Virus record (IMG/VR): IMGVR_UViG_3300035701_002807
Location: 1 to 44,422 of that record
Direction: 5' to 3' (one strand)
Length of the DNA: 44,422 nt
Source: a virus
The notes under the pieces were generated by a model, which saw only the letters and a list, made by a program, of their open reading frames with translations, did no database searches and had not been told where the DNA came from. This document shows, in pieces, positions 1-44,422 of this stretch. The number at the start of each line of letters is the position of its first letter. The first letter of the stretch is position 1. Position numbers and translations under genes: made by a program.

Positions 1-126
1 TTCTAAAACATAACCATCTATATCACAAAAGGGATGAGTAGGTTGTTGAATAATAATATATCCATTTGTTTTTTGAAGGCGTCCTCTTTTCCAATTAGGA
101 TTATTACTTCCTATTTGATTTCGCAT
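1..126 (-). CDS. HNH endonuclease, 5' part only (cut by window edge)
   Basis: The first 42 codons of the HNH gene seen whole at 43998-44321. The reading frame runs off the left edge before the HNH motif. One residue differs from the right copy: Arg instead of Gly after NPNWK. The second base difference is silent. The start overlaps the end of the exonuclease gene by 16 bases. It is truncated by the window, not by mutation. Confidence 0.9.
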   Translation of the reverse strand, partial: MRNQIGSNNPNWKRGRLQKTNGYIIIQQPTHPFCDIDGYVLE

Positions 127-227
127 TTTTTCTGATGATAGTAAATCTTAATACAAGGTAAAATAATATTTTCAAAATGTTCTTCTATTTTCTTGCGTTC
201 TATCTTTTGTAAAGAATAAGCAACAAT
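1..227. repeat. Terminal direct repeat, left copy
   Basis: Matches 44196-44422 base for base except at positions 87 (T versus C) and 100 (A versus G). It holds the 5' part of an HNH gene and the 3' end of the exonuclease gene. A repeat of exactly the two ends is what a circular or circularly permuted genome leaves after assembly. The two differences suggest reads from more than one strain, or a true terminal repeat that has drifted. Confidence 0.95.
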
Positions 228-752
228 ATCTTTAGCAAATACTATTGCATAAGCAGTGTTTATTTTTACTTTGAATATATTTTCATACATCATAGAATAT
301 CCTGAAACTTGCCAAAGATATTCTGGATATATAATAGGTTTTTCGTTTTTTCCTGCTTTTGAATTCTTCCAATCAATCATCACTAATTTATTATCTTCTT
401 CTCCTAAACAGTCAAGGGTTCCGTTGATTTTATAAGTATCACTTATCATTTGGATTTCTGCTTTTTTAAGTTTTATTTGGGGATTTTCTTTCTTAAAAAG
501 CATAAATCCTTTTAAAGCATTGATAACTTCATCGGGATATTTTGTTTCCACCCGCACCTCTTGAAGTTCTATATGAGCTTGAAATGCCTCGTGGAGAATT
601 TTACCTATTTCTTTTCCCTTCGCACTTTCCTCATCGCAAAATTTCGCTGTATTAAACTTAAACCAATTCAAAAGTGCAGGCTTATTTAATACTCCTAATG
701 CGCCAGTTATACTTACATAATCATTGTTATATTCCCTATGATTTGGCTTCAA
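111..752 (-). CDS. PD-(D/E)XK exonuclease (RecB/Cas4-like fold), partner of RecT
   Basis: A 213-residue nuclease of the RecB/lambda-exonuclease fold, probably resecting DNA ends to give the single strands that RecT anneals. Visible motifs are GKILHEAF with His54, Glu99, GTLDCL with Asp114, the core IDWK with Asp127 and Lys129, and a Gln-containing helix near YLWQVSGY (Gln148). The only start in a sensible place is TTG at 752, with a GGAGAAGAG-like ribosome site upstream. It overlaps the RecT gene by 17 bases, as expected for a co-translated exonuclease-annealase pair. The fold and pairing are well supported; the exact substrate is inferred. Its last 38 codons recur at the right edge. Confidence 0.85.
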   Translation of the reverse strand: MKPNHREYNNDYVSITGALGVLNKPALLNWFKFNTAKFCDEESAKGKEIGKILHEAFQAHIELQEVRVETKYPDEVINALKGFMLFKKENPQIKLKKAEIQMISDTYKINGTLDCLGEEDNKLVMIDWKNSKAGKNEKPIIYPEYLWQVSGYSMMYENIFKVKINTAYAIVFAKDIVAYSLQKIERKKIEEHFENIILPCIKIYYHQKKCEIK

Positions 753-1350
753 TTTTTGTCTCTTCTCCTACAACTTTTCCCTTACCGTTAATTGTAATTA
801 TGGAAGTAACTTCTTTTGTATTTTCTAATTCCTCGGCTGTGTATCCACAAAAGACATCCGCACAAAACCATTTCGCACCGTTTGATAAAGCGCGTGCAAA
901 AAGTAAATTTCTGGGATAATTCTTCCATACTTCTTTATTGATTATCCCAGCCTTGGCTGCATCCTTGATTGAAAAAGGGCTTTTGCCGAGTTCAGTCCTA
1001 TCCCCATTGTTAAGGGCATAAAAGGTGATTATGCACTCTTGGTCGTCAAGTTTATCTACCTGATAATCATATTTCTTTGACTTTTTAATCAAAGAGCCGA
1101 TTATTTTTGACTGCAAGGCCACTTTGCCATTGACGATGTAAATATTCGTCATACTTTCAAGCGGAGCAAGTCCGAGTTCGCGGCCTGCGAGTATCTTAAC
1201 CACTCCTTGTGCCTGCGTCTTGAGGTCAGGAAACATCCCGCTTTTCACAAACACATCGGCTAAAGACATTGGTTCGGCCAACGATTCTATAACCGCTACC
1301 GCCTTTTCTTTTACTTCTGCAATCTTTACTTTTGCGTTTTTCTTTTTCAT
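736..1350 (-). CDS. recT: RecT-family single-strand annealing protein
   Basis: Phage recombinase that coats single-stranded DNA and anneals complementary strands. The family signature is clear in the second half: a WKNYPRNLLFARALSNGAKW segment followed by CADVFCGYTAEEL, and earlier LGLAPLESMTNIYIVNGKVAL. At about 204 residues it is shorter than typical RecT because the C-terminal tail is short. I place the start at ATG 1350 (MKKKNAKV), because GGAGG lies 8 bases before it. An in-frame ATG at 1365 sits on top of that ribosome site. The exonuclease gene follows with a 17-base overlap. Confidence 0.88.
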   Translation of the reverse strand: MKKKNAKVKIAEVKEKAVAVIESLAEPMSLADVFVKSGMFPDLKTQAQGVVKILAGRELGLAPLESMTNIYIVNGKVALQSKIIGSLIKKSKKYDYQVDKLDDQECIITFYALNNGDRTELGKSPFSIKDAAKAGIINKEVWKNYPRNLLFARALSNGAKWFCADVFCGYTAEELENTKEVTSIITINGKGKVVGEETKIEAKS

Positions 1351-1351
1351 T

Positions 1352-1510
1352 TTAACATCCTCCATTTTCTAACATTGTTATTGGCACTACTTGTCTATAT
1401 TTTCCTCGTTTAAACTGAACCAGCAAATGACTACATCTTTTTATCAAACAAAATCTGTTCGCTTTAGAAAGTGTAACTATTTTGCCCTTACGGCAGGAAT
1501 ATCTGCCCAT
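1352..1510 (-). CDS. Small basic protein of unknown function (52 aa)
   Basis: Starts MGRYSCRKGKIV and ends with ENGGC. It has a strong ribosome site (GGGGGTG, 4 bases before ATG), and its stop lies across the start region of recT, so the two are translationally coupled. The protein is rich in Lys and Arg with three Cys in the first half (6, 21, 26). No family is recognised. Its place beside the recombination genes hints at a DNA-related accessory role, which is inference only. Confidence 0.65.
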   Translation of the reverse strand: MGRYSCRKGKIVTLSKANRFCLIKRCSHLLVQFKRGKYRQVVPITMLENGGC

Positions 1511-1526
1511 TTTCACCCCCTTTCTT

Positions 1527-1676
1527 TTAATGATTGTCTGAAATATCTCGTTCTCTGTCGGGATTATCTAAATAATTATCCTCTTCAAAATTCGGGCAAC
1601 TATTTTCTGTCCCTCTTGGATAAGGACATTTCTTGCCTATATTGCATAAGCCGTCATAAAAATATTTGCATTTCAT
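1527..1676 (-). CDS. Small Cys-rich protein, likely zinc-binding (49 aa)
   Basis: Begins MKCKYFYDGLCNIGKKC, with Cys at 3, 11, 17 and 27, the spacing of a small zinc-binding knuckle (CX7C, CX5C, CX9C). The C-terminal half is acidic. Its ATG overlaps the stop of the upstream gene in an ATGA junction, and a GAGAGG ribosome site lies about 8 bases upstream. Function is unknown. It is one of at least eight tiny Cys-rich proteins in this genome. Confidence 0.7.
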   Translation of the reverse strand: MKCKYFYDGLCNIGKKCPYPRGTENSCPNFEEDNYLDNPDRERDISDNH

Positions 1677-1837
1677 CTTATCGCCTCTCGCGCTTCCTGA
1701 ACTCCTTCAACCTTACCGCCAAGCCATACCGCTTCAAGGAGTAACTTTATAAATTTCTTTCGTTGCTCTATTGTGGCAATAGCATTAAAAAAAAGTATAA
1801 TCTCTTTTTGTTTTTGTTCAATATATCTATCGTCCAT
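1673..1837 (-). CDS. Small helical protein of unknown function (54 aa)
   Basis: Starts MDDRYIEQKQKEI and reads through an eight-base T run without losing frame. The sequence is amphipathic and charged, probably all helix, with no motif I can name. It follows the stop of the upstream gene by 3 bases and ends in an ATGA overlap with the Cys-rich gene, so it is part of one translational unit. No function assigned. Confidence 0.65.
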   Translation of the reverse strand: MDDRYIEQKQKEIILFFNAIATIEQRKKFIKLLLEAVWLGGKVEGVQEAREAIR

Positions 1838-1840
1838 TAT

Positions 1841-2017
1841 TTAATTTTTCCAACCAAGTCCTTCTTTTGCCTCTTGGATTGCTTCTTTAATAGGTGTATC
1901 CATACAACCTATTCTTTGAACTCCATCTTTCCAAATACTAAATGCTTCTATTGCGGCAATAATTCCTTCAATAAAATCTTTACTTCGTTCACCATACGTT
2001 TGTTTCCAATAATCCAT
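1841..2017 (-). CDS. Small protein of unknown function (58 aa)
   Basis: Begins MDYWKQTYGERSKDF and ends KEGLGWKN. It is acidic, Trp- and Ile-containing and probably helical. A GAGGTAAG ribosome site lies just before its ATG, overlapping the end of the SleB-like gene, whose stop is 2 bases away. No recognised domain. It is supported by codon structure and tight packing with its neighbours. Confidence 0.65.
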   Translation of the reverse strand: MDYWKQTYGERSKDFIEGIIAAIEAFSIWKDGVQRIGCMDTPIKEAIQEAKEGLGWKN

Positions 2018-2019
2018 TC

Positions 2020-2517
2020 TTACCTCGCTTTAAAAAAAGTATGCGAACCTATAAACACGGTTGTAACCATCTTTTTTGCCCACTTAGGAATGCCAAACTT
2101 CTGGATGTTTTCATAATGGGTTGCACCTTTGGTAATATCTTTTCCGTTTTCTTTAAAGACTTCCTCAATAATACTCTTTGCAATAAACTCAGCCTTCCGT
2201 CCTTCTCTTCGCACAAATTCATCTAAGTCCCTCCGTTTTAGTGCTACACAACCTAAAGACATACCTTTCTCTAATCTGTTTCTATAAACGCAGGCTACCG
2301 CATACATACCGATATATCCCTCGCTTGTGGCCTCACCGATTATGCCTTTCCAAAGATTATTGGGTGGATTGGTAGGTTTAATTGCCTTCATTTTAAGGTA
2401 TCTATCTATCATTGCTCCACCTAATTCAGACGCCCAGATAGTATTTCTTTCTTTTAATTCTCTACTTTTGTCTTTTTCAAGACTTTCATTCCAAATCTGA
2501 TAAAAAGACCATTTCAT
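2020..2517 (-). CDS. SleB-like cell-wall hydrolase with a nuclease-like N-terminal segment (chimera)
   Basis: Residues 58-165 look like the SleB/Hydrolase_2 peptidoglycan hydrolase domain. They include the catalytic Glu62 in a GEATSEGYIGM motif, then GATHY at 131-135 and WAKKM followed by IGSHTFFK at the end. Such enzymes cut glycan strands and would serve lysis here. Residues 1-57 do not belong to that family. ERNTIWASELGG followed by MKAIKPTNPPN matches the opening helix of phage PD-(D/E)XK nucleases, but the nuclease core is absent. The join falls near 2346. No signal peptide is visible, so a holin would be needed. The domain call for the C-terminal part is firm; the origin of the N-terminal part is a motif-based inference. 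Confidence 0.75.
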   Translation of the reverse strand: MKWSFYQIWNESLEKDKSRELKERNTIWASELGGAMIDRYLKMKAIKPTNPPNNLWKGIIGEATSEGYIGMYAVACVYRNRLEKGMSLGCVALKRRDLDEFVRREGRKAEFIAKSIIEEVFKENGKDITKGATHYENIQKFGIPKWAKKMVTTVFIGSHTFFKAR

Positions 2518-2519
2518 AT

Positions 2520-2732
2520 TTATATTCTTTCGTGGTCGGGATTATTCTGTGCCTGAAACACCAAATCATTGTTTTGAAGTTCATCTTGTATACTTATGGC
2601 TAAATTTCTTGCTTCTTCTTCGCTGAGCCATACCTGAACGGAAGGTCTTATCCCATCAGAGATAAAGGGAATTTCCGAAAAGTTAATCTGTATCTCGCCT
2701 TGTTCGTTGGTTCTGACAGTTAGATTTTCCAT
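2520..2732 (-). CDS. Small acidic protein of unknown function (70 aa)
   Basis: Starts MENLTVRTNEQGEI. It shows alternating beta-like segments (INFSEIPFI, VQVWLS) followed by an acidic helix (EEEARNLAISIQDEL). No known family is recognised. It lies 2 bases from both neighbours, between the RlpA-like gene and the SleB chimera, so it is probably expressed with the lysis functions. Confidence 0.65.
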   Translation of the reverse strand: MENLTVRTNEQGEIQINFSEIPFISDGIRPSVQVWLSEEEARNLAISIQDELQNNDLVFQAQNNPDHERI

Positions 2733-2734
2733 AG

Positions 2735-3211
2735 TTACCTCGCTTTTTCAACGGTTACTAATATAAGACCTTGTGAAAGAGGAGCAAGCAAATTAAATGC
2801 CGATTTACTGAGGTCAATCCTTTTGCCTTTATACCTTTTATTAATCTTGTCCGTAACTCTGACAATAACCGACTTTCCGTTGCCTGCGGTGATAAGTAAC
2901 TTAGTGCCGAGTTTAAAATCTCTGCTGGCACAGGTAAAACCTTCATCTCTAAATTTTTCTCCATTTGCCATCACTCCTTTAGTTATTTTCCATTGTCCGT
3001 CTCTTTTTAGACTTGCGATTGAATACCAAGAAGCAGTTAAGATTAGTGGCTCGGTTGCTTGTGCCTGTGTAAATAATAAGAAGATTAAAATAAAAAAGCC
3101 CAACTTTTTAGATTGGGCTTTACCTATAATATTTTTTTTACTCTTACCTATATTATATCTTATGTTAACATTATAAGAGGACTTCAAAGGGGCTTTTTGG
3201 TAGGTTTTCAT
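2735..3211 (-). CDS. RlpA-like double-psi beta-barrel protein, exported
   Basis: After a hydrophobic export segment (LGFFILIFLLF, residues 37-47, then TQAQA) comes an RlpA-type barrel: TASWYS near 59-64, GVMANGEKF, FTCASR, LGTKLLIT, then VIVRVTDK and RIDLSKSAF. RlpA proteins bind or cleave denuded peptidoglycan glycan, so a role in lysis or wall entry is likely. The frame is open from ATG 3211, coupled to the upstream gene by TGATG. That gives an unusually long 36-residue N-tail carrying a terminator-like hairpin. TTG 3103, directly before the hydrophobic segment, is an alternative start but has no ribosome site. Domain call firm, start uncertain. Confidence 0.8.
   Translation of the reverse strand: MKTYQKAPLKSSYNVNIRYNIGKSKKNIIGKAQSKKLGFFILIFLLFTQAQATEPLILTASWYSIASLKRDGQWKITKGVMANGEKFRDEGFTCASRDFKLGTKLLITAGNGKSVIVRVTDKINKRYKGKRIDLSKSAFNLLAPLSQGLILVTVEKAR
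3092..3121 (-). terminator. Rho-independent terminator-like hairpin
   Basis: On the minus strand AAAGCCCAA and TTGGGCTTT form a perfect 9-bp stem with a 9-base loop (3113-3121 with 3095-3103). A run of U follows at once. It lies about 90 bases after the stop of the zinc-ribbon gene and about 280 bases downstream of a strong promoter, but inside the 5' part of the RlpA-like reading frame. It may end the short transcript from that promoter or attenuate the downstream genes. Confidence 0.7.
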
Positions 3212-3378
3212 CAGCGGTTTAATAAAGAGTGGTTCTTTTTAAGTTCTTTTAATTTCTTTTGTGAGTCTGTATCCCACCAAGCACTCTTACATTTAGGACA
3301 GGTTCTTACTTCATCTTTCCGAGGATACCATTCATAATTACATCTTTTGCACTTGACCGTAAAACGTTGTATAAACAT
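3211..3378 (-). CDS. Zinc-ribbon protein (55 aa) with its own promoter
   Basis: MFIQRFTVKCKRCNYEW then CPKCKSAWW: two CxxC pairs (CKRC and CPKC) about 20 residues apart make a classic rubredoxin-type zinc ribbon, followed by a Lys-rich helical tail. The start at 3378 is fixed by AGGAGGG 6 bases upstream; an extended reading frame to 3429 would run over the promoter itself. It is preceded by a near-consensus promoter and followed by a terminator, so it can be expressed alone. It may bind nucleic acid or RNA polymerase; function unknown. Confidence 0.8.
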   Translation of the reverse strand: MFIQRFTVKCKRCNYEWYPRKDEVRTCPKCKSAWWDTDSQKKLKELKKNHSLLNR

Positions 3379-3400
3379 ATTATCCCTCCTATTGTTTATA

Positions 3401-3429
3401 CTTATACCACTAAAGTATGTTTTTGTCAA
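3401..3429 (-). promoter_or_regulatory. Strong sigma70-like promoter with UP-like A-tract
   Basis: Minus strand: TTGACA (3429-3424), 17-base spacer, TATAAG (3406-3401). An A-rich stretch of eight A lies just upstream (about 3431-3442), resembling an UP element. A start site near 3394 would give a leader of about 16 bases with AGGAGGG before ATG 3378. This is the best-matching minus-strand promoter I found in the window. Confidence 0.85.
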
Positions 3430-3438
3430 GTGTTTTTT

Positions 3439-3624
3439 TTATATTTTCCACTCCTCCCCATTTTCCCTATCTTCGTTCTGAAATACCAGTTCTTCCCAGA
3501 TAGACCTTAATAAAGAAATCTGACATCTTAAAAGACACACACTATCGTCTATCTCGGAGATTTTTCCTTCTTGGGCAAGCATACAAATTCCACCAATATA
3601 ATTCTTACAGTCAGGGCATTTCAT
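3439..3624 (-). CDS. Small Cys-rich protein (61 aa)
   Basis: MKCPDCKNYIGGICML has CPDC then Cys14, with two further Cys near 30 and 34 (VCLLRC), consistent with one zinc site. The C-terminal half is acidic and helical (EELVFQNEDRENGEEW). No family is recognised. A TATTAT box abuts the ATG, so the usual ribosome site is missing. It ends just upstream of the strong promoter. Confidence 0.65.
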   Translation of the reverse strand: MKCPDCKNYIGGICMLAQEGKISEIDDSVCLLRCQISLLRSIWEELVFQNEDRENGEEWKI

Positions 3625-3648
3625 ATAATATACAGTTTAATGTATAGT

Positions 3649-3807
3649 TTAAAAATGTCCATCATAATCTGCCCTGTCTTTAGTGAACACCTTAGAAGTT
3701 GTAATCTTTCCAACCTTACAACTATTTGGTTGTATTCCATAACAATCAAGGGTTGTATAACAAGTAAGTCTTTTCTTCTTTTTGTTAGGTAATTTTTTCT
3801 TTTTCAT
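3649..3807 (-). CDS. Small Lys-rich, Cys-containing protein (52 aa)
   Basis: Begins MKKKKLPNKKKKRLTCYTT, a very basic head, followed by Cys at 16, 22 and 30 and an acidic end (DRADYDGHF). No known family. It overlaps the end of the zinc-binding gene at 3785-3940 by 23 bases in another frame. The basic head suggests nucleic-acid contact, an inference. Confidence 0.6.
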   Translation of the reverse strand: MKKKKLPNKKKKRLTCYTTLDCYGIQPNSCKVGKITTSKVFTKDRADYDGHF

Positions 3808-3940
3808 AACAATCCTTACACAAATAACCTTCTTGAGTGCAGTAACCTATTTTAAATTCTTTGTTACATCTGTAACATTTAGGTTCTTTGGTGTTGTTTG
3901 AAAGATAAACATTAAAGGTCTTATTTTGGAACTGTGTCAT
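3785..3940 (-). CDS. Small zinc-ribbon-like protein (51 aa)
   Basis: Starts MTQFQNKTFNVYLSNN and carries KCYRCNKEF then YC, then LCKDCY: CxxC at 22-25 and CxxC at 41-44 with an extra Cys34, a typical treble-clef or ribbon pattern. The start overlaps the 3' end of the TSCPD-like gene by 20 bases. It is too small for a confident family call; probably a DNA- or protein-binding module. Confidence 0.68.
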   Translation of the reverse strand: MTQFQNKTFNVYLSNNTKEPKCYRCNKEFKIGYCTQEGYLCKDCYEKEKIT

Positions 3941-4304
3941 CTTTATAGATTTCTTCTAATACCTCTCCCAAGGCATCGCTACAAGAAGTCAGGTGTAATT
4001 TATTGGGGATTTTTTTATTGCAGATATGCCCTCGTAGATTTTTAATTATCTGTTTCATTTCGGAGTCAAAAGTTCTGATATGCGTGATTGCAAAGGTAGT
4101 CATATCGGCAAGGGCTTCACAAAAAGAATTTCCACAATCTGCCTCTCCCCCTGTGCCTGAAATCCTAACAAATGCTATTTTATTTTTTTCTTTTGGCTCA
4201 AATGCGATATGAATATATATATTTCCACATCCAGTAGGACGGCGGAAGGTTTTGTTTAGATACTCGTTTTCCCCAATCTCGTGAACTTGGCTATCTTTTT
4301 CCAT
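3921..4304 (-). CDS. TSCPD-like domain protein (127 aa)
   Basis: Resembles the free-standing TSCPD domain that caps adenosylcobalamin-dependent ribonucleotide reductases: an RRPTGCGNIYIHI opening, GGEADCGNSFCEAL in the middle, and TSCSDALGEVLEEIY at the end where the family has TSCPDAI. No reductase gene is present here, so it may act on the host enzyme or have another role. The start at 4304 overlaps the exonuclease gene by 49 bases; a shorter start is possible but no better ATG is seen. Family call moderate. Confidence 0.65.
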   Translation of the reverse strand: MEKDSQVHEIGENEYLNKTFRRPTGCGNIYIHIAFEPKEKNKIAFVRISGTGGEADCGNSFCEALADMTTFAITHIRTFDSEMKQIIKNLRGHICNKKIPNKLHLTSCSDALGEVLEEIYKDDTVPK

Positions 4305-4936
4305 AGGGCTTCTAAAGAGATAACATCTTCTTCATTGTGTAAAAGTATGTAATTTATGGCTTTTTGCATTAACTTTTTATTCCCAGTAATCATCATTAGC
4401 CAAATATCGCTGTTCAGTTTGTGTTTCTTGGCTGGAATATCAAAGAAATCACAAGCGGTCTCTAAGCGATTAGAATGAAGTTTGAATTTGTTTTTAAGTA
4501 TCGGGTAGGTATCAGCGACATATAAACACTTATATTCAGGGAAAGGAAGTCCCCATTTAACTGCCCTTGTCCTTATAAAAGGCACATCAAATCTCCTATC
4601 TGTGCCGTAATGCCAAATCAAATGTGTAAAATTTGCACAATCCTCAATAAAAGAGGCTATTAGGTTCTTATCAAACTCCGCTTTGTGCAGGTCATCAAGA
4701 CTAATAGCCCTTTTAATTAACTCCCCATCTAATTCTTTAATACAATATGTATATACAATCCCGAAAGTAGCGGTTAAATTGCTTGCCTCTATATCAGCAA
4801 AACCTATCCTTTCGGTCTTACCAAACTGGTTTTCATAACAGTTGGGATGTTCTAATGCAGTATGACCACACTTACAATGCCATTTACTACGCCTGATTAT
4901 CTCATCTTTGGTAAGATTTTCTATTGGTATCGACAT
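4256..4936 (-). CDS. RNase H-fold 3'-5' exonuclease (DnaQ/RNase_H_2-like)
   Basis: A 226-residue exonuclease of the DEDD type. Asp48 and Glu50 lie in GFADIEASNL, the second Asp in HYGTDRRFDVPFI (about 113-117), and the last motif is HNEEDVISLE with His200 and Asp204. Before the catalytic domain is a small metal-binding head, CKCGHTALEHPNC, at 21-33. It may proofread or degrade DNA or RNA. The ATG is abutted upstream by a TATAAT box and has no ribosome site, so the true leader is unclear. Confidence 0.78.
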   Translation of the reverse strand: MSIPIENLTKDEIIRRSKWHCKCGHTALEHPNCYENQFGKTERIGFADIEASNLTATFGIVYTYCIKELDGELIKRAISLDDLHKAEFDKNLIASFIEDCANFTHLIWHYGTDRRFDVPFIRTRAVKWGLPFPEYKCLYVADTYPILKNKFKLHSNRLETACDFFDIPAKKHKLNSDIWLMMITGNKKLMQKAINYILLHNEEDVISLEALWKKIAKFTRLGKTSI

Positions 4937-4965
4937 ATTATATGTTCACTATTTAACAATGTCCA
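4937..4965 (-). promoter_or_regulatory. Putative sigma70-like promoter abutting a start codon
   Basis: Minus strand: TGGACA (4965-4960), 17-base spacer, perfect TATAAT (4942-4937), immediately followed by the ATG of the exonuclease gene. A transcript would begin inside codons 2-3, so it could not start at that ATG. It may serve downstream genes, or the match may be chance in AT-rich DNA. Confidence 0.45.
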
Positions 4966-4980
4966 CCATTTAGTAGACTA

Positions 4981-5238
4981 TTAAGTATTGTTCCCTTCTA
5001 ACTCTTCTCTCTGAATTAACTCCATTGTCCTTGGAACATTGCCAATACCTACCGCTCCCCCATCACTATGAAATATCTCTATATCTGGGATTTTTAATTC
5101 TTTTGTCATTTTTTTCTCAAGTTCCCCGACACTTTCCCAGTATTCATCTTCAATGAGACAAAAAGTTACCCAATAAGGTTTAAGTCTTTTAATTAATGCA
5201 GGAGTTAATTTATATACATATTGTTTTCGCTTAGTCAT
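4981..5238 (-). CDS. Small protein of unknown function (85 aa)
   Basis: Begins MTKRKQYVYKLTPALIKRL and is mixed alpha/beta with a Gly-rich loop (SDGGAVGIGNVPRT). No domain recognised. It is separated from the next gene by 44 bases that hold the putative promoter. It lies in a run of small genes downstream of the membrane-protein group. Confidence 0.65.
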   Translation of the reverse strand: MTKRKQYVYKLTPALIKRLKPYWVTFCLIEDEYWESVGELEKKMTKELKIPDIEIFHSDGGAVGIGNVPRTMELIQREELEGNNT

Positions 5239-5251
5239 ACTTTTTTAAGAC

Positions 5252-5713
5252 TTATAGAATTAACAATGGTATGGTTAATACTACTGATACATACCTTAAA
5301 AACTCCTCTGGAACTGCTCTGTCTTTAAACCACATTTTAGGTAACCACTTATTAAGACTTCCCCAGATTATGGCGAGTAATGTAGCCCTAACTAAAATAC
5401 TATACAATTTTATGCCTAAAAATATACAAGGAATTGTAGACAAACCTACAACAAACCCAGAAAACCATAAGTTATCAATATTGTTAAATAACCAGTCCCA
5501 ATAAGTAGTTAAAGAAAACCCCATTAGGATATAGGTAATCAAATATATCCACCATACCCTAAAATCTATGTTAACCTTTAATGATATGGTTAACAGAAAC
5601 AAAAAAGGAATAACCCAATCCCTCATCCAAGTTTTGTAAGGTTTACCTGCCCCACCCATTCTGCCTAAAATCCCAGCTAGAATACTGCTTGATAACCAGA
5701 TTAGAATTCCCAT
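5252..5713 (-). CDS. Polytopic membrane protein (153 aa)
   Basis: Four or five hydrophobic segments are visible, at about residues 2-18, 34-50, 53-70, 83-105 and 140-153, with the polar motif GRMGGAGKPYKTWMRDW between the first two. No enzyme motif is seen. With the adjoining small membrane proteins it may belong to the holin/lysis group, but this is positional inference. It starts with ATG overlapping the upstream gene by 13 bases. Confidence 0.65.
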   Translation of the reverse strand: MGILIWLSSSILAGILGRMGGAGKPYKTWMRDWVIPFLFLLTISLKVNIDFRVWWIYLITYILMGFSLTTYWDWLFNNIDNLWFSGFVVGLSTIPCIFLGIKLYSILVRATLLAIIWGSLNKWLPKMWFKDRAVPEEFLRYVSVVLTIPLLIL

Positions 5714-6009
5714 CTTAATCCTACCCTCGTTCCAATACTATTTCCTTGTTTTGTATCAACTCCGATATAGGGTTCAGCAAACAAAATAAGATGTCTTTTT
5801 GCCGCTTCGTTTTTTATGGTAAGTTGACTTCCTTCCTGCATAGTAATATTCTGGGTCGCTTGCGATTTGGTAAAGAAGGCTTTTTTGACCGCAAAGCCAA
5901 TCAGAACAAGAAAACCAATCCCTAAACCGAACATAATACATTTTATCCAGTATAATCCAGTAAAGGGACTGGTTGCAGCTTTTACTAAATCTATTTTCTC
6001 ATCAGCCAT
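5701..6009 (-). CDS. Membrane-anchored small protein (102 aa)
   Basis: MADEKIDLVKAAT leads into a hydrophobic segment (CIMFGLGIGFLVLIGFAV), then a polar, probably beta-rich tail ending VGLRWEF. I take ATG 6009, which overlaps the upstream stop as TAATG; a GTG 15 bases earlier is possible. The terminal aromatic strand resembles outer-membrane or virion beta proteins, but no family is clear. Possibly a spanin- or holin-like partner. Confidence 0.6.
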   Translation of the reverse strand: MADEKIDLVKAATSPFTGLYWIKCIMFGLGIGFLVLIGFAVKKAFFTKSQATQNITMQEGSQLTIKNEAAKRHLILFAEPYIGVDTKQGNSIGTRVGLRWEF

Positions 6010-6197
6010 TATAAGGGTAACCACTCCAAGATTACTGATTCAGGATATTTATCTCTAATGAACTTGAATAAACCATTGATTAACGCACCAACTGTGATGT
6101 TAATTATCGGAATACTAATTCCGCCCCAAGTTGCTAAACCCCAAGTAATTGCTTGTGCTACCAAAACTCTTGCAATACGTAAAATCGTTGCTATCAT
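6009..6197 (-). CDS. Small hydrophobic membrane protein, possible holin (62 aa)
   Basis: MIATILRIARVLVAQAITW followed by a second hydrophobic stretch (ISIPIINITVGALINGLF) and a charged end (KFIRDKYPESV). Two membrane helices with a short charged tail is a common holin layout, though many phage membrane proteins share it. A perfect AGGAGG lies 7 bases before ATG. It sits among other small membrane genes upstream of two wall-active enzymes, which supports but does not prove a lysis role. Confidence 0.62.
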   Translation of the reverse strand: MIATILRIARVLVAQAITWGLATWGGISIPIINITVGALINGLFKFIRDKYPESVILEWLPL

Positions 6198-6409
6198 TTT
6201 TCACCTCCTTCATTTACTATTTCATACAAACCATTTTTTACATCATCACATCTTTTGATTAAGTGATTTAACATTTCAATTATTTTTTTGTGCGAAATAT
6301 TTATACTTTCATTACCTAACAAATCCGCATAAGATTTGAATGATTGTATGGTAGGTTGTAAAGTGTCGTGTAAGAAGTCGTTGATTACGGTATAGAGTTT
6401 ATCTTTCAC
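6194..6409 (-). CDS. Small helical protein of unknown function (71 aa)
   Basis: Starts with GTG (MKDKLYTVINDFLHD) and is predicted to be helical throughout, with heptad-like hydrophobics and an acidic C-terminus (GLYEIVNEGGEK). The last codons encode the ribosome site of the next gene, a sign of coupling. The start is set by AGGGGAGAG just upstream, overlapping the previous gene's ATG-TGA end. Confidence 0.62.
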   Translation of the reverse strand: MKDKLYTVINDFLHDTLQPTIQSFKSYADLLGNESINISHKKIIEMLNHLIKRCDDVKNGLYEIVNEGGEK

Positions 6410-6549
6410 ATCTCTCCCCTGCGTTCTGCGGGAGTAGGTAACTTTTCATATCCGCACTTCTCACACCACCAGACGAAATACCAAGAATAGTGTTTGGTTC
6501 TTCGCACAAGTTTTAACTTGTTTTCACATTTGGGGCATTTATCGTTCAT
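6406..6549 (-). CDS. Small zinc-ribbon protein (47 aa)
   Basis: MNDKCPKCENKLKL then WWCEKCGYEKL: two CxxC pairs at 5-8 and 29-32 form a minimal zinc ribbon, with a basic and aromatic linker (RRTKHYSWYFVWW). Probably nucleic-acid or protein binding. It overlaps both neighbours by 4 bases. Confidence 0.72.
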   Translation of the reverse strand: MNDKCPKCENKLKLVRRTKHYSWYFVWWCEKCGYEKLPTPAERRGEM

Positions 6550-6800
6550 TTTATTAAATTAGAAATTATCCTAAATAATACTCCACCAGCACACAATAAT
6601 CCAATAGCCCATTTTATCGTATGTAAAGATGACCATAAAATATCTACTTGGGTGCGATAATGTTTACTTTCTTTTATATGTTCCTCAACCCCAGATTTGG
6701 TATCTCTAAGTGTGCCATTCATTGCTTTAAACTCACTAACAAGAACTTTAATATCTCCGTGCATCTCGTTGATTTTATCTTCAAATTTACAAGGTTCCAT
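6546..6800 (-). CDS. Coiled-coil protein with C-terminal membrane anchor (84 aa)
   Basis: A charged N-terminal helix with heptad spacing (about residues 5-58) is followed by one membrane helix (IKWAIGLLCAGGVLFRIISNL). This resembles small phage membrane proteins such as haemolysin-XhlA-like or holin-associated proteins. No enzymatic motif. It lies 1 base after the radical SAM gene and leads into the membrane-protein group. Confidence 0.65.
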   Translation of the reverse strand: MEPCKFEDKINEMHGDIKVLVSEFKAMNGTLRDTKSGVEEHIKESKHYRTQVDILWSSLHTIKWAIGLLCAGGVLFRIISNLIK

Positions 6801-6801
6801 A

Positions 6802-7758
6802 TCAGCTCCCTACCAAAGCACATCTCTCACATTTCGTTCCAATGATATTTTTCTCAAGGTGTGCTTTCCTTAACTCCTGAAACTCTTTTGAGTGCCAACA
6901 CTCCATAAATGAATTAGTCTTTAAATCCCCCATTACCCAATTACCTATCCCGTCAAGGCAACAAGCAGTCATCCTGCCGTCAACTAAAATATGCGAGGCA
7001 GTAAATAGTGTCCAACAAGGTATCGGCTCTGAAGGGTCATCTAACCTGCCCGTATTGCCAGCGATAGGTTGCATACCCAGTTCTTTTTCTTTGTCTATTG
7101 CCTGCCCGCCTGCGGTATAAAGAGGAAGCCAGTAATGTTCATTCACATAAGGTAGGACAAATGTCCCAATAAATTCATTTGCTCTTTTGAGTTGCTTATT
7201 ATTATATAATACTGACGAAGCATATAATCTCGTCTTATATCTTCCATCATTTCTTATTTCCCACGCTGATTTAATATTTTTTTTAGCGTTAATGAAATTT
7301 ATGGCGTGAACCCCCATCAATTCATTAAATTGTTTTTCATCTGCCGCATTACAAGACCATTTAAGGCTATCCAGACCTGCTTTCATACATTTATCTACTA
7401 TCTTTGGGTCGGCTAAAGAAGCATTAGAAGTAAGGAACACATAAGGAATTTCTAAATATCCTTTTAAGAAATCTATCGCTCTGACTAATAATTTGGGGTT
7501 GGTAAAACTCTCACCGATATAAAACACCCCTATTTCCTCAACTCCCAAGTCCTTCATTTCCTTTGTTATTCTGGTAAACAACTCCCAATCCATATCCTTT
7601 GCTGGTGTTCCATCCCGAAAAGCGATAGCACAATACTGGCATTTGTAATTACATCTTGAGGTTATCTCTATCTTTACCGACTTGGGAACAGGTGGGGTAA
7701 TATTTAATCGTTCTTTGGATATATGAGTAATCGGTTTAAGGCGTTCCTTAATGGACAT
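6802..7758 (-). CDS. Radical SAM/SPASM-domain enzyme
   Basis: A 318-residue radical S-adenosylmethionine enzyme. The cluster motif is CNYKCQYC (Cys36, 40, 43). The C-terminal third is SPASM-like with ACCLDGIGNWVMGDL and a final CERC, which would hold extra iron-sulfur clusters. SPASM enzymes usually modify peptides or sugars. It overlaps the DUF115-methyltransferase gene by 11 bases, so the two probably act on the same product. The substrate cannot be told from sequence. A second SPASM enzyme lies at 26815-27849. Confidence 0.85.
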   Translation of the reverse strand: MSIKERLKPITHISKERLNITPPVPKSVKIEITSRCNYKCQYCAIAFRDGTPAKDMDWELFTRITKEMKDLGVEEIGVFYIGESFTNPKLLVRAIDFLKGYLEIPYVFLTSNASLADPKIVDKCMKAGLDSLKWSCNAADEKQFNELMGVHAINFINAKKNIKSAWEIRNDGRYKTRLYASSVLYNNKQLKRANEFIGTFVLPYVNEHYWLPLYTAGGQAIDKEKELGMQPIAGNTGRLDDPSEPIPCWTLFTASHILVDGRMTACCLDGIGNWVMGDLKTNSFMECWHSKEFQELRKAHLEKNIIGTKCERCALVGS

Positions 7759-9145
7759 CTACGGTCTCCTTTAAAAGAGTAAACTTCTCCGCTATTGTAT
7801 TTCCACCTTTAGGGCTCACTATAATACGCAATTCCGAACCTATCTCCCTTATTCCTTTTTCAGGGATGATGAAAAAATTATTCAATCTTTTAGTCCACCA
7901 GTCTTTATTCTTCTGTATCAGATGGGTATTTCTTCCATCGGCAAGGAACTTTTTTGCTGGTTGGGTATTGATTGTCAAATAACCAACTTTCTTAATACAT
8001 CTTGCTATATCAATTAAAACGATGTTTAAAAAATCGGGTTCTATGTGTTCGAGGACATCCACACAAACTACAAGGTCGGCGGGTCTGGGCGGTTCGTCTT
8101 TGCTTAATATTGCAGGGTCATATTCCCAGATAGGAAAATCCAAATTCTTCGCCAACATCCCCTTACCACAACCATAATCTAAAATAGATTTTGACTCGGT
8201 AACTTCGTATAACTTCTTGATAATGTTTATATGCCCTAAAACACTTACCCCATAGGTGGGATTTATATTATGTAGAGAAGAATTTAATTTGGCATATTCC
8301 TTGCTGATGGTGGGTGCAACATAAAAAGCAATGGTGGATTTCTCTTTTTTCTTTAAGTCCTTACACTTACTCTTGACCATATCTTGAACAAGTCCTTTTC
8401 CATAAAAAGTAATATCCACATCAGATAATTGTTCTAATTCGTGTAAAATTCCTCTGGCACACTCCAAGAAAGCTGTGGTAGTGGCATATTCTTTACCCTC
8501 AAATTCTGCGAGGATATAATCTTTAGGTGCGTTAGGGTGTTTGTCGGCGTGGGTCGCCCCATCAGGTTCAAAAGAACCATCCATCCCAAACATATGTATA
8601 TTCTTAAATCCTAACATCCTACACAAAACCATAGCCCTTAATCCCACATTAGCCCCGCCTGTTGAAACCCATTCTCCACGAGGATAGACATTAGGTAAAA
8701 TCCCTGCTTTTTCTCCAGAGTAGGTATGCCAAAGAACAATTTTAGCGTTATGTTTTACTAAATGGTCAAAGACTTCTGGATGACAACAAGAAGCCATTAA
8801 GAAAGTGGTTTCAGGAGAAATATCATCTCCTATTAACTGTATCTTGTGTGAACGAGGGTCAACTTCACAATGTGCCCATATTTTTATTCCTCTCTCTCTT
8901 AAAAACTTATGAGAACCAGAACAAGACATTACATATTTGAAATCCTTAATGTATTCCCAACTTTTATGTAAGGAAGGACCAAAACAAACTAAAGCTATCG
9001 GTTCGGTCATTAACTCCTTTCCGAGTTGTATTCGGTCAGGAAATCTGGCACAAGATATTTTAATTTGGGCGTCCCTGAGCCAATCAGGCACGCAATACTT
9101 TGTATCTAACTTCTCGGTTAAAGCGTCAACTTTTCTTTTTAACAT
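7748..9145 (-). CDS. DUF115 (Maf-like) glycosyltransferase fused to a SAM methyltransferase
   Basis: 465 residues in two parts. Residues about 45-215 match DUF115 (6-hydroxymethylpterin diphosphokinase MptE-like, also the core of Maf flagellin glycosyltransferases): ALVCFGPSLHKSW, AHCEVDPRSHK, STGGANVGLRAMVLC and IHMFGMDGSF. Residues about 305-440 are a class I methyltransferase with motif I LDYGCGKGML and VVCVDVLEHIEP. Maf proteins attach nonulosonic acids to Ser/Thr of flagellin, so protein O-glycosylation with a methylated sugar is an attractive role. That is inference. It follows the lectin-like tail gene and precedes the radical SAM gene. Confidence 0.78.
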   Translation of the reverse strand: MLKRKVDALTEKLDTKYCVPDWLRDAQIKISCARFPDRIQLGKELMTEPIALVCFGPSLHKSWEYIKDFKYVMSCSGSHKFLRERGIKIWAHCEVDPRSHKIQLIGDDISPETTFLMASCCHPEVFDHLVKHNAKIVLWHTYSGEKAGILPNVYPRGEWVSTGGANVGLRAMVLCRMLGFKNIHMFGMDGSFEPDGATHADKHPNAPKDYILAEFEGKEYATTTAFLECARGILHELEQLSDVDITFYGKGLVQDMVKSKCKDLKKKEKSTIAFYVAPTISKEYAKLNSSLHNINPTYGVSVLGHINIIKKLYEVTESKSILDYGCGKGMLAKNLDFPIWEYDPAILSKDEPPRPADLVVCVDVLEHIEPDFLNIVLIDIARCIKKVGYLTINTQPAKKFLADGRNTHLIQKNKDWWTKRLNNFFIIPEKGIREIGSELRIIVSPKGGNTIAEKFTLLKETVDVH

Positions 9146-10359
9146 TCTATAAAATGATACATTAAAGAAAGTGCTGCTACTGCCGCAGGTGGAGTATAAA
9201 CAATCTCTAAAGTTACATAATCTATAAATACATCAGTATTAGCTACGCCTGTTATAAAACCTAATGCCACCCCAAAGTTAGCGTTCTTTACCCAATCCGC
9301 TGTAAGAGCACAGCTCCAGAGGTTTGCTGAATTACCTAATGAAACAATCCCAGTCGTGGCACTCAAGAAAACAGTTGTCCAAAGTCCAGAGGAAACTATA
9401 TTCTCTCCTGTTTCAGCTCTACTTGTATTTAATAATTGTGCAAGGTCGCAGGCAACTGAAACCGCAGTCGCACCAGATGTATTAGCCCAACCCTCAAACC
9501 TACAAATAACTCCGTTAATTTGAGAACCTGCTAAAATTCCAGAGAAATCAAAGTTAGTCGCTTTTAAGATATAGGTTTGGTCGCCAGCGTCAAAACTTGT
9601 GGCGGTTATACAGGCAGCGTCAGTCGTGCCCGCTCCCGCAGTCATAATAGCGGCAGTCCTTACAAAATCGTCGTCTATATGTGCACCTGTAGCAGAAGTA
9701 GTTGCGGAGGTAGGATATTTTTCACCTGTGGTTGAAGTCGCCCCCCCTGCTGGGGTGTAGGTCAAGTCAAGGTTTTCAAGGTAGGCAGAAAAAGTATTAG
9801 CATTACTATAAGTACCCCCCCAAGGACAACCAAGTTGAGTCATATCTTCTTTGCCCATAACTGAAATCGCTTTTGAAAGAGCAAGTGAAACATTCGTTCC
9901 TGCTATCCTATCAGCGTCAGTTGGGTAAATATCTAAATACATTGTTCCGTATGTGCCTACTGCCTCAAGACGTCTATACCTTGCGTAATAAACAGTATTT
10001 ACAAGTAAGGTTGTAGTATCGACAGAATACTCATCCCCCCCTACACTATCCCAAATAAAAATCTTTGTGAGTAATTTACTTCCGTCATAATCACCTAAAT
10101 AAAGAAGGATTCCCGAATTATTATCAGCAGCATACATACTCAATATTTCAGGAGAAGTATCGGTGTTAGTAGAACCACTATCAATCCTGAAATCAAAAGC
10201 AATATCCCAGTCAGCAGTAAAATTAACCCCAGCAGTCCTCAATAACCAAGCGCTTTCATTAAGTAATGCCCCATTCCAAGTTGACCTTGTCGCAGTCTGG
10301 GTCAAATGACCATTCGGGTCTGTTTCTGTCCAGCCAGTGGTAAAGTTTTCGTATGCCAT
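9139..10359 (-). CDS. Tail/receptor-binding protein with lectin-like fold (406 aa)
   Basis: The N-terminal half has the features of a concanavalin-like jelly roll (WDIAFDFRID, GILLYLGDYDG, YYARYRRLEAVGTYGTMYLDI), as in glycan-binding virion proteins. The second half is Thr/Ala-rich and beta-rich (FDAGDQTYILKATNFDFSG). No catalytic residues are evident. Its place directly after the fibre gene suggests a tail spike or tip. It overlaps the DUF115 gene by 7 bases. Confidence 0.6.
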   Translation of the reverse strand: MAYENFTTGWTETDPNGHLTQTATRSTWNGALLNESAWLLRTAGVNFTADWDIAFDFRIDSGSTNTDTSPEILSMYAADNNSGILLYLGDYDGSKLLTKIFIWDSVGGDEYSVDTTTLLVNTVYYARYRRLEAVGTYGTMYLDIYPTDADRIAGTNVSLALSKAISVMGKEDMTQLGCPWGGTYSNANTFSAYLENLDLTYTPAGGATSTTGEKYPTSATTSATGAHIDDDFVRTAAIMTAGAGTTDAACITATSFDAGDQTYILKATNFDFSGILAGSQINGVICRFEGWANTSGATAVSVACDLAQLLNTSRAETGENIVSSGLWTTVFLSATTGIVSLGNSANLWSCALTADWVKNANFGVALGFITGVANTDVFIDYVTLEIVYTPPAAVAALSLMYHFIEC

Positions 10360-10475
10360 TATCTAATCCCTTCTATATGAGGCTCAAAGACAAGAGGATT
10401 TTTACCACCAATAATTACTTCGTCATCGCCTAATCTTGTTTTAAATGTAGTAGAATTTATTGGTGAAATATCCAT
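10359..10475 (-). CDS. Very small protein between fibre and lectin genes (38 aa)
   Basis: MDISPINSTTFKTRLGDDEVIIGG and on to IEGIR, coupled to the next gene by TAATG and starting 1 base past the stop of the fibre gene. It has no motif but keeps a sensible codon pattern. It could be a linker or tip peptide; function unknown. Confidence 0.55.
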   Translation of the reverse strand: MDISPINSTTFKTRLGDDEVIIGGKNPLVFEPHIEGIR

Positions 10476-10476
10476 A

Positions 10477-12618
10477 TTAAGGTGCCTTTACTTGTAATAC
10501 TACTATTCCTGCCGCTGGAGTCCCGCTTGTTCCTGAAATATCAACATACAACCAATTCGCTGCGGTTATTGTAGCAGCACCTGCACTTGTGTCTGCTGCC
10601 TGTGATACTGGCGTGGCTGAACCAGTAATATCTGCTGAAAGGACATTTGAACCAGCCGCACCGAAAGTAGGTCTTTTTTCTATATTACCAGTAATTGTTG
10701 TTCCTGAAGAAAGTGTAGCAAAGATAGCATTAACTGCCACAACTGTTGCTGGAAGTTGTGCTCCGTAAAGTCCACCCACAGCAGGAGCAGAAAATACCCA
10801 AGTAAATGTTTTTTGGGCAGTAGCACTTATTTTATTGCTTACCTGATTAAAAGCTGTCTGCAATCCTTTTGCAGAAGTTCCAGCACCATTTCTTGCTGAA
10901 ACAGTAGATAAGATAGCAATATTTGAGTTTATGGAAGCAATATTACTAATTACTAACGCAGACAATGAGCTAATTTTAGTGTCCTGCGTTGCCGAGTGAG
11001 CTTGCACTTGAGAGGTTATGTTCGCACTGGCAGCCAATGATAAGGCAGCAATGGCAGAATTACGATTTGAAATTTCAGCGTCCCTAACAGAGTAGATTTG
11101 TAAAGATAAAGCATTAGAGGTAGCATTGATAGCGGCACTTGCAGCCAAAGACAATGCAACGACAGCTGCCGAAACTGTGTTGGCGTGTCCATCAGCCGAA
11201 GTAGCAGCAGCAGAAGCAACTTGCACTGCTGAATTTCTATTACTGATTTCTGCATCTCTAACAGAGGTTACATTGGTGGATAAAGCAGCAACCTGTGAAG
11301 TAATGTCAGCACTTACTTTTAAAGACAAAGCGACTATTGCTGCTGAAGCGGCACTACCTACCGACATAGCTTGACTTGTTTGGTTAGATAAAGCATTGAT
11401 AGCCGCCTGTAAACCCTTTGCAGAAGTAGCAGAGTGTTTAGCGGAAACTGCACACATCGCAGCAGATAATGGAGCTAATGCAACTGAAGTAGCATTAGCA
11501 ACAGACACAGCGTCCGCTTTAAGTGTGGCTGATAAAGCGGTATCGGCAGCGGCTAATGCAGAACGGGCATCCGCTATCACAGCAGCAGAAGTCCCAGCAG
11601 AAGCCCCCCCGCCAGCGGCAGAGTTCACAGAAATCCTATCTACTATTAAATTCAATGCCGATTGGAGACCCTTGACTGAAACTGCTTCACTATGAGATGA
11701 AATAGTTGATAATTTACTTGATAAAGCAGACACTTGGTCAAGGACATAAGCGGTAGTCGCCCCACCACCAGGTGCGGCACTTAACGCTTGTATTCTTGTG
11801 GCGTGGTCAGATACTGCTAAAGAGAGAGCAGCAGCAACCGCACTAACTACAGAAACAGCCAAAGAAGCTACGGCAGCTACAGAAGTGGCAGCAGCAGAGG
11901 CAACAGCGGCTTGAGAGAGAGCATTGGAAGCCACATTAGACATTGTGGCAACACGGGCTTCCACAACAGATAAAGCATTACATAATACATTATCAGCGGA
12001 AACTCTTTTAACTGAAACGGTATTGGCGTGTCCATCAGCCGAGGTTGCAGCGGCTGAGGCGGTTTGAATGGATGTTCCTAAGGCTGATATTGCAAGACTA
12101 AGAGCTGCACTTGCGGCAGCAGCGTGAGCATCAGCCGAAGTAGCAGCAGCACTTGCAGTTTGAATTTTAGTTTCTAAGGCGGAAATTCCTTCGCTTAATT
12201 TTCCTGATAAAACTACTACAGCCGATTTAGCATCAGCCACAGCAGCCACAGAGGTAGCATTTATAACAGATTTTAAATCACTAACCACAGAGGCATCTTG
12301 GGCAGAAACATAATCAGTAGTTGCTCCACCACCAGGGGCAGCACTTAATACAGACACCGCTTGTGATAAGACCGACACTGCTTGTGATAAAACTGATATA
12401 GCATTTGCGACAGAGGTTGCCCTTGCATCTACCGAAGCAAGTTCCGTAGAAGTAGCCGCTTCATCTGCAATTACTTTTACCGCAGAGACTATAAACGCCC
12501 CTAAATCCGCTAATGTTACTTTCTTTGTTTCATCAGCATTAACTATTGGGAGGACATCTACGGTTGAGATGTCTCCAGAAGCCAGAGCACTTAAACTACT
12601 AATTTTTTTATCTGCCAT
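10477..12618 (-). CDS. Ala/Ser-rich repeat tail fibre protein (713 aa)
   Basis: Residues about 60-600 are built from Ala, Ser, Val and Leu with heptad-like spacing (AISVLSQAVSVLSQ), indicating a long trimeric coiled-coil or helical fibre. Recurring units are ASAAATSADGHANTVS, SVRDAEISNRNSA, SAKGLQ followed by a helix, and the Gly-rich breaker PGGGATT. The last 110 residues (from about 600) are a separate beta-rich domain (TFTWVFSAPAVGGLYG), which could be the receptor-binding head. The high Ser content makes it a candidate substrate for the glycosylation genes. Fibre role inferred from composition and position. Confidence 0.72.
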   Translation of the reverse strand: MADKKISSLSALASGDISTVDVLPIVNADETKKVTLADLGAFIVSAVKVIADEAATSTELASVDARATSVANAISVLSQAVSVLSQAVSVLSAAPGGGATTDYVSAQDASVVSDLKSVINATSVAAVADAKSAVVVLSGKLSEGISALETKIQTASAAATSADAHAAAASAALSLAISALGTSIQTASAAATSADGHANTVSVKRVSADNVLCNALSVVEARVATMSNVASNALSQAAVASAAATSVAAVASLAVSVVSAVAAALSLAVSDHATRIQALSAAPGGGATTAYVLDQVSALSSKLSTISSHSEAVSVKGLQSALNLIVDRISVNSAAGGGASAGTSAAVIADARSALAAADTALSATLKADAVSVANATSVALAPLSAAMCAVSAKHSATSAKGLQAAINALSNQTSQAMSVGSAASAAIVALSLKVSADITSQVAALSTNVTSVRDAEISNRNSAVQVASAAATSADGHANTVSAAVVALSLAASAAINATSNALSLQIYSVRDAEISNRNSAIAALSLAASANITSQVQAHSATQDTKISSLSALVISNIASINSNIAILSTVSARNGAGTSAKGLQTAFNQVSNKISATAQKTFTWVFSAPAVGGLYGAQLPATVVAVNAIFATLSSGTTITGNIEKRPTFGAAGSNVLSADITGSATPVSQAADTSAGAATITAANWLYVDISGTSGTPAAGIVVLQVKAP
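10850..12420 (-). repeat. Degenerate internal repeats of the fibre gene
   Basis: Related DNA copies are visible at 11174-11217, 12017-12060 and 12121-12158 (the SAD-HA unit). Further pairs are at about 11054-11092 and 11226-11265 (DAEISNRNSA unit), and at about 10858, 11406 and 11658 (KGLQ unit). Copies differ at many synonymous positions, so they are old protein-level repeats rather than recent duplications. Confidence 0.7.
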
Positions 12619-12619
12619 T

Positions 12620-12760
12620 CTATTCCTCTAAACCTATACGCATAGTTTCATCTTCTCTAATTAAATTATCCCCATACTCGGTAAGTAAAAAAGAAGTGGG
12701 AGGGACTTCGGTAATAATTTGAAATGGAATATATATTTCTACTCTTGTTTCTTCAGACAC
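12620..12760 (-). CDS. Small acidic protein (46 aa)
   Basis: Begins with GTG (MSEETRVEIYIPFQ); GGGAGG lies 6 bases upstream. An ATG two codons earlier would sit on the ribosome site. Contains a Pro-rich turn and an acidic helix (EYGDNLIREDETM). It ends 2 bases before the fibre gene, and may be an assembly or linker peptide. No family known. Confidence 0.6.
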   Translation of the reverse strand: MSEETRVEIYIPFQIITEVPPTSFLLTEYGDNLIREDETMRIGLEE

Positions 12761-13019
12761 GTTCATCCTCCCAAACCCTTATATCAGAACTTCCAGAAGC
12801 AGTAATTCCCCAGATAGGGTCTGCTTTCAAATGAAAAGTAAAATAACTATTTGCCTTTAAAGGTAAACTTGTCGCTACGGTGCAGTCTGTGGAAGAAAAT
12901 CCCAGAAATACTGTTACTGAACCATTGTTGAATAAGACAAGGACTTTCCTATTCTGATTTAAGCCCACTATCTCGGTTGTCGCATTGGTTACTGTTACAC
13001 TTTTTGTATTATCTGCCAT
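12753..13019 (-). CDS. Small beta-rich virion-like protein (88 aa)
   Basis: MADNTKSVTVTNATTEIVGL, followed by strands LVLFNNGSVTVFLGF and YFTFHLKADPIWGI, resembles small phage proteins with a jelly-roll-like fold near tail genes. The start at ATG 13019 is fixed by AGGA about 8 bases upstream. No enzymatic features. The ATG overlaps the -35 box of a plus-strand promoter. Confidence 0.62.
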   Translation of the reverse strand: MADNTKSVTVTNATTEIVGLNQNRKVLVLFNNGSVTVFLGFSSTDCTVATSLPLKANSYFTFHLKADPIWGITASGSSDIRVWEDERV

Positions 13020-13046
13020 TGACAATTCCTATTTTTGTGGTATACT
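13019..13046 (+). promoter_or_regulatory. Plus-strand sigma70-like promoter, extended -10
   Basis: Consensus TTGACA at 13019-13024, a 16-base spacer, and TATACT at 13041-13046 preceded by TGG, giving an extended -10. Seven bases after the -10 is an ATG (13054), so transcription would start at or next to the start codon, giving a leaderless message. It points against every neighbouring gene. Confidence 0.72.
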
Positions 13047-13053
13047 TATTTTT

Positions 13054-13161
13054 ATGATAGATATATTATGGTTCATATTTCTTGTAGTTGTTGTTCTTTG
13101 CTTCCCAATTTTAATCCAAAACGACATAGATGAATTTAAAGAACACGACGATTTACTGTGA
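13054..13161 (+). CDS. Plus-strand single-pass membrane peptide (35 aa)
   Basis: MIDILWFIFLVVVVLCFPIL is a clear membrane helix of about 18 residues, followed by an acidic tail (QNDIDEFKEHDDLL). It lies directly behind the plus-strand promoter and has no ribosome site, so it would be translated as a leaderless message. Its end overlaps the 3' end of the minus-strand ejection-protein gene by 9 bases. The gene has no place in the tail operon and looks like an accessory gene expressed alone, perhaps affecting the host membrane. The reverse-strand frame here is less protein-like. Confidence 0.62.
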   Translation: MIDILWFIFLVVVVLCFPILIQNDIDEFKEHDDLL

Positions 13162-14607
13162 TTCATTTATCGCTTTTGCCGCACCAACATAAGCTGTCGC
13201 AGGTATCCTTCCTAATGCAGCACCGCCCCTAATCAATCCACCCCACGCTTTTGGCACAGAAAAAGGCAAAGAAGCAAGTGAAGCAATTTTTCCTGGCATA
13301 CCTAAACTTGCCAAAAGAACTCTTGGTAGAATAGTTTTGAAGAATGACATTTTTATGCCCTTGAAACTCTGACTTGCATTTTTTGCTATTTCGTAATTAT
13401 ACCATCTTTCTATTGCCATCCCCGCTTTAGAATCAACTGCGTTTATTCCTTGAGCTAAAATCCCTCGTAATCTATTACCAACCTGCTCAGTTGTAGTTTT
13501 TTCAATTTGACTTGAATATTGGTCTGTTTTACTTAATTTTTTCCACATATTCTCTAAATAAGGACCTATCTCATTTCTTAATTTCATAGCGTCCTTAAAA
13601 GTAAAATCGCCTTTAATTGAAGTAGATGAACCAGTTATAACTTTTTGTATTTCTTCTGGGGCAACTTTACCTTTTTGCAATATATAAGCCCATTCTTTGG
13701 GTGAGACGACTTCTCCACCAGGACCTACAATCGGAGTTGAAGAAAGGGTAGTTCTTTTACCACATATTCTTTCAATCCAATCTATTACAAGTTGCTGTTT
13801 TGATTTAGTTAATTTAGATAAAGTTTGTGTTTCAAATACAGGACTTATCTGTAAATCTGGAGTAATAATGTCCTGCGAAATTAAACTATCTATAAAAGGT
13901 TGCCTATCAATGATTGTTTCTTTTCTTATTAAAGGATTAACATATTTATTGTAAATTTGTCCTGCAACTTTTTCTTCATTAGCGAGAGCTTTTTCATTTA
14001 ACACTAATTCAGGATTTTCCATTGCTATTCGTGTATGAGATGGAGGTATGGTTCCTGTAAATATTTTGGCTAAGGTTGGAGTTACCTTTTCTACCGCCGC
14101 AATCCCTAATGGAAAAGCCGCACCTATAAGTGCTCCTATTCCTGCTTCTTTCGCCTGTTTTTTAGGAGTCTGCCCTTGCATTATCCCCATTGCAGTTCCT
14201 ACTTCTACTGCTCCACCTGCAACTTTAGGTAATAAACCTTTTCCTAATGCTTTAATTGGTGCAGAAGCCATTGTTCCTAATTTACCTGGAGCACCAGCCA
14301 CAAATCCCAATGTTTCTAACCCTCCCTTTAAAATCTTTCCTGGTGTGCTTGGAGGAGTAGGTAATTCTTGCCCATAATATCTTCGTAATACAGTTTGAGG
14401 CAAATTAGCCAATATGATATTACCCATACCAGCAAAGGAAGCCAATGCTTCTTGTCCTGTGCGTGCTAATGCTGTTCCGACAGAAGTAGGTTCTACAAAA
14501 TCAAAAGTAGGTTTATAAGACTTAACGGAAGATTGATTTATCGGAACCGCATCTTCTGGTAAATTATTTGGTCTATCTATTCTAATTACATCTGGAGGTA
14601 GTGGCAT
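13153..14607 (-). CDS. Putative internal virion / DNA ejection protein (484 aa)
   Basis: N-terminal 90 residues Pro-rich, then long Gly/Ala hydrophobic stretches (about 60-180: GAPGKLGTMASAPIKALGKG, IGALIGAAFPLGIAAV). A polar helical middle and a second hydrophobic Ala/Gly end (about 430-475) follow. This membrane-seeking layout is typical of podovirus ejection proteins that form a channel for DNA entry. No enzymatic motif. It follows two similar genes and overlaps by one base at ATG 14607. Confidence 0.55.
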   Translation of the reverse strand: MPLPPDVIRIDRPNNLPEDAVPINQSSVKSYKPTFDFVEPTSVGTALARTGQEALASFAGMGNIILANLPQTVLRRYYGQELPTPPSTPGKILKGGLETLGFVAGAPGKLGTMASAPIKALGKGLLPKVAGGAVEVGTAMGIMQGQTPKKQAKEAGIGALIGAAFPLGIAAVEKVTPTLAKIFTGTIPPSHTRIAMENPELVLNEKALANEEKVAGQIYNKYVNPLIRKETIIDRQPFIDSLISQDIITPDLQISPVFETQTLSKLTKSKQQLVIDWIERICGKRTTLSSTPIVGPGGEVVSPKEWAYILQKGKVAPEEIQKVITGSSTSIKGDFTFKDAMKLRNEIGPYLENMWKKLSKTDQYSSQIEKTTTEQVGNRLRGILAQGINAVDSKAGMAIERWYNYEIAKNASQSFKGIKMSFFKTILPRVLLASLGMPGKIASLASLPFSVPKAWGGLIRGGAALGRIPATAYVGAAKAINESQ

Positions 14608-15239
14608 TATTTCACCTCGTTACCTTGTGCATCATAATATTTCTTTTGAGATGGACTATAATAAACTGCTCCCTTGGGTGCTTGTGGAGTTGCTATTGGT
14701 GTTCCTTTTTGTCCTAATATTTTATTTGCAAGTTTATCACGTGCTTGTTGATATTGTGAAATTGCATTTCTATCTCCCATAAATGGCATAGTCATTGATG
14801 GTTTCAAAGCATTTACATCTGCTGCATTAGGTGTATTAACATTTATTTGTGCTTGTTGAGGTTGAAAAGTAGAACCCACTGGTCTTTCGTAAAGTGTTTG
14901 TCCCGTTACTGGGTCTATGACAGGTTGAGTAGTCGGTTTGGGCGGTGGAGTAAACATCCCCAATGCTTTTAATATTTCTGGACTTCTATCCCCTGCTTGA
15001 TATTTTTTCCAAGCTTCTGCGATAATCTGGTTCTTTAATTTCTCTTCTGGAGAACGACTTTTAAGGGTCATCACTCCGTTACTATCTAGTCCAAATGAAT
15101 AGTCCCCAGAATTCATCGCTTCTTCCATCTTCTTGCGGGTATTCTCCAATTTCTCTTTTTCTTTCTTCTTCTCTTCCGCAGCCAAATATCCCTGCAAGAT
15201 TTGAGTGGAAGCCTGTAACATATCTCTTAAATCAGCCAT
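14607..15239 (-). CDS. Putative internal virion protein (210 aa)
   Basis: The N-terminal 60 residues form a strongly charged helix (AAEEKKKEKEKLENTRKKME). A Gln/Pro/Thr-rich low-complexity region follows (PPPKPTTQPVIDP, FQPQQAQINVN), and the end is Lys/Tyr-rich (YYSPSQKKYYDAQGNEVK). It fits ejection-protein clusters by position rather than by a known family. Confidence 0.52.
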   Translation of the reverse strand: MADLRDMLQASTQILQGYLAAEEKKKEKEKLENTRKKMEEAMNSGDYSFGLDSNGVMTLKSRSPEEKLKNQIIAEAWKKYQAGDRSPEILKALGMFTPPPKPTTQPVIDPVTGQTLYERPVGSTFQPQQAQINVNTPNAADVNALKPSMTMPFMGDRNAISQYQQARDKLANKILGQKGTPIATPQAPKGAVYYSPSQKKYYDAQGNEVK

Positions 15240-15250
15240 TTAATAACCTC

Positions 15251-15904
15251 CTAATATCCTGAATAACCAACAGGTGCAGTCAATACATTGCCTAAACCAC
15301 CAACATTTACATAAGGATTATAAGGCGTGGATGAACCCCAAGACCCTCCACCATAACTTGTTGCTCCTAACGGTATAGTCGACGGAGAACCAAAATTCGC
15401 CTTACTTAATAACTCTCCAATTCCTGTCCAGTCCATAGGTTCTTGTGTAGTGGTAGTTGAAGTTCCCGAAGCACCTGATGGTTGCATACCCATAAAGGAA
15501 AGTGCTTGGTTCATTCCTTCTCTCTGTTGACCTAATAGAGTAGATAATTTAGTTGCTATCTCTTCTTGAGTTAGTCCTTGAAATGCTAATTGTGCAGGAC
15601 CTGATTGGAGCATATTGTTTGAGGCAAAATAATTCCCGTATTTCTCTCCTGCCTGACCATAATACTTTCCTATTGTTGCTGCCAAATCTTCGGGCAAGGC
15701 TGTGCCTGACATTTTAGCGAGTATTGCATTACTCGTGGCAGGTGCTAATTGTTTGTAATAAGGCAGAAAAACATCCATCATTGCTTGTTTGTAGGGGTCG
15801 GTTTGGGTTGTGGTAGATTGAGTCTCACCACCCCCACCTCCACTAAATAATGCTGAAGCTCCTGCACCTGCTACCGCCGCTACTATTGGAACTACTACTG
15901 GCAT
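15251..15904 (-). CDS. Putative internal virion protein with Gly/Ala N-terminus (217 aa)
   Basis: Begins MPVVVPIVAAVAGAGASALF then a Gly run, a membrane-inserting type of start. Thr/Gln-rich linkers (STTTQTDPYKQAMM) follow, and the end is Gly/Tyr/Ser-rich. Podovirus ejection proteins and some tail-fibre chaperones look like this. The AMMDVFLPYYKQL region is conserved-looking. Role inferred from position. Confidence 0.52.
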   Translation of the reverse strand: MPVVVPIVAAVAGAGASALFSGGGGGETQSTTTQTDPYKQAMMDVFLPYYKQLAPATSNAILAKMSGTALPEDLAATIGKYYGQAGEKYGNYFASNNMLQSGPAQLAFQGLTQEEIATKLSTLLGQQREGMNQALSFMGMQPSGASGTSTTTTQEPMDWTGIGELLSKANFGSPSTIPLGATSYGGGSWGSSTPYNPYVNVGGLGNVLTAPVGYSGY

Positions 15905-16422
15905 TTTATTCCTCCCTTAAAGTCCTGACGGACTAAACTGAATAAATGTAAATCTTCATACTTACCATTAAAATAATATTCTTCTTTTAAAATTCCTTCT
16001 TTCTTAAAACCGATTTTATCCAACCGTTCCATAATTTGTAATGTTTCTATATTATTATTCAATACCGCTGTTTTAATTTTATTCAAATTAAGTTGGTTAA
16101 AAGCATAATCTATAAACCACATTAAAACCTTAAAACCTACACTTTTATTTTGATTTTGTTTTTCTGGTATTTCTATATGAAATTTGCATCTCCTATTCCT
16201 AAAATCCAAGTCTGTTATAAGAGTAAACCCAATTAGTTCATTATCTTTTTCTATCTGGAATAATTTACATAAAGGATTTGTTAAATATCCAGCGAATTCA
16301 TTTATAATCTGTTCGGCGGTATAAGGTGTTTTATCTAATCTTGATTTTAATTGGAAATCTTCCAAAGAACACCAATAAACTATTTTCTCCCAAAACTTTT
16401 TATCTATTGCTTTAACAATCAT
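15895..16422 (-). CDS. GNAT-family N-acetyltransferase (RimJ/RimL-like)
   Basis: Residues about 65-170 show the GNAT core: LIGFTLITDLDF, CKFHIEIPEKQNQNKSVGFK (acetyl-CoA loop, degenerate), then LNNNIETLQIMERLDKIGFKKEG and KYEDLHLFSLV. RimJ/RimL-type enzymes acetylate amino groups of proteins or amino sugars. Inside a tail operon it could modify a virion protein or an amino sugar of a glycan; the sequence does not settle which. Confidence 0.78.
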   Translation of the reverse strand: MIVKAIDKKFWEKIVYWCSLEDFQLKSRLDKTPYTAEQIINEFAGYLTNPLCKLFQIEKDNELIGFTLITDLDFRNRRCKFHIEIPEKQNQNKSVGFKVLMWFIDYAFNQLNLNKIKTAVLNNNIETLQIMERLDKIGFKKEGILKEEYYFNGKYEDLHLFSLVRQDFKGGIKCQ

Positions 16423-16893
16423 CTAATCCGTAAAATAAGTTGCACTTATCATAATCTCTGAATTTGCTTTAACGTCTTGTGCCATATTTGTCATTACACC
16501 AGCAGCAAATTTATAACACGCTATTTTTGTATCTCCTATTTCAACACTACCTACTATTTGAGTTACAGCAGTATTTTCTAAACCATTTGCCAAAAAAGTA
16601 ACAGAAGAATAATACTTATGAACATTACCACAAATAAATGGTAATCCAGTTATGCATAAAACACCCACAGGACTACTTACCGATAGAACTTTAAACAAAC
16701 CTGTAACCGTAACCATCTTGCCTATCTTTACATAATGTCCTGTTTTATAACTTGGGTCTATGGTAATCGTCCCACTCGTTCCACAAGTAAACCCAGCAGT
16801 CCAGTCGCCTTCTTCATGGTCGGAAAATGCCCTACGATGTATTTCGTTATGTTTTGGTGTAATGTCGGGTAAAGATTCAAAACCTTGTTGCAT
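16423..16893 (-). CDS. Small tail-associated protein, beta-rich (156 aa)
   Basis: Contains HRRAFSDHEEGDWTAGFTCG and GTITIDPSYKTGHYVKIGKM, a beta-prism-like pattern common in phage tail accessory proteins. The start at ATG 16893 is preferred because GGGAG lies 7 bases upstream and the previous gene ends there. A longer frame to 16959 would overlap that gene by 64 bases. Likely a virion decoration or fibre tip protein. Confidence 0.58.
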   Translation of the reverse strand: MQQGFESLPDITPKHNEIHRRAFSDHEEGDWTAGFTCGTSGTITIDPSYKTGHYVKIGKMVTVTGLFKVLSVSSPVGVLCITGLPFICGNVHKYYSSVTFLANGLENTAVTQIVGSVEIGDTKIACYKFAAGVMTNMAQDVKANSEIMISATYFTD

Positions 16894-16895
16894 TT

Positions 16896-17381
16896 TTAAC
16901 TCCCAAGTGGAATCCAGTAAATTGTTGGGGCAGTCCCTTGATAATTTCCTATTTTCCAATAATCATTCTTTTTTACAGGCATTATTATAAAACCTGCATA
17001 AGTATTGTTCTCGCACCAAGCACGGACTGTTGTTGGTGCAGCATTACTATCCGTATATCCATATATAACCCTACTATTTACAGCCATTGCAAACCCATCT
17101 GTAGCTGCTTGATAAACTGTATTAACAGTTTTGGTAGCCCAAGCACCAAATTGGTTTCCTGAAATTGTTTTACTGTCTGTTCCATCGTGGTCGTGTCCTG
17201 TGGTGGTGTTCGTTTGGGCAGCAATTAGGTCAGTAATATTCTTATAACTTGCCGCCTGTGCACTTGTGGTGGCGTCAGGCACAACAGGAGATGTCGTGAA
17301 GGTCTTTACTCCTGCAATAGACAATGCACCTGCCTCTATCGCACTAATTGCACTTGCTACACTTTCTGCCATTAAACCCAT
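16896..17381 (-). CDS. Tail fibre-like protein (161 aa)
   Basis: The start MGLMAESVASAISAIEAGAL is an Ala/Ser-rich helix, then SIAGVKTFTTSPVVPDATTS, a motif common in phage fibre or baseplate connector proteins. The rest is beta-rich and aromatic (YAGFIIMPVKKNDYW). GGGAGG lies before ATG. Probably a short fibre or fibre-attachment protein; no enzymatic motif. Confidence 0.62.
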   Translation of the reverse strand: MGLMAESVASAISAIEAGALSIAGVKTFTTSPVVPDATTSAQAASYKNITDLIAAQTNTTTGHDHDGTDSKTISGNQFGAWATKTVNTVYQAATDGFAMAVNSRVIYGYTDSNAAPTTVRAWCENNTYAGFIIMPVKKNDYWKIGNYQGTAPTIYWIPLGS

Positions 17382-17390
17382 AATTCCTCC

Positions 17391-20231
17391 CTACCAACGA
17401 GGTGGCTTGACTGTAAAAAGTAGAACCACCCGTTTAATTGTTATATTATTTGCGTCATTTGAATAAAATCTTAATCTGATTAATTCTGCAACTGAATTGG
17501 GGAAATTTGCTGTATAAATCGTAGGATAAGTTGCCAAGTTAATATAAGTTTCCTCTGTTCCGTTTTTTACAAATGTGCTTGCTTCTGTTCCCCTATCTAA
17601 AGAATAATAACAATACAGATTCCCAAGTGATTCAGATGTGTATTCTATCCTTATTCCCCTGAATCGTTTTATTTGTCTGGGATAACCTAAATCAAGTTCT
17701 CCACTTCTGAAATTAAATTCTATTGCCGATTCTACTGGAGCACCGCCTCCAGCATATATCTTGACCACATAACCATCTTCTAAATAAAGATTTGGAACTG
17801 CAATAGTAGAGGCATTATTGGTATATAATTTGACTTTATATTGTATATACGCATCTGCGGAGACTGCTGTAATCTCAGAACCATCAGGTTCGGTGAATGG
17901 ACCAGACCAATCTGCCGCCGAAACTGTCGCCGAATTTACTCCTGTCCTAAGCCAGAAATTAACATCTCCCGTAGTTCCCAAACTTTCATTCCAAAGTAAT
18001 TGTGCCAAAGCAGTAGCGTTTATGGCTATTACAGGGCTTTTCAGCCATCCAGAAGGATATACTGTATCTTCTTCAGTCTTATAAGCAGAAAGTGGCCCAG
18101 TGGTCAGGGAACTGACTATCTGAGCACCTACATCAGCACTGATAGCGGAAGTTAAAGCCAATGTAGGATTCGTTTCCGTTCCACCAGTCGCTACCTGAGA
18201 CAATGTCCCAGCATCCAATTCGGATTTTAATTTATGAACTATATCATAGGTTTTCTCGTCAGCATCTTCTCTATACATAAACCCCTCTGTTGAGTCCCCC
18301 GTATATAACTCATCCCTATCCCCTGCCCCATACCATCTACAAAAACAATTTATATGTTTAGTATCAGTAGAAAACGAATCAGTCCTAAAATCATAAATCA
18401 ACTGCGTATCATTATAAGAAACTCCATTTTCACCATTGGTAAAGGTAAGGTAATATTTATCATCCTGAAAATGACCTTCACAGTCCGTAAGTTTGATGTT
18501 TAAAATCTTATCTGCTTCAACAGATACTTTATTTGAAAGTGGTTTTGTATTCTGCCCGTCAAATAAGTTTAATTGTTTGCCAGTCTCGCCTTTCTTTGAA
18601 AGAAAAATTATCCCATAACTTGATTCGGCAATACTATAAGGGGCGATACACCCGTCGTATGAATATGGTTCAGATACTGCCCAATTTGTAGGGTCTCCGT
18701 CGGTGAAAATTCTCCTTATGGAATTTCTTTTAAAAACACATAACGCCCCTGTTGGGTCGTGGGCAAGACCAGTGATTTCATCTCCATCATCTTTGGCGAC
18801 ATAAATATAATTTGTAGAAGGAAAGATGTCGGGATAACTGGTAACAGAAGCGATTTTAGAATAATAAAGGCAATTTTTATCTGCGGGATTCCCAGCAGTA
18901 AAAATCCTGTCTTTGTGTAGAATACCAAATTTACAAATAGGCGGAACACCGTTATCTGTGGGTGCCTGAATTGTGGTGTCTAATGCGGAATCAGCGGTGT
19001 TATCGTTATAAGGAACTCCACTTGTATAACCTAATACTTGTGCCTTTGTATGTCTTGAGTGATAATAATAAGTTGCACCGCCTACTGTAGTTCGGTAAAT
19101 CCTCATATGCGTTACATTGGCAGGTGCGATTTCAAAAGTATGTAAGTCAATAGAATCAGAGGCATCCACGGCTACTGCTAAATAACCACCTCTTGAGGCT
19201 TCCTGATAACCGTCATATTCCCAAGTAAAATAATATTTATAAGTCCCTACCGCCAAAACTCCAGTTCCATTTTTAGCACCTGTTGGAGCGGTAACCATCA
19301 CTTTACAACCCATTATGTCAGAAGCACCATTTGAATTATCTTCATAATCTGATACACTTTCACCTTCTACACACATTGCACCATCGAAGTAAGCTACCCC
19401 GTAGCCATAGACAGCATGAATACATAATTTTAAATTAGTAGCATCACTTTCTACTTTCCAAGTAGCAGATATAAATGTCCACTCATCTGCGGTAATATAA
19501 GGAGTCAAATATATTCTCAGTAAATCGCTTGTTACTATAAATCCATTGTCAGCACCAAGGTTTGAAGACTTTATCCATATTCCCACAGTAACACTTCTAC
19601 CTCGCCAATAAGCCATTCCTTTTACTTGACCTATATCATAAACTAATCCAGCATCATTATTTTGAGGAGATGTTAATTTCACTGAATAAGAACCTAATTT
19701 TACTATACTGCTTTCTCTAGCTACAGAACCTCCATTTAAATCTGCTGTCCAACCATCAGGAGCAACTGAAGTTCCTGCACTCCAATTCTCAAAATCTCCA
19801 TTAGAAATATGATTAGTAACTGTTCCAGCAGTTTTCATATTTGCATCAACGCCATTAAACAGATAATGGAAATTCTTATAAGTTACCCCGTTGTATCTTA
19901 AATTAGGCGTTACTGTGGCTAAATTAGTAAAGGTTCCTAAACTATCAGAACCGACTTTTAGGTTCGTATCATAAACACAAAGAAAATACCTGTTAGAATT
20001 AACATAAATCCTCTCAACAGCCATAACGGGCTTTGTTCCTAAAGATGTATCATTATATCTGGCTCTATTTAAACGTTTACTTATGCCTTTTAAAGAGTCA
20101 AAACGGGCATTTTGGACTATGTCTCCCGCACCCGCAGGTATGTTTAAATCAGTAAGAGAGTTAATCAGACCCAAAGAAAAATCTTTTATCTCATACTGTA
20201 ATAAACCTTCATCTAACTGTCCTATCGGCAT
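17391..20231 (-). CDS. Large tail protein, tail-tubular-B/stabilisation-like with a carbohydrate-binding-type domain (946 aa)
   Basis: The start region (YEIKDFSLGLINSLTDLNIP then NARFDSLKGISKRLNRARY) is typical of podovirus tail-tubular or stabilisation proteins. Residues about 145-305 form an inserted domain resembling a carbohydrate-binding jelly roll (SNGDFENWSAGTSVAPDGW, SYSVKLTSP, WTFISATWKVES, AYFDGAMCVEGES). The remainder repeats beta-propeller-like strands (IAPANVTHMRIYRT, DDGDEITGLAHDPTGALCVF). The start is ATG 20231 from a TAATG junction. This would form the tail nozzle; the inserted lectin-like domain may touch host glycans. Confidence 0.72.
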   Translation of the reverse strand: MPIGQLDEGLLQYEIKDFSLGLINSLTDLNIPAGAGDIVQNARFDSLKGISKRLNRARYNDTSLGTKPVMAVERIYVNSNRYFLCVYDTNLKVGSDSLGTFTNLATVTPNLRYNGVTYKNFHYLFNGVDANMKTAGTVTNHISNGDFENWSAGTSVAPDGWTADLNGGSVARESSIVKLGSYSVKLTSPQNNDAGLVYDIGQVKGMAYWRGRSVTVGIWIKSSNLGADNGFIVTSDLLRIYLTPYITADEWTFISATWKVESDATNLKLCIHAVYGYGVAYFDGAMCVEGESVSDYEDNSNGASDIMGCKVMVTAPTGAKNGTGVLAVGTYKYYFTWEYDGYQEASRGGYLAVAVDASDSIDLHTFEIAPANVTHMRIYRTTVGGATYYYHSRHTKAQVLGYTSGVPYNDNTADSALDTTIQAPTDNGVPPICKFGILHKDRIFTAGNPADKNCLYYSKIASVTSYPDIFPSTNYIYVAKDDGDEITGLAHDPTGALCVFKRNSIRRIFTDGDPTNWAVSEPYSYDGCIAPYSIAESSYGIIFLSKKGETGKQLNLFDGQNTKPLSNKVSVEADKILNIKLTDCEGHFQDDKYYLTFTNGENGVSYNDTQLIYDFRTDSFSTDTKHINCFCRWYGAGDRDELYTGDSTEGFMYREDADEKTYDIVHKLKSELDAGTLSQVATGGTETNPTLALTSAISADVGAQIVSSLTTGPLSAYKTEEDTVYPSGWLKSPVIAINATALAQLLWNESLGTTGDVNFWLRTGVNSATVSAADWSGPFTEPDGSEITAVSADAYIQYKVKLYTNNASTIAVPNLYLEDGYVVKIYAGGGAPVESAIEFNFRSGELDLGYPRQIKRFRGIRIEYTSESLGNLYCYYSLDRGTEASTFVKNGTEETYINLATYPTIYTANFPNSVAELIRLRFYSNDANNITIKRVVLLFTVKPPRW

Positions 20232-20926
20232 TATATCCCCCAACTATCTATATCACCCAATGAACTCGGCGTTCCTAAATGATATGGTCTAAAGGGTTCA
20301 TTGAGATTTTCCTCATCCTTATTCACCCAAGAACTTGCTTCACTAATAAAACCCCTAAATTCGTTCTTTGCTATCTCTGCCTGTTGATATTCGCCCATTG
20401 CCTGTTTTGCTTTCCAAGCCATATAAAGCACTATTCCTTCTTGTAAATCAACCAAATCTCCCCTACCATTAAAGGAGTCGGAAGTGTCAGTTGTCATCTG
20501 TGTCGGCATAGCAAAATAATAAACCAAAAGACCATTAGTTTTATCAGAAGAAGATGTCGGGTATGTCCCCAGCATATCTCCTCTTTTATAGACTGCTTTG
20601 GGTGTGCCAGTATCATCGTTTCTCCAACCTGGAACATACAAATCAAGCCAACTCATAGTAACTATTTTAAGCGGTGTATAGTCAGACCCATCGTAGTAAT
20701 GCACTCCACCTACCAAATCAAGTTTCAGAAATAAAGTTAAATAAGTAGAAAGACTATATTCCGCAGTCCCACTCGTAAGACTTATGCTCCCTGATGTGGG
20801 AAATAATTCTAAAATCCTTGCTATGTTATTAGCACCTCTTTGAGCCCATAAATCCATCTGCGTAGTCGTAACTGGAGAATCTGGTGCTCTTTGGCTAAAT
20901 TCTGTTCTTATTTCTGACCGTATCAT
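20231..20926 (-). CDS. Head-tail adaptor / tail-tubular-A-like protein (231 aa)
   Basis: MIRSEIRTEFSQRAPDSPVT with LWAQRGANNIARIL, then ADWK-like strands (ISLTSGTAEYSLS) and MAWKAKQAMGEYQQAEIAKN, matches the adaptor (gp4/gp11-type) proteins that bridge portal and tail. The start at ATG 20926 is set by AAGGGGGG 6 bases upstream. It is followed, TAATG-linked, by the large tail protein, the usual order in podoviruses. Confidence 0.65.
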   Translation of the reverse strand: MIRSEIRTEFSQRAPDSPVTTTQMDLWAQRGANNIARILELFPTSGSISLTSGTAEYSLSTYLTLFLKLDLVGGVHYYDGSDYTPLKIVTMSWLDLYVPGWRNDDTGTPKAVYKRGDMLGTYPTSSSDKTNGLLVYYFAMPTQMTTDTSDSFNGRGDLVDLQEGIVLYMAWKAKQAMGEYQQAEIAKNEFRGFISEASSWVNKDEENLNEPFRPYHLGTPSSLGDIDSWGI

Positions 20927-20959
20927 AAACAACCCCCCTTAAACCATTTTAAATACACT

Positions 20960-22024
20960 TTAAATAAATCCTTTAAGCACATCCAAATAACAATTAGCCA
21001 CTCTTTCAACGTTGTAATTTTCTCTGATATATTTATAAGCATTGTTACCTATCTCTTTTCTTAAATTCTCATTTTCAATTAACTTACTCAAGCACTCCAC
21101 CCACCCATCTTCCTCTTTAACCAAAAAACCAGTTTTTCCGTGTTCTATATTCTTATAAGATTCTACATCTGAGGCTACTGTCGGTATTTTAAGTGCTGAC
21201 GCCTCAAGCCACCTTAGATTAGATTTACATCTGTTAAATTCCAAATCTCTTAAAGGGGCTATATTGATGTCAGCGTTCATATCCTTTAATTTCTGAGGAT
21301 ATTGATTTATATTCACCCAAGAATGATAATCCTCAAAGATTACCCTTTTATGTTCCAAGTAAGGAACCTCATAACCACCATATCTAAAATGAAATACTAC
21401 ATTAGGAAATCTATCTAAAATTTTGGGAACGATATTCTTGATTAATCTTAAATTTATATGATGCCCCGCCCCGCCTTCCCAACCGATTTTTATTCTTTTG
21501 TCCCTATGTTTCTTTAGTTTAAGATTGTCCCAAATCTCAAAATCTATTGAATTAGGTATGACGAATACTTTGGAGTTCTTGGGAGTAAATATCTTCTTTA
21601 AATAATTAGTGGAAACTATCACCCCGTGCGATTTGCGTATCTGTTCATCACCCCATAATTCTACATTCGTTCCAGGACCTACCAAATTGAAATTGGGTGA
21701 ATTTGAGTTAACCGAATAGGGATTGTCGTCATATTCAGCCAGAATAGGTTGTTTATGGGCTTCCTGAAGAGCTAAAATCAACGCTATTGCTTTTTGGGTA
21801 TGAATACTTTGAAATATAACTATATCACTTTGATATACAAGTTCATTTATCTCGGAAATAAACTCCTCGGTCATCTCCTTTTCCCAAAAACAAGTTAATT
21901 GAAAATCAGGTCCCCAGTAGGTAAAAGCGACTTCGTGTCCCATTCGTCGTAGATACTTGACGAAGTTCTCCATACGATAAAAAACAACTGGACTATTTAG
22001 GGTCGGCAAAAAGAGTATTTTCAT
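20960..22024 (-). CDS. GT4-family glycosyltransferase (354 aa)
   Basis: GT-B fold sugar transferase. The N-terminal Rossmann half begins MKILFLPTLNSPVVFYRMEN. The C-terminal half has KIGWEGGAGHHINLRLIKNI and KSNLRWLEASALKIPTVASDV, where the family binds the nucleotide sugar with an E-x7-E-like motif, ending KTGFLVKEEDGW. The donor and acceptor cannot be told. It is the last gene of the glycan cassette before the adaptor gene, 33 bases away, and overlaps the upstream gene by 4 bases. Confidence 0.85.
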   Translation of the reverse strand: MKILFLPTLNSPVVFYRMENFVKYLRRMGHEVAFTYWGPDFQLTCFWEKEMTEEFISEINELVYQSDIVIFQSIHTQKAIALILALQEAHKQPILAEYDDNPYSVNSNSPNFNLVGPGTNVELWGDEQIRKSHGVIVSTNYLKKIFTPKNSKVFVIPNSIDFEIWDNLKLKKHRDKRIKIGWEGGAGHHINLRLIKNIVPKILDRFPNVVFHFRYGGYEVPYLEHKRVIFEDYHSWVNINQYPQKLKDMNADINIAPLRDLEFNRCKSNLRWLEASALKIPTVASDVESYKNIEHGKTGFLVKEEDGWVECLSKLIENENLRKEIGNNAYKYIRENYNVERVANCYLDVLKGFI

Positions 22025-22509
22025 CTTTTAACTATCGCTAAAACATAAGAGGGTATATCATTACGATATACAATTCCTTTTTCTAAAATCTTATAATCCC
22101 TTAAAAATCGTTCTACACCATTAGGAGTAAATCTTATATAATCAGTTCCATAAATTTCAAATCCTATTGATAAAATCCCAAATAAAACATAACCATCGTC
22201 TTTTAATAAACTCCCTATTGTTTCCCGTATCTTAAAGGGATTATCACATTGTTCGGTTACCCCATTGCAGATTATTACATCTGCTTTTGGTAAATTTATA
22301 GGGTCTTTTTCTAAATCAAGTAGTATATCTGGATTTTTGCGTTCTAATCTGTCTATCGTTTTATAGTCGTAATCAGTGAATTTATCGTTGTAATTGTGGG
22401 AATCTGACCTTCCTATGTCATAAATCAAACTTCCCTTTTTGATATAATGTTTCAGTTTGTCCTGAAACTCGTGGTATTTTGCCCTTTCAGGTGTTATGAC
22501 TTCAAACAC
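22021..22509 (-). CDS. SAM-dependent methyltransferase-like protein (162 aa)
   Basis: A compact class I methyltransferase: SLIYDIGRSDSHNY replaces the usual Gly-rich motif I, then DYKTIDRLERKNPDILLDL, ADVIICNGVTEQCDNPF and the typical acceptor-side motif DYIRFTPNGVERFL. The family often methylates sugars in surface-polysaccharide clusters. The Gly-poor motif I may weaken SAM binding. Starts at GTG 22509 and overlaps the GT4 genes on both sides. Confidence 0.7.
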   Translation of the reverse strand: MFEVITPERAKYHEFQDKLKHYIKKGSLIYDIGRSDSHNYNDKFTDYDYKTIDRLERKNPDILLDLEKDPINLPKADVIICNGVTEQCDNPFKIRETIGSLLKDDGYVLFGILSIGFEIYGTDYIRFTPNGVERFLRDYKILEKGIVYRNDIPSYVLAIVKR

Positions 22510-23357
22510 CTATATGACTCCTTGTTTTTAATACACTCATACATCCGTTTATATTCTGGGACAATATGTTCCCAGAGATATTTCTGCTCAATCAATTTAC
22601 GTCCCATATATTTCTGGAGTTTTAGGGTTATATCATTTTCTGTGGGTTCTATGAACTCCACCCATCCCTCAAATTCCTTCCACGAACCCTCTTTTGTCAT
22701 TAACACGGGTATATTACAGGATAATGCTTCCATAACGGTATCGTTGAATCCTTCGGTAGTTGAAGGATGGACATAAACATCAATTCCCATATAGAAGTCC
22801 TGCATTTTTTCGTGGGGAATTTCTCCAGATGATTTTTTCAGGACATATCCAGCTTTCTTCAACGACAATCCCAATTTTTTACATACCTTTTCCAGAAGTT
22901 CAAAATTTTTAGTCGGGGTCTCTGTCGTTCCCGCAAATCCTATCACTGGATTTTTATATTTAAAGAACTTATTCGTATCAATACCTTTCTTGGAATGTGG
23001 CACTCCATATATTTGGGCTATCTTCGGACTTAAAGAATTGATATAAGGACATTCATTGAATATCTTGTTAAGTTGTTCCGGTTCCCCATCATATCCGACG
23101 AATAATGACCTCTCGTTGACTATGGTTATCGCCACTTTGTTTTTATGAGATATAATATAACCATAATAATCAGGGGTAAGTCCGCTTGTTACTAAAAAAT
23201 GCACTATGTCATAATCCTGCTCATTCTCAATACACTCTTTATTCCGATATGCTCCCTTAATATCATATTCATATTCAGGAAGGTATTTCCTTATGGCTAA
23301 TGCGAAATTATGCAATGCCCAGTTATTAAGATTGTCAGGTAATAAGAGTATTTTCAC
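22494..23357 (-). CDS. GT4-family glycosyltransferase (287 aa)
   Basis: Shares the opening MKILLLPDNLNNWALHNFAL with the gene at 23814-24638, so the two are diverged duplicates. The donor half is VIGFAGTTETPTKNFELLE and DVYVHPSTTEGFNDTVMEAL, the normal GT4 E-x7-E site. It is shorter than most GT4 proteins (about 350), with a reduced N-terminal domain. Starts at GTG. Adds a sugar to a glycan or protein; substrate unknown. Confidence 0.83.
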   Translation of the reverse strand: MKILLLPDNLNNWALHNFALAIRKYLPEYEYDIKGAYRNKECIENEQDYDIVHFLVTSGLTPDYYGYIISHKNKVAITIVNERSLFVGYDGEPEQLNKIFNECPYINSLSPKIAQIYGVPHSKKGIDTNKFFKYKNPVIGFAGTTETPTKNFELLEKVCKKLGLSLKKAGYVLKKSSGEIPHEKMQDFYMGIDVYVHPSTTEGFNDTVMEALSCNIPVLMTKEGSWKEFEGWVEFIEPTENDITLKLQKYMGRKLIEQKYLWEHIVPEYKRMYECIKNKESYRCLKS

Positions 23358-23830
23358 TTTAATGCTTCTTCCAATCTTCTCATTCTTACGGGTTCGTATA
23401 AAGCCCAGTAATGAAAATTGTAAACATCTCCGCCTTTTCTATAATCAAGGTCAAGACCAAATTCAGCACATACCTTAATCAAAGTATTACTTATCTTGTT
23501 CCACGGTGGAAAAAATGTCTTTATGGGAATATACTCTTTCTTATTCTCGGATATTCTAAATTTCCAATATTCAAAACATAAGTTAAAATCATCCCTTATC
23601 TCTTCTTCGCTTATTATCGAATAGTCTTTATGCGTCCACCCGTGCAAACCAATCTGGAGATTAGGAGTTGTCATTAACCAATACCACACCTCTTTGTTGT
23701 CCCAGATGTCTTTCATCAATACGGCTATGGTATGAATTCTATTGTATTTAAGGAATAATTCGTGAACTTCTCTTAACAATCGGCAGTCAGAAGTTACGGA
23801 AATATCATCATCCCTATACAATTCTTTCAT
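23354..23830 (-). CDS. NodB-like polysaccharide deacetylase (158 aa)
   Basis: Metal-dependent deacetylase fold: RDDDIS at 6-11 supplies the Asp-Asp pair, and IGLHGWTHKDYS gives the H-x3-H metal site (His78 and His82). IKTFFPPWNKIS is the substrate-groove motif. Such enzymes remove acetyl groups from N-acetylated sugars. It is at the short end for the family, with the C-terminal His motif replaced. It lies between the two paralogous GT4 genes and overlaps both. Confidence 0.75.
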   Translation of the reverse strand: MKELYRDDDISVTSDCRLLREVHELFLKYNRIHTIAVLMKDIWDNKEVWYWLMTTPNLQIGLHGWTHKDYSIISEEEIRDDFNLCFEYWKFRISENKKEYIPIKTFFPPWNKISNTLIKVCAEFGLDLDYRKGGDVYNFHYWALYEPVRMRRLEEALK

Positions 23831-24638
23831 ATATTTCCTTATACCGTCGGCAGATTTTTTCCCAGTTGTAATTATCTTTTATGAAATTTCTGGTAATGTA
23901 ATTATTTAAGGCATTAAAAAGACTATCATAGTCGTTTTCTATGATTGTAATATTTGTTCCCAATTTATCCCATATCCCAGTTTTTGTGGTGATTATATCC
24001 ACATTCATAGACAATGCTTCAAGTATCACATTAGAACATCCTTCGGTTGTGGAAGGGTGAACCAACACATCAATAGAACGATAGAAATTAGGCATCTCGT
24101 TAAAGGGTATCTGCTTTTCTTTGTAAAACAAACATTTCAAAGTCAACCCCAATTCCTTACAGACTTGTTCTACTAGTGGATAACCTTTTCTATCTGCTTT
24201 TACACCAATAAATCCTACTACGACATTTTTGGACGGATTAAAAAACTCCAAATCAACCCCATTAGGAAGATACTCACAGTTATACATCTTGGCTATCTTT
24301 TCACTTACCGAGGTAACTTTAGCGACTTTCTGTATCATTTCTTCCAATATGGGAATTTTTACACAATCACCCTCAAGTAATGACCTTTCATTAGTAATGG
24401 TTAATACACATCTGTTATAAAAACCATATTGCTTAAGGTATTCATTATGGCAATCTATCCCGCCAGTATAATTAAAGTGGACTACGTGATAATAAGGGAA
24501 TAAACCAATCAATTTTTCATTATTTCTGTGCCCCTGAATGATTTCGATTTGGTGTTCAGGGATATATTTCTTTATAGCCTTACAACGGTTATGGGATGAC
24601 CAATCATTCAAATAATCAGGTAGAAGTAAAATCCTCAT
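23814..24638 (-). CDS. GT4-family glycosyltransferase (274 aa)
   Basis: Paralogue of the gene at 22494-23357: MRILLLPDYLNDWSSHNRCK, then VVGFIGVKADRKGYPLVEQV and DVLVHPSTTEGCSNVILEAL with the E-x7-E donor site. Compact like its relative, and separated from it only by the deacetylase gene. Probably adds a related sugar in the same pathway. Confidence 0.83.
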   Translation of the reverse strand: MRILLLPDYLNDWSSHNRCKAIKKYIPEHQIEIIQGHRNNEKLIGLFPYYHVVHFNYTGGIDCHNEYLKQYGFYNRCVLTITNERSLLEGDCVKIPILEEMIQKVAKVTSVSEKIAKMYNCEYLPNGVDLEFFNPSKNVVVGFIGVKADRKGYPLVEQVCKELGLTLKCLFYKEKQIPFNEMPNFYRSIDVLVHPSTTEGCSNVILEALSMNVDIITTKTGIWDKLGTNITIIENDYDSLFNALNNYITRNFIKDNYNWEKICRRYKEIYERIV

Positions 24639-25270
24639 TTAATCCCGTGAAATCCCATCCATTGTGGTATTTTTTTTGTATTTGATGTATCTGGGACATT
24701 ATAAAAAATATTTTTTATCTCTAAATCATTCAAATCTTTCAGAGTATTCCTGAGTTGCTTTTCCGTAAATATCCTTGTGTGATAAGGATGATTGATTATG
24801 CCCTTTTTTGCATTAAAACTTCGTGGATGAGGAACAGAACCTATAATCAAACCCCCATTTTTTAAAACCCTTAATGCTTCTTTTACTACTTTATCAACAT
24901 CAAAAACATGTTCCAATATCTCTGAAACTATCAATACATCAAAATATCCATCTTTAAAGGGCAGATTCTCGGCTCTTGCTACCTTCGCTATTATTCCTTT
25001 CTGACAAGCAAGGTTAATCATCTGAGGGTTTACATCTACCGCATAAACAGTCGTGCCTGGTTTTTTCTGCAAAACCAGTCTTTCGAAACCACCGCTATTA
25101 CAACCTAAACTTAAAATCAATAACCTCTCATCAGGAACCCAATTCAATAACTGTTGTGCCCTTGCCCAACCAGTATGGTTAGGGTTAAAATATTTTTCTT
25201 CCCTGTCGGTATCTATATGATATACTTCGTGGGCTTTTACTGCCTCATCTTCTGATTTAAAATATGGCAT
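24635..25270 (-). CDS. Class I SAM-dependent methyltransferase (211 aa)
   Basis: Motif I is LILSLGCNSGGFERL, followed by VYAVDVNPQMINLACQKGII (SAM ribose acid), VARAENLPFKDGYFDVLIVSEILEHVFD and ALRVLKNGGLIIGSVPHP. This is the Methyltransf_11/25 type common in lipopolysaccharide and glycan clusters, where it methylates hydroxyl or carboxyl groups. It overlaps GT4 and GT2 genes on either side. Confidence 0.85.
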   Translation of the reverse strand: MPYFKSEDEAVKAHEVYHIDTDREEKYFNPNHTGWARAQQLLNWVPDERLLILSLGCNSGGFERLVLQKKPGTTVYAVDVNPQMINLACQKGIIAKVARAENLPFKDGYFDVLIVSEILEHVFDVDKVVKEALRVLKNGGLIIGSVPHPRSFNAKKGIINHPYHTRIFTEKQLRNTLKDLNDLEIKNIFYNVPDTSNTKKIPQWMGFHGIK

Positions 25271-25997
25271 CTTTCTCTAATCCAGCTCTTTTCCAAAAAG
25301 TATCATCAATGGAAACATTGAATTCCTTGTAAATCCTAATTTTTTGTTTCGTGGCTTCTTTTATATCCCTAAAAGTATCGAGATGGCTTAAATCAACTTT
25401 CCTCATTAAAACATTCATTATGGGAACAAATTTATAACCTTCTTTGAATAACTCTATGAATAAAGCCTCATACTGGTCTGTATGTTTACAATCGGTTCTA
25501 TAAGGATGTTTTAGGATAATCTCTTTTTTGTATGCTACCGTCGGATGACTTATTCCTCGGGGATAGTTCTTATAATCATAATTAAAAGCCATTTGTGTCC
25601 GTTGTGGACGACCTTGTATATCTACATTATTCACCGAGTGATAAAGAATATCTGTATCGGGATGTTTTTTAAAATAATTATAAGTAATTTTAGCCTTATT
25701 TTTATGGTAAATATCCCCTGCGTCAGTTACACAGATTATATCGGCTAAGGAATATTTATTACCCTCATTCCTACACCAACCCGCCCCCATCCATTCAGTA
25801 GTTTTGAACAACCTTATCCTATTATCCTTGTTCTTAAAATATTCCATTACCTCAAAGGTAGAATCAGTAGAAAAGTCATCAACGGCGATTATCTCAATAT
25901 CCTTTAGGGATTGTCCTATCAGGCTTTTGAAGGTCTGAGCGATAAATGACCCACAATTCTTTACAGGCATAACAAAAGATATTTTAGGTTTCCTCAT
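25257..25997 (-). CDS. GT2-family glycosyltransferase (246 aa)
   Basis: GT-A fold: KISFVMPVKNCGSFIAQTFK, then DIEIIAVDDFSTDSTFEVM (first Asp pair) and NKYSLADIICVTDAGDIYHK (the DxD-like metal site is DAGD). A C-terminal helical tail carries RKVDLSHLDTF. It resembles 27830-28678 in layout. Adds sugars from nucleotide donors to a growing glycan; substrate unknown. Confidence 0.86.
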   Translation of the reverse strand: MRKPKISFVMPVKNCGSFIAQTFKSLIGQSLKDIEIIAVDDFSTDSTFEVMEYFKNKDNRIRLFKTTEWMGAGWCRNEGNKYSLADIICVTDAGDIYHKNKAKITYNYFKKHPDTDILYHSVNNVDIQGRPQRTQMAFNYDYKNYPRGISHPTVAYKKEIILKHPYRTDCKHTDQYEALFIELFKEGYKFVPIMNVLMRKVDLSHLDTFRDIKEATKQKIRIYKEFNVSIDDTFWKRAGLEKDAIF

Positions 25998-26385
25998 ATG
26001 GGTCTATAAATTTTACAGGTATCTCATCTATCCCTAAAGACTTGGCAATAGCCATACGGTGGCATCCGTTAAGTATAACCCACTGGTTTAATGGGTATCC
26101 GTCATCTCTTTTTCTTTGTATCAATATGGGGAACTTAAGTCCATTTCTTCTTATATCCACATACAAAAGATAAAAGATAAATAATTTATCTTTATTAACT
26201 ATTTGACAAAATTCATTATCACTTATTATTTTAATTGCTTCTTCCCAATAATTGAGTTCGGTGTTGTAAAGAATTTCTCTTAACTTTTGTCTTACATCCA
26301 GCATTTGTTGTATTTCCCTATTGGCTTCACTTATCCTTCTAATGGAATTTACATCAAGATTATTTCTCAGTTTGGAGATGTCCAT
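25984..26385 (-). CDS. ParB/Srx-like domain protein (133 aa)
   Basis: The C-terminal half holds a ParB N-terminal-type fold: DIRRNGLKFPILIQRK, then WVILNGCHRMAIAKSLGIDE and IPVKFID, where NGCHRM replaces the usual GGHRR motif. ParB-like folds bind CTP or ATP and can be nuclease-like or, as sulfiredoxins, kinase-like. The first half is helical. Standing inside a glycan cluster it is more likely a sugar- or nucleotide-related enzyme than a partition protein. It overlaps the His-rich gene by 26 bases. Confidence 0.68.
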   Translation of the reverse strand: MDISKLRNNLDVNSIRRISEANREIQQMLDVRQKLREILYNTELNYWEEAIKIISDNEFCQIVNKDKLFIFYLLYVDIRRNGLKFPILIQRKRDDGYPLNQWVILNGCHRMAIAKSLGIDEIPVKFIDPYEET

Positions 26386-26815
26386 ATTTTTTAGGATAAA
26401 GAGTCTTTAATCCTTCCAAAGTAACAAGGGCGAATTCCTCAAATTCTTCTTTAGTCATATGGAAACGGTTATTACGATAATGAAAGTGAATCATATCACC
26501 CTCAAACTGGGGGTCTTGAAGTTCTATCTGGAATAAATCCCCATCGTGTTCTGGTATCTTAGGAAGTTCGTTAAGTCTGTGTAATAAATCACAAACTCCT
26601 CGTTCCGCAGGTCTCTTCCCACCCTCAACCCAAGAATGATAACTCTGTGCTATCCCTTTACAGAAAATCTCATATTCACCCGTTCCAAAAAGTATTCTTA
26701 AATTCCTGATATGTAAATGGAACTCCTCTCCTCTTTCGGTCTGAAACCAACAAGGTGCGAGTTTATTCTGTCCTGAAATCTTTTTTGTCGCTAAAATCTG
26801 TAAATTATGTCCCAT
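26360..26815 (-). CDS. His- and acid-rich protein of unknown function (151 aa)
   Basis: Contains EEFHLHIRNLRILFGTGEYE and IHFHYRNNRFHMTKEEFEEF, with clustered His and Glu that could bind metal, and HSWVEGGKRPAER. The strands around HLHIR and FHYRN suggest a small beta-rich, cupin-like fold, but I recognise no family with confidence. It is tightly linked between the radical SAM and ParB-like genes and may act as their partner. Confidence 0.6.
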   Translation of the reverse strand: MGHNLQILATKKISGQNKLAPCWFQTERGEEFHLHIRNLRILFGTGEYEIFCKGIAQSYHSWVEGGKRPAERGVCDLLHRLNELPKIPEHDGDLFQIELQDPQFEGDMIHFHYRNNRFHMTKEEFEEFALVTLEGLKTLYPKKYGHLQTEK

Positions 26816-27849
26816 TATAAAAAATTTGTATGTTGTTTCTCTGATTTTAGGTATTCTAAAATCTCATTATATTTCGTATATCGGCAAGGAGGACAACGAT
26901 TGACATTTATCTTCCTTATCACTTCCTGTCGTTCTTTACTTTCCCATATTTCCTTGAAAGTGTTTTTATATAAATCCCCAAAACAATATTGCGGAAGTCC
27001 TCTTAATTGGCAACAAACATACATCTTTCCATTAGCAGCAATAACACTTAAAAGATTATGTCCTAAACACTCGTTATAACCCTTGTCTTGATTACCCAAC
27101 TCCTCAAACCTGTGAATTATGGGATAGACTTTAAATTTATCATCTACATATTTAATAAGACATTCGTATATTTGTCGTTTCGTTTCGGTCAGTATTTTCT
27201 CACTCAACTCCATCCCCCGCATAAAAACAGGTCTTATCTGTAAGTATGAAGCCCCTGCCTCTTTGGCTAAAAACGCGGCAGAGATGATTTCGTCATAATT
27301 GTAGGGATGAACTAAAAACGCCACCCCAATATCAAGTTCGGGTGAATTAAGTCGCATATACTCAATCCAATTAAGAATATGCCTCAAATTATTCCTTTGG
27401 GGTTTGTGCAACTTGACATAGGTGTCCTCTTCTCCCGCATCCAAACTTATTCTCACAAATCTACAAGTTTTGATAATCGCATCACTTTTTTCCTTATCTA
27501 AAAGACCTCCATTAGTAACAAGGGCGACCTCCATCCCTCTTTCCCTAACGAAATGAAGGGCGAGGACTATATCAGGATGGGTGAGAGGTTCGCCCCCACC
27601 AGTAAAAGTTATAGATTTTATCCCTACCTCTGAGAGTTGATTGATAATGTCAAGTAACTTATTCTTTTCTAAATAGGTCTTTTCCCTCTTTCTGAACTTT
27701 CCGTTAATGCACCAAACACACGAATGATTGCATAGATTAGAGGGGTCTATCTCGCAGGATACAGGATAAGTCAATTCCCCTTTTGCAATCTGTAATAATT
27801 TCTCCGGATGATTTAAAACCTTATAAGAACTAAATATCTTTAAGTTCAC
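26815..27849 (-). CDS. Radical SAM/SPASM-domain enzyme (344 aa)
   Basis: Cluster motif CNHSCVWC (Cys40, 44, 47), SAM-binding GGGEPLTHPD, and a SPASM-like C-terminus with CCQLRGLPQYCFGDLYK and final CPPCRYTKY. Many homologues act on peptides or carry out sugar epimerisation and dehydration. GTG is the start, with GGAG 7 bases upstream. It sits in the middle of the glycosyltransferase series, so a role in making the sugar or modifying the acceptor is likely. The substrate is unknown. Confidence 0.86.
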   Translation of the reverse strand: MNLKIFSSYKVLNHPEKLLQIAKGELTYPVSCEIDPSNLCNHSCVWCINGKFRKREKTYLEKNKLLDIINQLSEVGIKSITFTGGGEPLTHPDIVLALHFVRERGMEVALVTNGGLLDKEKSDAIIKTCRFVRISLDAGEEDTYVKLHKPQRNNLRHILNWIEYMRLNSPELDIGVAFLVHPYNYDEIISAAFLAKEAGASYLQIRPVFMRGMELSEKILTETKRQIYECLIKYVDDKFKVYPIIHRFEELGNQDKGYNECLGHNLLSVIAANGKMYVCCQLRGLPQYCFGDLYKNTFKEIWESKERQEVIRKINVNRCPPCRYTKYNEILEYLKSEKQHTNFL

Positions 27850-28678
27850 CCATCAACTCCATTTTCTTTGTCTTTTTATCAAGTAGATACTTATTAAAGT
27901 TAATATCATAAAGTTTCTTTAAAAGTTCTGCATTACTTCCATATTCAATCAAAAGTTGTGGCATAGAGGATTCGGCAACTCCCAAATCAACCAATTTTCT
28001 ATATAAAATACTTTCGTGGACTCTTTTAAAAGCATTGGCATAAACCCTATAAATACAAAGTGGTTGTTCGACATAGCAAGTCTTGACTTTTGCCTTTATT
28101 AATAAGTTATAAAACATTCCCCAATCACCTACACCAGAGTAGGAATTATACGGGTATTTAAGGATGGTTTCTTTTTTATACCCAACCGTAAAATGACCAA
28201 TACAGAAAAGTCCTGTTTTTTTAAGTCGTCTCTTTGAAAACTTAATAACCTCGATGAAACTTGGTATTGTTTCGTCAACTTCTCCAAACCTATTTCGCTG
28301 AAGATAGGAACTGTAAAACATACCGTATTCACTACTTTCTTTAAATTTCTCATAAGTTATTTGAGCCCTTTCGGGCATATACCAATCATCTGAATCAGTA
28401 ACACAAATAATATCTGAAGAAGCAATTTGATTTCCGATATTCCTCGCCCTATCAATCCTTTCGTCAACCGGTAAGTCAATGGGGTCGAGATATTTTTTGA
28501 TAATGCGTTTGTCTTTATTAACAAAAGTATCTATAATATCCCTTGAATCATCAGTAGAATCATCATCAATTATTATTATCTCTATATCTTCTAATGTTTG
28601 ATTTCGTAATGTTCTTATTGCATCGGGTAAATAAACTGACTTGTTCCTGTTAGGCATTACAAACGAAATCAATGGCAT
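27830..28678 (-). CDS. GT2-family glycosyltransferase (282 aa)
   Basis: LISFVMPNRNKSVYLPDAIR, then IEIIIIDDDSTDDSRDIID and IASSDIICVTDSDDWYMPER, the GT-A metal-binding site (DSDD). The C-terminal third (FTVGYKKETILKYPYNSYSG) matches the acceptor region of GT2 enzymes of surface-polysaccharide clusters. Related to the gene at 25257-25997. It overlaps the radical SAM gene by 20 bases. Confidence 0.88.
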   Translation of the reverse strand: MPLISFVMPNRNKSVYLPDAIRTLRNQTLEDIEIIIIDDDSTDDSRDIIDTFVNKDKRIIKKYLDPIDLPVDERIDRARNIGNQIASSDIICVTDSDDWYMPERAQITYEKFKESSEYGMFYSSYLQRNRFGEVDETIPSFIEVIKFSKRRLKKTGLFCIGHFTVGYKKETILKYPYNSYSGVGDWGMFYNLLIKAKVKTCYVEQPLCIYRVYANAFKRVHESILYRKLVDLGVAESSMPQLLIEYGSNAELLKKLYDINFNKYLLDKKTKKMELMGELKDI

Positions 28679-28980
28679 TACTGTTTTTCTTCTATCTTTA
28701 CCGCTATTTCTTGCGGAGTCATTTCATCAACCGCCTTCTCCGCCACATCCGCTTCCCTGACTTCAAGTCTATAATATGGTTCTTTCTTTCCCCCACCGAC
28801 ATCCCTGTCCTCAATTCCTACAACTCTTACTACTGTATTTAAGGGGAATATCTCATTGTGGTTTTTTCGTAAGAGACTCTTTATGGCGTTGGCAGAAATC
28901 TCCACAATAGGAAAAACATCTTCAACCTTATTTTGATACATAGTATCTATTATTATTTTTCTGATTCCTGCGGATTCCAT
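28678..28980 (-). CDS. Small protein of unknown function (100 aa)
   Basis: Begins MESAGIRKIIIDTMYQNKVE, has a central beta-rich part (FPLNTVVRVVGIEDRDVGGG) and an acidic C-terminus (MTPQEIAVKIEEKQ). No domain recognised. It overlaps the 533-residue glycosyltransferase by 28 bases and the GT2 gene by one. It may be a subunit or carrier-like protein, but no acyl-carrier motif is seen. Confidence 0.6.
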   Translation of the reverse strand: MESAGIRKIIIDTMYQNKVEDVFPIVEISANAIKSLLRKNHNEIFPLNTVVRVVGIEDRDVGGGKKEPYYRLEVREADVAEKAVDEMTPQEIAVKIEEKQ

Positions 28981-30554
28981 ATAAAATCCCTTCCTTTTTC
29001 TAAAATAGCATAGATTATCTTTTTGTAATTTTTCTTGTCTAAAATCTGTTTATAATAAATCCTTCCCGCTGTAATATGTTCGGGGTTGGGATTCTTCTTT
29101 ACTTGGCGTATCTTCTCTGTTAACTGAACTTTTGCCTTACCATAATCATCCCTATTCACATTCAAATCTATATATTCCAAATGGGGCATTTCAAAGTTAG
29201 TGATTACCTGCCTTCCACCCAAAAGAAAATGTATTGGTGTCTGCGGGAAACCATCGTGGATACTAATCCTGACGTTCATAGAACACATCTTGATTGCATC
29301 TTTGATTTCTACAAAAGGCAGATATTCTATGTTTTCCTCTTTTGCTTTTTTGCCCCCTCCAAAGAACTTAAAATCTATATCAGGCATTGACTTTGCCACA
29401 TCCAAAAGAAATTCCTCATTGTGCATAGGATTGGTGTCGGAATAGTAAACCCCTACGGTAAACTTGTCTGGTAAAGGTATATCTTCTGGTATGTTCTCAC
29501 ATAGTGGCATATAAACTTTGTGTGCCTTTATTCCTATCTCTCCCAATTCTTTCTCTAAGAAATCCGAGTTGCATAAATGAATATCTATATGTTTAAGGAT
29601 TTTATCCCTGACATATTTTAATGTTTCCCAGTTAAAACCTGTCCTTAACTGCCAGACATCTGTTCCTATCCATTGAATTACCTTTAGACAATCTTTAGGG
29701 GCGTTGGCGAATATCTTTGCGTGATTTTCTGCCGCCAAAGGATAAAATCCCATCACATAAATCATTTTGTATTTATGTTCAAACATTGACGGTATCTGAA
29801 CCAAGGATGTGTTAGGATGAGCACCGAAATAATCTGCGTCTAAAACTTTCGCCCTCTGTATCGCCTGATAGGGTGCACCTAATGTAGAAACACAGATTGG
29901 TTTTTCGGGTATATTGTTTATCTTTCTGATATGTGAAACTTTTTCTAAATAAGTGAATTTTTTATTTCCACTTATACTTTGTTCATTAGAAGGTTCTGTC
30001 ATAAATACAGGGTCAGGAAGATAATATCCCTTATGTCCTTCTTTTGTAATCCTAATAAACAAATCCCAATCTTGAAAAAACTCTAAATTCTCGTCAAATC
30101 TGGGAAAAATTTCCCTTTTCATAGGGGACATTGTGGAGATATAATTCGATGTATTTAATAGATATGGGTCAAATGGTCTTGAGGAAAATACATTTAGACT
30201 TTCCACATTCCATCTATAACCAGAATATACAAATGAACAATCTGAATTATCCTCAAAGGTATCTTTAATCAGTCGCAACATCCCTGCCAAAAGAATACAA
30301 TCAACGTCAAAGAAAAAAACTATCTCGCCAGTGGATTTGTCAAACCCGAAATTCCTTTTTGCTGAAGCAAGTTCATTTTCAATTTCATAATACGAAATCC
30401 CTGTTTCTTCGCATATCTTTTTGGCTTCTTCATTTTCTTTCCCTATTACGATAATTTCCTTGTCTGTGTAATCTTGTTCCTGGATTGAAAGTATGCATCT
30501 TTTTAGAAACGTATTATCCTTTTTGTGTAAAGGAATGATGAACGAAAATTTCAT
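28953..30554 (-). CDS. Two-domain glycosyltransferase, GT2 plus GT-B (533 aa)
   Basis: Residues 1-220 are a GT2 domain (FSFIIPLHKKDN, KRNFGFDKSTGEIVFFFDVD with the DVD metal site, then FFQDWDLFIRI). Residues 220-533 are a GT4/GT-B-like domain (YVMGFYPLAAENHAK, CLKVIQWIGTDVWQLR, FTVGVYYSDTNPMHNEEFLL, IRISIHDGFPQTPIHFLL). One chain could thus add two sugars in turn. The GT-B half lacks the usual E-x7-E, having a divergent donor site. It overlaps both neighbours. Confidence 0.82.
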   Translation of the reverse strand: MKFSFIIPLHKKDNTFLKRCILSIQEQDYTDKEIIVIGKENEEAKKICEETGISYYEIENELASAKRNFGFDKSTGEIVFFFDVDCILLAGMLRLIKDTFEDNSDCSFVYSGYRWNVESLNVFSSRPFDPYLLNTSNYISTMSPMKREIFPRFDENLEFFQDWDLFIRITKEGHKGYYLPDPVFMTEPSNEQSISGNKKFTYLEKVSHIRKINNIPEKPICVSTLGAPYQAIQRAKVLDADYFGAHPNTSLVQIPSMFEHKYKMIYVMGFYPLAAENHAKIFANAPKDCLKVIQWIGTDVWQLRTGFNWETLKYVRDKILKHIDIHLCNSDFLEKELGEIGIKAHKVYMPLCENIPEDIPLPDKFTVGVYYSDTNPMHNEEFLLDVAKSMPDIDFKFFGGGKKAKEENIEYLPFVEIKDAIKMCSMNVRISIHDGFPQTPIHFLLGGRQVITNFEMPHLEYIDLNVNRDDYGKAKVQLTEKIRQVKKNPNPEHITAGRIYYKQILDKKNYKKIIYAILEKGRDFIWNPQESEK

Positions 30555-31150
30555 ACTTTATCCTCCAGTTTAAAAACTTCATCTCCCACGTGCCCCACCG
30601 AAAGGGTCGTATTCACATAGATTTTGTATCCCGTTTTTCTTGCCTCTTTACAAAACATTATATCTTCTGAATAATCTCCCCTATAAAAGAACCAGGGTTC
30701 AGATAATTCCTTAAAGACCTTTTTCCTTATCAACATTACCCCTGTTCCCACGGCATCCACTTCAATCAATTCAGATGTCCTATCCACCTTCTCCGTCTGG
30801 ATAAGTTCTTTATTTTCATTGAAATAAAATATATTCGGTGGATGAGGTTTAATCCTACCTGGATAAAGAACTCCTACAATATCCTTTGAATTAAAATAAA
30901 GACGATGTAAAGTATCTGGGGGAAAAGTCATATCTGCGTCTATAAAACAGATATAATCCGCCCCAACATCAAGTCCTGCGTGCACTAAAGCATTTCTGGC
31001 ATAATGTACCTGTCGGCTTCCTATGATAATTGAATAAGTTAGTTTAAATATCGGATGTTCCCGCCAATAATCAAGTAAATGAAGCAAACTATCAACCGTG
31101 TGTGCTTTGAAACTTTCTAAAACAGGTATCCCTAAAAAGATAGTTTCCAT
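30551..31150 (-). CDS. Short GT-A-type glycosyltransferase (199 aa)
   Basis: YARNALVHAGLDVGADYICF and FIDADMTFPPDTL supply the DxD-like site. GVMLIRKKVFKEL and EDIMFCKEARKTGYKIY form the acceptor side. This is a compact phage-type GT-A, often found near capsid genes and sometimes linked to DNA or virion glucosylation. It is the first gene of the cassette after the capsid gene. No ribosome site precedes the ATG; instead a hairpin fills the 58-base gap. Confidence 0.8.
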   Translation of the reverse strand: METIFLGIPVLESFKAHTVDSLLHLLDYWREHPIFKLTYSIIIGSRQVHYARNALVHAGLDVGADYICFIDADMTFPPDTLHRLYFNSKDIVGVLYPGRIKPHPPNIFYFNENKELIQTEKVDRTSELIEVDAVGTGVMLIRKKVFKELSEPWFFYRGDYSEDIMFCKEARKTGYKIYVNTTLSVGHVGDEVFKLEDKV

Positions 31151-31152
31151 AA

Positions 31153-31198
31153 TTTTGGTGGAGGTTTTTTAGGCAAAAGCCACGGAAAACCCCCAAAA
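31153..31198 (-). other. Intergenic hairpin between capsid and glycan genes
   Basis: TTTTGG (31153-31158) pairs with CCAAAA (31193-31198), GGTTTT (31163-31168) with AAAACC (31186-31191), and the tip is GGC-AAAA-GCC. It ends 3 bases before the start codon of the first glycosyltransferase. There is no clear U-run. It may slow transcription or hide the start codon, lowering cassette expression relative to capsid. Confidence 0.5.
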
Positions 31199-31208
31199 CC
31201 TAATTACA

Positions 31209-32288
31209 TTACGCTGTTGAGTTATTAACCAGAATAACACCTGCGGATTTGTTCAAGATTTTTGCAGCCATTGTAATCTTGAAACCCACAGTTGCCTGTT
31301 GGTTAACTGGGTCAGCAGTTCCAGCAGAACCGAGTTGTTTAATGAACATCTCATAACCTTTTTGCTTGTTACCTTGTCCAGAGATTTCAGTAACTCCATA
31401 TGCGTGAGGACCGAATATGATTGTTCCATAAACAGTTCCAGAACTCGCAAGAAGAGTATCGCCAGACACAGCATAAGCAGGGGCATCAGAGGATTCAACA
31501 AACCTTACTCCGCCTACCTGTCCAACCTCACCCTTATACATTAATTCAGGTGAAGTATATTTCTGCCATCCCTTCCATCCAGAAGCGGTCATAAGTGAAT
31601 ATGCCATCTTCGGATGTATAATCCCAACGTATAACCCATCATCAAACGGGTCAACATTGTTATTTCTTAACCACATCGCACCGTGTTGAACTTGTTTTAC
31701 GGTTAAACCTGATGTAGTCATAGCTACTACTGTTGCCGAAGTTGCTAATCTTGCGTTGTTATGAAGCATAGCAAAACCTTCTTGGCTTTGTGCAGTCGTG
31801 CCAGTAATACTTCCAGAATATATCCTCGCTGTGATAGCGGAAGCATTTAGAAGATTCGTCAGTGAAGAACGCACAAGAACATCAGCAACTATAAAACCAA
31901 CCTGTTCTCTAATATAGGTATCTACTGTTCTAGCGGCTTTCTCGCCCATCAATGTTGCAGCATCTTCAAGAATGGGGTCAATCGCAGTCATAATCAGTAA
32001 ATCAGAAACTCTCGCATAAGCACCTCTTTGAATCAAGGTCGCACTAACCGTAGTTGCCGAAAGTAATACTTGTGCAGGTGCTGTCAACTCGGTCATATTG
32101 GTTGTTACCGCAGATTGGTCTGCGAAACGATACCATTGGACCGTTTTACCACTTTGTGCGGGTAGAGGTTTTTTGTCCCCGAATTCGTAAAAACGAAGTT
32201 TCGGTAACATTCTCTCTAACCCAACTTTTTCATAATAGGTCACGACGAGTGTAGTTAAACCAGCACCCGACGTTCTCTGTCCAGCCAT
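31209..32288 (-). CDS. Major capsid protein, N4-gp56-like family (359 aa)
   Basis: Forms the icosahedral shell. Family features: TYYEKVGLERMLPKLRFYEF, GKTVQWYRFADQSA, RGAYARVSDLLIMTAIDPIL, GLYVGIIHPKMAYSLM, and the ending TADPVNQQATVGFKITMAAKI, all typical of N4-gp56 coat proteins. It follows the scaffold gene by 1 base, the usual head-gene order. The protein is Ala/Thr/Ser-rich. Confidence 0.9.
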   Translation of the reverse strand: MAGQRTSGAGLTTLVVTYYEKVGLERMLPKLRFYEFGDKKPLPAQSGKTVQWYRFADQSAVTTNMTELTAPAQVLLSATTVSATLIQRGAYARVSDLLIMTAIDPILEDAATLMGEKAARTVDTYIREQVGFIVADVLVRSSLTNLLNASAITARIYSGSITGTTAQSQEGFAMLHNNARLATSATVVAMTTSGLTVKQVQHGAMWLRNNNVDPFDDGLYVGIIHPKMAYSLMTASGWKGWQKYTSPELMYKGEVGQVGGVRFVESSDAPAYAVSGDTLLASSGTVYGTIIFGPHAYGVTEISGQGNKQKGYEMFIKQLGSAGTADPVNQQATVGFKITMAAKILNKSAGVILVNNSTA

Positions 32289-32289
32289 T

Positions 32290-33171
32290 TTAATATCTTT
32301 CTATTCTTTCTAATCCAGCACGTTTAGCCAGTTCTTTTGAAGTAAGTTTTACATCGTTGATGTCTGGCATCGGTTCTTCAGGAGTTTTGGTCTGATGTTC
32401 TACCTGAGCCGATACTTTCTGTTTTTCTATCTCTGCTGTTTTGAGATTCACCTCATCCTCTTTGGCTTTTGAGAGTTCATCAAATTTCATCCCCTTGATG
32501 AGATTATAGACGGTCAATACGGCGGATTGGTTCAATTTTGAATTGTTGTCCATCCTGCCTAAATATGCGTCAATCTCTGGTTCAAGTTGTGCGAAATCCG
32601 GTTTAGAACGCAGTTTTGATTTCTGCTGTTCTACCGCTCTCTCGGCTCTCAACTCTACAAGTGGTTCTGATTCTTTCCTTGCAATCGCCTGAGCCATTTC
32701 AGCCTGTATGATAAGATTAGCTCTAACAGGACCATATTGAGCCTCTAAAGTATTGTAACGACTTTCAAGCATAGTCAGGACATCTTCTTGAGCATTAGGT
32801 TTTGGTGTTGTCGTCGGTAATGGTGGCGGTGATGTTTTCTGCCCCGTAACATTACCATCGGCATCAAACTCAAGATAGGGTTCAAGAATTTCCTTATACT
32901 TTGAAAGTAGTTGTGCTTTTTTGGTTGTGCCTTTTTCTAATTCCTGATAAGCCTTGACCACATCATCTGAGGTCTTGAATTTACCAAGAATAAGAGGTTC
33001 TTTTGATTCTTCCGTTTTCCCTTCAATAGGTGAAGGGGCGGGTGTTTCAACTACTGGTGTTTCGGGCTTCGGTTCTTCGGCTTGAGGTTTAGTTTCTCCC
33101 TCTGGTTGCAACATTTCTTTGAGTTTCTCTAAGGGGACATCCTGCAAGTTCTCGTTGACTTCTTCAGCCAT
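32290..33171 (-). CDS. Putative scaffolding protein (293 aa)
   Basis: The N-terminal third is Pro/Glu-rich and disordered (KPQAEEPKPETPVVETPAPS). Then comes a short GKFKTSDDVVKAYQELEK motif, widespread in scaffold proteins, and a long charged helical region (about 130-260). Low complexity, charged ends and the position directly upstream of the capsid gene fit a scaffold that is lost during maturation. No protease motif. Confidence 0.7.
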   Translation of the reverse strand: MAEEVNENLQDVPLEKLKEMLQPEGETKPQAEEPKPETPVVETPAPSPIEGKTEESKEPLILGKFKTSDDVVKAYQELEKGTTKKAQLLSKYKEILEPYLEFDADGNVTGQKTSPPPLPTTTPKPNAQEDVLTMLESRYNTLEAQYGPVRANLIIQAEMAQAIARKESEPLVELRAERAVEQQKSKLRSKPDFAQLEPEIDAYLGRMDNNSKLNQSAVLTVYNLIKGMKFDELSKAKEDEVNLKTAEIEKQKVSAQVEHQTKTPEEPMPDINDVKLTSKELAKRAGLERIERY

Positions 33172-33406
33172 TTTGTTCCTCCTTCTCTTCGTCGGTTAAT
33201 TTATAATTCAATCTTTCATAAATCTCATCTATCGTATCAAGCCCACCCTGTAATTTGTAAAATGCAGAATCACGATTACATTTCCTGAGCTTGGAATATT
33301 TTTCATTAAATAGTTCGTCAATTATATTCTTTACTACTTTCCATCCCTCCGTAGTCATCGTTTGGTGTAATAACGATGAATCGGAAGAATTTAAAATTTT
33401 CTTCAT
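33164..33406 (-). CDS. Small head-operon protein (80 aa)
   Basis: Starts MKKILNSSDSSLLHQTMTTE, is helical and charged (SAFYKLQGGLDTIDEIYERL), and ends in an acidic tail (TDEEKEEQNG). It overlaps the portal and scaffold genes. Small proteins of this kind commonly lie between portal and scaffold; no family recognised. Confidence 0.65.
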   Translation of the reverse strand: MKKILNSSDSSLLHQTMTTEGWKVVKNIIDELFNEKYSKLRKCNRDSAFYKLQGGLDTIDEIYERLNYKLTDEEKEEQNG

Positions 33407-35301
33407 TGTCCCCCAGGTATCATACTACCCATATCTGACCTGACTTGATTAGCTCCCATTGCACCACCAGAAATCTGGTTGACTAAGGCGTTCATATCCA
33501 TAGGAGAACCACCTGCCCCACCTTGTCCACCTTGTGCTTTTGCCTGGGCTAACATTTGTTGCTGTTGTTTAAACTGTTGAATTTCTTTTCTTAAAATTTC
33601 TTCTACTTTATCTTTGTCCTCAAATCCCAATGCTTCGTATAACTTCACCCAGAACTTGATATGCAGTTCCCCTGGCGGAATACCCGTAGCACCCAAACTT
33701 TCAAGTGCCCGTGAAAGGTTCATCACCTTCATCTGCTGGTCAAGTGCATACCGAGAGCCCTTAGCCCTGAACTCATAATCGCCAACGATAAGTTCGGGCG
33801 TATATGTTTCGGCTTGACCTTCGGGATTAAAGATTTTATAGCCAGGGGTGAGTAATTGAAGATTCAAATCAAAAAACTTTTCCCACATCGGTTCAAGAAC
33901 CATCTTTTCCAAAAAGTTCAAATTTAATTTTATTCTCTCATTAGCCATACTCTGAAGTAACATAAGTCCAGAGGATGTTCTGTGTATATCCTGACCTGTT
34001 GAGGCGGGTTGAATTGCTTTTACAGCACCCGTTACCTCTTCAATGTTGTTTTCTAATACCTGACACTCCACCATCGCCCCTGCGGTAACATCAGGACATT
34101 CGTCCCATTTGGTTGCATTGATACCCCCAGGTCTTAAACGTAGTCTCCCACCTGGTTTCCTTTCAAAAATATTCATCACCTTTGGGTCAATAGAACCTTC
34201 TTCATACATAAAGATGGGTTGTAAGATTTGGTTTAAGTTATCTATTCTTTGGTTCCTCTTGTCATTCAGTTCTTCCTGCAAACACTCAGAAAGTTCAGGT
34301 ATCCCAATTCCATAAAACTCGCCCATCATTGGAAGCCAAACGCCTTTTAGATACATCGTATCCGTATTCCAATAGGGGAAAGGTTCGTCCCTGACTAAAA
34401 TCTCTCGGTTGGCTACGGTTAAGAGATAATTCTCCATTTTCTCGGTCTTAGGATTAAACCAAGGAGTCTCGCACTCTAAAAGTTCCACATACTCCGATAA
34501 ATCCTTTGCCTTTTCTTTAAGGGTAGATGAGGCTTCATAAGAAGGTTGACTAATGCCTAAGTTAGAAAGTCTTGAATGGGGGAAGTCCTCATTTTCAGGA
34601 AAAGAAGTTCCAAGGACTTTTTCTTTATTAATGTAATTAGTCCCTTTGGTAAACTCATCAATAGTCTTTATTGACCTGAATACCCTCGCCCCGTCGTTGA
34701 TATTAACCGATTGCTCTGCGGGGTAGAAATCAAATAAATCTATATTCTCAAATACTGGTCCGTCATATTTAATTATCTCTTTGGGTTTCTTTGAATAACC
34801 TTTTAATTTCGGCGTGGTAACTTGTTTTTCCTCCCCAGTGAGTTGGTCCTTGATGGTTTCTATGACATTCTCCATTACTTTCTCAAGGGTAAATTTTGTC
34901 CGAGTGTCTTTCTTCCAAGAAATCTTTGCTATGGAAGTCCCACGAATAAGAAGTTGAAGACAGAAGAAAACATACTGGGTAAAAAAATCTCCCCGATAAG
35001 TCTGGGAACGGATTAAATTGGAAACATATTGGTTTGACGGCACGACATCAAAGTTCGGGTCAACCGCATTTGTGTTATTTATAAGCCGTGATAATAAAGT
35101 CATTACCGCTTTATGTGTTTCTGGGATAAAGAGGTTAGACATATAATCATATTTCTTGGGGGTAGGGATACTTAAAAATAAATCATCCCAATCCTCCCAT
35201 TTATCCCGCAAGTCTTTATAATAGTCTTTGGAGTCGGAGAACTGTTCTACAACAAACTGGACTTTGGGTTCAGTTATTTTTTCTATTTTTTTCTTAGCCA
35301 T
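33403..35301 (-). CDS. Portal protein (632 aa)
   Basis: Dodecameric ring at the capsid vertex. DKWEDWDDLFLSIPTPKKYD, FIPETHKAVMTLLSRLI and IRGTSIAKISWKKDTRTKF form the usual N-terminal clip and wing. LQEELNDKRNQRIDNLNQIL is the stem helix, RTSSGLMLLQSMANERIKLN follows, and the Gln/Gly-rich tail (QFKQQQQMLAQAKAQGGQGG) ends the chain. It sits directly after the terminase and before the scaffold. At 632 residues it fits the P22/N4-type. Confidence 0.8.
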   Translation of the reverse strand: MAKKKIEKITEPKVQFVVEQFSDSKDYYKDLRDKWEDWDDLFLSIPTPKKYDYMSNLFIPETHKAVMTLLSRLINNTNAVDPNFDVVPSNQYVSNLIRSQTYRGDFFTQYVFFCLQLLIRGTSIAKISWKKDTRTKFTLEKVMENVIETIKDQLTGEEKQVTTPKLKGYSKKPKEIIKYDGPVFENIDLFDFYPAEQSVNINDGARVFRSIKTIDEFTKGTNYINKEKVLGTSFPENEDFPHSRLSNLGISQPSYEASSTLKEKAKDLSEYVELLECETPWFNPKTEKMENYLLTVANREILVRDEPFPYWNTDTMYLKGVWLPMMGEFYGIGIPELSECLQEELNDKRNQRIDNLNQILQPIFMYEEGSIDPKVMNIFERKPGGRLRLRPGGINATKWDECPDVTAGAMVECQVLENNIEEVTGAVKAIQPASTGQDIHRTSSGLMLLQSMANERIKLNLNFLEKMVLEPMWEKFFDLNLQLLTPGYKIFNPEGQAETYTPELIVGDYEFRAKGSRYALDQQMKVMNLSRALESLGATGIPPGELHIKFWVKLYEALGFEDKDKVEEILRKEIQQFKQQQQMLAQAKAQGGQGGAGGSPMDMNALVNQISGGAMGANQVRSDMGSMIPGGQ

Positions 35302-35474
35302 TATCTTTTCCTTTTTCTACTTTTCTTTTTCCCAATTCTTTCGGGTAGAGACGAAACATTAGAAGTTTCGTAAACCATTTGTTCAACCTTGCTTTTAGCT
35401 ATTTTTCCTTTACCAGCAAGAGAAAATAATTTTCTCATTTGAACCTTGCTTCTTATTGCGTGTCCTTTAGGCAT
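35301..35474 (-). CDS. Small Lys/Arg-rich protein between terminase and portal (57 aa)
   Basis: MPKGHAIRSKVQMRKLFSLA and the ending GKKKSRKRKR give a very basic, probably DNA- or RNA-binding peptide. The stop overlaps the portal start as TAATG, so translation is coupled. Small basic proteins at this place are common in such phages, but their role is not known. Confidence 0.72.
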   Translation of the reverse strand: MPKGHAIRSKVQMRKLFSLAGKGKIAKSKVEQMVYETSNVSSLPERIGKKKSRKRKR

Positions 35475-35482
35475 ATTATCTC

Positions 35483-36889
35483 CTATCCATATTTAGTCCA
35501 TTTCCTTGAACTCTTTTCTCCCCGTATGTCTATATCCCTATAATCCCCAGTATAAATAGGGTCTGAAGCCGCTATATAACGTAAAGCATCCATACAGTGG
35601 TCCATAACTTTCTTGGGGTGTTCTTTAGGGTTCTTTTCTTCTTCGTGGTATTTATAGGTGTCCCACCTGTATCTTGTGAGCTCTTTTAAGACAGTGAGAC
35701 AATCATCAAAAATGTATAACGAGGGTTTCTTGGTTTTATCATTGACCGAAAGCAATGCCTTGACTTTATTCACACCAAAGAGAACATCATTGTTAGCGGG
35801 CTTAGTATATATACCGAAACGGGCATATTCATCCCTTAACGATTTCAATTCTGGGTGTGCTGGGTTTCTATTGCACGCTGAGGGGTCAATGAAAGTGCAA
35901 CTTATCTCATCCAAACCTATTCTTGCCTTCAAATTACGGGCATTTCCCTCCACATTGGTATCCATTACATAGTATTCATCGTAGATGTAATGCACTCCAT
36001 CTGGCGAAATCGCCCAAAAGACGGCTGCGGTGGGGTTATTAATCCCTGGGTCTATACCTATCAACCGTGTCCAGTCTTTAGGAATAGGGAAACGTTTAAT
36101 TAAATGAATCTGGCGATTAAATTCCTTATAGACAAGTCCAGCGAATTCTACAAAATTACCTTTTAAGCGGGCTTCTTTCTCTTCGTCAAAGTAACTCTTT
36201 TCTAATTTATCCAGTTCGTTCCTATCTATATAAGGATTTTCATAAGTTGACATAATAAAACACTCTATGTCAGGGTCTTCCTTATTTTCCCAAACCTCGT
36301 AGATGTCGTCATAAACCCAGGTCATTCCGTGAAGAGGAGTCTCTGTGATAAGGATGGTTCCTAAAGTATCCACTATCCTCATTCGGCACTCCTGATAGAC
36401 TGACCAGGCAGGTTCCTCGTCAAACCAGATTAAATGCTTCCTTGTCCCTTGAAACTTCTCCCAGCCAGAGTCTACTGATTTGAATCCTATGGTAGAACCG
36501 TTTGTGAGTTCAACTATCTTGTCGGTTTCGTGCCAATTTAAGAGATACCTCTGACCCAGTAGCTTCAAGATAATGGGTTGGGTGATGTCCCGTGAAGAAG
36601 GAAAGTCTAAACTAACCACCCAAATATCCACAGGAGGTTTAGGTAACTGTCTATAAGGATGAGTCCCCGTAGCCCACCAGATTACCTCTTGTGCCCCTGC
36701 TGTGGTTTTTCCTGACCTATTTCCCCCGAACAAACCCTTAATCCGAGCTGTTGAGGAATGAAACCTCTTGGTAGTCTCGTTAATAGGTTTGTAAGTGAGA
36801 AAAGGGGTTGTTTTTAATTTATCCAAGAAGTAGAGTTTGGTTTGTTTATCGCCCTTTACTAGGGTATCAATATAGTCGGTTATATCCAT
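35483..36889 (-). CDS. Large terminase subunit (ATPase-nuclease packaging motor)
   Basis: Pumps and cuts DNA at the portal. Walker A is GGNRSGKT at 55-62 and Walker B is LIWFDEE at 153-159, with a coupling motif ILITETP near 180-185. The nuclease has IGIDPGINNPT (Asp280), TFIDPSA (Asp335) and a final MDHCMDALRY (Asp430 and Asp434), an RNase H fold. At 468 residues it has normal length. It overlaps the upstream gene by 23 bases. Confidence 0.92.
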   Translation of the reverse strand: MDITDYIDTLVKGDKQTKLYFLDKLKTTPFLTYKPINETTKRFHSSTARIKGLFGGNRSGKTTAGAQEVIWWATGTHPYRQLPKPPVDIWVVSLDFPSSRDITQPIILKLLGQRYLLNWHETDKIVELTNGSTIGFKSVDSGWEKFQGTRKHLIWFDEEPAWSVYQECRMRIVDTLGTILITETPLHGMTWVYDDIYEVWENKEDPDIECFIMSTYENPYIDRNELDKLEKSYFDEEKEARLKGNFVEFAGLVYKEFNRQIHLIKRFPIPKDWTRLIGIDPGINNPTAAVFWAISPDGVHYIYDEYYVMDTNVEGNARNLKARIGLDEISCTFIDPSACNRNPAHPELKSLRDEYARFGIYTKPANNDVLFGVNKVKALLSVNDKTKKPSLYIFDDCLTVLKELTRYRWDTYKYHEEEKNPKEHPKKVMDHCMDALRYIAASDPIYTGDYRDIDIRGEKSSRKWTKYG

Positions 36890-37322
36890 TCAGGTTCGTA
36901 AAGTCAAAATAAGACTTGGGATAAGAATAAGGGTTAAACTGGTTTTGGTAGGATGGTTGATTCCTTTCATAATTCTTTGCCCAAAGGTTATAATTCGGAA
37001 GAGGGAACATCCTGCCATATTGAGAGAATAAGTCGCTTATAGTCCGTGGACCCCACTCTTGATTTTGAGCCATAGGATTACCCAACATACGCAGTATTCC
37101 CTGGAAAAGGTCTGGAGAAACCTGAGAAGTAGTATTTATGGGGGTCGTAGCAGCAGTTGGGGCCTGAGTAGTTCCAGTAGTAGTTGGCTGTGATACTGTT
37201 GGTGTGGTGGTTGTATTCCCACCCAAACCCTGAAATATTCTGAATTGTTCGGTGTTCACCATATTCTTAAATATGTCAGGTAATATTTCGGGGTCAGGAA
37301 ATCCTTTAAAAGATGTTATCAT
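36867..37322 (-). CDS. Protein of unknown function with Thr/Pro/Gln linker (151 aa)
   Basis: Starts MITSFKGFPDPEILPDIF, then a Thr/Pro/Gln-rich linker (about 50-85: TTTPTVSQPTTTGTTQAPTA) and an aromatic end (YNLWAKNYERNQPSYQNQFN). The start at ATG 37322 is preferred because GGAGGTAAG lies directly upstream; the longer frame uses TTG. Could be a virion or packaging accessory protein. The Thr-rich linker is a possible glycosylation target (inference). Confidence 0.65.
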   Translation of the reverse strand: MITSFKGFPDPEILPDIFKNMVNTEQFRIFQGLGGNTTTTPTVSQPTTTGTTQAPTAATTPINTTSQVSPDLFQGILRMLGNPMAQNQEWGPRTISDLFSQYGRMFPLPNYNLWAKNYERNQPSYQNQFNPYSYPKSYFDFTNLNGYNRLY

Positions 37323-37388
37323 CTTACCTCCAGTAACTATATGTATATTATTCAATAGTTCGTTGAAATTAGCCCTGTCTGTGCTCGG

Positions 37389-38360
37389 TTATATCCAATT
37401 TTTATGGTTTAGTGTCCATTTAATAGTTTTTTCCAAACTATCTTCAAAGGTCAAAGGAAGTCTCCATCCCATCTTTTTCATCTTGGTCCCGTCTAAGGCG
37501 TATCTAAGGTCGTGTCCAGGTCTAGAAGAATGGAAATCCACCATTTCATATTTTAAAGGTTTCCCCACCACTCTTGAGATGAATTGAGCAAGTTCAAGGT
37601 TATTAACTTCTTTTTCACCTACAATATTATATTTATCTACCTTTCCGTTTTTAAGAAGAAAATCAATAGCGGATGCGATATTACGGCAATGTATATAGAA
37701 TCTACTTCCTGCTTTAGTCTTTTCAGGGTTAGAGTGGATAGTTACAGTTTCCCCATTCAAGACTTTACTGATGACTAAAGGGATAAATTTCTCAGGGTGT
37801 TGACGTTCCCCAAAGGCGTTCATAGTGTGGGTAATCAAGACAGGAAGTTTATAAGTATTTGCGTAAGCCAGACAAAGTTCCTCTCCCCCTGCCTTGCTAG
37901 CGGAATAAGGATTCCCTGAATGATAACGGTCCCATTCCCTAAAAAGAGTTCCTTGGGGTGCGGGTCCGAAAACCTCATCCGTAGAAAAGTAAACGAATTT
38001 CCTTAAATCCTTCTTTCTGGCGAAATCTAACATCCTCATCGTCCCTAAGACATTCGCCATCACAAAGGGTTCGGGGTTCGTAATAGAGTTATCTACGTGG
38101 GTCTCCGCTCCCAAATGAATAATGTAATCTAAATCCCCAATCTCTTTAATGACTCCTTCAGACAAAGGAAGGGTAAAGTCTGCAGTAATGGTCTTTACTC
38201 TCTTGGTGTTATAACAAGAGATGTCTCTTAAACGCTGAAACCCAAAAGAGGCATAATTTAACTTATCCAAGACAATTATCTGAAAATCGGAGTTCTTAAG
38301 GAAATGTTCAACAATATGGTGCCCTATAAAGCCACAACCCCCCGTGATAAGGATATCCAT
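37389..38360 (-). CDS. rmlB: dTDP-glucose 4,6-dehydratase-like sugar epimerase/dehydratase
   Basis: Extended short-chain dehydrogenase: NAD site ITGGCGFIGHHIVEHF, STDEVFGPAPQ in place of the usual TDEVYG, active-site YSASKAG (Tyr and Lys), then THTMNAFGERQHPEKFIPLV and a substrate-side RPGHDLRYALDGTKMKKMGW. RmlB makes dTDP-4-keto-6-deoxyglucose, a precursor of many 6-deoxy sugars. It lies between the small and large terminase genes, far from the other glycan genes but in the same operon sense. It could supply the sugar used by the cassette. Confidence 0.85.
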   Translation of the reverse strand: MDILITGGCGFIGHHIVEHFLKNSDFQIIVLDKLNYASFGFQRLRDISCYNTKRVKTITADFTLPLSEGVIKEIGDLDYIIHLGAETHVDNSITNPEPFVMANVLGTMRMLDFARKKDLRKFVYFSTDEVFGPAPQGTLFREWDRYHSGNPYSASKAGGEELCLAYANTYKLPVLITHTMNAFGERQHPEKFIPLVISKVLNGETVTIHSNPEKTKAGSRFYIHCRNIASAIDFLLKNGKVDKYNIVGEKEVNNLELAQFISRVVGKPLKYEMVDFHSSRPGHDLRYALDGTKMKKMGWRLPLTFEDSLEKTIKWTLNHKNWI

Positions 38361-38649
38361 CGTTTAATAACCAAATCGTCAAAATTAGGGGCTTCCCTGC
38401 TTAAATAAAGGGTATTAGCAGAGTGTATGCCAGGATGCTAATTGACATTAGGAAAAATGTATATAAGGTTGGTAAGCTACAACAACCCTCTACCTCTCTA
38501 CCCTCTACCCCCACCTATCCCTTACTCTTATGTATGTTTACATTACTTTGTATTAATCTTATTAATCAAGTTAACATAATAATTAATATGGGAAGTTACT
38601 GCCTCTTACTATATTGTTATATATCAATGAGTTATGTATATTCATATAA
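38361..38649. other. Non-coding AT-rich gap between rmlB and small terminase genes
   Basis: No gene is supported on either strand. The gap contains the pyrimidine-rich direct repeat at 38486-38509, a TTGACA-TATAAG pair with only 14 bases between, and many AT-rich stretches. It could hold a packaging recognition site or late promoter. Confidence 0.6.
38486..38509 (-). repeat. Direct repeat GGTAGAGGG, possible terminase binding (pac) site
   Basis: Two exact copies of CCCTCTACC (38486-38494 and 38501-38509) read on the minus strand as GGTAGAGGG, 15 bases apart, with TCTCTA between. Small terminase rings bind repeated DNA elements near their own genes, so this is a candidate pac site. Evidence is pattern and position only. 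Confidence 0.4.
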
Positions 38650-39099
38650 TTATGTAGTTGTTTGTGCTGTATCACATACTACAGCTTGTGGTATGGTAAC
38701 AAAGTATTCAGCTATCTTTTTATCTATCTCTTCTTCGGTTAGGCCTGATTTGGTTATATTGGCTATAACTTGTTGTATAAGAGGAGTTTGGGCCAACACT
38801 CCAGTGGATTGAAGTATATCTTTTTGTTGATAATACTTTCCTTTCAATGCCTCGTCCACAAATTTATGTGCTACTCCTAAACTATTAACCCACAATATGT
38901 TAAGTCCTCTTACCTTAAGAGCTTGCAAGAATTTAGGTTGTCTCATATAGGTATAATAGGTCTTTTTAGTTATGCCAGCTAATTCTATACGTTCTTTTAT
39001 GGTCTTACGGGCATATTCAGGACTTCCTAATACATCCAGAAGCGATATTTGCTTTGGTGATAACTTAGTATCTAATGTCTCTAATGCAATATTATCCAT
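38650..39099 (-). CDS. Small terminase subunit (149 aa)
   Basis: The N-terminal helix-turn-helix (LSPKQISLLDVLGSPEYARK with ERIELAGITKKTYYTYM) is the DNA-binding head of phBC6A51-type small terminases. The middle (LNILWVNSLGVAHKFVDEAL) gives oligomerisation helices, and the C-terminus (ITKSGLTEEEIDKKIAEYF) would contact the large subunit. It recognises the packaging site. A GAAAG ribosome site precedes ATG. Confidence 0.75.
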   Translation of the reverse strand: MDNIALETLDTKLSPKQISLLDVLGSPEYARKTIKERIELAGITKKTYYTYMRQPKFLQALKVRGLNILWVNSLGVAHKFVDEALKGKYYQQKDILQSTGVLAQTPLIQQVIANITKSGLTEEEIDKKIAEYFVTIPQAVVCDTAQTTT

Positions 39100-39105
39100 T
39101 TTGTT

Positions 39106-39234
39106 TTAACTTTCTGAAAGAGCTAAATAATCACAATCTATATAAGAATAATCAATCTCTTCAATAAATTGACCCTTTATCCCTATTTTTGCTAAAAAAT
39201 CACTACAAATCGTTCTTGTCTCTATTATATTCAT
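39106..39234 (-). CDS. Small protein of unknown function (42 aa)
   Basis: MNIIETRTICSDFLAKIGIK then an acidic, Tyr-rich end (IDYSYIDCDYLALSES). The ribosome site is GGGGTGG about 9 bases upstream. It lies directly upstream of the small terminase gene, 6 bases away, and downstream of the TATAGGGG repeat. Function unknown. Confidence 0.58.
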   Translation of the reverse strand: MNIIETRTICSDFLAKIGIKGQFIEEIDYSYIDCDYLALSES

Positions 39235-39246
39235 CTTTAAAAACCA

Positions 39247-39264
39247 CCCCTATACTCCCCTATA
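39247..39264 (-). repeat. TATAGGGG direct repeat, possible operator
   Basis: TATAGGGG occurs twice on the minus strand at 39264-39257 and 39254-39247, a 10-base period matching one helical turn. It lies just before the 42-residue gene and the head operon. A tandem site on one helix face suggests a dimeric or tetrameric regulator; no -35/-10 pair is seen with it. Confidence 0.42.
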
Positions 39265-39309
39265 TTTGTAACCGTTTTGTATTATTTGGGCTTCTTTATT
39301 AGTTATTAG

Positions 39310-39483
39310 ATAGATGCCTTAATAAATGCACAAGGGGCAAGAGCCCAGGCAAAGGAAGTCAAATTATTCCTTGAGAGCCATAAATACTCTTATCCTGAAG
39401 TGTTTTTAAGGGGTATTGAAGGCTTATTAACTGATGAAGCCATTACAGAGGATTTAAAAGGAAAAGCAAAGAATTTAGTTTAA
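39310..39483 (+). pseudogene. Plus-strand coding remnant without a start codon
   Basis: After a TAG stop at 39307-39309 the frame runs 57 sense codons to TAA with protein-like content (DALINAQGARAQAKEVKLFL and GIEGLLTDEAITEDL). It contains no ATG, and GTG appears only at residue 30. The minus strand here is full of stops. The stop codon overlaps that of the converging Cys-rich gene in a TTAA sequence. Probably the 3' end of a lost gene, left after an exchange. Confidence 0.5.
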
Positions 39484-39695
39484 GGTTGCTCTATTTCCCA
39501 GTTATCATTATATATTCTGGGATATTTCCTGCCTTGCTTCTTGCGGATACTTAACTTTTGGGCTTGGTCTATTTGTTTTGTCCCGCCTACTGTAAATTCC
39601 CTTTGATATTTAGTGCCTTTCTTTAATTCCTTCTCTACTTTCTTGCATATCTCTTTACAGGTTTTAAATCGGTAACACTCTGAACAAAAAGGCAT
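39480..39695 (-). CDS. Small Cys-rich protein (71 aa)
   Basis: MPFCSECYRFKTCKEICKKV has Cys at 4, 7, 13 and 17 (CX2C-X5-CX3C), a compact zinc-knuckle-like head, followed by a basic tail (GTKYQREFTVGGTKQ, LSIRKKQGRKYPR). Probably nucleic-acid binding, although the function is unknown. It converges with the plus-strand remnant. Confidence 0.7.
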   Translation of the reverse strand: MPFCSECYRFKTCKEICKKVEKELKKGTKYQREFTVGGTKQIDQAQKLSIRKKQGRKYPRIYNDNWEIEQP

Positions 39696-39742
39696 ATCTC
39701 ACTCCTTTTGTGAAATACGCCTCTTAGCCCAGCGATTGCCTA

Positions 39743-39901
39743 CTAAGCCAGCATTTTAGTTAAATCTATATTATTTTTTTCTCCCCTTATCTCTAAAACT
39801 AATACAGGTAATCCATCTTGAAATTTAAGGGTAAGTTCTCCATTCTCATATTGTTTTAAAAGTTCTCTTAATCTTTCCCAGTGCGGCTTTTCTTCGGTCA
39901 T
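39743..39901 (-). CDS. Small protein of unknown function (52 aa)
   Basis: MTEEKPHWERLRELLKQYEN is a charged helix, then a beta hairpin (LTLKFQDGLPVLVLEIRG) and a charged end. The ATG at 39901 is joined to the stop of the upstream membrane gene by ATGA; a TTG at 39925 gives a longer but less likely form. No family known. Confidence 0.62.
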   Translation of the reverse strand: MTEEKPHWERLRELLKQYENGELTLKFQDGLPVLVLEIRGEKNNIDLTKMLA

Positions 39902-40032
39902 AGGATAATCAATATAATCCCGCAAAATATCCTAATTACCCTGCCCATTTGCCACAAAAACCTTGGTTCAAATGCCCACAGGATACTTAAAATGCCATCA
40001 ATTATAAGAATAACACCGATAACCTTAATCAC
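39898..40032 (-). CDS. Small membrane protein, two helices (44 aa)
   Basis: GTG start at 40032 (another GTG at 40038), giving MIKVIGVILIIDGILSILW as the first membrane segment, a short polar loop (EPRFLWQMGR), and a second segment (IRIFCGIILIIL). AGGAG lies about 6-10 bases upstream. It ends in an ATGA overlap with the next gene. Compatible with a small inner-membrane accessory protein. Confidence 0.55.
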   Translation of the reverse strand: MIKVIGVILIIDGILSILWAFEPRFLWQMGRVIRIFCGIILIIL

Positions 40033-40127
40033 ATCCACCCCAACTCCTCATAGACCCATATAATCACTGACATCATCAGGACTATTGGAAAAAATAAAAT
40101 AATTAAAATCCATACATTGCCTACCAC
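40029..40127 (-). CDS. Possible single-pass membrane peptide (32 aa), overlapping frame
   Basis: From GTG 40127, MVGNVWILIILFFPIVLMMS forms one clear membrane helix, ending EELGWM. The stop overlaps the GTG of the following two-helix gene (GTGA), which favours coupling. It overlaps the CxxC gene at 40048-40155 in another frame over most of its length, and the ribosome site is weak. I rate it possible. Confidence 0.4.
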   Translation of the reverse strand: MVGNVWILIILFFPIVLMMSVIIWVYEELGWM

Positions 40128-40155
40128 ATTTCCAACAAAATCCCGTTTCTTTCAT
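40048..40155 (-). CDS. Tiny zinc-finger-like protein with ETGFC motif (35 aa)
   Basis: MKETGFCWKCGRQCMDFNYF shares ETGFCxKCG with the 54-residue protein at 43411-43575, which suggests a common origin. Cys at 7, 10 and 14 give a partial metal site. The stop of the upstream 24-residue gene overlaps its start as TAATG, and AAGGG lies upstream. Overlaps a possible membrane-peptide frame. Confidence 0.58.
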   Translation of the reverse strand: MKETGFCWKCGRQCMDFNYFIFSNSPDDVSDYMGL

Positions 40156-40229
40156 TATAACCCTTTAGAGACCCCCCGCCCCTTATTCCCAGTGCCTTTC
40201 AAACACTTTTTCTTAACAGGAGGTCTCAT
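40155..40229 (-). CDS. Tiny basic protein (24 aa)
   Basis: [20 protein letters not shown] then SKGL. The CKGTG motif and high Lys/Arg/Gly content resemble small phage proteins of unknown role. It is coupled by TAATG to the next gene and overlaps the NinG-like gene's 3' end by 17 bases. Short enough that chance cannot be excluded. Confidence 0.45.
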   Translation of the reverse strand: MRPPVKKKCLKGTGNKGRGVSKGL

Positions 40230-40569
40230 AGGTTTTTAAGAGTTCTGACATTTCTTGAATAGTCCACTTGTGTATCATTCGGGCTTTTTGTTTGAGCGAA
40301 ATATATTTAATTTTTCCCAAATAATCACGCACAAACTCCGCAAACAACACGGGATTAGAATGGCTATAAAAGTGATGAGAGTGGCAAAGACAGACAAGGT
40401 TATCCAAATCCCAGCGTATAGAGCGGTAGCGACGTGAAAAAATATGGCAACACTCAAGTCCTTCAGTCTTTTTACACATTCCCCAAGCACAGTATCCCCT
40501 CCCTCTCACTATTTCCGAAACAACTTTATCAAGTTTCCGAGTTAAACCACTTTTTGTGATTTTTCTCAT
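40213..40569 (-). CDS. NinG/Rap-like HNH nuclease (118 aa)
   Basis: [19 protein letters not shown], then [20 protein letters not shown], the paired Cys of a treble clef with the HNH core, and [20 protein letters not shown] carrying the catalytic and metal His. NinG/Rap proteins act on recombination intermediates. The size is close to the nuclease domain alone. It overlaps the HNH gene upstream by 4 bases. A broken copy of its 5' end lies at 41002-41097. Confidence 0.78.
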
Positions 40570-41009
40570 TTAATTGCAAATTCCTTTCTACAAAAAGGAC
40601 AAGAAATAATCCCTTTATGAAAATTATGTTTTCCATAACTTAAAATTATCTCAAGATTTTCTATTCTATTATCATCCTTAACACCGTTCTTATGATGAAC
40701 TACCTCGTTTTTAAGTAATTTTCTACCAAGATGTTTCTCCATAATTTTTCTATGTTCTGAATAATATTTATGATTTATTAAAACACGATTATAACCATTA
40801 CTTTTTGTCTTACCACCTACCCAACCCCCATTCCTTTTTCCTGTATTAGCACACCCTCCAGAACAATAATGAATTTCTTTTCTTTGGGCTAAAATTTTTT
40901 TCCCACACCCCAAACACAATCTTTCTTTTAAATATCTTCGTGTAAGTCCCTGTTTCCCATTAGGACACCAAATAAAAGGTCTTTTGTTCTTATATTCAAT
41001 CTTATCCAT
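40566..41009 (-). CDS. HNH endonuclease, likely homing type (147 aa)
   Basis: Zinc-binding head ([27 protein letters not shown]), then the HNH core [20 protein letters not shown] and a final CPFC. It resembles the HNH at 43998-44321 but with added zinc motifs. ATG 41009 is preferred; a GTG 9 bases earlier is possible. It lies immediately after the truncated NinG-like fragment and before an intact NinG-like gene, as if it had been inserted into one copy. Confidence 0.8.
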
Positions 41010-41097
41010 TCCAAGCACAATACCCCCTTGCCCGAATAATCTCGGAGCATACCTTATCTAATTTATGAGTTAGGCTTCGCTTTGTGGGTTTTCTCAT
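41002..41097 (-). pseudogene. Truncated NinG-like gene 5' end (31 codons)
   Basis: [20 protein letters not shown], then [11 protein letters not shown], aligns with the start of the intact gene at 40213-40569 (MRK, LT-KLDKV-SEI-R-RGYCAW). The frame then stops in the first codons of the HNH gene. This is the broken upstream remnant of a second NinG-like copy, overlapping the 3' end of the preceding gene by 35 bases. Confidence 0.75.
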
Positions 41098-41374
41098 CTT
41101 TTAATTTTTCTATACATTTTTTAATAGCATTAAAATATTTTTCTATACTTTTTGGTAAATGAACATATTCATCATTTTTTAATTCAGTAGTATTGTGGGA
41201 TAAGGCTATTGCACACCCCAAAACTGCTAAAGCAACCAATCTCCACTCATCAATAATCAATTCTCCTTTTTCATCAAAATCATTGTGGGGAAAAGTGCAT
41301 AAACAACCTATATCATCATTCTCTTCAGAAAATCGGAAAAATTGTTTATTTGCTTCATAAACCATTTCACCCAT
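41063..41374 (-). CDS. Protein of unknown function (103 aa)
   Basis: MGEMVYEANKQFFRFSEEND, then CLCTFPHNDFDEKGELI, a hydrophobic-rich helix (RLVALAVLGCAIALS) and a charged Lys-rich tail. It may be a soluble helical protein; no domain recognised. A run of six G precedes its ATG at a distance typical of ribosome sites. Confidence 0.62.
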   Translation of the reverse strand: MGEMVYEANKQFFRFSEENDDIGCLCTFPHNDFDEKGELIIDEWRLVALAVLGCAIALSHNTTELKNDEYVHLPKSIEKYFNAIKKCIEKLKDEKTHKAKPNS

Positions 41375-41375
41375 C

Positions 41376-41600
41376 TTAAAACCCCCCGCTTATTTGATTT
41401 TCCGCCCTTATTGAACACTTTAAACTATTTATTACCTCTTTTTGGGCTTTTATTTTGGCTTGGATTTCTCGGTAATTACCTTTTGCGGTATTTAATATTT
41501 TCCCAGCAGAGATAAGTTCGGTAGTTAATCTGACTACTTCATTAGTGGCTTCCAGCATCTGTTGCATCTGAACGCCTACGTCGTGGCTTGCGTCTAACAT
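41376..41600 (-). CDS. Small coiled-coil protein (74 aa)
   Basis: MLDASHDVGVQMQQMLEATN, then a continuous heptad helix to about residue 60 (VVRLTTELISAGKIL, IQAKIKAQKEVINSL). Its ribosome site GGAGGGAAG is encoded in the end of the preceding gene. Possibly a structural partner or replication accessory; function unknown. Confidence 0.65.
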   Translation of the reverse strand: MLDASHDVGVQMQQMLEATNEVVRLTTELISAGKILNTAKGNYREIQAKIKAQKEVINSLKCSIRAENQISGGF

Positions 41601-41773
41601 CTTCCCTCCATAAGGTTAGGGGGTGGTTGGTTAGTAGATAACCATTGTAAAATTTCATATTTCATTGTAGGGTAAAATCCAGGCTTATAATATGTTCCAT
41701 CAATAAATTTTAATACATCTTTTAATAATTTTTCCGCCCAAATAAGTCTTAAAGATAATTCTAATTCACCCAT
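41594..41773 (-). CDS. Small protein of unknown function (59 aa)
   Basis: MGELELSLRLIWAEKLLKDV is a helix, then IDGTYYKPGFYPTMKYEILQ and a Pro-rich end (QPPPNLMEGRC). AGGAGG lies 5 bases before ATG. Its end overlaps the coiled-coil gene start by 7 bases. No family recognised. Confidence 0.66.
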   Translation of the reverse strand: MGELELSLRLIWAEKLLKDVLKFIDGTYYKPGFYPTMKYEILQWLSTNQPPPNLMEGRC

Positions 41774-41798
41774 CCCATCCTCCTTTGTGCAAGGTAAG

Positions 41799-42398
41799 TC
41801 AAAGTAAATTCTCCATAGTTTGATTTATTCTTCTTTGGGCGATTTCAAAATATTTAGGTTCTATCTCAATGCCGATGAAGTTACGACCTAATTCTTTACA
41901 AGCCACCCCCGTTGTGCCTGAACCCATAAAGGGGTCAAGGATAGTTTGAGCAGAAGGTCTTAATTTTAGCAAATGCTTATATAAAAGGACGGGGTTTTCG
42001 TTTATGTGTAACTTTTTATCTTTTTTCAATTCTACTTTATAAGAGAATAAAGTATTAAATAACTTTCCTCTACCCCAAATACTTTCATCAGTATCGGTAT
42101 AAACAAAAATAGGTTCATAACGATAAGCACTCATTGTAAAAACTTTATTCCATATCATTACAAATCGTGGATTAGTTTTTCTTACAATATCTATAAGACG
42201 AGTTGCTGAATTAAACATAAACATCCATTTTGTTTTCTTCATCACCAACTCAATAAATTCATTAAGAAATTCATAATAAGGTTTAGATACTTCTTTATCC
42301 AGAAAAGGCGGCGAAGTCAACACAAGGTCTATTGACTTATCGGGTATCTTCTTCATCAGCTCTAAACAATCACCTTGCCACAATTCTATTTTAGACAT
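41799..42398 (-). CDS. DNA N4-cytosine/N6-adenine methyltransferase (199 aa)
   Basis: Motif order is beta-class: the catalytic TSPPF at 28-32 comes before the SAM-binding DPFMGSGTTG at 155-164. TSPPF in place of DPPY suggests N4-cytosine or N6-adenine action. The target-recognition region between (about 60-130) is short. No restriction partner is seen in the window, so it probably protects the phage DNA from host restriction. It starts with ATG; its neighbours belong to the replication block. Confidence 0.85.
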   Translation of the reverse strand: MSKIELWQGDCLELMKKIPDKSIDLVLTSPPFLDKEVSKPYYEFLNEFIELVMKKTKWMFMFNSATRLIDIVRKTNPRFVMIWNKVFTMSAYRYEPIFVYTDTDESIWGRGKLFNTLFSYKVELKKDKKLHINENPVLLYKHLLKLRPSAQTILDPFMGSGTTGVACKELGRNFIGIEIEPKYFEIAQRRINQTMENLL

Positions 42399-42429
42399 CT
42401 TCTATGCAATATGTAACATTGGGCTTTGG

Positions 42430-43191
42430 TTACTTAATCGCCATCCCTTTTGGACAATCACAGACAATCTCATAGCCAGTGCTTGAAATATATTTGCCTT
42501 TACCCTTGCATTTTAGGCATAAATCCTCTTTGAAGTCAATCCAAGAAGCCCAATCATTAAACCAAGTAGAAGCGTTTTGTATAAACCCTTTGGCCACTCT
42601 TTCGCTGGCAAGATAGTTTTTGAGGGCGGCCTGTATGTTGTGCCAGTCCTGTTCAGTTTTAACGCTTGCTTTAAAATGTCTCTGCGCCTCTTTCTTACCT
42701 ACTTTTTTTGGGTATTTAAGATAAATTTCTTCAAAAAGAAAAAACAACGGTTGTTTAACCGTTCCTTCTCCGTTCCTTAACTCCTTACTCCCTTTGAGCT
42801 GGTTTTCCATTCCCTTCTCCATTCCCTTCTCTATTCCCTTCTCCATTGGGGGTGCAGGGGGTATTCTACTTTCTTGTTCTGTATGGTGTGGTCTTTGGTG
42901 TTTATGCCAATTTACTATCTGGATATATTTGTCGCCATTTACGTCATAACGCTGGATAAAGGGTTTCTTACTGTTATTTTTGGGTTTAGAGAGTTCCTGT
43001 AATCCCTTTTCTATATCAACATTGTCATAAGGAAAGATATCTACTTTTATGCGCTTAACTCTATCCTCTAACCGGCCTTCTTTATCTGCGATATTCCAAA
43101 GTCCAGCAAACAGCAATCTTACCCAATAAGAGTGTTCTGCCAAATCTTCATCCTTGAAAAAATCAGGTTTTAAATATCGTATCCTTGCCAT
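42430..43191 (-). CDS. Replication initiation / replisome-organiser-like protein (253 aa)
   Basis: MARIRYLKPDFFKDEDLAEH, then WNIADKEGRLEDRVKRIKVD, matches phage replication proteins with a winged-helix head. A Pro/Glu/Lys linker (about 105-135) carries the short repeat EKGIEKGMEKGMEN. A helical region (KKEAQRHFKASVKTEQDWHN) and a zinc-like tail (CLKCKGKGKY, CDCP) follow. It probably binds the origin and loads the host helicase. No origin repeats were seen nearby. Confidence 0.72.
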   Translation of the reverse strand: MARIRYLKPDFFKDEDLAEHSYWVRLLFAGLWNIADKEGRLEDRVKRIKVDIFPYDNVDIEKGLQELSKPKNNSKKPFIQRYDVNGDKYIQIVNWHKHQRPHHTEQESRIPPAPPMEKGIEKGMEKGMENQLKGSKELRNGEGTVKQPLFFLFEEIYLKYPKKVGKKEAQRHFKASVKTEQDWHNIQAALKNYLASERVAKGFIQNASTWFNDWASWIDFKEDLCLKCKGKGKYISSTGYEIVCDCPKGMAIK

Positions 43192-43195
43192 TTTA

Positions 43196-43405
43196 TTATC
43201 CTATCCATCTATAAACCGCCATCTTACTTGCCGAAAACATCCTCATCACCTTGCCTTGCCTTACTAATTCTCTTATCGTTCTGTCAGCGCGGATATAAAA
43301 ATTGTCGCACCCATAACGCATTACATCGGCCTTAGAGAATATCTTTTTAGCTTTACACCATTCTTCTAAGGCCTGTTCTTTATTGAGATATAAATCAGTA
43401 ACCAT
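43196..43405 (-). CDS. Small winged-helix-like DNA-binding protein (69 aa)
   Basis: MVTDLYLNKEQALEEWCKAK, then a helix-turn-helix-like run (KADVMRYGCDNFYIRADRTI) and a basic beta tail (ELVRQGKVMRMFSASKMAVY). Start at ATG 43405; a TTG at 43420 would lengthen it. Located between the replication protein and a zinc-ribbon gene; possibly a regulator. The HTH call is tentative. Confidence 0.6.
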   Translation of the reverse strand: MVTDLYLNKEQALEEWCKAKKIFSKADVMRYGCDNFYIRADRTIRELVRQGKVMRMFSASKMAVYRWIG

Positions 43406-43410
43406 TGTTT

Positions 43411-43575
43411 TTAACGACAACTACCTGCAAGTCCGTATCCGGCACGTTTACCTCTTCTTATTTGTCGGTCTTGGTCGCGCTCCCATTGTTGTTTATGTTT
43501 GTCGCTACAAAATAGACCTTTTTTAATTTGATGACCACATTTATAACAGAAACCAGTTTCTTCAGGCGGAGGCAT
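43411..43575 (-). CDS. Small zinc-ribbon protein with ETGFC motif (54 aa)
   Basis: MPPPEETGFCYKCGHQIKKG, then LFCSDKHKQQWERDQDRQIR: CxxC at 10-13 plus Cys23 and His27 make a likely zinc site, with a basic helical tail. Shares ETGFC-KCG with the tiny gene at 40048-40155. It ends 6 bases before the winged-helix gene start. Likely nucleic-acid binding. Confidence 0.7.
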   Translation of the reverse strand: MPPPEETGFCYKCGHQIKKGLFCSDKHKQQWERDQDRQIRRGKRAGYGLAGSCR

Positions 43576-43579
43576 TTAG

Positions 43580-44005
43580 TTATACTTGCAGTTTTTTAAA
43601 TGCAATGATTTTGGCTTTAGGCACAACTCTTTCCTTACCTTCCCTATCAATAAAAGGTGTCTTATCGTGTTGAATTTGAGCGGAGACAGTCTTGCCTTCA
43701 ACATCTGATATATCCCAATCATAAATCTTGCGACCTTCTTCGTTCTCTTGCGGTTCTATTTCGCAGGCCTCAAGTAACTGGCGCAAGAGCCAGCGTTTGC
43801 CCTGAATGTTGGTTAAATCTTGCACTAAGCCGTTCTGAGGTTTATCCGCAGAGGCAAAATTAATGGTATATTTAGGATTGTTGCTTTGGCTTGTTCCTTC
43901 TACCATTGTAACTACTTCTACATCAACCCATCCTTCATCCGGCATCCAACGTCCTACATCATCAGTCATATCGTCAGAATACTGTGTTGCGGTTTTTTTA
44001 GCCAT
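43580..44005 (-). CDS. DUF669-like / single-stranded DNA-binding protein (141 aa)
   Basis: GWVDVEVVTMVEGTSQSNNPKYTINFAS is split here as the OB-fold-like start (GWVDVEVVTM, SNNPKYTINF), followed by KRWLLRQLLEACEIEPQENE and VEGKTVSAQIQHDK, the features of phage DUF669-type proteins that bind single-stranded DNA. ATG 44005 is chosen over the overlapping 44008 because AGGAGG lies 5 bases before it. In circular terms it follows the RecT-exonuclease pair, which suits a recombination and replication role. Confidence 0.7.
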   Translation of the reverse strand: MAKKTATQYSDDMTDDVGRWMPDEGWVDVEVVTMVEGTSQSNNPKYTINFASADKPQNGLVQDLTNIQGKRWLLRQLLEACEIEPQENEEGRKIYDWDISDVEGKTVSAQIQHDKTPFIDREGKERVVPKAKIIAFKKLQV

Positions 44006-44321
44006 CATTTCCTCCTATTTTATGTTGATAATGTCCTTTTTCATCGGACTTGTAATGTATTTTGGCGTGTTCTTTTTGATTAGAGAATAACATTAAATTC
44101 TCTATTCTATTATCGTCGGGTATTCCGTTAATGTGGTGAACTACCTCAGTAGGTAATAATGTTCTTCCGAGATGTCGTTCCATTATTAACCTATGTTCTA
44201 AAACATAACCATCTATATCACAAAAGGGATGAGTAGGTTGTTGAATAATAATATATCCATTTGTTTTTTGAAGGCGTCCTCCTTTCCAATTAGGGTTATT
44301 ACTTCCTATTTGATTTCGCAT
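43998..44321 (-). CDS. HNH endonuclease (107 aa)
   Basis: N-terminal NPNWKGGR motif, then EHRLIMERHLGRTLL and the HNH core [20 protein letters not shown], with a basic tail (EHAKIHYKSDEKGHYQHK). A free-standing homing-type endonuclease, found between the exonuclease and SSB-like genes. It may spread by copying itself into related genomes. The copy at the left edge differs by one residue. Overlaps the SSB-like gene by 8 bases. Confidence 0.85.
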   Translation of the reverse strand: MRNQIGSNNPNWKGGRLQKTNGYIIIQQPTHPFCDIDGYVLEHRLIMERHLGRTLLPTEVVHHINGIPDDNRIENLMLFSNQKEHAKIHYKSDEKGHYQHKIGGNDG

Positions 44322-44422
44322 TTTTTCTGATGATAGTAAATCTTAATACAAGGTAAAATAATATTTTCAAAATGTTCTTCTATTTTCTTGCGTTCTATCT
44401 TTTGTAAAGAATAAGCAACAAT
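44196..44422. repeat. Terminal direct repeat, right copy
   Basis: Second copy of 1-227, with differences at 44282 and 44295 (matching 87 and 100). Joining the copies makes a continuous map of about 44,195 bases in which the HNH gene is whole and overlaps the exonuclease gene's end. Confidence 0.95.
44306..44422 (-). CDS. Exonuclease gene, 3' end only (cut by window edge)
   Basis: The last 38 codons (AYAIVFAKDIVAYSLQKIER and onward, ending KCEIK) of the PD-(D/E)XK exonuclease whose full copy is at 111-752. Identical in this portion. It is a window-edge artefact of the repeated ends, not a second gene. Confidence 0.9.
   Translation of the reverse strand: MVAYSLQKIERKKIEEHFENIILPCIKIYYHQKKCEIK

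Follow-up and report, generated by a model that had tools for sequence, protein, structure and literature searches.

Why does a small bacteriophage carry a long series of sugar genes in the middle of its structural genes, and to which surface is the product of these genes directed? Phage glycosyltransferases are usually read singly, as DNA- or O-antigen-modifying genes; here, they stand in a continuous block of fourteen genes. The locus comes from an IMG/VR record of an uncultured bacterial virus of 44.4 kb, which has 227-bp direct terminal repeats (99% identical); its whole length of 44,422 nucleotides is hereafter termed the window. No match to an Rfam family was obtained within it.

Gene content of the cassette

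The cassette consists of 14 genes at 20960-31150, all located on the minus strand and overlapping with their neighbours by 1-28 bp. Upstream, it is bounded by the major capsid gene (31209..32288, minus strand; phrog_1357 major head protein, E 3e-52) at a distance of 58 bp and downstream, after 27 bp, by the neck gene of an SU10-type adaptor (20231..20932, minus strand; PF24175 SU10_adaptor, 63 bits). It encodes seven glycosyltransferases (six GT2/GT4 enzymes and a short GT-A protein), four putative tailoring enzymes (one NodB/DUF2334-like deacetylase, two methyltransferases and one enzyme of the radical SAM/SPASM type) and, besides a ParB-like protein, two unknowns. Hence, the overlapping 14-gene series described with these families in a preliminary description of the locus is borne out by coordinates, Pfam and PHROG.

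Starting from the capsid side, the first gene encodes the short GT-A glycosyltransferase of 199 aa (30551..31150; phrog_1574, E 1.6e-25) with a DAD motif. It is followed by a 533-aa glycosyltransferase (28953..30554), which combines an N-terminal GT2 domain (PF00535, 54 bits) with a C-terminal half lacking a family assignment, a conserved 100-aa unknown (28678..28980) with no family match in Pfam or PHROG, a GT2 glycosyltransferase of 282 aa (27830..28678; PF00535, 88.7 bits) and the radical SAM/SPASM enzyme of 344 aa (26815..27849), in which PF04055 and PF13186 score above cut-off and the CxxxCxxC motif is retained. Next come a 151-aa protein (26360..26815), a ParB-like protein of 133 aa (25984..26385), a GT2 glycosyltransferase of 246 aa (25257..25997; PF00535, 81 bits) and a clear class I SAM methyltransferase of 211 aa (24635..25270; PF08241, 69.9 bits). 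The remaining genes encode a GT4 glycosyltransferase of 274 aa (23814..24638; PF13692, 44 bits), the deacetylase of 158 aa (23354..23830; PF10096 and PF01522 slightly below cut-off but consistent, with DD, HxxxH and PPW motifs retained), a second GT4 enzyme of 287 aa (22494..23357; PF00534, 35 bits), a short methyltransferase of 162 aa (22021..22509; PF13489 sub-threshold but consistent) and, as last gene, a third GT4 enzyme of 354 aa (20960..22024; phrog_7162, E 9e-43).

None of the cassette proteins shows a convincing transmembrane helix in a hydropathy scan, and neither a flippase (Wzx) or polymerase (Wzy) nor a Gtr membrane protein, ABC exporter or initiating phosphoglycosyltransferase was detected in the block by Pfam and PHROG scans and hydropathy. 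An independent capsule or O-antigen assembly locus was therefore rejected, as was GtrABC serotype conversion, for which the GtrB-like N-terminal matches are also weak. Likewise, assignment of the 344-aa radical SAM enzyme as viperin was discarded since it reaches 67.8 bits against a cut-off of 180 (NCBIfam) and carries a SPASM domain; the corresponding PADLOC match spans the common core only.

Conservation, exchange and selection

The preliminary description had proposed to look for the cassette next to capsid genes in related metagenome contigs, where single, unlinked carriage of the genes would have spoken against it. The opposite is found. The IMG/VR phage IMGVR_UViG_3300047202_000028 (L002; ~80% amino acid identity) carries the complete block at the identical junction, where gene order is retained for 12 of the 14, and a second IMG/VR relative (L001) contains its 5' end. 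The block is thus not unique to this genome. The capsid protein is 82-84% identical in both relatives, and within the cassette comparable values are reached by the 199-aa GT-A protein (83-85% in L001/L002), the 533-aa glycosyltransferase (80-86% in L002/L001), the 151-aa protein (81% in L002), the radical SAM/SPASM enzyme (78% in L002) and the terminal 354-aa GT4 enzyme (80-82% in L002). Values of 72, 51 and 49% are obtained in L002 for the 246-aa GT2 enzyme, the deacetylase and the 274-aa GT4 enzyme, respectively, and the 100-aa unknown ranges from 57 to 95% (L002/L001). While both ends of the cassette match the terminase in conservation, interior genes are exchanged in a way that resembles surface-glycan loci. 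The 287-aa GT4 and 162-aa methyltransferase genes are both variable-slot genes; the slot of the latter (22021-22509) is occupied by two other methyltransferases in L002. This phage also has a PIG-L deacetylase, a formyltransferase and an additional GT4 gene, and its methyltransferases differ.

Comparison of the cassette with L002 gave pN values of 0.10-0.33 and pS values of 0.62-0.86, and dN/dS for four L001 gene pairs amounts to 0.03-0.16. The cassette genes are under purifying selection, which together with the conserved gene order in relatives excludes a chance arrangement. Based on these comparisons, a real, co-inherited glycan-biosynthesis unit within the structural gene series is supported. 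No minus-strand terminator-like site lies between capsid and adaptor, with terminator-like sites overall at chance level, as are promoter-like sites; we infer that the cassette is co-transcribed with the capsid gene.

A smaller block is present in a remote podovirus, MW202801.1 (Podoviridae sp. ctQWt234, Manatee Spring), whose capsid protein is only 26% identical. Its capsid gene is separated from the gene of a confirmed SU10 adaptor by one hypothetical gene and six sugar genes, the latter including radical SAM, GT2, methyltransferase, NodB-like and GT4 genes, with the NodB-like gene in the matching slot and the GT4 enzyme (30% identical to the 354-aa protein) likewise adjoining the adaptor. 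In contrast to the present phage, MW202801.1 possesses a PhyH oxygenase and an annotated integrase and lacks the pair of 151-aa and ParB-like genes. Its radical SAM enzyme (31% identical) grouped weakly with an Omnitrophota enzyme and not with the cassette enzyme, so the two blocks may have separate origins at one hotspot. No paper describing the MW202801.1 block was found in the literature. Among 40 more distant capsid relatives, no GT2/GT4 match occurred at the capsid/adaptor junction. In alignment-guided scans, the 533-aa glycosyltransferase, the portal and the 151-aa protein retrieved from IMG/VR either both L001 and L002 or just L002, and no other record; scans with radical SAM and terminase again returned the L001/L002 records.

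The HxHxR protein and its probable ParB-like partner

One of the two unknowns, the 151-aa protein, is newly recognized here as a tandem HxHxR domain with two motif copies. Searches yielded no match for it in genome contigs (by peptide pattern), phages, the PDB or 294 Planctomycetota genomes, and its AlphaFold model has a mean pLDDT of 39 (38 for the capsid model). Its Omnitrophota relatives sit within polysaccharide clusters, and glycan clusters also hold bacterial relatives of both this protein and the radical SAM enzyme. In one Omnitrophota protein of 338 aa, encoded inside a polysaccharide cluster, the HxHxR domain is followed by ParB_N (E 0.0097).

The 133-aa neighbour, with its NGCHR/NGHHR motif, gives PHROG ParB-like matches that are sub-threshold but consistent (E 6.5e-6). 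As this similarity is confined to a C-terminal stretch (residues ~70-132) and no ParA gene occurs in the block, a ParB partition protein was rejected. The ParB-like protein of the preliminary description is therefore present, but its reading shifts: because the HxHxR/ParB-like fusion occurs in a bacterial polysaccharide cluster, the gene is best read, from sequence, as glycan machinery rather than as a stray partition gene, and its product as the probable partner of the 151-aa protein.

Sugar genes outside the cassette

Two further loci already suggested to belong to the pathway were substantiated. A dTDP-glucose 4,6-dehydratase gene (RmlB; 37389..38360, minus strand) upstream of the terminase matches phrog_540, PDB dTDP-glucose 4,6-dehydratases (E 4e-59) and TIGR01181 with 273.6 bits, under the 365-bit cut-off; a role in donor-sugar supply is probable. 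Downstream of the tail-fibre genes, a DUF115/Maf-like domain is fused to a methyltransferase (7748..9145, minus strand; PF01973, 62.8 bits vs a cut-off of 34.6), with a PseD-like NF050051 match (E 3.5e-6) far below the model cut-off. It is adjoined by a second radical SAM/SPASM gene (6802..7758, minus strand; PF04055 and PF13186 above cut-off), and the fibre proteins alongside are Ser/Ala-rich. DUF115 was not found in MW202801.1 or in L002, the latter being an incomplete record.

Probable target of the glycan

During late infection, the phage probably produces a sugar coat of its own, with its particles as the most likely place for it. To cytoplasmic glycosylation of virion proteins by a phage-owned, late-expressed glycan module we assign a probability of about 0.5. 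A virion acceptor is favoured because no membrane component is encoded, the DUF115/Maf gene lies behind the tail genes and the capsid gene is immediately followed by the block; between the two readings offered earlier, glycan on virus particles or an altered host surface, these features make the evidence lean towards the former. Moreover, the glycosyltransferase genes are linked to virion genes, as would be expected of a virion-glycosylating phage, and DUF115/Maf is the only protein-glycosyltransferase-like domain. We infer the enzyme activities, their order of action and the virion acceptor. According to this model, activated sugars made by host and phage, including dTDP-4-keto-6-deoxyglucose from the phage RmlB, would feed the pathway, and seven soluble glycosyltransferases would add sugars stepwise in the host cytoplasm. 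Trimming and decoration would be achieved by the NodB-like deacetylase, the two methyltransferases and the radical SAM/SPASM enzyme, assisted by the HxHxR/ParB-like pair. Among the virion proteins, either the capsid or the Ser/Ala-rich fibres encoded next to the DUF115/Maf-like gene would be the likeliest acceptors, and the virus would depart with a self-encoded, strain-specific glycan coat.

Alternatively, the enzymes could modify a host glycan such as LPS or capsule late in infection, using the lipid carrier, flippase and polymerase of the host, to block infection by competitors or the re-adsorption of progeny. Pelagimyophage glycosyltransferase islands have been given this reading (PMC7029224), the GT2 genes show weak GtrB-like PHROG matches, and cellular polysaccharide, O-antigen and nonulosonic-acid clusters contain homologues of the radical SAM enzyme and the HxHxR protein. 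However, the block is devoid of Gtr, Wzx, Wzy, ABC-transporter and initiating phosphoglycosyltransferase genes and of any convincing transmembrane helix, seven transferases plus tailoring enzymes exceed the need of a branch modification, no integrase was found, and a place within the virion gene series is unlike that of lysogenic conversion genes. This explanation is hence considered rather unlikely, though it is the most serious competitor of virion glycosylation. Several points count against the latter as well: the bacterial homologues all stem from cellular polysaccharide or nonulosonic-acid clusters, so that for these enzymes a host-glycan target is equally natural, host membrane machinery could provide the absent flippase and polymerase, DUF115 was not found in MW202801.1 or the incomplete L002 record, and the MW202801.1 block may have a separate origin.

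It is improbable that infection is aided by a secreted or intracellular glycan, a glycolipid or a small glycosylated metabolite that is linked neither to the virion nor to the envelope. Peptides or cofactors are frequent substrates of radical SAM/SPASM enzymes, but the fixed capsid/adaptor position in several phages and the presence of DUF115 among the tail genes speak for virion proteins. Glycosylation of modified phage bases for evasion of restriction, albeit a common role of phage glycosyltransferases (PMC12619734, PMC7029224), is very unlikely, given polysaccharide-type GT2/GT4 families accompanied by a deacetylase and a formyltransferase variant, replication genes located elsewhere, and no hydroxymethylase, thymidylate-synthase-like or TET/JBP-like enzyme among the scanned subset of the window proteins. 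Equally remote is non-functional cargo at a recombination hotspot, i.e., accessory genes without coherent product. The junction does hold different sugar genes in different phages and the G+C content of the block is lower (0.32-0.39 vs 0.40-0.43 for portal and capsid), yet purifying selection across the whole block, the retained 12-gene order and intact catalytic motifs largely refute it.

Comparison with known systems

In chlorovirus PBCV-1, capsid glycosylation is virus-encoded and cytoplasmic, with four of six enzymes lacking predicted membrane domains (PMC5408694). By analogy, the present module may resemble it in combining several glycosyltransferases with methyltransferase functions, many of them soluble, and in strain-specific decorations on a conserved core. 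PBCV-1, however, is a eukaryotic algal virus of ~330 kb with scattered genes and a proven structure and acceptor, whereas here a compact block in a 44-kb phage would act on a putative virion acceptor. Capsids and tails of mycobacteriophages are O-glycosylated according to papers citing Freeman et al. 2023 (PMC12619734, PMC11652166). Phage-encoded glycosyltransferase(s) are a shared feature, the glycan there being placed on capsid and tail tube. Those mycobacteriophages reportedly carry one or few transferase genes. In contrast, seven transferases occur here together with deacetylase, methyltransferases, radical SAM enzyme and dehydratase, and the glycan is a predicted one. Hypervariable regions of pelagimyophages and cyanomyophages (PMC7029224) likewise contain glycosyltransferase genes and radical SAM cassettes near structural genes, but these are tail-fibre regions of ~150-kb myophages with little synteny, unlike the conserved-order block of this small podovirus. 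Bacterial surface-polysaccharide and flagellin glycosylation islands share GT2/GT4, radical SAM, DUF115/Maf and methyltransferase genes as well as the HxHxR/ParB-like pair and are the probable source of the cassette genes; the phage block differs in lacking membrane assembly genes and being embedded among virion genes.

A more far-reaching proposal, put forward tentatively and with the odds somewhat against it, is that a 44-kb podovirus lineage decorates its own capsid or fibres with a complete multi-sugar, deacetylated and methylated glycan (probably N-formylated in the sister phage L002), exchanges interior genes like serotype genes and uses an HxHxR/ParB-like pair that also serves bacterial polysaccharide clusters. 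If true, this would be a bacteriophage counterpart of chlorovirus capsid glycosylation, and HxHxR plus ParB-like would constitute a previously undescribed two-part protein. The link between the two provides a first functional context for proteins that annotation would call 'unknown' and 'partition'. With an entire pathway holding a constant place between capsid and adaptor, selected and partly exchangeable, strain-specific glycan coats in small phages become testable, and such self-encoded coats, if real, would bear on adsorption, competitor exclusion and recognition by immune systems or predators.

Genome organization and gene content of the cassette

The 44,422-bp virus record carries a 227-bp direct terminal repeat and, therefore, probably represents a complete or near-complete genome. 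Both repeat copies (1-227 and 44196-44422) share 99%, not 100%, identity, which may reflect population variation or an assembly effect. Nearly all genes are located on the minus strand, beginning with the small terminase (38650-39099, phrog_2538), RmlB (37389-38360), TerL, portal, scaffold-like protein, capsid (31209-32288), cassette and SU10 adaptor (20231-20932). These are followed by a 950-aa protein occupying the stabilization-protein position, tail and fibre genes, DUF115 and radical SAM genes, and lysis genes. The cassette itself is one chain of 14 genes (20960-31150) with overlaps of 1-28 bp between all neighbours; the gaps separating it from the capsid and adaptor genes measure 58 and 27 bp, respectively. 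Family searches matched nearly item by item the inventory put forward in the preliminary description (six GT2/GT4 glycosyltransferases, a short GT-A enzyme, a NodB-like deacetylase, two methyltransferases, a radical SAM/SPASM enzyme, a ParB-like protein and two unknowns), and also bore out RmlB and the DUF115 locus, the latter as a fusion (7748-9145). The three weakest labels, i.e. the short methyltransferase, the NodB-like deacetylase and the ParB-like protein (25984-26385), fall below curated cut-offs; the same genes are present in related phages, and the deacetylase retains DD, HxxxH and PPW motifs. According to the translations, most of these seven glycosyltransferases (GT2/GT4 and GT-A) retain DxD or E-x7-E type motifs.

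Conservation in close relatives

A capsid-guided search of IMG/VR yielded four close relatives. The preliminary description had named a shared gene order in other phages, and a cassette beside capsid genes in related metagenome contigs, as ways of checking its claim, and both were found. L002 (IMGVR_UViG_3300047202_000028; a 30.5-kb contig) contains the entire capsid-to-adaptor interval (12.3 kb) with 12 of the 14 cassette genes in unchanged order at 49-85% amino-acid identity, while the truncated relative L001 contributes the 5' part (capsid, GT199, GT533, 100-aa protein, GT2); besides the window, the block occurs wholly or in part in only three sequences, of which one is complete at the junction. 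Most conserved towards L002 are GT199 (30551-31150; 85%), GT533 (28953-30554; 80%), the radical SAM enzyme (78%), a 151-aa protein (26360-26815; ~80%) and the terminal GT4, GT354 (20960-22024; 80%), and the cassette ends match TerL (80%) and exceed portal (69%) in conservation. It is in the cassette interior that the two phages diverge: L002 additionally encodes a PIG-L deacetylase (PF02585) and a formyltransferase (PF00551), inserted after the radical SAM gene and before that of the 151-aa protein, one additional GT4, and two other methyltransferases at the site of GT4-287 (22494-23357) and the short methyltransferase. Substitution counts gave pN of 0.10-0.33 versus near-saturated pS across the block, and dN/dS of 0.03-0.16 for the four L001 cassette pairs; the whole block is under strong purifying selection.

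Both L001 (2747-3121) and L002 (4145-4519) have, after portal and before the next small gene, a lysozyme/transglycosylase-like gene that is absent from the window. Homing-endonuclease-like ORFs beside the terminase and capsid genes of L002 (1525-2085 and 5794-6360) suggest the presence of mobile elements in this structural region.

The capsid/adaptor junction as a possible insertion hotspot

The remote podovirus ctQWt234 (MW202801.1; Manatee Spring, 40 kb), whose capsid is only 26% identical to that of the window, carries radical SAM, GT2, PhyH, methyltransferase, NodB-like and GT4 genes after its capsid gene, followed by a gene with a family match to SU10_adaptor. Over their full length, the terminal GT4 and radical SAM enzymes of both phages share 30% and 31% identity, respectively. 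Since the two radical SAM enzymes do not group together in a radical SAM tree, a shared origin of the two blocks is not established, and repeated recruitment at one hotspot is possible. In groundwater phages from the same source with differently annotated capsids, annotated sugar genes likewise separate the capsid from neck or tail accessory genes: a glycosyltransferase follows the capsid in MW202711.1 and MW202496.1, a polysaccharide biosynthesis gene precedes a P22-type tail accessory factor in MW202691.1, and FkbM methyltransferase and GalT-like genes occupy the equivalent place in MW202512.1, which suggests a recurrent insertion hotspot. As a control, GT2 and GT4 were looked for in 40 more distant IMG/VR capsid relatives whose sequence extends 3 kb or more past the capsid on its downstream side. 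None had a match at the junction, a count to be read as a lower bound as many of these records are fragmentary; in the only two with any match, it lay upstream of the capsid gene, at a distance of about 12 kb. Hence, the block is a trait of particular lineages and not of this capsid type.

Clues to the chemistry

The 151-aa protein displays an HxHxR motif in two copies, with a helix following, and a genome search identified relatives in Omnitrophota. One of these genomes (G321, locus L097) encodes a 338-aa protein in which the same tandem domain (E 1.5e-11 at Z = 50; 30% identity) precedes a ParB_N-like domain (residues 210-271, E 0.0097, motif NGHHR). Its gene belongs to an extensive polysaccharide cluster that also contains RmlA-like, RmlB-like, glycosyltransferase, methyltransferase and PIG-L genes, names which, other than the Pfam-tested ones, are a reading of the sequences. 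Genomes G128 and G664 contain a shorter HxHxR version in O-antigen-type clusters, adjoining a protein whose HxH segment is joined to a putative degenerate ParB-like end, for which Pfam gave no support; in G706, the tandem domain occurs near nonulosonate-synthase-like and heptose-type genes. In the phage, the HxHxR and ParB-like proteins are encoded separately, by genes with a 26-bp overlap. Fusion in Omnitrophota of parts adjacent in the phage is good evidence that both proteins act together and that the ParB-like protein is part of glycan synthesis. As ParB-fold proteins can be nucleotide-using enzymes, a nucleotide-dependent biochemical step is a reasonable guess for the pair.

The nearest cellular relatives of the window's radical SAM enzyme (Omnitrophota, Planctomycetota) are likewise located among sugar genes, and one such cluster was read as a pseudaminic-acid pathway. 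In a Spirochaete MAG (L019, 2146-3879), a relative is apparently fused to a nucleotidyltransferase-like domain (CMP-sugar type), and its neighbour is an apparent UDP-GlcNAc 2-epimerase, which hints at what chemistry this radical SAM family performs.

Proposed mechanism and acceptor

Phage glycosyltransferase clusters and glycosylated virions are both already known. Glycosylated mycobacteriophage capsids, cited in two papers (PMC12619734, PMC11652166), demonstrate that phages do glycosylate their own virions. In the part of the literature that was searched, neither a 14-gene assembly-and-tailoring pathway at a podovirus capsid/adaptor junction nor the HxHxR/ParB-like pair was found to be described.

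A small structural-looking protein within the fibre module (12753-13025) has a 49% identical relative with a signal-peptide-like N-terminus inside the glycan cassette of L002 (9639-9965), and is possibly a mobile decoration protein and candidate glycan acceptor. Among five close capsid sequences, variation peaks in residues ~121-190 and ~265-285 (mean pairwise difference 0.4-0.6 versus about 0.1 elsewhere); structure models of capsid and 151-aa protein were of too poor quality for use. Each of the three cassette-bearing phages has an acetyltransferase-like gene in its tail module (window 15895-16422; L002 extended contig 23581-24036; L009 28634-29221), which possibly encodes an additional tailoring enzyme.

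The preliminary description had left open whether the glycan goes onto virions or alters the host surface. Gene content favours virion proteins, as neither a flippase or polymerase nor a Gtr or initiating enzyme was found, and as the fibre genes are directly followed by the DUF115/Maf-like gene, whose domain is the only one here that comes from a family of protein glycosyltransferases. Furthermore, capsid, adaptor and fibre are cytoplasmic and would be accessible to soluble enzymes. A hydropathy scan revealed no convincing membrane helices in the cassette proteins, the two over-threshold values (GT533 and GT354) resembling core strands. An altered host surface, the reading chosen by the authors of a pelagimyophage study for their own glycosyltransferase islands (PMC7029224), retains a chance of about one in four, and placement of the sugars on DNA is unlikely. 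No integrase was found in the window, and the stretch from capsid to adaptor contains no terminator-like site on the minus strand. In the favoured model, the cassette would be expressed late together with the capsid gene, the sugars would be assembled in the cytoplasm, and virion proteins would serve as acceptor, a mechanism for which chloroviruses provide a working precedent (PMC5408694).
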